Assembly: GCA_014323795.1 (NCBI GenBank)
Contig: JACONK010000015.1
Span: 1 to 40,653, forward strand
From: Paracoccaceae bacterium
Lineage (GTDB): Bacteria; Pseudomonadota; Alphaproteobacteria; Rhodobacterales; Rhodobacteraceae
Length of the DNA: 40,653 nt
Reading direction: 5' to 3'
Numbering within the stretch: position 1 is the first letter of the stretch; every line of letters starts with the position of its first letter. A program made the position numbers and the translations under genes. Below are positions 1-40,653 of the stretch, in pieces. Under the pieces are notes generated by a model. It searched no databases. It saw only the letters and a program-made list of their open reading frames with translations, and was not told the origin of the DNA.

Positions 1-935
1 GCACCGCCGAAAAGCCAGTCGATGCCCGCACCGCCGGAGAGACTATCGCCGCCAGCCCCACCATAAAGGAAATCGCCGCCCGCACCGCCGTCCAGCGTAT
101 CGGCACCCGCACCGCCTTCCAACACGTTGGCACCGCCATCCCCGGTCAACACGTCGCCATAGTCTGACCCGGCCAGGTTTTCGATACCCGAAAGCACATC
201 GCCCTGTGCATCCCCGCCGATGCCCGTGCCACGGGCCAGGTTCACCGCCACCCCCGCATCGGACCCGGCATAGACAGCCGTGTCGCCGCCATCCCCGCCA
301 AGCAAGCGGTCTGCCCCGGCCCCGCCGTTCAGCGTGTCGTTGCCCGAACCGCCGTTCAGCGTGTCGTCGCCCGAATCGCCATGGAGCACATCGTCACCCA
401 CCCCGCCGTTGATCTGGTCATGGCCATCGCCGCCGGACAGCCAGTCGTCGCCCCCGGGGCCCTTGTCACTGCCCCTGACACCGGTATCAAGGCCCGCATC
501 ACCGGACATCCAGTCGTTGCCATCTCCCCCGAAGAGCGTGTCATCGCCCGTGCCGCCGTAGAGGATATCGTCGCCAGCCTCACCGTAGAGAAAATCGTTG
601 CCCGAATGGCCGTCCAGCGTGTCATCGCCCGCACCGCCGTAGAGCGTGTCATCCCACGAATCGCCGTCAAGCAAATCGTTGCCGTCCCCGCCCCAGAGCC
701 AGTCCCGGCCTGAATCACCGCGAAGCGTGTCGTTGCCACCCTGGCCATAGAGCTTGTCATGGCCCGAGCCACCGTAGAGCTCGTCGTGGTTTGCGCCGCC
801 GCCGAGCGTGTCATTGCCCTTACCGCCGAGTATGGTCACGCGGAAATCAGTATCTGGCGCGAAGCGTACGCCATTGTCGTATTCATACTGCGTACCTCCG
901 CGATAAGCGGTTCGATCTGTATCGATTTTTACCAC
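1..935 (-). CDS. RTX calcium-binding repeat protein, 3' part missing
   Basis: The reading frame runs leftward from a GTG at 935 and is still open at base 1, so about 311 residues are visible and the C-terminus is lost. A purine-rich GGGGAGG lies about 7 bases before the GTG, which decides the start. After a short N-terminus (VVKIDTDRTAY) almost the whole product is tandem nonapeptides of the GGxGxDxLx type (for example GGSGHDKLYG, GGAGIDWLFG), the fold that binds calcium in parallel beta-rolls. Around residues 210-260 the array is broken by a module with GVAVNL and IENLAGS, common in RTX and serralysin-like proteins. No signal peptide is seen; RTX proteins usually leave by type I secretion through a C-terminal signal, which would lie outside the window. 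The function (adhesin, enzyme, toxin or surface protein) cannot be told from repeats alone. Confidence 0.85.
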   Translation of the reverse strand, partial: MVKIDTDRTAYRGGTQYEYDNGVRFAPDTDFRVTILGGKGNDTLGGGANHDELYGGSGHDKLYGQGGNDTLRGDSGRDWLWGGDGNDLLDGDSWDDTLYGGAGDDTLDGHSGNDFLYGEAGDDILYGGTGDDTLFGGDGNDWMSGDAGLDTGVRGSDKGPGGDDWLSGGDGHDQINGGVGDDVLHGDSGDDTLNGGSGNDTLNGGAGADRLLGGDGGDTAVYAGSDAGVAVNLARGTGIGGDAQGDVLSGIENLAGSDYGDVLTGDGGANVLEGGAGADTLDGGAGGDFLYGGAGGDSLSGGAGIDWLFGG

Positions 936-1195
936 TTTTCTGCCTCCCCAAGGGTTTTTCAGGTGCCAATCGGGGGCCTGCCTGCTGTGACTTTCAGCAC
1001 CAACGGGCTGCCAGACTCAGATTCCACGCACAAAACCCGCCCGGTATCAAGGGGGTATTTCGGATAGTACGGTTTTTTTGTCCCGGTGTCCCGGCAAGGG
1101 CGGGTCTGGAATCCCGTGCTTCTGCAACCGGGGCCTGACCCTGGCCCGGAAAGTGTACGCTGTCAAACCGGAAGACTGCCCAAAACCGCCACCCC
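936..1195 (+). repeat. Diverged inverted repeat, copy A
   Basis: This stretch, from the RTX start codon to about 1195, matches the reverse complement of about 40228-40505, the RTX-fumC intergenic region at the other end. Matching blocks include a 19-base identity around GGTATCAAGGGGG, the block GTCCCGGCAAGGGC, and a 25-base exact match at 1158-1182 that contains the likely fumC ribosome binding site at the other copy. The match even covers the bases of fumC codons 2-5, although no fumC follows here. I read it as a duplicate of an RTX-fumC intergenic region. Identity looks high but uneven; I did not compute it. Confidence 0.75.
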
Positions 1196-1208
1196 CGCAT
1201 TGGCGGGC

Positions 1209-1231
1209 GGTTCGTGTGCCGCGAACCTTTT
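1209..1231 (+). terminator. Hairpin followed by TTTT
   Basis: GGTTCG (1209-1214) pairs with CGAACC (1222-1227) across a 7-base loop, followed by TTTT. It lies just past the stop of the leftward RTX-like gene at 1253-1837 and just beyond repeat copy A. The T run points to a rightward transcript, for which there is no clear gene, so a role as a terminator is only possible. Confidence 0.3.
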
Positions 1232-1252
1232 GTACGCCCGTACAACAGGCAT

Positions 1253-1837
1253 TTATAAAGCCCATGCACCCTCCGGCCTTACCCCTGAACAATACGGATA
1301 TCCTGATTGTGGACCAGGCAGTAATGCCTCTGCCCGGGCGTCATAAAGGGTTTGCCAGCCAGAACAGGCCACGCCCTGCAAGGGAACACCGGCGGCACCC
1401 CATCCCACAATCGTGCTGCATGTGCCGTCATCCCTGGCCGTATGCCTGCCAGAGGGAGACATGTCATTGAAACGCACAGGCCAGCCGGCACCGATTGCAA
1501 AATCAACGATCACATCCTTGTCGGGCACATCAAGACCAACCGGGAACAGGTTCGCCCCGGCACCGCCCGCAAGGGTATCATCCCCAAAACAGCCGCCCAT
1601 AGCAGCAGACCCGGAACCGCGCTGGTTCTCAATCTTGCGCAGAGCACCGCCTTCGGCGTGGCCACCAACGACAAAGCCCACTGAAAGGTTCACCCGAACG
1701 CCCTCATCCAACCCGGCATAACCGGCCGTATCCGTGCCGGTGCCACCTTCCGGAACATCCCGACTGGCACAGCCCAAAAGTATACGACCACCGTCCGTGC
1801 GGGCCGTTTTATCGCTGATCATTTGCTCCGTAGTCAT
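1253..1837 (-). CDS. Small degenerate RTX-like protein
   Basis: A 194-residue product. The ATG at 1837 (MTTEQMISD) is preferred because AAAGGA lies about 8 bases upstream; the frame is open for a further 20 codons but without a ribosome site. Residues 15-115 follow the pattern of the non-repeat module in the neighbouring large RTX protein: GTDTAGYAG, GVRVNLSVG, GGHAEGG, IENQRGS, then one good repeat (GDDTLAGGAGAN) and a stretch resembling the VDF/TDF segment that often ends such arrays (DVIVDFAIG). Key positions are altered, for example GGALRK where the large protein has GDVLSG, and only one or two calcium-binding nonapeptides survive. It could be a short secreted RTX relative or a decaying duplicate. 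The C-terminal 80 residues are not recognised. Confidence 0.5.
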   Translation of the reverse strand: MTTEQMISDKTARTDGGRILLGCASRDVPEGGTGTDTAGYAGLDEGVRVNLSVGFVVGGHAEGGALRKIENQRGSGSAAMGGCFGDDTLAGGAGANLFPVGLDVPDKDVIVDFAIGAGWPVRFNDMSPSGRHTARDDGTCSTIVGWGAAGVPLQGVACSGWQTLYDARAEALLPGPQSGYPYCSGVRPEGAWAL

Positions 1838-2365
1838 TTCTGCATCCTTTCCTGATGCCATCGATACAGGCCGTCTTCTGCACGAATTACCATACACCGA
1901 TTACAGGCCACCCTGGGTAATCCCCGGGCAGGCTTGTCAAATCCTAATCGCCGGTTTCTGATCCTTTCCGGCGGGCCTGAACGCCCCCCTGAACCGGTGC
2001 TGATTGCCCGCGCCGATGCCCGGTTGCCCATGGCCTTTTACCCCCAGGGAAGCCCCGGCGCGGCCATCGCATGATCGCACGACTGTAAACGTGATTTGGG
2101 GCAGAGATGAAACCGGATATCCAACCGGCATATCCGGAGATGTGCCATGCCTGTCGCAGGGTCTCGATAGTTCCACCGCCGCGTTCACCCCCGGCGTTGA
2201 TGTTGACGAAGCGCATGCATATCTTTGCGCAGTTATTGTGCATGATCGCTTAAACAGGGCATCCCGCACCGATTCGCGGATCGGGGTTGAATTGTCCTGC
2301 GGCCGGATGCATTGATTGCACCGTTCACGACAGGCCCCATCACCCCGATAAGAGGGAACGCTTCC
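1838..2365. other. Intergenic stretch, nothing recognised
   Basis: 528 bases between the leftward RTX-like gene and the rightward lipoate ligase gene. Several open frames cross it on both strands, but none has a ribosome site together with a recognisable protein. Promoters for both divergent genes should lie here; I see no convincing -35/-10 pair. Confidence 0.5.
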
Positions 2366-3418
2366 ATGATGCACGGCGAATACAAGGTTCCGGGCGGCAA
2401 ACTGGTTGTCGCCGACCTGCACGAAAAAGACGGCAGGATCGCGGGTGTGCAAATCTCTGGCGATTTCTTCCTGGAACCGGCTGAAGCACTTGAAGGAATC
2501 AGGGGTGCTGTCACTGGCCTTTCCGTCAACTCCACCGCGCAGGAACTGGCCGCAGCCATCCGCCAGGCCCTGCCCGACCGGGTGCAGATGTTTGGCTTCT
2601 CGCCGGAGGCTGTGGCACTTGCCGTGCGCCGTGCGCTGGGAAAAGCAAAAACCTGGCAAGACTTCGAATGGCAGGTGATAGACGCGAAAGCGGTGGCACC
2701 GCGCATGCATGTCGCGCTTGATGAAGTGCTGGCGAAAGAAGTCGCCGCCGGGCGGCGGGCACCTGCCCTGCGTTTCTGGGAATGGGACCGTGCGTCAATC
2801 ATCATCGGTGCCTTCCAGTCACTGCAAAACGAGGTTGACGTTGAGGCCGCCAAAGCACTGGGGGTGGAAATTATTCGCCGGGCCAGTGGCGGCGGGGCGA
2901 TGTTCGTCGAAAAAGGCACCGCGATCACCTATTCGATCTACGCGCCCATCGAACTGGTCGAGGATATGAGTTTTGCCGACAGTTATGCCTTTCTCGACAC
3001 CTGGGTGCTGAAGGCACTCAACGCATTGGGGGTGGAGGCATCCTACATGCCCCTAAACGATATCACGAGCCCCAGGGGCAAGATCGGCGGGGCAGCACAG
3101 AAGCGTTTCATGGACAAAGTGGTGCTGCATCACGTGACCATGGCCTATAACATGGATGCCGCAAAGATGATGCAGGTGCTGCGCATCGGGCGCGAAAAAA
3201 TGTCCGACAAAGGCACGGCAAGCGCGGCCAGACGGGTCGATCCGGTGCGCAGCCAAACCGGCATGGAACGCCGCGCTGTGATTGAATCGATGAAGAAAAC
3301 CTTCCTCGGGCTGAACGGCGGCACCATCGGCGATATCACCGACGATGAATATGCCAAGGCTGAACAGCTTATCGCAGAAAAATACGGGACTGACGCCTGG
3401 CTGAACAAGATGCCCTAA
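2366..3418 (+). CDS. Lipoate-protein ligase family protein
   Basis: A 350-residue member of the LplA/BPL_LplA_LipB fold, expected to load lipoate (or a related acyl group) onto lysines of carrier domains through an acyl-adenylate. The catalytic domain, about residues 95-320, shows the nucleotide and lipoate loop IRRASGGGAMF and the lysine-bearing segment GKIGGAAQKR. The first 80 residues (GKLVVADLHEKDGRI, SGDFFLEP, FGFSPE) resemble the accessory domain that follows the catalytic domain in E. coli LplA, so the order is swapped, as in some bacterial and archaeal ligases. The ATG at 2366 is chosen because AGAGGGAA precedes it by about 8 bases; the next codon is also ATG. No other lipoylation gene is in the window. 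The substrate is inferred. Confidence 0.85.
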   Translation: MMHGEYKVPGGKLVVADLHEKDGRIAGVQISGDFFLEPAEALEGIRGAVTGLSVNSTAQELAAAIRQALPDRVQMFGFSPEAVALAVRRALGKAKTWQDFEWQVIDAKAVAPRMHVALDEVLAKEVAAGRRAPALRFWEWDRASIIIGAFQSLQNEVDVEAAKALGVEIIRRASGGGAMFVEKGTAITYSIYAPIELVEDMSFADSYAFLDTWVLKALNALGVEASYMPLNDITSPRGKIGGAAQKRFMDKVVLHHVTMAYNMDAAKMMQVLRIGREKMSDKGTASAARRVDPVRSQTGMERRAVIESMKKTFLGLNGGTIGDITDDEYAKAEQLIAEKYGTDAWLNKMP

Positions 3419-3721
3419 GCTTTCGGCCGCACAGGGAGCGGGTGCAAAAACCTGTGTCCGGACAGTCACCGGAGATACCGCTATCTGGCAGCAGACCCAG
3501 GCAACGACCACCCGCGGTTCGCATATGTACCCGACGATTTTCGGAGCACCGGGTTTGAAAACCTCTGGCAGGATTTAAGCACAGCCCGCCACAACCTGGT
3601 CGCGGTGCATGGGGTTCACACCCTGGTACAGCCCCTTGTTTCGGCATATTTATCCGGTGGCCGACCACATTCAGACAATTGATGTAAAATCTTTTATTCA
3701 TCTCTATTGATGAGGAGATTT
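3419..3721. other. Intergenic stretch after lipoate ligase
   Basis: About 300 bases with no supported gene. A weak hairpin (CACAGG pairing with CCTGTG about 15 bases apart) lies just after the ligase stop without a T run. The last 60 bases are AT-rich and lead into a tiny reading frame with a strong ribosome site at 3722. Confidence 0.4.
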
Positions 3722-3811
3722 ATGATGGAAAGTTTAGTGATAATCGCCACGTTTAATGCGTTCGCGGCAGCCCTGAATTCGGGTATCCCTTGCGATAGAA
3801 TCCAGCTCTGA
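3722..3811 (+). CDS. Possible 29-residue peptide, strong ribosome site
   Basis: ATGATG at 3722 follows TGAGGAG by about 5 bases, one of the better ribosome sites in the window. The frame encodes 29 residues, hydrophobic in the middle (MMESLVIIATFNAFAAALN), ending with TGA at 3809. It lies about 145 bases before the betaine-type operon on the same strand. It could be a leader peptide, a small membrane peptide, or chance. No family recognised. Confidence 0.3.
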   Translation: MMESLVIIATFNAFAAALNSGIPCDRIQL

Positions 3812-3885
3812 ACTATGCGCACAAGGAGCCGATTGCAGGGTTTTCGGCCAAAACCCGCCTTAGCCCAAAACGAGACTTTTACACT

Positions 3886-3907
3886 TGCGCACGGCACGAT
3901 GTGCGCA
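3886..3907. promoter_or_regulatory. Inverted repeat, likely operator
   Basis: TGCGCAC and GTGCGCA form a perfect 7-base inverted repeat around an 8-base spacer, about 50 bases before the ATG at 3957. Spacing and position suit a dimeric repressor or activator of the catabolic operon. No regulator gene is nearby, so the binding protein is unknown. Confidence 0.4.
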
Positions 3908-3956
3908 GCCAATGGACCGTCTTTACAAATTCCGATTCGTCCGCGGAGACAGAACC

Positions 3957-6407
3957 ATGGAAACCCATTCCCATGCAGTGGTGGTCGGCGGCGGCTGCCT
4001 TGGTGCAGCCCTGCTCTACGGCCTGACAGAAAACGGCTGTACCGACTGTGTCCTGCTGGAACGCACGCAGTTGACCGCAGGGTCCACGTGGCACGCGGCA
4101 GGCTTGCTCGTAACTTTCGTGCGGTCGCACAACATCTCGAAGATGACGCTTGAGACAATCCGGATATACACGGAAGTCGAGCAGAAGGTCGGCAGCTCCG
4201 TCGGCCTGCGCAAGGTCGGCCAGATGCGGGTCGCCAACACGCAAGAGCGCTGGGATGAGTTCCAATCCTACCTTCCGGTCGCCGAAGCCGCCAATGTGCC
4301 ATGTAAACTTCTGTCACCGGAAGAGGTATGCGAAATACACCCGCTGTTAAACCCGCATGCCGGTATCAAAGGCGGGATACTCCACACCGAAGACGGCTAT
4401 GTGAACCCGGCAGACATCACCCAGGCAATGGCGAAACTCGCCCGGAATGCAGGTGCCAGGATATACCGGAATACCGAGGCACGGGCCTATGAGAAACTGC
4501 CAAACGGCCACTGGAAAGTGATAACCGGCCAGGGGGAAATCACCTGCAAACACCTGGTCTTCGCCACTGGCAACTACGCCCGCGAAAACGCCCGGCGGGT
4601 GGGGCTGGACCTGCCGTGCATCCCGATCATTCACCAGTACTGGACGACCGAGACAGTTCCGGCCCTGAAGGAACGCCGGGAAAAGGGATTGCCGGAACTG
4701 CCAATCCTGCGGGATGAGGATTACGGTGCCTATCTGCGGGAAGATGTGGGATCGATACAATTTGGCCCCTATGAGTTTGAGAAAGACCTGAAGCTCTTTG
4801 CCGAAGACCGCGTCCCGCCCGATTTTGGCGCCGATCTGCTGCCGGAGGATTTCGACGCGGTGGCCCGCCAGTGGGAGCGCGCAATTGAGCGCGTACCAGT
4901 GCTGGGCGAGGTCGGGATCAAGGCCAACACCCGCGGACCATTCCAGATGACGCCGGATGAGATGCCTCTCGCCGGTCCTGCGCCGGGGCATCATAACCTG
5001 TGGCTTGCTGAAGGCATGCCCGGCGGCATCCTCTGGGGCGGTGTCGTCGGCAACCGCATCGCCAGGTGGATCATGAACGGTGACCCCGGTATGGATATTT
5101 CAGAACTGGATCCACGGCGGTATTCCGACTTCGCATCCAAGCGCTGGACAATGGACAAGGTGCGCCAAACCTGGGGCACCCACATGGATGTGCATATCCC
5201 GGGGCAGGACTATCCGTCTGCCCGTCCGATGAAGACTGCCGGATCCTATGACCTGCTGACGGCCCACGGCGCGGTGTGGACAAGCTTCAACGGTTACGAA
5301 TTTCCCCGCTGGTTTGCACCCGCACCGGAGCAGGCAATCCCGGAACACAGTTTCCGCCGCACCAAACATATGGAGTTTGTTCAAGAGGAGGTGCGCCGCA
5401 CCCGCGAGGAGGCGGGATTCATTGAGATGTCACCGATGACGAAGTTCACCGTACGCGGCCCCGGTGCCGCCAGGTGGCTTGACGGCATCCTGGCAAACAA
5501 ATTGCCGAAAATCGGGCGTATGACCCTTGCACTGGCACTCAATGACAAAGGCGGAATGGATGCGGAATACACCGTTGTACGCTACGGTGAAAATGATTTC
5601 TACCTCGTCAGCACACCCAATTGGCGCGTTTACAACCGGGATCAGCTGTGGCGGCAACTGCCAGACGACGGTTCCGTAGTGATGGAAGATATATCAGAAC
5701 ACCTCGGCGTTATCGCCCTGGCCGGGCCACGGTCCCGCGCCATTTTGCAACCGCTGACGGACAATGACCTGTCGAACGAGGCGTTCCCCTGGCTTTCCGC
5801 CCGGATGGGCGAGGTCGGCTACGCCAAAGGCGTACACCTGCTGCGCGTCAGCTACACTGGCGAACTGGGATGGGAAATACATCACCCTGCGGGCTACAAT
5901 CGCCACCTCGCCGACCTGCTGCTGAAGGCAGGCGTGAAGCCGTTCGGGCTGGAGGCGCTGGAATCCATGCGGCTTGAAAAATCCTACCGCGCGATCAACC
6001 GGGAGATTTGCAAGGATATGACACCCTATGAGGCCAGCCTGGGCCGATTCGTCGCCATGACTGAAAAGATCGGCGGGCAGGTCGTGGAACGGGAATTCAC
6101 CGGCAAAGCCGCCCTTCAGGCCCGGCTGGCGGGCGATTCCCGTGTGTTGGTGACGCTGAAATTACCCTATGCGGACACCTCCGTCATCGCCTTTGAAAGC
6201 GTCTGGAAAGACAGGAAAATCGTCGGGCGGATCACCTCCGGCGGGTTCAGTTACTATATGAACCATGACGTGGCGATGGCACTTGTACCGCAGGAACTTG
6301 CCGCGGACGGCACCGAACTGCAAGTGAAAATCCACAATGAACTGCGCGATGCAGTGGTGATAGCCGGGTGTGTTTACGACCCGACTGGTGCCCGTGCACG
6401 TGCGTAA
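3957..6407 (+). CDS. Dimethylglycine/sarcosine dehydrogenase-like flavoprotein with GcvT domain
   Basis: An 816-residue two-part enzyme. Residues 5-380 are a DAO-type FAD oxidoreductase with the dinucleotide motif GGGCLG (11-16) and the segment STWHAAGL, whose His46 sits where dimethylglycine and sarcosine dehydrogenases bind FAD covalently. Then come a short FAO_M-like linker and, from about 430, a GcvT (aminomethyltransferase) half with its C-terminal barrel. Such enzymes oxidatively remove N-methyl groups and pass the one-carbon unit to tetrahydrofolate. The ATG at 3957 has CGGAGAC about 7 bases upstream. It is the first gene of a tight operon; its stop TAAGGA also supplies the ribosome site of the MttB gene. 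The substrate could be dimethylglycine, sarcosine or another N-methyl amine; the context favours a methylated amino acid. Confidence 0.88.
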   Translation: METHSHAVVVGGGCLGAALLYGLTENGCTDCVLLERTQLTAGSTWHAAGLLVTFVRSHNISKMTLETIRIYTEVEQKVGSSVGLRKVGQMRVANTQERWDEFQSYLPVAEAANVPCKLLSPEEVCEIHPLLNPHAGIKGGILHTEDGYVNPADITQAMAKLARNAGARIYRNTEARAYEKLPNGHWKVITGQGEITCKHLVFATGNYARENARRVGLDLPCIPIIHQYWTTETVPALKERREKGLPELPILRDEDYGAYLREDVGSIQFGPYEFEKDLKLFAEDRVPPDFGADLLPEDFDAVARQWERAIERVPVLGEVGIKANTRGPFQMTPDEMPLAGPAPGHHNLWLAEGMPGGILWGGVVGNRIARWIMNGDPGMDISELDPRRYSDFASKRWTMDKVRQTWGTHMDVHIPGQDYPSARPMKTAGSYDLLTAHGAVWTSFNGYEFPRWFAPAPEQAIPEHSFRRTKHMEFVQEEVRRTREEAGFIEMSPMTKFTVRGPGAARWLDGILANKLPKIGRMTLALALNDKGGMDAEYTVVRYGENDFYLVSTPNWRVYNRDQLWRQLPDDGSVVMEDISEHLGVIALAGPRSRAILQPLTDNDLSNEAFPWLSARMGEVGYAKGVHLLRVSYTGELGWEIHHPAGYNRHLADLLLKAGVKPFGLEALESMRLEKSYRAINREICKDMTPYEASLGRFVAMTEKIGGQVVEREFTGKAALQARLAGDSRVLVTLKLPYADTSVIAFESVWKDRKIVGRITSGGFSYYMNHDVAMALVPQELAADGTELQVKIHNELRDAVVIAGCVYDPTGARARA

Positions 6408-6418
6408 GGAAACGAAAA

Positions 6419-7933
6419 ATGGCCCAGGCACGAACCCGGGGCGGACGCACCGCCCGTATAGAGGCGCGCACAAACCCGCCGCCGGTTTACCTCCCGACTC
6501 TCAACCGCGTCGTCGGCCCGATTGATCTGCTTGATCCGGAGGGGGTGGAGCGCATCCACAATACAGCCATGTCAATCCTGGAGACGACGGGCATCGAATT
6601 CCGCGACGCGACCGCGATCGCCGACTGGAAGTGTGCCGGGGCGGATGTGAAAGGGGAGCGGATACGCATCGGGCGCGACATGCTGATGGATTTGATTTCA
6701 ACAGTCCCCGGCAGATGGGACTACCACGCGAGAAATCCGGAGCGAACTGTCCGGGTGGGCGGGCGCGACACGATCTTCGCCAACGCCTACGGTGCGCCGT
6801 TTGTCTATGGACTTGACGGGGTGCGGCACCCGTCCACACTCCAGGACGCGCACAACCTCTTCATGATGGCGCAGATGAGCCAGGCCATGCACGTCCCCGG
6901 TATCCTGCCTTGCGAACCGCAGGACGTGCCGGTGCCGCAGCGCCACCTGGAGCTGGTGCACGCCGCACTTATGCTGACAGACAAGCCGATAAAAGGCCCG
7001 GTCCTGTCCGAAACGGCAGCGCGGGACACAATGGAAATGCTGCGCATCGTCCACGGCGAGGATTTCGTGGATAAAAACGTGGTTACCGCCGCACTGCTGA
7101 ACTGCAACACGCCGCTCGTCTGGGACGCAACCATGTTGCAGAGCCTGCGCGTCTACGCTGCCGCAAACCAGCCGTGTCTGCTTTCACCCTTCGTACTTGC
7201 CGGGGCTTCTACGCCCGCCAGCCCGCAAGGCGGTGTGGCGCTCCTGATCGCCGAAGCGCTCGCCGGGATGGCCTACGCCCAGATTATCCGGCGCGGCTGC
7301 CCGATGGTACTGGGCGTCGGGATCATGGGGGTATCGATGAAAACCGGGGCACCGATGATGGGTTCACCCGAATCGGGTCTTATGAACCTGATCGTAGGCC
7401 AAATGGCGCGCCACTACAGCGTCCCGTGGCGATCCTGCACCATGTGGTCAGGTGCCAAGGCCGCTGATCTGCAAGCGGGTTTTGACAGCGCGAACACCAT
7501 GTGGGCGGTACTTATGGGGGGGTGCAACTACGTTGTCCACTCTGCCGGTTTTGTGGAGGGTGCGCTCGGCGTCAGCTACTCCAAATGGATTCAGGACAGC
7601 TACCAATTGGAAGGCTACTATCGCTTCTTTTCCGGTCTGAAAGAAGAAAACATCGATGCGCTTCTGGACGATATAAACGCCATCGGACCGGGCGGGCACT
7701 TCCTCGGCACCGATCACACGCGCGAAAACCCAATGTTCATTAACCCCTTGCAAAACAATGACAGTTTTGAACAGTGGGAGGCGGAGGGTTCCAAAACTGC
7801 AGACGAAACGGGACGTGAGGCGGCACGGAAGATGCTGCACAATTACGTCAAGCCGCCGATGCCGGATGACCAGGCGGGCGCACTGCGGGAGTTCGTGGAA
7901 CGCAGGCGCATCGCATATTCAGACCGGGGGTAA
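6419..7933 (+). CDS. MttB-family methylamine/betaine methyltransferase, no pyrrolysine
   Basis: A 504-residue protein of the trimethylamine methyltransferase (MttB) superfamily, a TIM-barrel enzyme that moves a methyl group from a quaternary or tertiary amine to a corrinoid protein. Family-like segments include RGCPMVLGVGIMG and GAPMMGSPESGLMN. The frame runs unbroken from ATG 6419 to TAA with no internal TAG, so it is of the non-pyrrolysine type, the branch that contains glycine betaine methyltransferase MtgB. The ribosome site AAGGA overlaps the stop of the flavoprotein gene. No corrinoid protein (MttC-like) or its activase is in the window, so the methyl acceptor would be encoded elsewhere or differ. 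A G7 run lies near 7515, inside the gene. Substrate is not assignable from sequence. Confidence 0.85.
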   Translation: MAQARTRGGRTARIEARTNPPPVYLPTLNRVVGPIDLLDPEGVERIHNTAMSILETTGIEFRDATAIADWKCAGADVKGERIRIGRDMLMDLISTVPGRWDYHARNPERTVRVGGRDTIFANAYGAPFVYGLDGVRHPSTLQDAHNLFMMAQMSQAMHVPGILPCEPQDVPVPQRHLELVHAALMLTDKPIKGPVLSETAARDTMEMLRIVHGEDFVDKNVVTAALLNCNTPLVWDATMLQSLRVYAAANQPCLLSPFVLAGASTPASPQGGVALLIAEALAGMAYAQIIRRGCPMVLGVGIMGVSMKTGAPMMGSPESGLMNLIVGQMARHYSVPWRSCTMWSGAKAADLQAGFDSANTMWAVLMGGCNYVVHSAGFVEGALGVSYSKWIQDSYQLEGYYRFFSGLKEENIDALLDDINAIGPGGHFLGTDHTRENPMFINPLQNNDSFEQWEAEGSKTADETGREAARKMLHNYVKPPMPDDQAGALREFVERRRIAYSDRG

Positions 7934-7934
7934 G

Positions 7935-8933
7935 ATGGCACACATGACGCTGGCAGAGGTTCGCGATATCGCCAGGGCGATCCTGACCAGGGCCGGAATG
8001 GACGAGCACGGCAGCGACGTTCTGGCGAACCTTGTAATGCGGTCTGAACGGGACGGCCCCCGCAGCCACGGATTACGGATGCTGCCAGTCTATGTGCAGA
8101 GTTTCAGGAGCGGTTATGCCAACCCCGAAGCCAGGCCGGCGGTGGAACACCGGGCCCCGGGTCTGCTGCGCGGCAACGGGGATAACGGCTACTATCAGAT
8201 CGCCCGGCAGGCAGCGACGGCGGGATTGATCGCCGCTGCCCGCGAAAACGGCGTTGCAGCCTTTACGTGCGCGAATTGCCACCACCTCGGCGCACTGCGG
8301 TTTGATACAGAACCGTTGGCAGAGGCGGGGCTGGTGGCACTCGGCATGGTGAACTCCATGTCAATGGTGGTGCCGCATGGCGGTAAACGCCCGGTCTTCG
8401 GTACCAACCCGATAAGTTTTGCCGCCCCCCGAATCGGTACCGCACCGATTGTCTGGGATCAGGCGACCTCCGTCGTGGCCCTGATGGATGTGAAGATGGC
8501 CGCAGCCGAAGGCCATAACCTGCCATGCGACGGCGGGCTTGATCCGCAAGGCAACCCAAGCCAGGATCCGAATGCGATCCTTGAAAGCAAAAGCCTGCTG
8601 CCCTTCGGGGAACATAAGGGCAGTGCCATCGGCCTGATGGTAGAGATCATGGGGGCTGCCCTCGCCGGCGGTACGCTGGCCATCGACAACGCGGACCGCG
8701 CAGCCCATGGCGGGCTAAACGTCAAAGGCGGTGCGACGCTGATTGCGATGGACCCAGGCCGTTTCGGCAACCCTGCCTTCAACGACTACGTCTCCCGCAT
8801 CTGTGCAGAGATTGACGGCAACGGCGACGCCCGGGTTCCGGGCGACGGGCGGCTTTCCCGCCGGGCAAAGGCGGAGATCAGTGGCGTCGCCCTCAGCGAC
8901 GAACTGATGGCGCAGCTGACCGGGCTGACCTGA
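7935..8933 (+). CDS. Ldh2-family NAD(P)H dehydrogenase (malate/lactate/imine type)
   Basis: A 332-residue member of the Ldh_2 family, which holds L-sulfolactate, ureidoglycolate and malate dehydrogenases and the delta-1-piperideine/pyrroline-2-carboxylate reductases. Seen motifs are RDGPRSHG (SHG at 44-46, with the catalytic His), FGTNPISFAAP and PFGEHKGSAIG. It starts one base after the TAA of the MttB gene; the G run before that stop may act as the ribosome site. The second in-frame ATG at 7944 is possible. Beside a D-amino-acid-dehydrogenase-like gene, a role in reducing a cyclic imine made from a proline-like compound is attractive but inferred; malate- or ureidoglycolate-type activity remains possible. 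Confidence 0.85.
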   Translation: MAHMTLAEVRDIARAILTRAGMDEHGSDVLANLVMRSERDGPRSHGLRMLPVYVQSFRSGYANPEARPAVEHRAPGLLRGNGDNGYYQIARQAATAGLIAAARENGVAAFTCANCHHLGALRFDTEPLAEAGLVALGMVNSMSMVVPHGGKRPVFGTNPISFAAPRIGTAPIVWDQATSVVALMDVKMAAAEGHNLPCDGGLDPQGNPSQDPNAILESKSLLPFGEHKGSAIGLMVEIMGAALAGGTLAIDNADRAAHGGLNVKGGATLIAMDPGRFGNPAFNDYVSRICAEIDGNGDARVPGDGRLSRRAKAEISGVALSDELMAQLTGLT

Positions 8934-8941
8934 CCTGCGCC

Positions 8942-10183
8942 ATGCCCCGCATCCTGGTTATAGGTGGCGGTGTTGTAGGTATATCCTGTGCGCTCGGCCT
9001 GCTGGAAGACGGCCACGATGTGACCGTGCTTGACCCCGGCCCCATCGGTGCGGGGGCCAGTGCCGCCTCCTGCGGCTGTATCGCGGTGGGAGAGATCATT
9101 CCGCTGTCGCAACCGGGCATCATGCGCAAGGTACCGGGCTGGCTTTTGAACCCCGAAGGCCCGCTTGCCATTCGACCGGGCACGGCATTGCAGATGCTGC
9201 CATGGTTACTGAAATTCGTACGCAACGCAACGCCTGGGCGGATGCGGGCGATTTCGGCAGACCTTGCCGGCCTGACATTTGCCGCGGCGGAGGATTTCCG
9301 GGCGCAGATTACCCGCCACGGCATTCGCGACATGCTGATCGAACGGCCGATCATCAAGGTCTTCGATAGCAGCGCAGACAAGGCCAGAATGGCGAATGCC
9401 TTTGCCCTGGCACGGGAAATGGGCTGCATCATCGACGAAATATCTGGCGGTGAAGCGCGGGAAATGGAGCCGGCACTTGCCCCTGATTTCCCCCACGCCG
9501 CAATCCTGCGCGACTGGACCCATATCGCGGATTGCGTACGGCTGGTGGCAGACCTGACACAGGTGTTCAGGGCAGGCGGTGGGCGGTTTATCGCGCAAGC
9601 AGGGGTGGGATTTGAACGGGAAGGCAAGACGGTCACGGCAGTGAAGATGCAAAACGGACAGACGGTCGCTGCGAATGAGGTGGTGCTGGCCGCCGGAAGC
9701 CATACCAAACTCCTTGCAAGAGAACTCGGTATTCGATTACCCCTCGAAGGGCTGATGGGCTACTGGACCGGTCTGCCGGACCCGGGGGTGCAGCTGAAAC
9801 ACGCTGTGTTTTCCGTCAGCGGCGGATTCGGGATTACCCCGTACGAGAATCAGCTCGGCGTGGCCGGAACAGTCGAATTTGCGGCCCACGATGCGGCCCC
9901 CGACTGGCACCGGGCGGACGTCCTGATGGAACGCGCCCGCCGCGTCCTGCCGGGACTGCAAACCGAAGGGGCCCACCGCCGCCTGGGGCGCCGCCCGTTC
10001 ATGCCGGACACGCGGCCCGTGATCGGACGTTCCAGGCGAATCGCTAACGTGACCTTTGCCACAGGACACGGGCAGCTTGGCGTGACGCTGGGTGCAACCA
10101 CGGCGCGGCTTGTGACCAACATTGTGGCGGGTCGTAAGCAAAACAATGATATATCTGCCTTTTCACCGGACAGGTTTGGCTGA
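8942..10183 (+). CDS. FAD-dependent D-amino acid dehydrogenase-like (DadA family)
   Basis: A 413-residue DAO-family flavoprotein. The N-terminus VIGGGVVGISCALGLLEDG is the FAD dinucleotide fold, and the C-terminus carries the DadA signature region GRRPFMPDTRPVIG followed by GHGQLGVTLG. DadA-type enzymes oxidise D-amino acids, often including D-proline or D-hydroxyproline, to imino acids and feed electrons to the respiratory chain at the membrane. The ATG at 8942 lies 8 bases after the preceding stop, so the gene closes the four-gene operon. With the Ldh2 neighbour it could form an imino acid oxidation and reduction pair. Substrate unknown. Confidence 0.87.
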   Translation: MPRILVIGGGVVGISCALGLLEDGHDVTVLDPGPIGAGASAASCGCIAVGEIIPLSQPGIMRKVPGWLLNPEGPLAIRPGTALQMLPWLLKFVRNATPGRMRAISADLAGLTFAAAEDFRAQITRHGIRDMLIERPIIKVFDSSADKARMANAFALAREMGCIIDEISGGEAREMEPALAPDFPHAAILRDWTHIADCVRLVADLTQVFRAGGGRFIAQAGVGFEREGKTVTAVKMQNGQTVAANEVVLAAGSHTKLLARELGIRLPLEGLMGYWTGLPDPGVQLKHAVFSVSGGFGITPYENQLGVAGTVEFAAHDAAPDWHRADVLMERARRVLPGLQTEGAHRRLGRRPFMPDTRPVIGRSRRIANVTFATGHGQLGVTLGATTARLVTNIVAGRKQNNDISAFSPDRFG

Positions 10184-10611
10184 TTGTGGCGGGAAACCCT
10201 TCAGATATCATGTGTCTGTCCAAAAATAGGGCAGGGTTTTGGGCAGGCATATCTTTCCTAAAACGCGTGGACGACAGCCGGAAAGACCAAGGATGCCCAC
10301 GCCTGCGGCTTGTGGCCAGGCAAAACCATCCTTACCCGATGACAAACACGCGGGACACCGCACGGGGTATTACGCCACAACGCACCTGCCACAGATATAT
10401 GGCTTACGGTGCCTTTTATCCTGGGGATTACGGCCTCCTGGAAGCCGACTTCGGGGTTAAGGATACTTCACTGGTTCGGGGCCTGTCCTCACCCCGGAAG
10501 AGGCTGCCGGCTGGCGCAGCGGGGATCATTTTCATAACCCGTTGATGGATGCAGCAGCACAAAAGCCGCGGCATCCGGGATGCAGGGGCACTGCCGCCAC
10601 ACCGAAAGCCT
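10184..10611. other. Intergenic region between convergent operons
   Basis: 428 bases between the stops of the betaine-type operon and the ABC transporter operon. A frame at 10186-10545 is open but has no recognisable protein and no good ribosome site. Near 10577 CATCC and GGATG form a small hairpin. I see no clear terminator and no mobile element. Confidence 0.5.
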
Positions 10612-11601
10612 TTACTTCAGGGCCGCGTCAGTGATGACATGGGTCCATGCCCCTTCCGGTGTTTTCGTGATGACCGGGTCAGAGCCACCGGCCAGCAATG
10701 ATGCCACTGTCCGCTTATAGTCTGCGGGGTCGAGGGCACCGTTTGAACCGGCGGTAAGCTTGGCGATCTCACCCATCATGCGGATCTGGTGGGCCTCTGT
10801 CTGGGCACCGGTTTCGTCATAGTTCAACACGATGCCAGCGGCGGCTACCGGGTTTTCCTCTGCCCACTTCCACCCTTTCATGGAAGCCCGCACAAAACGC
10901 ACCATCTTATCGGCAAATGCCGGGTCGGCCAGATTATCTTCCAGGGCATAAAGCCCGTCTTCCAGCGTCGCCACGCCCTGGTCTTCGTACCTGAAGGTCA
11001 CAAGGTCATCCGGCGTCAGGCCAGCATCGATCACCTGCCAATATTCATTGTAGGTCATTGTTGACACGCAAGCCGCCTGACCGTTCAGGAGCGGGTCCAC
11101 GTTGAAGCCCTGCTTGAGCACTTCAACACCGTCAGCCCCGCCTTCGGTCGGGATGCCCAATCGGCTCATCCAGCTGAGAAAGGGGAACTCGTTGCCGAAA
11201 AACCAGACGCCGAGCGTTTTACCCCTGAAATCCGCAGTGGTCGCCACACCGGAATCCTTGCGACAGGTCAGCATCATGCCCGAGGATTTGAACGGCTGCG
11301 CGATATTGACCATCGGCAATCCCTTTTCCCGGGCAGCGAGCGCGGCGGGCATCCATTCGACAGTCACATCCGCGCCACCACCAGCCAGCACTTGGGTCGG
11401 TGCGATATCCGGTCCACCGGGCATGATGGTGACGTTGAGGCCTTCTTCGCCGTAATAGCCGTTTTCCAATGCCACGTAGTAGCCCGCGAACTGGGCTTGC
11501 GTGACCCATTTCAGCTGCAGTGTGACGTCGTCAGTCGCAAATCCCACGGCCGGCAGCAGCGAAAAAGCCGTGGCGGTAATCGTTTTTTTCAAGGATTTCA
11601 T
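10612..11601 (-). CDS. ABC transporter substrate-binding protein, NMT1/THI5-like
   Basis: A 329-residue periplasmic binding protein. Residues 1-22 (MKSLKKTITATAFSLLPAVG...) are a typical signal peptide. The mature start LQLKWVTQAQFAGYYVALENGYY is characteristic of the NMT1/THI5 and ThiY-like family, whose members bind pyrimidines, hydantoins, riboflavin precursors and similar heterocycles. GGAGGG stands ahead of the ATG at 11601, which overlaps the TGA of the upstream permease by four bases (ATGA). It is the last gene of the operon. Next to dihydropyrimidinase the ligand is most likely a pyrimidine or cyclic ureide; a thiamine precursor is the main alternative. Confidence 0.87.
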   Translation of the reverse strand: MKSLKKTITATAFSLLPAVGFATDDVTLQLKWVTQAQFAGYYVALENGYYGEEGLNVTIMPGGPDIAPTQVLAGGGADVTVEWMPAALAAREKGLPMVNIAQPFKSSGMMLTCRKDSGVATTADFRGKTLGVWFFGNEFPFLSWMSRLGIPTEGGADGVEVLKQGFNVDPLLNGQAACVSTMTYNEYWQVIDAGLTPDDLVTFRYEDQGVATLEDGLYALEDNLADPAFADKMVRFVRASMKGWKWAEENPVAAAGIVLNYDETGAQTEAHQIRMMGEIAKLTAGSNGALDPADYKRTVASLLAGGSDPVITKTPEGAWTHVITDAALK

Positions 11602-12482
11602 GGTTCCCTCCCGTGTTGAATCAGGTATCTGCTTGCCCGGTCTCTTTGTGACGGATGCCAGAAGGTTATCCGCTTTTCTATCCAGGCCACAAGGCCATAG
11701 AATGCTGTGCCGACAAGGGCCGCCACCACAATCTCCGCCCAGACGAGGTCAATGGAAAGGCTCCCCACGCCGGTGGATATTCGAAAGCCCATCCCGCGGA
11801 TGGGGGAGCCAAAGTATTCGGCCACGATAGCACCGATCAGTGCGAGCGTGGCAGCAATTTTTAACCCATTAAAGATAAAGGGCATGGCCGCGGGCAGGCG
11901 CAATTTCAGCAGCGTCTGCAGGTAGCCCGCCGCATAGGTGCACAGGAGGGCGCGTTGCATGGCATCTGTTTCCCTCAAGCCCTGAACCGTGTTCACGAGT
12001 ATCGGAAAGAAAACCATCACCACGACGACTGCGGCCTTTGATTGCCAGTCGAAGCCAAACCAGTTTACCAGAATCGGTGCTATACCGACGATCGGCAGAG
12101 CAGCCACAAAATTGCCGATGGGCAAGAGACCACGGGTCAGAAAAACACTGCGATCAATGGCGATAGCTGTCAGGAAGGCCGCGCATGCACCGATCATGAA
12201 CCCCCGAAAGGCACCTTTCACCACCGTCTGCCGGAAATCCTGCCAAAGGATGTCTGCTGAGGAGATAAAAGTTGCGGCGACCATCGTCGGTGACGGAAGA
12301 ATAACCGGCGGCACATTAAAGGCACGCACAATGCCCTCCCACAGGGCAATCAGGCTCAGGCCAAAGATCACAGGCACCAGCACGGTAACGGCCCGCGTAT
12401 CAGACATACGGGAATTGGCAAGCCAGACGTTAATCGCCCAGGCAGCAGCCCAAAAAAGGATGGCACCAACCAGCCATATCAT
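11598..12482 (-). CDS. ABC transporter permease (BPD type), second subunit
   Basis: A 294-residue inner-membrane permease of the binding-protein-dependent type with about six hydrophobic segments. The cytoplasmic coupling (EAA-like) loop is visible as YAAGYLQTLLKLRLPAAMPF followed by a transmembrane stretch. Its ATG overlaps the stop of the other permease by four bases (12479-12482), and its own stop overlaps the binding-protein start. It pairs with 12479-13411 as a heterodimeric channel for the NMT1/THI5-like system. Confidence 0.87.
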   Translation of the reverse strand: MIWLVGAILFWAAAWAINVWLANSRMSDTRAVTVLVPVIFGLSLIALWEGIVRAFNVPPVILPSPTMVAATFISSADILWQDFRQTVVKGAFRGFMIGACAAFLTAIAIDRSVFLTRGLLPIGNFVAALPIVGIAPILVNWFGFDWQSKAAVVVVMVFFPILVNTVQGLRETDAMQRALLCTYAAGYLQTLLKLRLPAAMPFIFNGLKIAATLALIGAIVAEYFGSPIRGMGFRISTGVGSLSIDLVWAEIVVAALVGTAFYGLVAWIEKRITFWHPSQRDRASRYLIQHGREP

Positions 12483-13411
12483 ACCCGCATCCCCATATAT
12501 TTCAGCACCCCCCGCTGCGCCAGATCAAGTGCGGTCACCAGGACGCCAGCCAGGATCGCCGCAGAAAAAAGAGCGGACCAGATCGCCAGCGAATTACCGA
12601 ATTGGTCTCCGATCAGGATACGTGCACCCAGCCCGCTGATTGCACCCGTGGGCAATTCACCCACTATGGTACCAACCAGTGCCGCAGCGATGCCAACTTT
12701 CAACGCGGTGAAGAGGTAGGGCACCGATGCGGGAAGGCGCAGTTTGAGGAACGACTGTGCGCTGGTCGCGCTATAGGTACGCAGCAAGTTAAGCTGCGAC
12801 AGGCGCGGTGATCGCAGCCCTTTAACCATGCTCACCAGCACCGGAAAGAAGCACAGATAGGCCGAAATAATCGCTTTTGGCAAAGTGCGCCCTTCAATCC
12901 CAACCTGGTTCGATACAACGATAATCATCGGTGCGAGTGCCACAATAGGGATTGTCTGGGAAATGATCGCCCAGGGCATCAGGCTCATATCCGCCACCCG
13001 CGAATAGGTGATAGCAACCGCCCCGATGATGCCGACGGTGGTGCCCAAAAGAAAGCCCAGCAGCGTCGATTGCAGGGTGATCCAGCCGTGATAGATCAAT
13101 GATCTTTTTGACCACGCGCGCCCCTTCATGGCCATCTCGCCTGTCGTTTTCCAGAGTTCGCCACCCACCTGCACAGGTGTAGGCAGGCGCGGGCGTTTCA
13201 TGTCATAGACCGCCGCCACATGCCCGCGATTATCCAGTATCAGCGACCAGATGTGCACATCGCGGCGGGCCACTGATCCCTCCGGTATCACCGTGGCCCC
13301 TGCCCTCTCTGCCTGATCGAGTACGCCACGCAGGTTCATCGGTGCTACAGCGAGGTACCAGATGGCAACCAATATACCCAGAACCGTAAGTACGGGCAGC
13401 AGGCTACGCAT
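12479..13411 (-). CDS. ABC transporter permease, first subunit with periplasmic insert
   Basis: A 310-residue permease. The ATG at 13411 (MRSLLPVLTVLG) is chosen because GAGAGG precedes it by about 7 bases; a GTG at 13426 would add five residues but lies within that ribosome site. After the first membrane helix comes a polar segment of about 90 residues (roughly 25-110) before the other helices, longer than in the partner permease and probably periplasmic. The EAA-like loop reads YSATSAQSFLKLRLPASVPY. Same operon and substrate as the neighbouring subunits. Confidence 0.86.
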   Translation of the reverse strand: MRSLLPVLTVLGILVAIWYLAVAPMNLRGVLDQAERAGATVIPEGSVARRDVHIWSLILDNRGHVAAVYDMKRPRLPTPVQVGGELWKTTGEMAMKGRAWSKRSLIYHGWITLQSTLLGFLLGTTVGIIGAVAITYSRVADMSLMPWAIISQTIPIVALAPMIIVVSNQVGIEGRTLPKAIISAYLCFFPVLVSMVKGLRSPRLSQLNLLRTYSATSAQSFLKLRLPASVPYLFTALKVGIAAALVGTIVGELPTGAISGLGARILIGDQFGNSLAIWSALFSAAILAGVLVTALDLAQRGVLKYMGMRV

Positions 13412-13453
13412 TACATTGCCTCTCACAGACAGAGGATGTCCGGCTGTTTTTTC

Positions 13454-13780
13454 TCATTCGATCTCCGCAAGGTTTTCGCGCCGGCAGAACTGATACACCC
13501 CCGTATCAGCCACAAGGGTACGGTCCGTTTTGCATGATGCAAGGACCGTTTGCGCAGAAACGGGCGTCACGAAGGGATCATCGCCAGGCGTGATGCGGGC
13601 CCCTTGCCTGCATCCGTTCACGAAAACCTCCTGTTCCCGGAAGGCAGACCCAAGGTAATGGCGTTCCACGTCATCCGGCAGGCGGCCCTGCGGCACATGA
13701 TCGAACACGTCTGTCCATATGTTCAAGGTGGCCACGCGGGCCAGTGCGTTCGTGGGTTCTGCCGGGTGCAGATCAGTCAT
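13454..13780 (-). CDS. Hypothetical protein coupled to the ABC ATPase gene
   Basis: A 108-residue protein starting MTDLHPAEPTNALARVATLN. Its ATG overlaps the end of the ATPase gene by eight bases, and 42 bases separate its stop from the next permease gene, so it sits between two transporter genes in the same operon. That placement argues it is real. No signal peptide or membrane helix; three cysteines (in GCRQG, ASCKT and FCRRE) are spread through the C-terminal half. I do not recognise a family. It may be a small accessory or regulatory protein of the transporter or of the ureide pathway. Confidence 0.55.
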   Translation of the reverse strand: MTDLHPAEPTNALARVATLNIWTDVFDHVPQGRLPDDVERHYLGSAFREQEVFVNGCRQGARITPGDDPFVTPVSAQTVLASCKTDRTLVADTGVYQFCRRENLAEIE

Positions 13781-14546
13781 AGCTGTGGCCCGCCCGCAGC
13801 CCGTCCCGCACCCGGTGGGCGATGTTCAGAAACTCCGGCGTGTCGCGCAGTTCCAGCGGGCGTTCCTTCGGTAGCGGGTTTTTGATCACATCTATAATCC
13901 GCCCTGGCCGGGGTGACATAACGATGATCCTGGTCGACAGATAGACGGCCTCCGGGATGGAATGGGTGACGAAGCAGATCGTCTTCCCGGTCCTGGCCCA
14001 AAGCTGGAGGAGCTGCTCGTTCAAGTGATCCCGCACAATCTCATCAAGGGCACCAAAGGGCTCATCCATCAGCAGAATATCCGCATCAAACGCGAGTGCC
14101 CGGGCAATCGAGGCCCGCTGCTGCATGCCGCCGGACAGTTGCCAAGGGAATTTCTTTTCAAATCCTGAGAGTTCCACAAGTGCCAGAGTGCGTTTCACTC
14201 GCTCTACCTGATCGACCCTGGAATAGCCCATGATTTCAAGGGGAAGCCGGATGTTTGCCCCAATCGTTCGCCATGGGTAGAGCCCGGCAGCCTGAAATAC
14301 GTAGCCATAAGCCCGCGCCAGCCGCGCTTCTTCCGGCGAGGTGCCGTTCACGGTAACAGTTCCGCCCGTAGGCTGCTCCAGATCCGCTATCACGCGCAGG
14401 AATGTCGTTTTCCCACAGCCCGATGGACCAATGAAGGAAACGAAATCCCCCTTGGCCACGTTCAGGTTCACATCCTTAAGCGCATGGATAGGACCGTCGT
14501 TCGTCTGAAAAGTTAAATCAAGGTTTTGGGCAGAGATCACCGTCAT
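13773..14546 (-). CDS. ABC transporter ATP-binding protein
   Basis: A 257-residue ATPase of the nitrate/sulfonate/taurine type. Walker A GPSGCGKTT, Q-loop in YVFQAAGLYPW, signature LSGGMQQR, Walker B ILLMDEPFGALDE and the switch histidine in FVTHS are all intact. The ATG at 14546 follows GAAGGA by about 10 bases. It drives the NMT1/THI5-like importer whose other subunits follow in order. Confidence 0.92.
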   Translation of the reverse strand: MTVISAQNLDLTFQTNDGPIHALKDVNLNVAKGDFVSFIGPSGCGKTTFLRVIADLEQPTGGTVTVNGTSPEEARLARAYGYVFQAAGLYPWRTIGANIRLPLEIMGYSRVDQVERVKRTLALVELSGFEKKFPWQLSGGMQQRASIARALAFDADILLMDEPFGALDEIVRDHLNEQLLQLWARTGKTICFVTHSIPEAVYLSTRIIVMSPRPGRIIDVIKNPLPKERPLELRDTPEFLNIAHRVRDGLRAGHSYD

Positions 14547-14602
14547 GCGGCGGGTAGTCCTTCTTCAATGTGGCACCCGGTCTATGCCATGGTATCGCGC
14601 AA

Positions 14603-15037
14603 TTAGCTACACCGGAAAAACGGGATAACAAAGAAGAACGACCAGCGGAGCAACACCATCCAGGGCAGAAATCCGTAAGCCCGGGTAATACGGGCGACCG
14701 CGCTCTGACACATGAACATCCGGGAACCGTGCACCCCCTGCGTCAGCAGACCGACGGGGCATGTGTGGTCGCCCAATGTGGCGGAACCATGCATCGTTTG
14801 TCGGCGGGCTGTCACTATATCGGTGATTTCTTCGGTCAGTTTATCGCCATCCGAAGGCGAAACCTGCCGCAAGCGGGCGACCCCATCAAAAATACCGGAC
14901 CGGCTGATCACCTCCGCCACCGCTGGCAGATACCCTTCGTCTTTGAGCAAAAGACACAGATCAAGTGGCACGAAGATATCCAAAGCCTGTGCCGGCAGCG
15001 CATTGAATGACCGGGTGATCGTTGCATCGCGGGGTGC
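14603..15037 (-). pseudogene. Probable remnant of an SRPBCC (START-like) family gene
   Basis: The leftward frame is open from 15037 (just after an in-frame TAG) to 14603 with no ATG at its head; the first usable codons are rare starts with no ribosome site. The translation begins DATITRSFNALPAQALDIF and continues through PLDLCLLLKDEGYLPAV, SGIFDGVARLRQV and SPSDGDKLTEEIT. This order and spacing resemble SRPBCC polyketide-cyclase/START-like proteins (NAPAEAVFDIFVPIDL..., GYGPLPAV..., SDG...EE). After about residue 85 the match is lost, and the C-terminal AYGFLPWMVLLRWSFFFVIPF only loosely resembles the family end, suggesting frameshift and decay. It lies inside the ureide operon between dihydropyrimidinase and the transporter. 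The family call rests on my reading of motifs. Confidence 0.4.
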
Positions 15038-15047
15038 CTATCCGGGT

Positions 15048-16502
15048 TTACACGCCCGTCGCCGGAATACCGGTGCGTTCAACGGGACGGGGTGCTGTCA
15101 GGTTTTTCCATTGGCCCAGTGCCTTGTTGACCGTTGCGTTCGGCGGGCGTTTCACGAATCTGCCGTGGCCTTCCCGAGTACGGATTTCGCCGTCGTGCAC
15201 GGCAAGCTGGCCACGGGTCAGGGTGAACCGCGGCATCCCTTTCACGTGGTGACCCTCAAAGACGTTGTAATCAATGGCGGATTGCTGTCTGTCGGCTGTA
15301 ATTGTCTTCTCTTTCGCCGGATCCCAGACAACCAGATCCGCGTCCGCACCCACCAGTACCGCACCCTTTTTCGGGTAGCAGTTCAGAATCTTCGCTATAG
15401 TGGTGGACGTCATGGCGACGAACTCATTTGGTGTCAACCGCCCGGTCGCCACGCCGTGCGTCCAGAGCATCGGCATCCGATCCTCCAGCCCCCCGGTACC
15501 GTTCGGGATCTTTGAGAAATCGCCGATTCCATAGCGCTTTTGCTCCGTTGTGAAAGCGCAATGGTCAGTAGCGACAACCGACAATGAGCCGGACATCAGG
15601 CCCGCCCACAGGCTTTCCTGATGCTTCTTGTTGCGGAAAGGCGGCGACATCACGCGGCGTGCGGCGTGGTCCCAACTCTCATGGAAGTATTCGGATTCAT
15701 CGAGCGTCAGGTGCTGTATCAGCGGCTCCCCCCAAACCCGCTTGCCGTTCTGCCGTGCGCGCCGAATTGCTTCATGCGCTTCTTCGCAGGACACATGCAC
15801 AACGTAAAGCGGCACACCCGCCATATCAGCGATCATGATCGCACGGTTGGTCGCCTCACCCTCCACCTGAGCAGGCCGCGAATAGGCGTGACCTTCCGGG
15901 CCGTTGTTACCTTCGGCCAGCAGATTCGATGTCATCTCCGCCACCACATCGCCGTTTTCGGCGTGCACCAATGCCGTGGCCCCGAGTTGGGACAGGCGCT
16001 GGAAACTGGCGAAGAGCTCATCATCATTCACCATCAATGCGCCTTTGTATGCCAGGAAATGCTTGAAAGTATTGATCCCGCACCGTTTCACGACTGTTTC
16101 CATGTCGTTGAATACCTGCTCCCCCCACCAGGTCACGGCCATGTGGAACGAGTAGTCACAGTTTGCCCGCGTGGACTTGTTATCCCACCGCCTGATCGCA
16201 TCGAGCAGGCCCTCCCCCTGATTCGGCAGGCAGAAATCCACCACCATCGTGGTTCCGCCCGCGAGCCCGGCCCGCGTACCCGACTCGAAATCATCGGAGG
16301 AGTAAGTGCCCATAAACGGCATTTCCAGGTGCACATGCGGGTCAATTCCGCCCGGCATCACGTAACAGCCAGTTGCGTCAAGCTCCGTGCCACCCTTCAG
16401 ATTTGGCCCAATCCCGGTGATTATCCCGTTCTCTATCGCGATGTCACCCGAATAGGTGATGTCAGCCGTGACGATGGTTCCGTTTTTGATAACTGTGGTC
16501 AT
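15048..16502 (-). CDS. Dihydropyrimidinase / D-hydantoinase
   Basis: A 484-residue cyclic amidohydrolase that opens 5,6-dihydrouracil, dihydrothymine or hydantoins to N-carbamoyl amino acids. The binuclear metal site is complete: H56 and H58 in IDPHVHLE, the carboxylated lysine K153 in KHFLAYKGA, H180 in VHAENGD, H236 in VVHVSCEE and D313 in ATDHC. Length fits the family. The ATG at 16502 has AAGGA about 9 bases upstream and lies 11 bases past the stop of a small coupled gene. It acts in the cytoplasm, followed by the M20 hydrolase encoded upstream in the same operon. Dihydropyrimidinase is favoured over allantoinase by the YSSDDFESGT and SCEEAH segments. Confidence 0.92.
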   Translation of the reverse strand: MTTVIKNGTIVTADITYSGDIAIENGIITGIGPNLKGGTELDATGCYVMPGGIDPHVHLEMPFMGTYSSDDFESGTRAGLAGGTTMVVDFCLPNQGEGLLDAIRRWDNKSTRANCDYSFHMAVTWWGEQVFNDMETVVKRCGINTFKHFLAYKGALMVNDDELFASFQRLSQLGATALVHAENGDVVAEMTSNLLAEGNNGPEGHAYSRPAQVEGEATNRAIMIADMAGVPLYVVHVSCEEAHEAIRRARQNGKRVWGEPLIQHLTLDESEYFHESWDHAARRVMSPPFRNKKHQESLWAGLMSGSLSVVATDHCAFTTEQKRYGIGDFSKIPNGTGGLEDRMPMLWTHGVATGRLTPNEFVAMTSTTIAKILNCYPKKGAVLVGADADLVVWDPAKEKTITADRQQSAIDYNVFEGHHVKGMPRFTLTRGQLAVHDGEIRTREGHGRFVKRPPNATVNKALGQWKNLTAPRPVERTGIPATGV

Positions 16503-16513
16503 GGGAATGTTCC

Positions 16514-16816
16514 TTAGTCCGACTCGTCGACGTAATCCCTGACTTGACCCGGTTCATCCGCGTCAACATCGATCACCAAATCTGCCGGGATAATTGCATG
16601 CCCCGGATAAAGCCGAATTGCAGATCCCGGGTGACGCAGCAAAAATTCAGCCCTGTGCCGAATACACGAAAACGCGACTTCATCCTGAATCTTGTTTCGG
16701 GGAACCCCACTTTCGCGAAATCGCCATTCCGGAAAAACGCGATACTTTGGATCCGCGCCGTCTCTGTAACGGAACCGGATTGCTTCCCGGTCGGATTCTT
16801 TTTGGTAAATTTTCAT
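16514..16816 (-). CDS. Hypothetical 100-residue protein coupled to the ureide hydrolases
   Basis: The ATG at 16816 (MKIYQKESDREAIRFRYRDG) overlaps the TGA of the M20 hydrolase by four bases and has GGAG about 9 bases upstream. The product is 100 residues, charged and soluble, with no membrane helix. Its stop is 11 bases from the dihydropyrimidinase start, so it is locked between two catabolic enzymes. I do not recognise the family. A role as a small partner of either hydrolase is inference from position only. Confidence 0.6.
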   Translation of the reverse strand: MKIYQKESDREAIRFRYRDGADPKYRVFPEWRFRESGVPRNKIQDEVAFSCIRHRAEFLLRHPGSAIRLYPGHAIIPADLVIDVDADEPGQVRDYVDESD

Positions 16817-18060
16817 TCCACAATCTCCGCTGTCTCCAGCACCGCGTGCAGCAACACGTTGGTGCCCGCCTCGGCCCACTCCTTGCTGATCTCTTCCGCC
16901 TCGTTATGACTCAACCCGCCAACGCAGGGGCACATGATCATTGCTGTGGGTGCAACATCGTTTATCCAGCAGGCGTCGTGGCCCGCGCCACTCACGATAT
17001 CCATGTGGCTGTAGCCCATCTTTTCCGCCGCGTTGCGCACAGCGGCCACGCAGCCTTCATCAAAGGCAGGCGGGTCGAATTGGCCAACGATCCGGCACTC
17101 GAAACCGACCCGGATATCCTCGCACAGATTCGGGGCGCGTTCCATAAATTCATCAACCATGCCGCTGAGCCTATCCGGCAGGTGCGTACGCATATCGACG
17201 GTACAGACAACCTTGCCCGGGATGATGTTGCGGCTATTGGGATAGACGTCGATGTGGCCGATCGCCCCCACGGCGTTGGGCTGGTTTTTCATCGCGATCT
17301 CATGCGCCAGTTCGGTGATCAGTGCCAGCCCGCGCCCGGCATTTTTGCGCATATGCATGGGCGTGGAGCCGGTGTGGCTCTCTTTTCCGGTCAGGGTGCA
17401 TTCAATCCAGCGCAGGCCCTGCCCGTGAGTCACGACGCCGATATCCCTGCCCGCGGCTTCAAGAATCGGGCCCTGTTCAATGTGCAATTCAAACATTGCA
17501 TGCATCTGGCGGGTGCCGACCTCCTCTTCCCCTACCCAGCCGACGCGCTTGATCTCATCGCCGAAAGTCTTGCCATCCGCATCAACCCGGTCATAGGCCC
17601 AGTCCCGGGTATGCTTGCCCGCGAAGACGCCGGAGCCGAGCATAGGCGGGGCAAACCGCGTTCCTTCCTCGTTCGTCCAGTTGGTCAGCACAATCGGGTG
17701 CCTGGTTTTCACATTCAGGTCGTCGATCGTACGGACCACCTCAAGCCCGCCGAGCACACCCAATACCCCGTCGTATTTCCCGCCCGTGGGCTGGGTGTCG
17801 AGGTGGCTGCCCATGTAGACCGGCAGCACATCAGGGTCTGTTCCCGCCCGGGTCGCAAACATATTGCCCATGGTATCCACGCCCATGGTCATGCCTGCCT
17901 CTTCGCACCAGGTTCGGAACAGTGCACGGCCCCTGGCGTCTTCATCCGTCAGCGTCTGCCGGTTGTTACCGCCCGCCACACCGGGGCCGATCCTGGCCAT
18001 CTCCATCAGGCTGTCCCACAGCCGATCCGGATCAATGCGGAGGTTTTTTGCGCAATCCAT
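16813..18060 (-). CDS. M20-family N-carbamoyl amino acid hydrolase / beta-ureidopropionase
   Basis: A 415-residue zinc-dependent amidase of the M20 group containing N-carbamoyl-L-amino acid hydrolase, bacterial beta-ureidopropionase and allantoate amidohydrolase. Metal and catalytic residues are seen: H87 in GSHLDTQ, D98 in KYDGVLG, E131-E132 in TNEEGTRF, H193 in HIEQGP, and the C-terminal SGAGHDA. The ATG at 18060 (MDCAKNLRID) is preferred; a frame opening 17 codons earlier has no ribosome site. It would release CO2 and ammonia from the carbamoyl product of dihydropyrimidinase, giving beta-alanine or another amino acid. First gene of the ureide operon; its promoter region is shared with the divergent methyltransferase gene. 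Confidence 0.9.
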   Translation of the reverse strand: MDCAKNLRIDPDRLWDSLMEMARIGPGVAGGNNRQTLTDEDARGRALFRTWCEEAGMTMGVDTMGNMFATRAGTDPDVLPVYMGSHLDTQPTGGKYDGVLGVLGGLEVVRTIDDLNVKTRHPIVLTNWTNEEGTRFAPPMLGSGVFAGKHTRDWAYDRVDADGKTFGDEIKRVGWVGEEEVGTRQMHAMFELHIEQGPILEAAGRDIGVVTHGQGLRWIECTLTGKESHTGSTPMHMRKNAGRGLALITELAHEIAMKNQPNAVGAIGHIDVYPNSRNIIPGKVVCTVDMRTHLPDRLSGMVDEFMERAPNLCEDIRVGFECRIVGQFDPPAFDEGCVAAVRNAAEKMGYSHMDIVSGAGHDACWINDVAPTAMIMCPCVGGLSHNEAEEISKEWAEAGTNVLLHAVLETAEIVE

Positions 18061-18198
18061 AACATGTTCCCAAGATCTTCGCACCTTTCGAAAGGCTGCA
18101 AAATATTGCATGATCGGTCAAGGCTTTTTGCTGCAATTTCATGTTACTCCGTTCGGATTCGTGCATTACACACAGAGCATAATTGTGGATGAGCTTCG

Positions 18199-19161
18199 AT
18201 GAACAAGCAGAGTCAAATATCAAAAAATTCTTTTGCGGGAGCGACGCGTGAAAAGCTGCCCGGGGAACTTTTGAAGAAAACCGATACGGCAAACCGAAAG
18301 CGCGGCAAGGATAGCGTAGAGGCAAAGGACTTTCGCTTTTATTGCCAATCTTCCGAACAGATGTCGCAATGTGACGATGAATCAGTTGCGCTCACAGTCA
18401 CGTCCCCGCCCTATTGGAACGCCATAGATTACGATACCCATGCCAATCACGGCAGTGATGTCTGGCACAGGGAGCGGGAATATACGGCCTTCGGTGACAG
18501 TTTCGAAGACTACCTCGACAACATCGTGAAGGTTTTCACAGAGGTATTGCGGGCCACATCGCCCGGCGGTTTCTGCGCAATCGTTGTCGGGACGCTCCTG
18601 CACAAGGGCAGGCATTATCCTATACAGATGCTGATTACCGAACGCCTGTGCGGTATCGGATGGGAGTTTCATCAGGACATTATATGGAACAAGGTGACGG
18701 GCGGTGTGCGCCGCGCCGGGGTTTTTATTCAGAAACCCAGGGCCGGGTATTACTACCCGAACATCATGACCGAATACATCCTGATATTTCGCAAGCCCGG
18801 CACCCCGCGCCGGGGCGCGCAAAAGGCCATGGACATAGACGATCTTTTCACAAGAGACATTGCCAACAACGTCTGGCACATCGCCCCGGTTCCCCCCAAT
18901 TTCATCGACCATCCCTGCCCTTTTCCCGGGGAGCTGGCCCGCCGTCTGATCCTGCTTTATTCCGATGAGGGGGATGAAGTCCTGGACCCGTTTCTGGGAA
19001 GCGGGCAAACTGCCCTGGCCTCCGTCGGGCATGGGCGCCGGTGTGTTGGCTATGATATAGAGGCAAAGTATATCGCCCTTGCGCATTCCTACATGATGAT
19101 CCCGCCCCCTTCAAGAAAGTACAACCTGATTGCCCGTTTTGAAAAGATTGCGGGGACATGA
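18199..19161 (+). CDS. DNA methyltransferase, TSPPYW type (probable N4-cytosine)
   Basis: A 320-residue amino-methyltransferase. The catalytic motif TSPPYW (68-73) comes before the AdoMet-binding motif DPFLGSGQT (263-271), the order of the beta class. The S-P-P-Y-W form is commonest in N4-cytosine enzymes, though N6-adenine cannot be excluded. The first 45 residues are basic and not conserved. A CATAAT box at 18177-18182 is a plausible -10 about 17 bases before the ATG; the ribosome site is weak. No endonuclease gene lies beside it, so it is a solitary enzyme or has lost its partner. Target sequence unknown. Confidence 0.85.
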   Translation: MNKQSQISKNSFAGATREKLPGELLKKTDTANRKRGKDSVEAKDFRFYCQSSEQMSQCDDESVALTVTSPPYWNAIDYDTHANHGSDVWHREREYTAFGDSFEDYLDNIVKVFTEVLRATSPGGFCAIVVGTLLHKGRHYPIQMLITERLCGIGWEFHQDIIWNKVTGGVRRAGVFIQKPRAGYYYPNIMTEYILIFRKPGTPRRGAQKAMDIDDLFTRDIANNVWHIAPVPPNFIDHPCPFPGELARRLILLYSDEGDEVLDPFLGSGQTALASVGHGRRCVGYDIEAKYIALAHSYMMIPPPSRKYNLIARFEKIAGT

Positions 19162-19180
19162 CCACCGCCTTCTGATCAGG

Positions 19181-19315
19181 ATGAAAATTGCCCACAAACC
19201 TCCGACCGAGATGACCGGGTTCAGCCACAAGGCCAGCACGGCAGTTGCCCGTCAAATCCTGTTCGAGATGAGTGCCAGCGACCTGCTGAAAGCCTTCCCT
19301 TCCACCCCCGGGTAA
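19181..19315 (+). CDS. Possible short frame after methyltransferase
   Basis: A 44-codon frame beginning MKIAHKPPTEMTGFSHKAST just behind the methyltransferase stop, same strand. The ATG has GATCAGGATG upstream, a modest ribosome site. No family recognised. It may be a gene scrap or chance. Confidence 0.2.
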   Translation: MKIAHKPPTEMTGFSHKASTAVARQILFEMSASDLLKAFPSTPG

Positions 19316-19323
19316 CGAGACAG

Positions 19324-19500
19324 ATGACGGATACTTGCGACATCAATTTGTATAATACCTCTGAATACTTCCGGTCATCCACCCTTGAAACGAAAATGGC
19401 AACGGCCAAGGCATTCCTTCATGATCGGAATGAACCCGTTTCAATCATGCCCAGGATCGCTGGCGGTGACGTTGAAGGCTTTGCCAGGATAGGTCGGTAA
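19324..19500 (+). CDS. Possible 58-residue protein
   Basis: ATG at 19324 opens a 58-codon frame (MTDTCDINLYNTSEYFRSST...) ending in EGFARIGR and TAA, eight bases after the previous short frame. The ending loosely recalls antitoxins of the HigA-like addiction type just before their helix-turn-helix, but that domain is absent. Treat as a weak candidate or a remnant. Confidence 0.2.
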   Translation: MTDTCDINLYNTSEYFRSSTLETKMATAKAFLHDRNEPVSIMPRIAGGDVEGFARIGR

Positions 19501-19529
19501 ATACGCGAAGCCCGTATCCGGAGAATACC

Positions 19530-19568
19530 GCCGGAACGGCGGCAGGTATTTGTGTATGCCGTTCCGGC
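19530..19568. repeat. Perfect 11-base inverted repeat past the F420 operon
   Basis: GCCGGAACGGC (19530-19540) and GCCGTTCCGGC (19558-19568) are perfect reverse complements with a 17-base loop. It lies about 60 bases beyond the stop of the last F420 operon gene, where a transcription end is expected. There is no T run on either side, so it would be a factor-dependent terminator, a 3' stabiliser or a protein site. Confidence 0.5.
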
Positions 19569-19625
19569 CGGGACGCGGGCAGATTTTCCTGAAGATTTTC
19601 CCGGCGACCCTGAATTTCCGACCTC

Positions 19626-20627
19626 TCAACACATGGCCGGAATGACTGACCGCCCGTATTCGGCGATGATCTTTTCCTCATCCCCGTTATCAAGATAGAT
19701 GTTGAATTGGGTGATCCCGGCGACCTCAAGTTGCCTGAGTTTCGCGATGTGGTCGTCAGCTGTGCCGAGCACGGCGAAACTGTCGATGATCTCGTCGGTG
19801 ATGAAGTCGAGCCAAGGGTTATCCGACTGCCCATGCCTGGAATAGTCGTAACCTTTCCGATCCTTGATGTAGGCCGTAAGGGACGGCGGAATATCGTCCC
19901 GGTCTGTACCGTATTTTTCAACGATATCAGCCACATGATTCCCGACCATGGCCGGAAACCAGCGCGTGGCGTCGCGACAGGTCTGCATATCGCCGAAGAA
20001 CGCAGGTGCGGCGGACATGATCCGGTAGTTCGACATGTCGCGCCCGATCTTTTTACCCGCTTCCACAGCCTGATCGCCCAGCCATTTGCAGATGCCAGGC
20101 TCTGCAATTTGCAGGATCAGCCCATCGCCCATACGCCCGGCACTATCGAGTGCCTTCGGCCCATATGCGGCGACCCAGACCGGCAGTTCATAGCCCGTAG
20201 CCCAGGGAAACCGGATCGGGTTCGGCACGTCGCCATACTGGCGTTCCTCGCCGCGAACAAGACCTTTGACCACATCGATGAACTCATCCATTTTCCGGAG
20301 CAGTGCAGGCTTGCGACCCATCACCCGCACCGCACTGTCGCCGCGGCCCACGCCGATATCAAACCGCCCGCCCGACTGCAGGGCAAGCGACCCGAAAAGT
20401 GACGCGGCGGCGGACCATTCCCGTGTGTTCGGATTCGTCACGCAAGGCCCGAAACGCATCTTTTCGGTGTGTTCCATGCACATGGCCATGGCCGGGAAGC
20501 TCTCACGCCAGAGGATATGACTGTCATAGAACCAGCAGTAGGTGAAACCCGCCTCTTCAGCCTGCGCAACCAGCTTTCGGGCACGATCATGAGGCATAAC
20601 CCCTTTGAATGTAATACCAAATTCCAT
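19626..20627 (-). CDS. F420-dependent luciferase-like (LLM) oxidoreductase
   Basis: A 333-residue TIM-barrel flavin/deazaflavin enzyme related to methylenetetrahydromethanopterin reductase. Segments such as MEFGITFKGVMPHDRA, WFYDSHILWRE, RFGPCVTNPNTREW and GRFDIGVGRGDSAVRVMGRKP place it near the proteobacterial CPS_4043-like subfamily (TIGR03842 as I recall it). It should use F420H2 to reduce, or F420 to oxidise, an organic substrate. AAAGGA precedes the ATG at 20627, 12 bases after the npdG stop, so it is the last gene of the F420 operon and probably the main user of the cofactor here. The neighbouring dihydropyrimidinase operon suggests a pyrimidine or ureide substrate; that is inference. 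Confidence 0.85.
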   Translation of the reverse strand: MEFGITFKGVMPHDRARKLVAQAEEAGFTYCWFYDSHILWRESFPAMAMCMEHTEKMRFGPCVTNPNTREWSAAASLFGSLALQSGGRFDIGVGRGDSAVRVMGRKPALLRKMDEFIDVVKGLVRGEERQYGDVPNPIRFPWATGYELPVWVAAYGPKALDSAGRMGDGLILQIAEPGICKWLGDQAVEAGKKIGRDMSNYRIMSAAPAFFGDMQTCRDATRWFPAMVGNHVADIVEKYGTDRDDIPPSLTAYIKDRKGYDYSRHGQSDNPWLDFITDEIIDSFAVLGTADDHIAKLRQLEVAGITQFNIYLDNGDEEKIIAEYGRSVIPAMC

Positions 20628-20639
20628 ATCGCTTCCTTT

Positions 20640-21308
20640 CTAGGGATCGGGTGGCCATATGCGGATGCCGGCATGGCTGAACGGTACCTGCCTTGAGGTA
20701 TTAATGCGGATAAGGATGGGCGTGATCGCCTCGATACACCGGGCAGATTGCACGTCGCCGGCGTTGTAGGCGCGCACACCCAGTTTTTCCATAAGTTCCA
20801 TAACCTTCCTGCGCGGTGCCAGCCCGTTGCCGCAGACAAGCACGTCGCAGTTGATGGCCGCGTCAAGGTTGTTCAGCGTGTGGGCCGACACATTGTGCAA
20901 CGCGCCCATGACCGGGATATCGGGGCCGAGCATGGCCTGTGCGGCCTCGGTCGCTGACCCTTCGGGAGGCATATCGACTTTCTTCGGGTCACTGGCGGCA
21001 AGCGGCACAACGATGTCAATCAGGATCTTGCCCGAAAGCCCGTCTTTGATACCTTCAAGCGTTGAATTATGGCCGGACCATGGGACGGAGAGCAGCACCA
21101 TCTCTTCTGCCGCCGCGACCGCCGCATCATTGCGCATGCCAGTGACCGCGGCACTGCCCCGTGGCAGTTTCGCGGCCAGTTCCGCGGCGATGTCCGCAGC
21201 ACGCCCCGCATCGCGGGAGCCAAGCGCGACGGACACACCCGCACGGGCGAACCGCAGCGCGAGGCCCTGGCCCTGTGGACCCGTTCCGCCGATTATGGCG
21301 AGTGTCAT
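20640..21308 (-). CDS. npdG: F420:NADP oxidoreductase
   Basis: A 222-residue Rossmann protein. The start [23 protein letters not shown] and the following GSRDAGRA fit NADPH-dependent F420 reductase, which passes hydride between NADP(H) and F420. Later segments [27 protein letters not shown] and VLVCGN are also family-like. It would keep F420 reduced for the luciferase-like enzyme encoded next. The ATG at 21308 overlaps the cofE stop by four bases. Confidence 0.9.
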
Positions 21309-22075
21309 CGAAACACATCCTCCTTACTGGTGCGCAGGATGTCCTGCGCGGACGTCTTCTCTGCCGCCTGCCAGGTCAGCCCGCGTATCCGCACCAGCGG
21401 CATCTTCGCCGCCTTGGCGACCACGAGGCCGGATGCAGCGGCAATCTCATCACTCAGCGCAGGCTCAGTGACGGACAGTGTGCGGCCCCAGGCATCCATA
21501 TCGCCGACGTCCGATGTCCTGGCCGGTACCCGGTGGAGCCCGATAGCCACATTCACCTGCCCGCGCCTCCATGGTCGCCCGAAAGTGTCGGTGATCACCA
21601 CGCCGATTTCAACACCGAAGCGGCTTTCCAGAGCACAGCCAAGATGACGGGCACTCGCATCCGGATCATCGGGCAGGGTGATGACGGTATTGTCCCTTCC
21701 CGCATTCGATTCATCGACCGCCGCGTTAGCGGATATGTAACCGAGCCTGTGCTCGCAAATCAACGTCCCCTCGTTCTGGTCCGGCCGCTTGAAAGCCCGC
21801 AGGATACGGGCGGATTGGCTGAGAACCACCTCCACCTTGGCGGGTTTCCTGTTCAGTTCCCCCGCGATCCGTATCGAGTATTCCGACGGGGTCACGGTGG
21901 AGAGATCGATCACATTGCCTTCGGCTTTTGAAACCACTTTATGCGCCACGCAAATCACATCGCCATCTTGCAGCCCGCCCGCCGCCGCGAGCGCGTCGCC
22001 CAGCTGAGCGGCAAGGTCGTCGCCCGGGCGCACATCCGGGACGCCGGGGATGGCAAATATCTTCACCGTGCTCAT
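21305..22075 (-). CDS. cofE: Coenzyme F420-0:L-glutamate ligase
   Basis: A 256-residue ligase that adds gamma-linked glutamates to F420-0 using GTP. The family core [17 protein letters not shown] is clear, with ADLAGxxxG-like surroundings replaced by [19 protein letters not shown] and then [17 protein letters not shown]. It is a stand-alone CofE: the FMN reductase domain fused to it in mycobacterial FbiB is absent. The start overlaps the cofC stop by four bases and the stop overlaps npdG. Confidence 0.92.
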
Positions 22076-22698
22076 TCCACAGCTATCAGTGCCTGGATTT
22101 CCGGATCGATTTCAGAGGCTTCCTCCAGGCAGGCAGAGGTATCCACGTCAAGGCTGAAGCTCTCAAACGGCATCCAGACCGCATGCAGGCCGACCCGCGC
22201 CGCCGCATCCATATGCCGGTACGCTGACTGCGGGCCATAGCGAAAACGCACGGCACACGGCGGGGTCACGAGCAGCGCGTTGGTGCCGTAATCCGCCGCC
22301 GGGCAGACAGTAACGCTCACATGACTGGCGAGCAGCCGTTTCAGGTCTCCGGGTGCCGGCGACGCAAGGTCAGCCGGTAAAATACAAACCCTGCGATATC
22401 CTTTCGCCTGAGCGTACCGCGCCGCATGTTCCAGCGCAATGCACAGGTTTGAAATTACAGGTTCCACGATAACCCGTATACCATGTTTCAACGCAATAGC
22501 CGCAACGCCCGCACTTCCGGTGACCACAGCACTATCCACGCCTTCGAGCTGCCGTAATAACTCCAGCGTTTTGCAAAGCATCAGCCGGGCCAGCCGCGCC
22601 CGCTGGTCCGGGGTGAGCTGCCCCTGCAATCTTGTTTTAGACCGGGACATATCCTTCATCGGCACCACAATCAGGGTATCTGCGCACGGTACGGTCAC
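22072..22698 (-). CDS. cofC: Phospholactate (or analogue) guanylyltransferase
   Basis: A 208-residue nucleotidyltransferase that activates 2-phospho-L-lactate, phosphoenolpyruvate or 3-phosphoglycerate with GTP for F420 assembly. The N-terminal IVVPMKDMSRSKTRL is the CofC/FbiD hallmark, with CILPADLASPAPGDL and DYGTNALLVTPP later. The start is GTG, one base after the cofD stop. Which of the three acids it uses cannot be read off by eye. Confidence 0.9.
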   Translation of the reverse strand: MTVPCADTLIVVPMKDMSRSKTRLQGQLTPDQRARLARLMLCKTLELLRQLEGVDSAVVTGSAGVAAIALKHGIRVIVEPVISNLCIALEHAARYAQAKGYRRVCILPADLASPAPGDLKRLLASHVSVTVCPAADYGTNALLVTPPCAVRFRYGPQSAYRHMDAAARVGLHAVWMPFESFSLDVDTSACLEEASEIDPEIQALIAVE

Positions 22699-22699
22699 G

Positions 22700-23653
22700 C
22701 TATATCCCCCAAGAGGCTGGTGCAGAGCACTCGAGTACCTGCCGGGCCAGCCGCTTCTTGCCTTCGATGTCGGGCATCAGGATATCGGTGACCACTGGCC
22801 TAAGCCCGAGGTCAGCAATTCCGGCGGACAGCCAGGCGTCCGCCGTATCTATCAAAAAGGTCCGGGCGAGCCCGGCATAGTACTCTGCCACACCCAACGC
22901 GTCCGCCCGCAGACCAAGCCCGCGCATCATCGCATCCGCAGCACCTTTCATGACTTTGCCACCGATAATTGGCGAGATGGCTATGATCGGTGCGCTGACC
23001 TGCGACAAGGCATCCGTAATGCCCGGAATAGCGAGAATCGGTGAGATACTGGCAACCGGGTTCGACGGCGCAAACACAATCAAGTCCGCCTCTGCGATGG
23101 CAGTGAGTGCTTCCGGCGTAGGTTTGGCATTTTCGATACCTTCGTATAACACTTCCTCAACAGGTACAGAATGCTGATTTTCAACGAAATATCGCTGAAA
23201 CGAGAGCCAACCATCCGCTGTCTTCACCCGCGTTTGAACCGTATCGTCGGTCGGCAGCACCACCCGCACCGGGCAACCGAGCCGGTCTGCGATATCAAAG
23301 GTAATTTCCGTCGGCCGATCACCTTTGCGCAACCGCTCGGTCCGATAAATGTGCAGACCGAAATCCCGGTCCCCCAGGAACATCCACGTGGCCGCGCCAA
23401 GTTCCGCGAGTGTATTGATTGCCCGGCACCCCTCATCCGCCACACCCCATCCCTGATTTCGGTCAATCCGCCCCGAAAGCGTGTAAATCATCGTATCGAT
23501 GTCGGGCGACACCCACAGGCCGTGGAACTCATCATCATCAGCAATGTTACCGATTACCGTCAGTTCTACACTGTCAAGTGCGGCAAAGCCTTCGGCCATT
23601 CTGGAACCGCCGATGCCCCCCGCCAGAAGCGTGACCTTGCCCGGTTCGCTCAT
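22700..23653 (-). CDS. cofD: 2-phospho-L-lactate transferase (CofD/FbiA)
   Basis: A 317-residue enzyme that joins the guanylylated acid to Fo to give F420-0 or its dehydro form. Family motifs: VTLLAGGIGGSRMAEGF at the N-terminus, GNIADDDEFHGLWVSPDIDT, and APSNPVASI. The ATG at 23653 overlaps the cofH stop by four bases; an in-frame start 11 codons earlier would overlap cofH further and lacks support. Confidence 0.93.
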   Translation of the reverse strand: MSEPGKVTLLAGGIGGSRMAEGFAALDSVELTVIGNIADDDEFHGLWVSPDIDTMIYTLSGRIDRNQGWGVADEGCRAINTLAELGAATWMFLGDRDFGLHIYRTERLRKGDRPTEITFDIADRLGCPVRVVLPTDDTVQTRVKTADGWLSFQRYFVENQHSVPVEEVLYEGIENAKPTPEALTAIAEADLIVFAPSNPVASISPILAIPGITDALSQVSAPIIAISPIIGGKVMKGAADAMMRGLGLRADALGVAEYYAGLARTFLIDTADAWLSAGIADLGLRPVVTDILMPDIEGKKRLARQVLECSAPASWGI

Positions 23654-24912
23654 TCCGCCACCGGGAACATCTTCATGAAGTCGCACGGGTCGGCGTTTTG
23701 CCGCGCCACCAGCGGCGCGAACTCTTCGGGATCGTGATTTTCAAACACCTCTATAGTATCGTAGACCGTGTTGCGCCGCACTGGCACACGACCGGCGGAA
23801 CGAATGATGTCACAAAATTCCCTGGCTGTTATTTCCTGCCCGTGCCTGGATCCGGCAGCCCGCGAAATGCTTTCGTTCATCAGCGTACCACCCATGTCAT
23901 TCGCCCCGTGCGCCAGCATTTGCCGCGCCCGTTCGGCACCGAGCTTCGTCCAGCTTACCTGGATATTATCGATAAACCCGTTGAGCATGATGCGCGATAC
24001 CGCATGCATCAGATATACCTCATCTTCCGTCGGCCCCGGACGTACCTGACCAGGTGCCTGTGCATAAAGCGGGCTTTCGGTGTGCACGAAGCTGAGTGGC
24101 ACCAGTTCCGTAAACCCGCCGGTGTCGCGCTGTACATCACGCAGAAGGGCGATATGGGCGGCCCAATGCTCCGGCGCATCCACGTGGCCGTACATGATAG
24201 TCGCAGACGTGGGGAGGCCAACGTCGTGCGCGGTGCAGATAATCTCCACCCATTTCTCAGTGCTCAGTTTATTCTTCGTCAGCTTCTTGCGCACCTCGGT
24301 GTCGAGGATTTCCGCCGCCGTCCCGGGCATCGAACCAAGGCCGCAATCCCGCAAATCGGTCAGAAACTCGCGGTAGCCAAGCTTTGACTTTGCCGCGCCG
24401 TACCAGACCTCGAAGGGTGAAAATCCATGGACATGCATGTCCGGGAGCACCGCTTTGATGGCAAGCACGATATCGCGATAGTAGGTTCCCGGCAGATTCG
24501 GGTGCAGACCACCCTGGACGCACACCTCCGTCCCCCCACGGTCCCAGGCCACTTGCGCACGGGCGGCGATCTGGCCTGGGGAAAGCCATTCGGCACCTTC
24601 TTCTTCCGCCCGCTTGGCGAACCCGCAGAAACGGCAGCCCATGTAGCAGATGTTGGTGAAGTTGATGTTGCGGTTAACCACGAAGGTTACCCTGTCACCG
24701 TTGGTTTGCCGCCGCATCTCGTCCGCCGTGGCGAAGACCGCATCCTTGTCCGCACCAGTGGCTTTAAAAAGCGTGACGCCATCGGCCTCAGACGTTTCGT
24801 GCCCCAGAAGCGTCCGATTGAGGATACACCGGACCGGGCGGCTTGCGGCCTCCATCTTCGCTTGCAAATCTGCGGGATGGCGGCGGGCAAAATGCTCTGG
24901 CACGGCCCTCAT
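23650..24912 (-). CDS. cofH: Fo synthase subunit 2, radical SAM
   Basis: A 420-residue radical SAM enzyme that couples tyrosine to 5-amino-6-ribitylamino-uracil, the first half of Fo synthesis. The iron-sulfur cysteines form CX3CX2C at C89, C93 and C96 (CYMGCRFC). Other family segments are EVCVQGGLHPNLPGTYY, GYREFLTDLRDCGLGSMPGTAAEIL and GANDMGGTLMNE. The ATG at 24912 is chosen because it overlaps the cofG stop as ATGA; a start six codons earlier is possible. Confidence 0.93.
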   Translation of the reverse strand: MRAVPEHFARRHPADLQAKMEAASRPVRCILNRTLLGHETSEADGVTLFKATGADKDAVFATADEMRRQTNGDRVTFVVNRNINFTNICYMGCRFCGFAKRAEEEGAEWLSPGQIAARAQVAWDRGGTEVCVQGGLHPNLPGTYYRDIVLAIKAVLPDMHVHGFSPFEVWYGAAKSKLGYREFLTDLRDCGLGSMPGTAAEILDTEVRKKLTKNKLSTEKWVEIICTAHDVGLPTSATIMYGHVDAPEHWAAHIALLRDVQRDTGGFTELVPLSFVHTESPLYAQAPGQVRPGPTEDEVYLMHAVSRIMLNGFIDNIQVSWTKLGAERARQMLAHGANDMGGTLMNESISRAAGSRHGQEITAREFCDIIRSAGRVPVRRNTVYDTIEVFENHDPEEFAPLVARQNADPCDFMKMFPVAE

Positions 24913-26045
24913 CCTGCGGCCTCCAGGCATTGCCGGCGGGCGAGCCCGTCATCCCGCACCATAGCCGCGATACGATTAGCAGGCAGCGGATCAAGGTAGC
25001 CGGGCTGGTCAATAAACCGGGGGTAAACCGTCAAACGTTCCTGTAGATTGAACCCGGCTGTGGCGCAGTTTTTTGCCAGAACACGTACTTCCGGCCAGTC
25101 GTGCTGCGGATTAATGAAATCGATAGAGACCGGACTGATCCCGCCCCAATCGTTGATCCCCGCTTCCAGATAGGCGATGTGGCGTTTGTGCAAGTTGGGC
25201 GGTGCCTGAAGACTGATCTCCGGGGCCAGAATGATCCGTGCCGCAGCAATCGTGCGCAGCATGTCTTTGATATCCGGCTCCGCATGGCCAGCCATTGCGA
25301 TGCCGGGCTTGCGCCGGAAGTTCTGTATGATGACCTCTTGAATATGCCCGTGCCGCGCATGGGCGGCGTTGATCGCGTGTAGTGCCTCGATACGCTCTTC
25401 CCAGGTTTCGCCAATGCCGATCAGCAGGCCGGTCGTGAACGGCACCCGCCTTTGCCCTGTGCGCTCCAGTGTGCGCATGCGCTGCACTGGCACCTTGTCC
25501 GGGCAGGCGTAATGGGGCTGGCCCTTGCGGGTCAGGCGACGGCTGATCGTCTCCAGCATCATGCCCATGGAGGCGGAGACAGGCTTCAGCCGATCAATCT
25601 CATCTTCAGTGAGTGTCCCTGCATTCACATGCGGCAAGAGTGTGGTTTCCCGCAGCACAAGCGCGCACATGTCCGCCAGATAGTCTGTCATGCGTGCATA
25701 ACCGAAAGATGCGAGTCCCTTCCGCGCCGCACCATATCGTTCTTCGGGCTTTTCGCCGAGGCTGAAGAGCAGCTCCTTGCACCCCCGCACCTCCCCCCGC
25801 CGCGCCTGGGCCAGAACCTGCCCCGGGGTCAGGATTTGCGCCGCCGGGTCGTCGGGATGTTTAACGAAAGCGCAATACCCGCAGGTGTCGCGGCACATGT
25901 TGGTGAGCGGGACAAAAACCTTTCGCGAATAGGTGACGGTTCGCCCCCAGTGCGCATCCCGTACACCCCGTGCCCGGCGCAACAGCGTGGTGGTGGTCTG
26001 ATCTGCAAAGGTATCTGACACGGGCTCATGATCCGGCATGATCAT
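24909..26045 (-). CDS. cofG: Fo synthase subunit 1, radical SAM
   Basis: A 378-residue radical SAM enzyme that closes the deazaflavin ring to give Fo. The cysteines C51, C55 and C58 (CRDTCGYC) bind the 4Fe-4S cluster; preceding SRKVFVPLTNMC and later LQAPPNLHK and WGGISPVSIDFINP are typical of CofG. CofG and CofH are separate genes, as in archaea and unlike the fused FbiC of actinobacteria. GTG at 26048, ATG at 26045 and ATG at 26039 are all possible starts; the promoter lies so close that the message may be leaderless from 26048. First gene of the F420 operon. Confidence 0.93.
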   Translation of the reverse strand: MIMPDHEPVSDTFADQTTTTLLRRARGVRDAHWGRTVTYSRKVFVPLTNMCRDTCGYCAFVKHPDDPAAQILTPGQVLAQARRGEVRGCKELLFSLGEKPEERYGAARKGLASFGYARMTDYLADMCALVLRETTLLPHVNAGTLTEDEIDRLKPVSASMGMMLETISRRLTRKGQPHYACPDKVPVQRMRTLERTGQRRVPFTTGLLIGIGETWEERIEALHAINAAHARHGHIQEVIIQNFRRKPGIAMAGHAEPDIKDMLRTIAAARIILAPEISLQAPPNLHKRHIAYLEAGINDWGGISPVSIDFINPQHDWPEVRVLAKNCATAGFNLQERLTVYPRFIDQPGYLDPLPANRIAAMVRDDGLARRQCLEAAG

Positions 26046-26048
26046 CAC

Positions 26049-26627
26049 TGCTCAAATGTAAGTGCGGTTTCAGTCCCCTGTCAAAAAATTAATAGTGGCA
26101 AGCAAGGCCGTAACAGAGCCTTTACACTTGCGAAAAGTCATCAAAGGGTGACGATATTTTGGGATTTATTCCTGGTGCCAGGTTTTATTGAAGACTCTGT
26201 CTTTCGAAAAGACACATGCCTGTAACGCTTATTTTTTTGGACCATCTTGCCCTACTTATGACCGATTGGCCAGTGATATTTATCAAGAATGGGGGATTCT
26301 TGCCTCCTGCGGCCGGCCGCACCAGATACCGGACATGCTCCCCATCGTCCGCTAACGGTAAGACACGCCCTGGCCGATATGGCATCGGCCAAATTAGAAA
26401 CCCCGTGTAGCGAATACGGGTGGCATAGCCCAAACCAACATCACCTGCCATCTGCTTGATGCCTCGACATGTTCGTGCGGCACCTGTGCCCTGTGCGATC
26501 AGTCGTTTGATAACCGGCACCCGGACGACCGGTGCTGTCCACAGATGGATCGATTGCCGGGCGCACGGTTACGGAATACACGTTGATGAATGTGGCCACC
26601 ACGACAACGTGAGGAAAAATCCGGGAC
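26049..26627. other. Divergent intergenic region with palindromes
   Basis: 579 bases between the F420 operon and the threonine aldolase gene. Beside the cofG promoter it holds a 14-base perfect palindrome TGCGGCCGGCCGCA (26308-26321) and an 8-base perfect hairpin, TGGCCGAT/ATCGGCCA with a 5-base loop (26371-26391). The sequence TTTACACTTGCG at 26121-26132 recurs upstream of the betaine-type operon at 3879-3890. Short open frames in it look like chance. Confidence 0.5.
26056..26084 (-). promoter_or_regulatory. Sigma-70-like promoter of the F420 operon
   Basis: Read leftward, TTGACA (26084-26079), a 17-base spacer and TTACAT (26061-26056) make a near-consensus promoter. A start of transcription about 7 bases past the -10 would fall at 26048-26049, on or next to the GTG/ATG start of cofG, implying a leaderless or nearly leaderless message. 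It is the best promoter match I noticed in the window. Confidence 0.6.
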
Positions 26628-27677
26628 ATGTTTTTCAGCTCTGACAACGCCGCACCCGCCGCACCCGAGGTGATGGCAGCACTCGCGGCAGCCAATGAAG
26701 GCTATACCAGTTCCTATGGCGCGGATGACATCATGGACCGGGTGCGTGCCAGGATGCGTGATATCTTTGAAGCACCGGAGGCCGCGGTTTACCTCGTGTC
26801 CACCGGCACTACGGCCAATGCCCTGGCACTGTCGATTCTGGCCCGGCCCTGGCAGGCCGTGTTCTGCCACCGGCATGCCCATGCGGAGGAAGATGAATGC
26901 GGCGCACCGGAATTTTACACCGGCGGAGCAAAGCTGATCACGCTCGGCGGTGCGGATGCCAAGATTGACGCGACGGAGCTTCGCACCCGCGGGGCAGAAA
27001 CCGGACAGCTTGGTGTGCACAATATTCAACGCGGTGCGCTGACGATCACGAATGTGAATGAGCTGGGATCCGTCTACACCGTGGCAGAGATCAAAGAGCT
27101 TTGCCGTATCGCCAGAAACCTTGGCATGGGCACCCATCTCGATGGTGCCCGGTTTGCCAATGCGCTGGTGTCGCTCAACTGCTCCCCGGCGGAAATGACG
27201 TGGAAGTCCGGCGTCGATGTTGTCAGCTTTGGCGGCACCAAGAACGGGTTGATGGGGGTGGAGGCAGTCGTGATCTTCGACCCTGAAAAGGCCTGGGAAT
27301 TCGAGCTCCGCCGCAAGCGGGGCGGGCATCTCTTTTCCAAGCACCGGTATCTGAGCGCACAGATGGACGCCTATCTGAAGGACGGCCTGTGGCTGCGGCT
27401 TGCGCGGCAGGCCAATGCCATGGGCGCACGGCTGGAAGCGGAGCTGGGCCACGTAGACGGCTTCCGCATGGTGCACCCGAGGCACGCGAATATGCTCTTT
27501 TGCGGGTTTCCGCAAGCCGGGCACAAAAGGGCACAGGATGCCGGGGCGATGTACTACCCTTGGCCGAATAAGGCCCCGTCAGGCGGGTCGGAAGTTTTTC
27601 TGACCTGCCGCCTGGTAACCAGCTGGTGCACCACGACGGAAGAGGTGGACAGGTTTGTTGCTGCCGTGAGAGGGTAG
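26628..27677 (+). CDS. Low-specificity L-threonine aldolase
   Basis: A 349-residue PLP enzyme of the beta-eliminating lyase (LtaE) family that splits threonine or allo-threonine to glycine and acetaldehyde. The PLP lysine is in VSFGGTKNGLMG; family-like LDGARFANAL and SKHRYLSAQMDAYL are present. The ATG at 26628 has GAGGA about 12 bases upstream. It stands alone between two leftward operons. Glycine output could feed one-carbon metabolism alongside the GcvT-type enzyme at 3957, but no link is shown. Confidence 0.88.
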   Translation: MFFSSDNAAPAAPEVMAALAAANEGYTSSYGADDIMDRVRARMRDIFEAPEAAVYLVSTGTTANALALSILARPWQAVFCHRHAHAEEDECGAPEFYTGGAKLITLGGADAKIDATELRTRGAETGQLGVHNIQRGALTITNVNELGSVYTVAEIKELCRIARNLGMGTHLDGARFANALVSLNCSPAEMTWKSGVDVVSFGGTKNGLMGVEAVVIFDPEKAWEFELRRKRGGHLFSKHRYLSAQMDAYLKDGLWLRLARQANAMGARLEAELGHVDGFRMVHPRHANMLFCGFPQAGHKRAQDAGAMYYPWPNKAPSGGSEVFLTCRLVTSWCTTTEEVDRFVAAVRG

Positions 27678-27978
27678 GCCCGGTACATAATCCAGGGGTG
27701 CACACCCGGCGCACAGTGCCGGTTCGTCGCCCTGTCTTCGTGCGTCGGACAGGGCTGCACCAGGGCCTTACCGCTGAATCGCCGGCAGTGCAAAATCTGC
27801 AGAGGATTGCAGGTTTCAATCCTCGCCGAACAAAAGCGAAACCTGTCATTGATCCCGCATCGGTGTGATTTGCCGATCCGGATTATCCTTCTGCGCATCC
27901 GTGCCAAGCCCCTCAGGCAGCACCGCAACCGGCACAATCAGGGCAATGCCCGGGATCGTGCAGCCGCACCATGGGGCA
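27678..27978. other. Intergenic between convergent threonine aldolase and pheS genes
   Basis: 301 bases where two genes converge. It holds one strong hairpin at 27802-27824, described separately. No gene supported. Confidence 0.5.
27802..27824. terminator. 8-base perfect hairpin between convergent genes
   Basis: GAGGATTG and CAATCCTC pair perfectly around a 7-base loop. It lies between the ends of the convergent threonine aldolase and pheS genes, a usual spot for a bidirectional terminator, but there is no adjoining T run. Confidence 0.35.
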
Positions 27979-29061
27979 TCACCCGGTGCCCCCTGCGTGC
28001 TGGCTCGGCCCGTTGAGTGCGCTGAAGCCGTAATGCCTCAACCAGCGCAGGTCCGATTCAAAGAAGGCCCTCAGGTCCGGAATGCCGTATTTCAGCATCG
28101 CCAGCCGGTCGATGCCCATGCCAAAAGCAAACCCCTGCCATGCGTCCGGATCCACTCCCGCCACCGCCAGAACCTTGGGGTGCACCATGCCGGAGCCGAG
28201 GATCTCCAACCAGTCGTCCCCCTCGCCTATCCTAAGCTGGCCGGATTTCCAGGAACATCGGATATCGACCTCTGCGCTGGGCTCCGTGAACGGGAAATGA
28301 GAAGCGCGAAAACGCAGCCCGATCCCGTCTGCCTCGAAGAAGGCGCGACAGAATTCCTCCAGCGTCCACTTGAGGTTCGCCATAGACACGTCCTTGCCGA
28401 TCGCCAGTCCCTCCACCTGGTGGAACATGGGTGTGTGCGTCTGGTCATAGTCAGCGCGATAGACCCGCCCGGGCGCGATGATCCGGCAAGGCACCCCTTG
28501 GCCTTCCAGGTGGCGGACCTGCACGGGCGAGGTATGCGTGCGCAGCACGCTGGGCGCGTGATCATCGCCGCCTGGCACCTTCATATAGAAGGTGTCATGC
28601 TCCTGGCGCGCCGGATGTTCGGGCGCGATGTTGAGGGCATCGAAGTTATACCAATCGGTCTCAATCTGCGGGCCCTCCGCCACGGCAAAACCCATGTCCG
28701 CGAAAATCACCGTGACCTCTTCCGTCACCCGGCTGACCGGGTGGATTGTGCCTGCGCGACGCGGGCGTCCGGGCAGGGAGACATCGACCCACTCCGTCGC
28801 CAGTCTGGCGGCGAGCGCGGCGTCTGCCAGCCCCTTGCGCCGAACGATGATCGCATCGTTCAGTTCCTTTTTCAGTGCGTTCAGCACCGGTCCTGCCACC
28901 TGACGCTCTTCCGGCGTCATCTTGCCCAGTTCGCGCATCTTCAGGCTGACCTCACCCTTCTTGCCGAGCGCGACAACGCGCACCGCCTCCAGTGCTGTTT
29001 CATCGGCAGCGGCGTCTATTTTATGTAGCCAGCGGGTCTTTAGTTCTGACAAATCATCCAT
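27979..29061 (-). CDS. pheS: Phenylalanine-tRNA ligase alpha subunit
   Basis: A 360-residue class II synthetase subunit. N-terminal coiled-coil arm (about 1-90), then the catalytic domain with [45 protein letters not shown] and the motif 3 region [18 protein letters not shown]. It attaches phenylalanine to tRNA as an alpha2-beta2 enzyme with PheT. pheT does not follow; the next gene is the convergent threonine aldolase. Upstream lie rplT and rpmI on the same strand, the usual order. Confidence 0.95.
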
Positions 29062-29145
29062 ATCGCGAACCTTTCTTTGGGCGGTTCAGCTATCACAGGA
29101 AGGGGAGGGTGCAAGACCTCGGTTCCAATTGACGATGGTCGCCGG

Positions 29146-29400
29146 TCATTTGGCCCGGCTCACCTGGCCCCCTGAAAAGGACGAATGCCCAAAGGCGAAG
29201 CGAATCATGCTTCCGCAAGCCCCCGTCGCGAAACCCGGCTCCCGTACAGATTTCCTGGGCACGGACCTGATTTCAATCGGCCCCATCGGGGGCGATCCAT
29301 CCTTCGTAATCAAATCCACATCCGCCACACCTACTGGCCAGAATCGTAGGCGCTCAGCATCAAAATCCAAATCCAGGTGGATGCCCCAAGCCAAAAGCAC
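29146..29400 (-). CDS. Possible hypothetical protein between rplT and pheS
   Basis: A frame of 84 codons from a GTG at 29400, open further back to the rplT end. The translation (LAWGIHLDLDFDAERLRFWP, then VADVDLITKDGSPPMGPIEI) has the look of a real protein, with few rare patches, but I know no family. No clear ribosome site. It lies in the 380-base gap between rplT and pheS, on their strand; the rest of that gap shows nothing else. Confidence 0.35.
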   Translation of the reverse strand: MLLAWGIHLDLDFDAERLRFWPVGVADVDLITKDGSPPMGPIEIRSVPRKSVREPGFATGACGSMIRFAFGHSSFSGGQVSRAK

Positions 29401-29443
29401 CCCTGTCCGGGGTACTTTCAGCGTTTCGACTGACTGCCGCGGC

Positions 29444-29806
29444 TTACGCAGGTGCGCTTCTTACCCGGTCAACGATTGCACCAAACTCCTCCGGCTCATG
29501 CACGGCAAGTTCGGCCAGAACCTTGCGGTCAACCTCAATGCCAGCCTTATTCAGACCATTGATGAACCTGGAATATGTCAGCCCTGTATCATGTGCGCGG
29601 ACAGCCGCGTTGATGCGCTGGATCCACAGCGCACGAAAGTTGCGCTTGCGGTTCTTGCGGTCGCGTGTGGCATACTGGTTAGCCTTATCGACGGCCTGGG
29701 TTGCGGTGCGGAAGGCGTTCTTGCGACGGCCGTAATAACCTTTGGCCGTCTTGATGACCTTCTTGCGGCGACGGCGGGTAACAGAACCCCCGGTTGTGCG
29801 TGGCAT
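29444..29806 (-). CDS. rplT: 50S ribosomal protein L20
   Basis: A 120-residue ribosomal protein that helps start assembly of the large subunit. Sequence such as [33 protein letters not shown] and [13 protein letters not shown] is typical. It follows rpmI after 15 bases on the same strand. There is no infC in the window. Confidence 0.97.
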
Positions 29807-29821
29807 GTCAGTGGCTTCCTC

Positions 29822-30022
29822 TTAGCAGTCATATGGCAGGTATTTTCTGGCGATCTTCTGGTCGGGTTCAGACATCACTGCCATTCCGCGGGCATTGCGG
29901 ACAAATTTATTCGACCGTTTGATCATGCCGTGACGCTTGCCGGCCTGGGCCGCCATGACCTTGCCGGTCGCCGTCACCTTGAAGCGCTTCTTTGCGCTTG
30001 CTTTCGTCTTCATCTTGGGCAT
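29822..30022 (-). CDS. rpmI: 50S ribosomal protein L35
   Basis: A 66-residue basic ribosomal protein ([20 protein letters not shown]..., [18 protein letters not shown]). The ATG at 30022 has GGAG about 8 bases upstream; the open frame continues further upstream but is non-coding there. It forms an operon with rplT. Confidence 0.96.
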
Positions 30023-30239
30023 TTCCGTCTCCACCGCTGAAGGGATCACGCACGACTCGGCAGCCCTTTTTGCCGGACGCACATCCTGAAGCCCGCTGTC
30101 TACGGTGCTTTCGATGCAATTGCAAGACTTTCGGGGAATCGAAGCGCACAAATCACACACGGCCCGGACAGCCCTCAACAGGACACCAGTTGGCAATCCA
30201 CAAGGCATGCGACACACGCCCCTGTCGTGACCGATACGG

Positions 30240-31688
30240 TCAATCAGGTTCCCCTTCGTAGATCATCTTCTCCTGCACCGGTGCGACGCGCAGGATGTTG
30301 GTTGACCCCTGTTGATTGAACGGGATGCCCGCGGTGACCACAATCTTGTCGCGCCCTTTGGCAAAATTATCGTTGCGCGCAGCTCGTGCGGCAGACACGA
30401 CTGCCATCTTAAACCGGCCGACCTCGTTCGTCAGAACACAGTGCAGACCCCAGACAAGCGTCATGCGCCGCGCCGTTTTGACGAGCGGCGTCAACGCAAG
30501 GATCGGTACGTTCGGCCGTTCCCGGGCGGCCAAAAGTGCTGTGCGACCCGATTGGGAGAAACAGCAAATAGCCTTGATCTCGGTCGTTTCAGCCACCTCG
30601 CGGGCGGCGACCGTGATGGCCTCCGCCACTGTGGATCGGCTGGCCACGCGAGAGGCTTCCAGCACCTGGCGATAGGTTGGGTCCTTTTCCACCTCTTCGG
30701 CCACGGCGTTCATGGTGCGGACGGCTTCCAGCGGGTAGTCGCCAGCGGCACTCTCTGCCGACAGCATCACTGCATCCGTACCTTCGTAGATAGCCGCAGC
30801 CACGTCAGAGACCTCCGCTCGCGTCGGCACAGGGTTTGTCACCATGCTTTCCAGCATCTGGGTAGCCACAATCACTGGTTTGCCGTCCCGGCGACAGGCG
30901 CGCACCAGGCGTTTCTGGATCGGCGGCACTTCTTGCACATCCATCTCGACGCCAAGATCACCGCGGGCAACCATAATTCCGTCGGATGCGGCAAGGATCG
31001 CGCTGAATTCCTTTACAGCAGCAGGCTTTTCGATCTTTGACAGGACAGCAGCGCGGCCTTTTGCCAAATCACGCGCCGCCTCCACGTCCTCTGCCCGCTG
31101 CACGAAGCTGAGTGCCAGCCAATCCACACCAAGTTCGCAGATAAAATCCAGATCATGGCGATCTTTCTTTGACAGCGCGGCAAGCGGCAGCACCACATCA
31201 GGCACGTTTACGCCCTTGTGGTTAGAGATACATCCGCCGACGACCACCTCACATGACGCATGCCTGTCACTGCAATCTTTGACCGAAAGCCGTATTTTTC
31301 CGTCGTTGACAAGAAGGGTTGCGCCCGGCTCCAACGCTTCGAAAATCTCTTTGTGGGGCAGGCAGACCCGGGTTGCATCGCCGGGTGTGTCGTCCAGATC
31401 AAAGCGGAAGGTCGCGCCTTCCTGAATTATCGCCCCATCCTTGTCGACAAACACGCCGCAGCGCAGTTTTGGGCCTTGAAGGTCTGCCAGAATGCCGATG
31501 GGGCGCCCGATATCACGTTCTATATCACGGATCATCTGGTGACGTTCGCGGATTTCAGGGTGCGTCCCGTGTGACATGTTCAGGCGAAAGACATCGGCCC
31601 CCGCCTCGAACAGGGACCTGATTGTGTCATAGGTACCGGACACAGGGCCAAGCGTGGCAACGATCTTTACACTTCTGTTGCGGCGCAT
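30240..31688 (-). CDS. pyk: Pyruvate kinase
   Basis: A 482-residue glycolytic enzyme making pyruvate and ATP from phosphoenolpyruvate. Seen: [13 protein letters not shown] at the N-terminus, FRLNMSHG, the catalytic and metal region [14 protein letters not shown] and [13 protein letters not shown], and [23 protein letters not shown] (split by family signature). The ATG at 31688 is chosen because AGAGGAG lies just before it; an ATG nine codons earlier is less likely. Next to rpmI and rplT, as in several alphaproteobacteria. Confidence 0.95.
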
Positions 31689-31995
31689 GCCAGCTCCTCT
31701 TTGGATATTGCTCATGTGTTCTTACCAGATGCAAGCAACAACGTCGCCTGCAAAATGCCGACTTATGCCTCAGAGTAACACTTGCCTGCCATGTCAGCGA
31801 TTCGGCTTTTCCACCCCGGTTTCACAGGATTAAAATAGCATGGGCAGCGCATCTCTGTCCGCATCAGGCATATCATACCCGGCCTTCATTTTGGCCTTGG
31901 TCACTTGATAATCAGAATTCGCCGGTTCTTCTGCAAAAATTTTCAGAACCCGACATGGATTTCCTTTCTTTTACACGGTTTCTGCCCTGTCAGGT

Positions 31996-32607
31996 TTAAT
32001 ATTTTTCCCATTTTTCCAGATAGGCCAAGGCGTTTCTGATAAAGTCTTTTCCGTTTCGGAACCGGCCTAAACCAGTATTGCAACTATCACAGATATAATC
32101 ACGGGCATCGCCTGTTAAGTGACCGTGATCGAGAACGATTTTTACAGTTACTCCTACAATACCACATTTCTCGCAAATCGGACATTTCCAAAAATCACCG
32201 ATTTCAGGTTTTTCAGGTTTTGAGCCGTCAGCGCGGGTTTCGTGATTCTTTACGCCGTCAATACCGGACCTGCAGTTCGTGCAGGTTGGCCTGTAAATCG
32301 TTGATCCGTCTTTCCTTGTCTGGTTAGCCGCAAAGCAATCAACCGGCTTAAGAGTCAGGCATTGATTACAAACCCGCTCAACTTCGTCTTTTGGCGTTCT
32401 TCCGGCAGATTTTATCTTCTTACGCTTTGCTGCACTAATCTGAACAGGGTAGTTTATCGGATCAAATGATCTGACTTTATCTTTGGGCAGAACCAGTTCC
32501 CTGCCCCCTAAAGGAAATCTGATCCCAATACCCCGCTTCGTTGTCTTCGTTATGATTGCCAAACGTCCGTCATCACACAGAACAACCCAATTTGTTTTTG
32601 TCGTCAT
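31996..32607 (-). CDS. HNH nuclease, endonuclease VII-like, with zinc ribbons
   Basis: A 203-residue protein. Residues 142-180 match the recombination endonuclease VII type of HNH fold: CPIC (142-145), VLDHGHLTGDARDYICDSC with D160, H161, H163 and the second cysteine pair C173 and C176, then N177 and GLGRF. A separate zinc-ribbon-like set, C80/C83 and C109/C112, lies upstream. The first 60 residues look like a small DNA-reading or beta domain. The ATG overlaps the stop of the methyltransferase gene by four bases, so they form one unit. It may be the restriction partner, a strand-nicking repair-like protein or a homing-type nuclease. Visibly lower GC than its neighbours suggests transfer. Confidence 0.8.
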   Translation of the reverse strand: MTTKTNWVVLCDDGRLAIITKTTKRGIGIRFPLGGRELVLPKDKVRSFDPINYPVQISAAKRKKIKSAGRTPKDEVERVCNQCLTLKPVDCFAANQTRKDGSTIYRPTCTNCRSGIDGVKNHETRADGSKPEKPEIGDFWKCPICEKCGIVGVTVKIVLDHGHLTGDARDYICDSCNTGLGRFRNGKDFIRNALAYLEKWEKY

Positions 32608-33389
32608 ATCATAGTTAGTCTTTCGCGGGCTATATCAAGGTATTCTTCTGAAATATCAATCCCGATGAAAGTGCGCCCGTTCATCTTTGCCATTTTGCAG
32701 GTCGTGCCGCTGCCGCACATCGGGTCAAGAACAATATCCCCTTCGTTTGACCAGGACAGAATGTGATCCTGGGCCAGTTTTTCGGGAAACACGGCAGGAT
32801 GCCGGAATGCGGCCTTGTCGCGTGTTGTTCCGCCCAAGCCAACCGCATATTGCCAAATGTTTGTGCGGGTCTTTTGTTTTTTCAACTCAACCGCACGTTT
32901 TTTATTAACCGCGTCAGGCCCCTTGTTGTATACTGCTGTTTCCATGCCGTTACGCTTTGTAGGTTCCATGATCGGATTGAATGTTTTTGGTTTTCCTTTT
33001 GAAAAAATAATCATCAATTCATAGCAATTGGTATAGGCATTGCTACGCATAAACGGGGTATTTTTTTTCTGATATATCATTACATCGTGAACGGTCCAGC
33101 CAACTTCCCGCCCGATAAACGCATGTTCAAAGGCGGTCAGGCTTCGGCCACCGTTGATTTTTTCTCCGACTACCCAGACACAGACCCCGCCAGTTTTGGT
33201 GGCACGGAATATCGCCGCCAACATTTCCCGGGCCTTAAAGCGGTATCCGTTATAGGTGCGCAGATTGTCGTAAGGCGGGCTTGTGACCGTCAGGTCCGCA
33301 ACCGCGGCCATTAACGGGCTACCCAGAACCTGAACCGCATCACCGCACACCAGAACCGACCGAACCTGTGAGTTTGCTGATGTGTTCAT
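32604..33389 (-). CDS. DNA methyltransferase, TSPPYDNLR type (beta class)
   Basis: A 261-residue amino-methyltransferase (N4-cytosine or N6-adenine). The catalytic motif TSPPYDNLR (36-44) precedes the AdoMet motif LDPMCGSGTTCKM (221-233). A lysine- and asparagine-rich middle (about 110-180) is probably the target-recognition part. AT-rich codon use contrasts with the flanking pyk and DUF1244 genes. The stop overlaps the HNH nuclease start (ATGA). Phages and genomic islands often carry such enzymes; here it seems part of a small cassette. Target unknown. Confidence 0.87.
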   Translation of the reverse strand: MNTSANSQVRSVLVCGDAVQVLGSPLMAAVADLTVTSPPYDNLRTYNGYRFKAREMLAAIFRATKTGGVCVWVVGEKINGGRSLTAFEHAFIGREVGWTVHDVMIYQKKNTPFMRSNAYTNCYELMIIFSKGKPKTFNPIMEPTKRNGMETAVYNKGPDAVNKKRAVELKKQKTRTNIWQYAVGLGGTTRDKAAFRHPAVFPEKLAQDHILSWSNEGDIVLDPMCGSGTTCKMAKMNGRTFIGIDISEEYLDIARERLTMI

Positions 33390-33554
33390 CAGGTGCTTTC
33401 TGCGTGTATAGTCTTTGTCTCCTTGTGGATTCTATTTTATATTAAAAAGACATGACAACAAGGGTAAAGGTTACTATGGGATATATTTTCCGCGAAAATG
33501 CCGGATTGCGTGCGCGTCGGCATATCAAAATGCCAGCCGTTGAGGAGCCGAGAC

Positions 33555-33848
33555 ATGGATGACCACACCCGCCTTGAAATCGAAGCCGCCGTCTTCCGCC
33601 GCTTGCAGCAGCACCTGATGGAAGATCGGCGCGACGTGCAAAACATCGATATGATGAACCTGGCCGGTTTCTGCCGGAACTGCCTCAGCCGCTGGTACCA
33701 GGAGGCAGCGCATGCGCGCGGTATCGAGATGGATAAGGACGCAGGCCGGAAGGCATTTTACGGCATGCCTTTTGTCGAATGGAAAGCAAGATATCAGACG
33801 GCGGCAACGGCGGAACAGAAAGCCGCCTTTGACAAAAGCCACGGGTAA
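33555..33848 (+). CDS. DUF1244 family protein
   Basis: A 97-residue protein of the DUF1244 family, found in proteobacteria. Diagnostic stretches are IEAAVFRRLQQHL, DVQNIDMMNLAGFCRNCLSR and FYGMPFVEWKARYQ. The ATG at 33555 (MDDHTRLEIE) has GAGGAG about 8 bases upstream. The two cysteines in FCRNC could bind a metal. Function unknown; in relatives I recall it near pyk, which here is separated from it by the methyltransferase-HNH cassette. Confidence 0.85.
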   Translation: MDDHTRLEIEAAVFRRLQQHLMEDRRDVQNIDMMNLAGFCRNCLSRWYQEAAHARGIEMDKDAGRKAFYGMPFVEWKARYQTAATAEQKAAFDKSHG

Positions 33849-33859
33849 GGGGGGGGGGG
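33849..33859 (+). repeat. G11 homopolymer tract
   Basis: Eleven G in a row directly after the TAA of the DUF1244 gene. It lies outside any recognised reading frame, so length change would not alter a known protein. Such tracts are also prone to sequencing error. Confidence 0.7.
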
Positions 33860-34006
33860 CGACTTCCCGGCTATAGGCATCTGGAAGTCTGTAATCCCTG
33901 TCATGCCGCACCCGGGCGGGTACGACTGCCCATGACCGTAAGCCCGCCGCAGCACTCTGGTGCCGGCCGAACGATACCCGGAAAGCCCTGTGTACGCCCA
34001 GGGGAT

Positions 34007-34029
34007 GCCGCAGTCTTCGGAACTGCGGC
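34007..34029 (+). other. Hairpin with UUCG-type loop
   Basis: GCCGCAGT (34007-34014) pairs with ACTGCGGC (34022-34029), and the loop reads C-TTCG-G plus one A, i.e. the very stable cUUCGg tetraloop when transcribed rightward. No T run follows. It suggests a structured transcript rather than a terminator. Confidence 0.45.
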
Positions 34030-34258
34030 GCACAACCTGCGTACGCCCCCTGCCGGAAACCTTGTCACTCGCCTGAAACCCGTCCTGTATATTCTCATCA
34101 CCCCGGATTTGCGGTGCACATATGAAATCCCGGCAGGGGTGTTGCAACACCAGACCAAAGAACCCCGCAGCGTATGGTCGCCGAGCCATTCCCGAGCCGT
34201 TCCGGCGTGATAGCATGGCCTCTGAGCCAGGTATCCGGAAATCCGCACTCCCCTTTAC

Positions 34259-34338
34259 CCGGCGAATCAGGTGCCTGTGCCCCACGATTCGCCGGACGCG
34301 AGCGGAGGCTGGCCTCCGTCATCCCAGTGTGGGATTTT
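34259..34338 (+). other. Three adjacent hairpins ending in a T4 run
   Basis: First, CCGGCGAATC (34259-34268) with GATTCGCCGG (34286-34295), 10 perfect pairs. Second, CGGAGG with CCTCCG around CTGG (34303-34318). Third, ATCCCA with TGGGAT around GTG (34321-34335), followed by TTT. Packed end to end with the last resembling a rho-independent terminator, they look like the 3' part of a rightward non-coding transcript or a repeat element. No known RNA family recognised. Confidence 0.4.
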
Positions 34339-34727
34339 AGTCGCGTATCACACCCGGTGCAGCGAACGGCGCAACCGCGCATGGTCTCTATGGTTTTCTG
34401 CAACTGGCGCGGATCAGGTTCATGACTCGTATCCAACATCTGACGAGTGCTGCGCGAGTGCCTGCTGACAGGAAGACCTTCGGGCAGCTGTCGTATCCGG
34501 TGGCACCGCGCCGCCAATCCCCGGAGATTGCTGAACACGACCTTCGTGCGAAGATGCCCTTCCACCGTTTCCAACGATTGTATGGCGTCTTGTGCGGGCC
34601 ACATGCAGCCGGGGTGCCCGCCTCTGTCAGCCACAGCGATTGATAAAGATTACGCCGCCCGGAACGCGCCGGTCACTGGCGCGTGGCGTGCCGTGGAACC
34701 TGGAAAAAGATGCGCGGGCCGTGCTAA

Positions 34728-34970
34728 TTCCTCCTGCCCCCGGCCAAAAATGCGATAGCAGCAGGGGAAAGCGGCGCATCCCGCGCCGCCGCCGATGCGC
34801 TGGAACTCGTGGTCGAGGATGAAGCCCTCGCGCTGCTCGGATCCATATCCGCGGCGACCGGGGATCAATTATCCGTCGATGCTTTTGCCGCTGGCATTCA
34901 CGGATTCACCCAAGCGATCAATGCGCTGCGCGAACTCGCTGCCAGCTTCGCCGCCGCCGGCGTCTGCTAA
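34728..34970 (+). pseudogene. Fragment of an unidentified gene
   Basis: From an in-frame TAA at 34725 the frame stays open for 80 codons to TAA at 34968. The translation is protein-like (AAADALELVVEDEALALLGS, then AAGIHGFTQAINALRELAAS) with regular helical patterns but has no start codon with a ribosome site near its head. It may be the C-terminal remnant of a gene whose 5' part has decayed upstream. Family unknown. Confidence 0.35.
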
Positions 34971-35180
34971 CCAAGCCCGCCGTTCGGGCTGAGACTCACG
35001 CCGGAAAATAAAAACCAATGGGGCCTGAACCCAAGCGTTTTTATCCCGCCACACATCGTTGGTGCCCCTTTCTTTAGCCGGCAGCGTCTGCCCTTCCGGC
35101 AGACCCGCCATGATCAGGTCTGTCAGACAGCATGGCAGAGACTGTTTATCCGCCGTTCGCACCACAGCAGCATCAACCGG

Positions 35181-36029
35181 TCAGATCGCCCGCTTGCGGC
35201 TTTCAACGATGTAAATATCCCTCAGGCGTTTAGCCGTAGTCCCCGGTATGCCATCACCGATGGGTACGCCATCGATTTCCACCACTGGCAAAACGAATGT
35301 GGAGGCGGAAGAGATAAACGCCTCATCCGCCGCCTGTGCTTCTTGTAGCGTAAAGGGGCGTTCTTCGACCTGCATCTGCGCCTCGCGTGCGTATTCCAGC
35401 AGGCTGTGGCGCGTGATCCCGTGCAGGATGTCGTTCGACAGTTGACGTGTGATAATCTTGGAACCTTTCGCAATATACGCGTTGTTTGAAGTGCCTTCGG
35501 TGATGAAGCCGTCCTTGACCATCCAGGCATCGTCGCAGCCCGCGGCCTTGGCCATCATCTTGCCCATGGACGGGTAGAGCAGCTGGACCGTCTTAATATC
35601 GCGACGCCCCCAGCGTAGATCTTCGATGACGATCACCTTGATGCCGCTCCGGCTGGCAGGCGTATCAAGAAGCGGCTTCGACTGGGTGAACAGCACCAGC
35701 GTTGGCGCTGCGTCCTTCGGGTATGCAAAATCCCGATCCGCCACGCCACGGGTGACCTGCAGATAAACGCTGCCCTGTTCCACCTTGTTCAGACGCACCA
35801 ATTCCCGGTGGATGTCCAGAAGGGCATCGAAATCCTTCGGCCGGGCCATATCAAGTTCGTTCAAACTACGCACCAGCCGTTTGGTGTGTCCCTCGTATTC
35901 CAGGAGTTTGCCGTCAAGTACGCTCGTGACCTCATAAACCCCGTCGGCCATCAGAAATCCACGGTCAAAGATTGATACCCGGGCTTCATTTTCAGCCATG
36001 TATTGTCCGTTTAGAAATACAGTGCGCAC
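35181..36029 (-). CDS. D-amino acid aminotransferase (class IV)
   Basis: A 282-residue fold-type IV PLP enzyme. The N-terminus VRTVFLNGQYMAENEARVSIFDRGFLMADGVYE (seen here from a GTG start at 36029), split as in D-alanine aminotransferases, with LQVTRGVADRDF, the PLP lysine in RRDIKTVQLL and FITEGTSNNAYIA. GTG is chosen because the family begins just there and GAAGG lies about 8 bases upstream; ATG at 36002 would cut conserved residues. It interconverts D-alanine and D-glutamate with keto acids for cell wall or catabolism. Branched-chain aminotransferase is the alternative but fits less well. Confidence 0.85.
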   Translation of the reverse strand: MRTVFLNGQYMAENEARVSIFDRGFLMADGVYEVTSVLDGKLLEYEGHTKRLVRSLNELDMARPKDFDALLDIHRELVRLNKVEQGSVYLQVTRGVADRDFAYPKDAAPTLVLFTQSKPLLDTPASRSGIKVIVIEDLRWGRRDIKTVQLLYPSMGKMMAKAAGCDDAWMVKDGFITEGTSNNAYIAKGSKIITRQLSNDILHGITRHSLLEYAREAQMQVEERPFTLQEAQAADEAFISSASTFVLPVVEIDGVPIGDGIPGTTAKRLRDIYIVESRKRAI

Positions 36030-36794
36030 AGGGATACCCTTCAGGGCGAATGTTTTGGGGATTATATATTTGATTAGACGCTCTGATACCACATCCTTCA
36101 CCGCATATATACTCTGCTTTTCGCTTTCCCTGCGCGGCCCTGAAAGTGTGCAGATGTTGCCTTGGGGGGGTGTTGCAGGGGCCGCGCGGTCCGGTATAGC
36201 TATTCGGCCCGCCGTCCGGGCATGGCCTGTTATGGTCAGGTTCCGGATAGCGGGGATCATCAAACTTTCTGTTCCATTCCCCGCAGGCATCGCAGCGGCC
36301 CGCCCACTTCTGGCAGGCACTGCCGCAGGCGGAACAGACAAAAGCCGGGGCGGATGGGGCCTTGGCCCCCTGATACCCGCCCGGGTCGTGGCATCAACGG
36401 GACGGGTATTATCGGGGATTTATAAAGGCTGAAAACCGCAACAGGCCCGTTTTCGGAAGCGGCGCGTACCCCACGCGACAGGGAAACCGGGATGTTGCGG
36501 GTGGCGAACCTCCGGACCCCACGGACCCCGGTGCGCGGATATGTCGGCGCATTTTTCTGCCAAGCGTCCGGCTGTGGCACAGGCGAGGCAGCCCTGAACA
36601 CATCCGCGTATAAAATTCTCTGGCAGGATACCGTCGCCGGATCACCGTCCCGCCGGGCATCAGAGTTCCTTGCAAACCGCAATATTACGGATTACGCTGT
36701 TCCTGGATTACGGCCTGCCATGCGCCTCCAACCGGAAAGGGCTGCCAATGATGCATCAAAACACCGCCCGGCACATCCGGTTCGGGGCGCGTCT
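36030..36794. other. Intergenic region, aminotransferase to restriction-modification locus
   Basis: About 765 bases between divergent genes. An AT-rich stretch with TATATA at about 36110 probably serves the leftward aminotransferase. A G7 run lies at about 36163 and a GGGGCC/GGCCCC hairpin near 36355. Frames are open on both strands, but none is recognisable. The last 75 bases, from an ATG at 36720, are in frame with the methyltransferase. Confidence 0.4.
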
Positions 36795-37836
36795 GTGAAA
36801 CCGCTGTCCATATCCCTTTTTTCCGGTGCCGGAGGAATGGATATCGGTGTCGCCCGTGCGGGATTTGCCAACCTGTGTTCTGTCGAGGCGGACCCGTATT
36901 GCGCCGCCACCCTGCGCCGGAATTGTTCGGGCACGGCGGTCTGGCAGGGTGACGTTCGTGCGCTTGATCCCCGCCGCGTCCTTGAATCCCCTGGGTTGGC
37001 CAAGGGGAATATTTCGCTTTTGCACGGGGGCCCGCCGTGCCAGCCATTCAGCCAGATTGGGCACAGGAAAGGTCTTCACGACCCGAGAGGCCGGCTTGCA
37101 TTCGAGATGGTCCGGTTTGCGGAAACCCTGCGCCCGTCCGCCGTCATGCTGGAACAGGTGCCTGCCTTTCTGAATATGCAGGCGGCAGACGGCATGACGG
37201 TTCTGGATGTGATGCGGGAAGAATTCCGCCACACTGGGATACGAAACACACGCACGCGTCCTCAACGCCCTTGATTTTGACGTGCCGCAGTGCCGGAAAC
37301 GGGCCGTCATTATTGCCGTCCCCAAGGGCCGGGCCTTTGCCTTTCCGGTCCCTGAATTTCCCTTTCGGGAAAGGACAGCAGGGGAAGTCCTTGACGGATT
37401 GCCAAAGGCCGTGTCACCGCCGGAGCCGCCCCTTGCACATAATCACGTGGATGTGACGCCCGAACGGGATCGTTACCGCATATCTTTCGTGCCGGAGGGA
37501 CTGTGGCTGTCCAAGGCCGAAGGCGCCCCCCCTGGTGTCGTGCGGCGATTGACGCCTAAAGATTCCACCAAGTTTCGCCGGCTGGACAGAAACAGGCCGT
37601 CGCTTACCCTGCGCTGTGGTGAGGCCCTGTATCACCCGACCGAAGACAGATACATCACCCCGAGGGAAGCGGCGCGCATCCAGGGTTTCCCGGATACTTA
37701 CGTGCTGGAAGGGCCGATTCGCCGCCGCACCGGGGTTGTCAGAACACTTGATCAGCACCGACAGGTTGCCAATGCCGTGCCGCCGCCCTTGGCGCAGGCC
37801 GTCGCGTCACATGTGAGAACCGCATTGTGCCTGTAG
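36795..37836 (+). pseudogene. C5-cytosine DNA methyltransferase, broken by one extra base
   Basis: Together the two frames make a complete C5 methyltransferase of about 347 residues. Frame one, from GTG 36795 (MKPLSISLFSGAGGMDIG; ATG 36720 is an alternative), has motif I LFSGAGG, motif IV GGPPCQPFSQIG with catalytic C82, and motif VI reading EQV (E120) instead of the usual ENV. After EEFRHTG the frame should go on as [22 protein letters not shown], but a GGG at 37236-37238 holds one base too many, leading to a stop at 37274. Frame two carries motif VIII QCRKR, the variable target region, [14 protein letters not shown] and motif [14 protein letters not shown]. Either a sequencing error, a real knock-out or a programmed shift. 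Its stop overlaps the endonuclease start by 10 bases. Confidence 0.85.
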
Positions 37837-38777
37837 TTTATGAACTGTTCGGAGAGCGGCTGACAAAATCCGGGGATCAGAAAGGCCGCTTTCGTTTCGC
37901 CCGGTGTCCTTACATGGGCGGCAGGCAGTGTGACGGCGGCGGCAATCGCGACATGGCAAGGTGGCCTGCGCACAAGCAGCCGCTGGCCCCGTTTTTTGAT
38001 GCCTCGGTCGGAAAGAAGGACGGTTTTATTCCCTGCGGCATATGTTCGGTCATTGCTGACAGAAGCTGGGCCATTTGCCCGCGCCGGCTTTTGGCATTTA
38101 GTTCCGATACACCCTCACCCGAACAGCGGTACTTATTGAGGCGCGTTCTGAAGGTTGCCGGGTTCCGGAAAGGGGACATTGTGCGCGTATGGCCCGAAAT
38201 AACCGTTGTTTTTAAAACCCGGGACGAAAGATTAAACTATCGGCTGGATTACGTCATGAAGACGGATAATGCGGCACCGGTCATTGTTGAGGTCATGACG
38301 TCTTCAACGTCAGGCGGGAACAAGGCCAAACGAAGTGACATTCAGTCCGCTTTCTGTGATGCTGTCCTGTATGCGGAAGGCAATTTGCCGGACCGCGGCC
38401 GGTCGCCAGGCGTGAATGTGCGCCAAGTCTGGGCCAGAATGGCGTCACAGATGATTGTCAAGTCGCAGATTGCCAATGCCTGGGGTGGCCGGACAATTTG
38501 GGTCGTCCAGGATGCGCTGATGGATTATATCCGGTCAAACACCGGGCTTCGGCTTGATGACCTCCGTTCGCCGGATTGGCAGACCGGGGAGATTAATGTT
38601 ATTGCGGCAAGCATGGATCCCCCTGACGAGGTACGCCTGTATTCCGGGCCTGTCGCGTCTGCGCACGGCGCAGCCTGCCGGGCGGAGTTGCTGAACACCC
38701 CGATTGTGCCCGAAGTGAGTGTGCTTGAGGATAAACTGACTGACGAAAAGGCCATCGGGAAAATTGTTATGTCGTAA
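37827..38777 (+). CDS. NotI-like type II restriction endonuclease
   Basis: A 316-residue protein beginning at GTG 37827 inside the end of the methyltransferase gene. The N-terminal third carries cysteines C27, C35, C70, C73 and C84 (RCPYM, RQCDG, PCGICSV, AICPRRL), the kind of cluster that holds the structural iron in NotI. A PD-(D/E)XK-like core follows: D141 in YRLDYVMK and E155 in VIVEVMTS, then a mixed C-terminal domain ([22 protein letters not shown]). NotI relatives cut GC-rich palindromes such as GCGGCCGC or CGGCCG; the target here is unproven. Paired with the overlapping C5 methyltransferase as a restriction-modification system. Confidence 0.7.
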
Positions 38778-38849
38778 CCGGCCAGGGCAAAAATCCAATG
38801 GCAGGGGCAGGTGCCACGCGGGGATGTCCCCGGTCAGGGGAAGCCGGTG

Positions 38850-40241
38850 CTATTTCGGCCCGATCATCTGTTCCGGGCGCACGACGTCCTCAAACCGCTG
38901 TTCCGTCACGAAGCCGAGCCTGACGGCCTCTTGTTTCAGCGTGGTGCGGTTTTTGTGGGCCGCCTTGGCCACCGTGGCAGCGTTGTCGTAGCCGATCCCG
39001 GGCGCGAGTGCTGTCACCAGCATCAGGCTTTCGCGCAGCAGCGCATCAATGCGGTCTGTGTCGGCCTCAATCCCGTCAACGCAGTTATCGGTGAAGGCGA
39101 CAGAGGCATCGCCGATAAGCTGCATGGATTGCAGCACGTTATAGGCTATCATGGGCTTGTAGACGTTGAGCTCAAAATGACCCTGGCTACCGGCAAAACC
39201 GACGGCGGCATCGTTGCCCATGACCTGGGCACAGACCTGGGTCATCGCTTCACATTGGGTGGGGTTAACCTTGCCCGGCATGATGGAACTGCCCGGTTCG
39301 TTTTCAGGCAGCCGCAGTTCGCCCAGACCACAGCGCGGGCCGGACCCCAGCAGGCGGATGTCATTGGCTATCTTGTAAAGGCTGGCGGCCACGACCTTCA
39401 GTGCCCCGGACATTTCTACCAGCGCATCGTGGGCGGCGAGTGCCTCAAATTTGTTCGGTGCGGTCACAAACGGCAGGCCGGTGATGTCGGCCAGGTGTTC
39501 TGCAACCATATCCCCCCACCCTTCGGGGGTGTTCAACCCGGTGCCGACGGCGGTGCCGCCCTGGGCCAGGGGATAAATCGCTTCAAGGGCGTGGCGCACG
39601 CGCCTGAGGGATTGTTCCGCCTGCCAGGCATAGCCGCCGAATTCCTGGCCAAGCGTCAGCGGCGTTGCGTCCATCATATGGGTGCGCCCGATCTTGATGA
39701 TCGGTGCAAAGGCCGCGGCCTTTGCGGTGAGTGCCGTGTGCAGCCGTTCCAGCCCGGGCAGGGTCACGTCCCGTGCTGTCATGGCGACCGCGATGTGCAT
39801 CGCCGTCGGGAAGGTATCGTTGGAGCTCTGGCCCATGTTGCAGTGATCGTTGGGGTGCACCGGTACCTTTGACCCGATTTCTCCGCCCAGCAGTTCAATC
39901 GCCCGGTTCGAAATAACCTCATTCGCGTTCATGTTTGACTGGGTGCCGGACCCGGTCTGCCAGACCGACAGGGGGAAGTGATCATCAAGTTTGCCGGCGG
40001 CCACCTCCCCGGCCGCGGCGATGATTGCATCGGCCATATCATCGGGCAGTTTGCCGATTGCCCGGTTTGCCCGGGCGCAGGCCTGTTTGATCAGGCCGAG
40101 CGCACGGATAATGGCCACCGGCTGTTTTTCCTGGCCGATGGGAAAGTTTTTCAGGCTGCGCTGGGTCTGCGCCCCCCAATAGCGGGTGGCGTCCACCTCC
40201 AGCGGGCCAAAACTGTCTGTCTCTGTGCGGGTGGCGGTCAT
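38850..40241 (-). CDS. fumC: Fumarate hydratase, class II
   Basis: A 463-residue enzyme of the TCA cycle, interconverting fumarate and malate. The aspartase/fumarase signature [16 protein letters not shown] is intact, with [29 protein letters not shown] and [16 protein letters not shown]. The ATG at 40241 ([12 protein letters not shown]) has GGAAG about 7 bases upstream; the frame stays open for 79 more codons through the repeat but that part is not coding. It converges with the endonuclease gene, 72 bases apart, where CGGGGA and TCCCCG form a small hairpin. Confidence 0.95.
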
Positions 40242-40505
40242 GGGCAGTCTTCCGGTTTGACAGCGCACACTTTCCGGGACAGGGCGGGCCAGGTCAAGCC
40301 TTGGTTTGCAAAAACACGGCATGTCAGGCCTGCCCTTGCCGGGACGCCGGGGCAAAAACCGCACTATTTGAAATACCCCCTTGATACCCGGCGGATTTTG
40401 TGCAGGGAATCCGGGTCTGACGGCCCGTTGGTGCTGAAGGTTCACTGCGCGAGGCGGGTTCCCGACGAGCATCTGCAACAGAATCCGCAGGGAGGGTGCA
40501 GGAAC
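40228..40505 (-). repeat. Diverged inverted repeat, copy B
   Basis: Counterpart of 936-1195 in opposite orientation. It spans the whole fumC-RTX intergenic region, from the first codons of fumC (with its ribosome site) to the start of the RTX gene. A 25-base exact match lies at 40241-40265. As it is still attached to fumC, this is probably the parent copy. Confidence 0.75.
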
Positions 40506-40506
40506 A

Positions 40507-40653
40507 ATGGGTAAAAGGTATCCGATCGGGGGGGGGTGAAGGCAACAATTATCTCGCCCCGGTCTGGAACTACAACGGAACTATGGAAGGCAGAGGGGGC
40601 CATGACACACTCTATGGCTGGTCTGCGAGCGATTGGCTCTTCGGCGGTAATGG
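40507..40653 (+). CDS. RTX calcium-binding protein, start only, frameshifted at a G tract
   Basis: ATG at 40507 follows GGGAGGG by about 9 bases. The frame reads [10 protein letters not shown] and meets TGA at 40537, right after nine G. One G fewer would join it to a frame that continues [18 protein letters not shown] and then clear RTX repeats ([16 protein letters not shown]) to the window end. The gene is the mirror-image paralogue of the one at 1-935, which also starts beside a copy of the same repeat. The tract makes on/off switching by slippage plausible; a sequencing error is equally possible. Confidence 0.65.
40528..40536 (+). repeat. G9 tract near the start of the RTX gene
   Basis: Nine consecutive G at codons 8-10. 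With eight (or five, or eleven) G the ATG would be in frame with the RTX repeats; with nine it is not. Typical of phase-variable surface protein genes. Confidence 0.6.

Follow-up and report, generated by a model that had tools for sequence, protein, structure and literature searches.

Which enzyme begins pyrimidine breakdown in a bacterium that encodes a dihydropyrimidinase (DHPase) and an M20 carbamoyl hydrolase, and whose genome has no PreA? The question is raised by a stretch of DNA of 40,653 nt (the window; contig JACONK010000015.1 of assembly GCA_014323795.1, Paracoccaceae bacterium, forward-strand numbering), in which the two hydrolase genes lie near an F420 operon that ends with the gene for a luciferase-like reductase (LLM). 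As argued below, uracil breakdown in this bacterium seems to begin with an enzyme that depends on the rare cofactor F420, in place of the usual iron-sulfur enzyme, and the genes for making the cofactor lie alongside.

Genes of the window and first-step enzymes of the genome

The genes concerned are the following (coordinates of the window, strand, gene and profile match).

24909..26048, minus: cofG, FO synthase subunit, first gene of the F420-LLM operon (TIGR03550, 444.5 bits, cut-off 213)
23650..24930, minus: cofH, FO synthase subunit (TIGR03551, 491.3 bits, cut-off 374)
22700..23686, minus: cofD, 2-phospho-L-lactate transferase (TIGR01819, 278.3 bits, cut-off 257)
22072..22698, minus: cofC, guanylyltransferase (TIGR03552, 135.3 bits, cut-off 105)
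21305..22075, minus: cofE, F420-0 gamma-glutamyl ligase (TIGR01916, 233.4 bits, cut-off 181)
20640..21308, minus: npdG, NADPH:F420 reductase, the probable source of F420H2 (TIGR01915, 190.9 bits, cut-off 150)
19626..20627, minus: LLM, which is proposed to reduce uracil/thymine with F420H2 and closes the F420 operon (TIGR03842, 492.5 bits, cut-off 295.45)
18199..19161, plus: N6/N4 DNA methyltransferase (PF01555)
16813..18111, minus: M20 carbamoyl hydrolase, proposed beta-ureidopropionase (TIGR01879, 367.4 bits, cut-off 204; this is a broad subfamily model and the score does not by itself fix the substrate)
15048..16502, minus: DHPase (TIGR02033, 582.6 bits, cut-off 393)
13773..14546, minus: importer ATPase (PF00005), kept beside preTA in relatives
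12479..13426, minus: importer permease 2 (PF00528)
11598..12482, minus: importer permease 1 (PF00528)
10612..11601, minus: NMT1-type substrate-binding protein (SBP), proposed pyrimidine binding protein (PF09084)

In agreement with the earlier note, which had described an importer, a dihydropyrimidinase and an M20 hydrolase in this region, these genes are present and all lie on the minus strand, both hydrolases matching their profiles above the cut-offs. The F420 operon ending in LLM that the same note had described was likewise recovered, with TIGR03842, NpdG, CofE, CofG, CofH, CofD and CofC all above their cut-offs. The methyltransferase gene, on the plus strand, is located between the LLM and M20 genes, both on the minus strand, and it occupies the slot that is taken by a rutR-like gene in LLM loci L004-L006 and in preTA loci.

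The reported absence of preA from the window was borne out, and it extends to the whole genome (98% complete). The best partial match to PreA (NF006183) in this genome scored 40.3 bits against a cut-off of 335, and the sole DHO_dh match is a PyrD-like ORF. Nor did the genome give a match to RutA (TIGR03612) at E 0.001.

The F420-LLM operon and PreTA in other genomes

All five sampled relatives of the same genus contain PreA, and LLM was found in none of them (0/5). Four of the five have the gene order preT-preA-rutR-M20-DHPase-ATPase-permeases-SBP; in the fifth the stretch stops at a contig end, 1.4 kb past preA. The hydrolase-importer operon is common to the window and to the preTA loci of these four relatives, where a rutR-like gene adjoins it, and the SBP of the window is 75-80% identical to the protein encoded in their preTA operons. 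In L004-L006, cofGHDCE-npdG-LLM occupies the preT-preA position.

A wider survey covered the best 80 of 401 LLM loci found. DHPase was present in 38 of these 80 loci, and in 29 of the 43 that have at least 9 kb on each side; 14 of the 43 have no DHPase or M20 gene within ~10 kb. Among the 42 genomes whose LLM locus is without DHPase/M20, 39 encode a DHPase elsewhere. LLM and M20 genes are separated by only 76-134 bases in six loci. When other conserved neighbours were sought in 19 LLM loci that have no DHPase/M20 next to LLM, only LLM and the F420 genes, among the 22 largest clusters, occurred in more than 4 loci.

The association takes several forms. The F420-LLM operon of P. denitrificans DSM 413 (L076) adjoins genes for DHPase, M20, an NCS1 symporter and a RutR homologue, in a genome without PreA. 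On a Leisingera plasmid the operon, together with a gene for a RutR homologue, adjoins genes for an NCS1 symporter, hydA, M20, an omega-aminotransferase and both transhydrogenase genes. One Streptomyces plasmid carries a TIGR03842 gene (590 bits) immediately after that for DHPase, along with one nitrilase-family and one aminotransferase-like ORF. Outside the class, homologues of RutR, M20 and NCS1 lie near the F420-LLM operons of two genomes.

Co-occurrence of LLM and PreA was counted in 85 genomes of the family of Pseudovibrio exalbescens. PreA was absent from 14 of the 15 genomes with LLM and present in 1, and it was present in 66 of the 70 genomes without LLM and absent from 4. The anti-correlation in these 85 genomes gave a Fisher value of 1.1e-11, with genomes counted as independent despite their kinship. 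In trees of the two hydrolases, supported branches force at least five changes of partner (PreTA versus LLM) for DHPase and at least four for M20; the quick version of the DHPase tree contained two long rows, and the careful trees were built without them. These changes suggest that the same DHPase and M20 lineages have been exchanged repeatedly between PreTA and LLM partners.

RutR homologues and RutR-type boxes

According to PMC10891134, RutR contacts uracil through W77, Y97, W167, Q171 and Q179. All five residues are kept in 27 of 27 RutR homologues of LLM loci, and those homologues that were scored fall under the RutR equivalog cut-offs. A tblastn search at 1e-10 gave no RutR homologue in the window.

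Boxes were scanned for with what we take to be the RutR box consensus, which the E. coli rutA-rutR spacer matches with 3 mismatches. Upstream of cofG, RutR-type boxes were present in 10, 15 and 27 of 51 mutually related loci at up to 1, 2 and 3 mismatches, respectively; the maxima obtained with 300 scrambled palindromes as a control were 0, 2 and 10. No box was present at the starts of cofE (0/64) or DHPase (0/33). A box was found at 3 of 34 M20 starts in LLM loci, and none precedes LLM in seven loci where no cof genes adjoin it. In the window the region upstream of cofG has no clear RutR box (best score 5.7 versus a training minimum of 11.0), and a window-wide scan gave 4 matches at up to 3 mismatches, with 1.57 expected and 6 of 100 shuffles giving as many. 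The prediction for relatives is that a uracil-sensing RutR homologue governs the F420 operon, so that F420 would be made for the pyrimidine pathway.

Proposed pathway and its alternatives

Based on these comparisons of genes and genomes, we consider it very probable that NADPH reduces F420 and that LLM, with F420H2, reduces uracil/thymine, replacing PreTA in the reductive pyrimidine pathway. The ABC importer would take up uracil or thymine, and NpdG, to judge from its family, would transfer a hydride from NADPH to the F420 supplied by the adjoining cof genes. With F420H2 as donor, the TIGR03842 LLM would then reduce uracil or thymine at the C5=C6 bond, presumably by placing the hydride on C6 and a proton on C5; His53, Tyr155, Asn230 and His231, which are invariant, are candidates for the proton donor. 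As their families suggest, dihydropyrimidinase would next open the ring and the M20 hydrolase would free beta-alanine or beta-aminoisobutyrate. LLM and the cofactor operon would in this way stand in for PreT-PreA. The suggestion in the earlier note that LLM may form the dihydro ring with F420H2 is thus supported as a predicted role by the shared hydrolase-importer operon, the uracil contacts of RutR and the boxes in relatives. The same note had proposed examining whether LLM and the hydrolases are conserved neighbours and whether preTA (PreA) is absent, and the outcome was favourable in the locus survey and in the same-genus and Pseudovibrio-family counts.

The PreT-PreA operon is alike in its dihydropyrimidinase, M20 hydrolase and importer, in the RutR homologue of relatives and in the predicted reaction, whereas the first enzyme of the F420 system is a single LLM with a full cofactor operon, here in a genome without PreA. 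Proteins of the LLM fold are not known to carry Fe-S clusters. By both sequence and fold, the closest solved proteins are structures of Mer, the F420-dependent methylenetetrahydromethanopterin reductase, for which F420H2 is also the hydride donor. Identity of LLM with Mer was rejected because it scored 112.9 bits with the Mer model TIGR03555, below the cut-off of 348.7, and because Glu6, presumably the catalytic residue of Mer (mutated in the Mer structure 8qq8), is replaced: residue 6 is Thr in the LLM of the window, and Cys in 51, Thr in 36, Ala in 2 and Val in 1 of 90 sequences. A methanopterin context is also lacking. We know of no activity for any TIGR03842 protein. Our literature search returned precedents for related rings and no paper on an F420-LLM pyrimidine pathway. 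In PMC10714638, SSGG-03002/NpsU of the mureidomycin and napsamycin clusters is a putative F420/FMN oxidoreductase whose gene is needed for reduction of a uracil moiety at C5-C6, and no product was obtained with SSGG-03002 in vitro; it serves antibiotic biosynthesis, and its likeness to LLM is one of described function.

It is likely, more broadly, that many alphaproteobacteria make F420 mainly for pyrimidine catabolism, with the entire set of cofactor genes forming a module under RutR control. This module would be an exchangeable first step of uracil degradation that took the place of the iron-sulfur PreTA on several occasions, and TIGR03842 would add another dihydropyrimidine-forming enzyme type, also present in Streptomyces. 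If so, F420 in such bacteria has a defined, inducible job and is predicted to rise during growth on uracil, a reaction can be assigned to the curated TIGR03842 family, and PreTA has been supplanted repeatedly as the entry enzyme of a central nitrogen-salvage pathway.

We regard it as very improbable that the ring reduced by LLM for the same hydrolases is another one (hydantoin-like, purine-derived or a methylated pyrimidine). The DHPase and M20 families are broad, and the NCS1 protein of Leisingera has matches to allantoin permease models too, under their cut-offs. For a Chloroflexota uric-acid cluster, PMC12507026 proposes that a putative F420-LLM reductase stands in for another kind of reductase in reductive purine breakdown; this concerns another ring and another pathway, and is likewise a proposal. 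PreA is also present in 9 of the 80 LLM genomes (best 80 of 401 loci), so LLM may differ there in substrate or conditions. Reduction of the pyrimidine ring is nevertheless favoured over another ureide, because preTA operons contain the same hydrolase and importer genes and because F420-LLM loci of relatives carry RutR-type boxes and RutR homologues whose uracil contacts are intact in 27 of 27 cases. The apparent repeated swapping of the same hydrolase lineages between PreTA and LLM also argues against another ring.

The fold matches of LLM include F420-dependent alcohol dehydrogenase and glucose-6-phosphate dehydrogenases, and some F420-LLM enzymes use alcohols or sugars. LLM might then act further down the pathway, with malonate semialdehyde or methylmalonate semialdehyde as possible substrates, while another reductase or external dihydropyrimidine would feed dihydropyrimidinase. 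This is very unlikely, given that the genome has no PreA or RutA match and that the preTA place is taken by the F420-LLM operon, which anti-correlates with PreA itself.

The Rut pathway (RutA-RutG) has a first enzyme of the LLM fold superfamily and RutR control, the latter being a predicted feature of the F420 operon in relatives, and LLM could by analogy be an FMN-dependent ring-opening oxygenase. RutA, however, is an oxygenase of a different route, which would have no need of dihydropyrimidinase, and LLM is encoded in one operon with F420 biosynthesis genes and NpdG, its nearest solved relatives being the F420-dependent Mer structures. A RutA-like role, which we hold to be extremely unlikely, was rejected because the genome has no TIGR03612 match and a BLASTP comparison with E. 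coli RutA gave no hit at E 10.

Finally, the F420 and pyrimidine operons are parted in the window by the divergent methyltransferase gene, and the association is missing in 14 of the 43 full-flank loci, but the notion that they are unrelated chance neighbours is rejected, being contradicted by the presence of DHPase in the other 29, by the short LLM-M20 gaps in six loci, and by recurrence of the association in Streptomyces (one plasmid) and outside the class.

Gene content of the window and the proposed route

The F420 operon of the window runs on the minus strand in the order cofG, cofH, cofD, cofC, cofE, npdG and, last, the gene of the luciferase-like reductase (LLM); all exceed their curated cut-offs. 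TIGR03842, the model that LLM matches, has the status of hypothetical equivalog in NCBIfam.

24909-26048, minus strand: cofG, first gene of the F420 operon, above its curated cut-off
19626-20627, minus strand: LLM, TIGR03842 (492.5 bits, cut-off 295)
18199-19161, plus strand: N6/N4 DNA methyltransferase gene, next after LLM and divergent

Beyond the methyltransferase gene, and on the minus strand again, lie the genes of the M20 carbamoyl hydrolase and of dihydropyrimidinase (DHPase), the latter scoring 582.6 bits with TIGR02033 (cut-off 393). On the same strand follows an ABC importer whose substrate-binding protein (SBP) is of the NMT1 type. Profile scores and coordinates confirm the gene content that the earlier note had read from the sequence, namely an F420 operon with LLM, M20, DHPase and an importer. 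The importer has a 346-base gap (13427-13772) between its ATPase and permease 2 genes, and beyond it the plus strand (7758-10183) carries ORFs labelled by eye as LDH2-type dehydrogenase-like and FAD-dependent amino-acid-oxidase-like.

The genes present, their arrangement and distribution, and the regulatory signals beside them support, with high confidence, the view that the F420-LLM route would be a new form of the reductive breakdown of pyrimidines, and with it the earlier suggestion of an F420H2-dependent entry into pyrimidine breakdown. Judging from its family, NpdG would transfer hydride from NADPH to F420. LLM, by its context, would use reduced F420 to convert uracil or thymine into the dihydropyrimidine, on which DHPase and then M20 would act as their families predict, yielding beta-alanine or beta-aminoisobutyrate.

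LLM and PreT-PreA across genomes

In the window's genome (98% complete) neither PreA, above cut-off, nor RutA was matched, and the single DHO_dh match is a PyrD-like ORF. Most genomes of the order have PreA: of 196 sampled, 178 exceed its cut-off and 187 match at E ≤1e-60. LLM is rare, exceeding its cut-off in 2/196 genomes of the order, 5/289 of the class and 3/397 of the phylum, the window's genome included each time. All five same-genus relatives in the order sample have PreA and none has LLM. In four of these (L139-L142) the arrangement is preT-preA-rutR-M20-DHPase-ATPase-permease-permease-SBP, with an SBP 75-80% identical to that of the window; in the fifth (L143) the contig breaks off 1.4 kb from preA, so that the other side is out of view. 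Twenty more preA loci were compared, 18 drawn from the order sample and two from LLM genomes, and in 16 of them M20 and DHPase also adjoin preA. At three other loci (L004, L005 and L006) the F420-LLM operon sits at the preT-preA position of this same arrangement, with a RutR homologue (two copies in L004) between the F420-LLM and hydrolase operons, where the window has the methyltransferase gene.

Among 401 stretches with LLM relatives we surveyed the best 80 (72-89% identical). In these 80 loci, cof genes were present in 68, DHPase (at least 58% identity) in 38 and M20 in 33; M20 lies downstream of LLM on the same strand in 23, in six of them at 76-134 bases. PreA was found within none of the 80. 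Neither DHPase nor M20 was seen at 42 loci, 14 of which have full flanks; 39 of these 42 genomes have DHPase elsewhere, and 19 such loci shared no other widely conserved LLM neighbour.

PreA occurs in 9 of the genomes of these best 80 (2/50 plus 7/30). Because the 80 differ in completeness and order, we examined a matched set of 85 genomes from the family to which Pseudovibrio exalbescens belongs, requested at 90% completeness or better. Fourteen of its 15 LLM genomes (by locus names at least eight Pseudovibrio and three Roseibium) lack PreA, as against four of the 70 without LLM, the other 66 having it (Fisher p 1.1e-11, kinship ignored). The pairing of LLM with DHPase and absence of preTA, which the earlier note had proposed as a check, is thus borne out, DHPase being present in 29 of the 43 surveyed loci whose flanks each reach 9 kb or more. 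Two DHPases were found in six of seven searched genomes, from the nine with both LLM and PreA, as expected of two complete pathways; 7 of 35 other LLM genomes in the same search have two as well. The F420-LLM cluster of contig L077, which bears the name Nocardioides marinus, is of alphaproteobacterial type; the genome appears identical to G507 (grouped in the window's family, with PreA at the same position), so the name looks wrong.

RutR-like regulators and hydrolase lineages

When 83 LLM loci were searched by tblastn with E. coli RutR, 25 of them yielded homologues, 27 in all. Residues W77, Y97, W167, Q171 and Q179, described as uracil-contacting in PMC10891134, are intact in all 27 and in 27/27 homologues of PreTA loci. 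Two homologues that were scored fall below the cut-offs of the two RutR equivalog models (368 and 230), with 198 and 175 for one and 230 and 200 for the other, so that these two are best called RutR-like by residues and not proven RutR.

Boxes were scanned with the RutR consensus palindrome; since the loci are mutually related, the counts (Table) are not independent.

Table. Starts with RutR-type palindromes at ≤1, ≤2 and ≤3 mismatches
cofG, LLM loci: 10/51, 15/51, 27/51
cofG, 300 scrambled palindromes: maxima 0, 2, 10; means 0, 0.03, 0.35
M20, PreTA loci: 7/21, 19/21, 19/21
preT, PreTA loci: 0/26, 2/26, 21/26

Control starts had none (cofE 0/64, DHPase 0/33), nor had LLM starts without adjoining cof genes (0/7), and M20 starts of LLM loci had a box in only 3 of 34. 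Ten of the 15 loci boxed at up to two mismatches (L003, L019, L024, L025, L027, L031, L036, L040, L074 and L075) show no DHPase or M20 on the fetched stretch, so the regulatory link reaches those loci too.

The window itself has no clear box upstream of cofG and no RutR homologue in 18001-19700, even at E 10. Its best RutR-like match (13711-13726, three mismatches) falls inside the ATPase-permease 2 gap. The methyltransferase gene occupies the site of the rutR-like gene of relatives and is without counterpart in the other loci compared.

In trees labelled by neighbour (LLM or PreTA), DHPase (54 rows) requires at least six label changes, five forced by supported branches alone, and M20 (56 rows) at least seven, four so forced. 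The window DHPase falls within a supported set of ten, six of them PreTA-type. The same hydrolase lineages have thus worked with both LLM and PreTA, which argues that the two deliver the same product.

The proposed reductase and its wider neighbourhoods

By sequence and by AlphaFold model (mean pLDDT 84.8), the solved proteins closest to the window LLM are F420-dependent methylenetetrahydromethanopterin reductases (Mer), the top seven at 25-27% identity and TM 0.81-0.84 by query length. None of 90 LLM sequences has the Glu that Mer carries at position 6, the residue there being Cys, Thr, Ala or Val, and the window LLM scores 113 bits against a Mer cut-off of 349; we reject its assignment as Mer. 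His53, Tyr155, Asn230 and His231, among others, are invariant in 92 aligned LLMs including that of Streptomyces, and are candidates for binding or proton donation.

On a Leisingera plasmid (L116), an NCS1 symporter, hydA, M20, an omega-aminotransferase and both transhydrogenase genes are divergent from F420-LLM, and a RutR homologue follows LLM; transhydrogenase genes in this place fit the NADPH demand of F420 reduction. The genes of both NAD(P) transhydrogenase subunits occupy L116:6254-9271, with the pyrimidine genes to one side and the F420 operon to the other; five of the best 80 loci contain close PntA/PntB homologues. On a Streptomyces plasmid DHPase immediately precedes a TIGR03842 protein (590 bits); upstream lie an aminotransferase-like ORF and a nitrilase-family ORF, the latter scoring below the cut-off of its model. 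F420-LLM operons also occur in two genomes that belong to the phylum but not to the class. RutR, M20 and NCS1 homologues accompany the operon in one; the other has RutR and aminotransferase homologues and, on the next stretch, those of M20, NCS1 and DHPase.

Among the open-access papers searched, none describes an F420-dependent pyrimidine pathway in its title or opening abstract. For mureidomycin, a putative F420/FMN reductase is reported to be genetically required for C5-C6 reduction of the uracil moiety and to give no product in vitro (PMC10714638). A Chloroflexota uric-acid cluster is described as containing a putative F420-LLM (PMC12507026).

Two genomes of another alphaproteobacterial family (L148-L151) have TIGR03842-type proteins 50-56% identical to the window LLM, as neighbouring pairs at two places of one genome and mostly near cof/npdG; the stretches, which are short, show no DHPase. 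At L028, L038, L047 and L073 (three Roseibium), a different F420 operon, which in L028 includes one long CofGH-like ORF, is divergent from LLM, and all four have RutR-type boxes 114-124 bases upstream of LLM with two or three mismatches.
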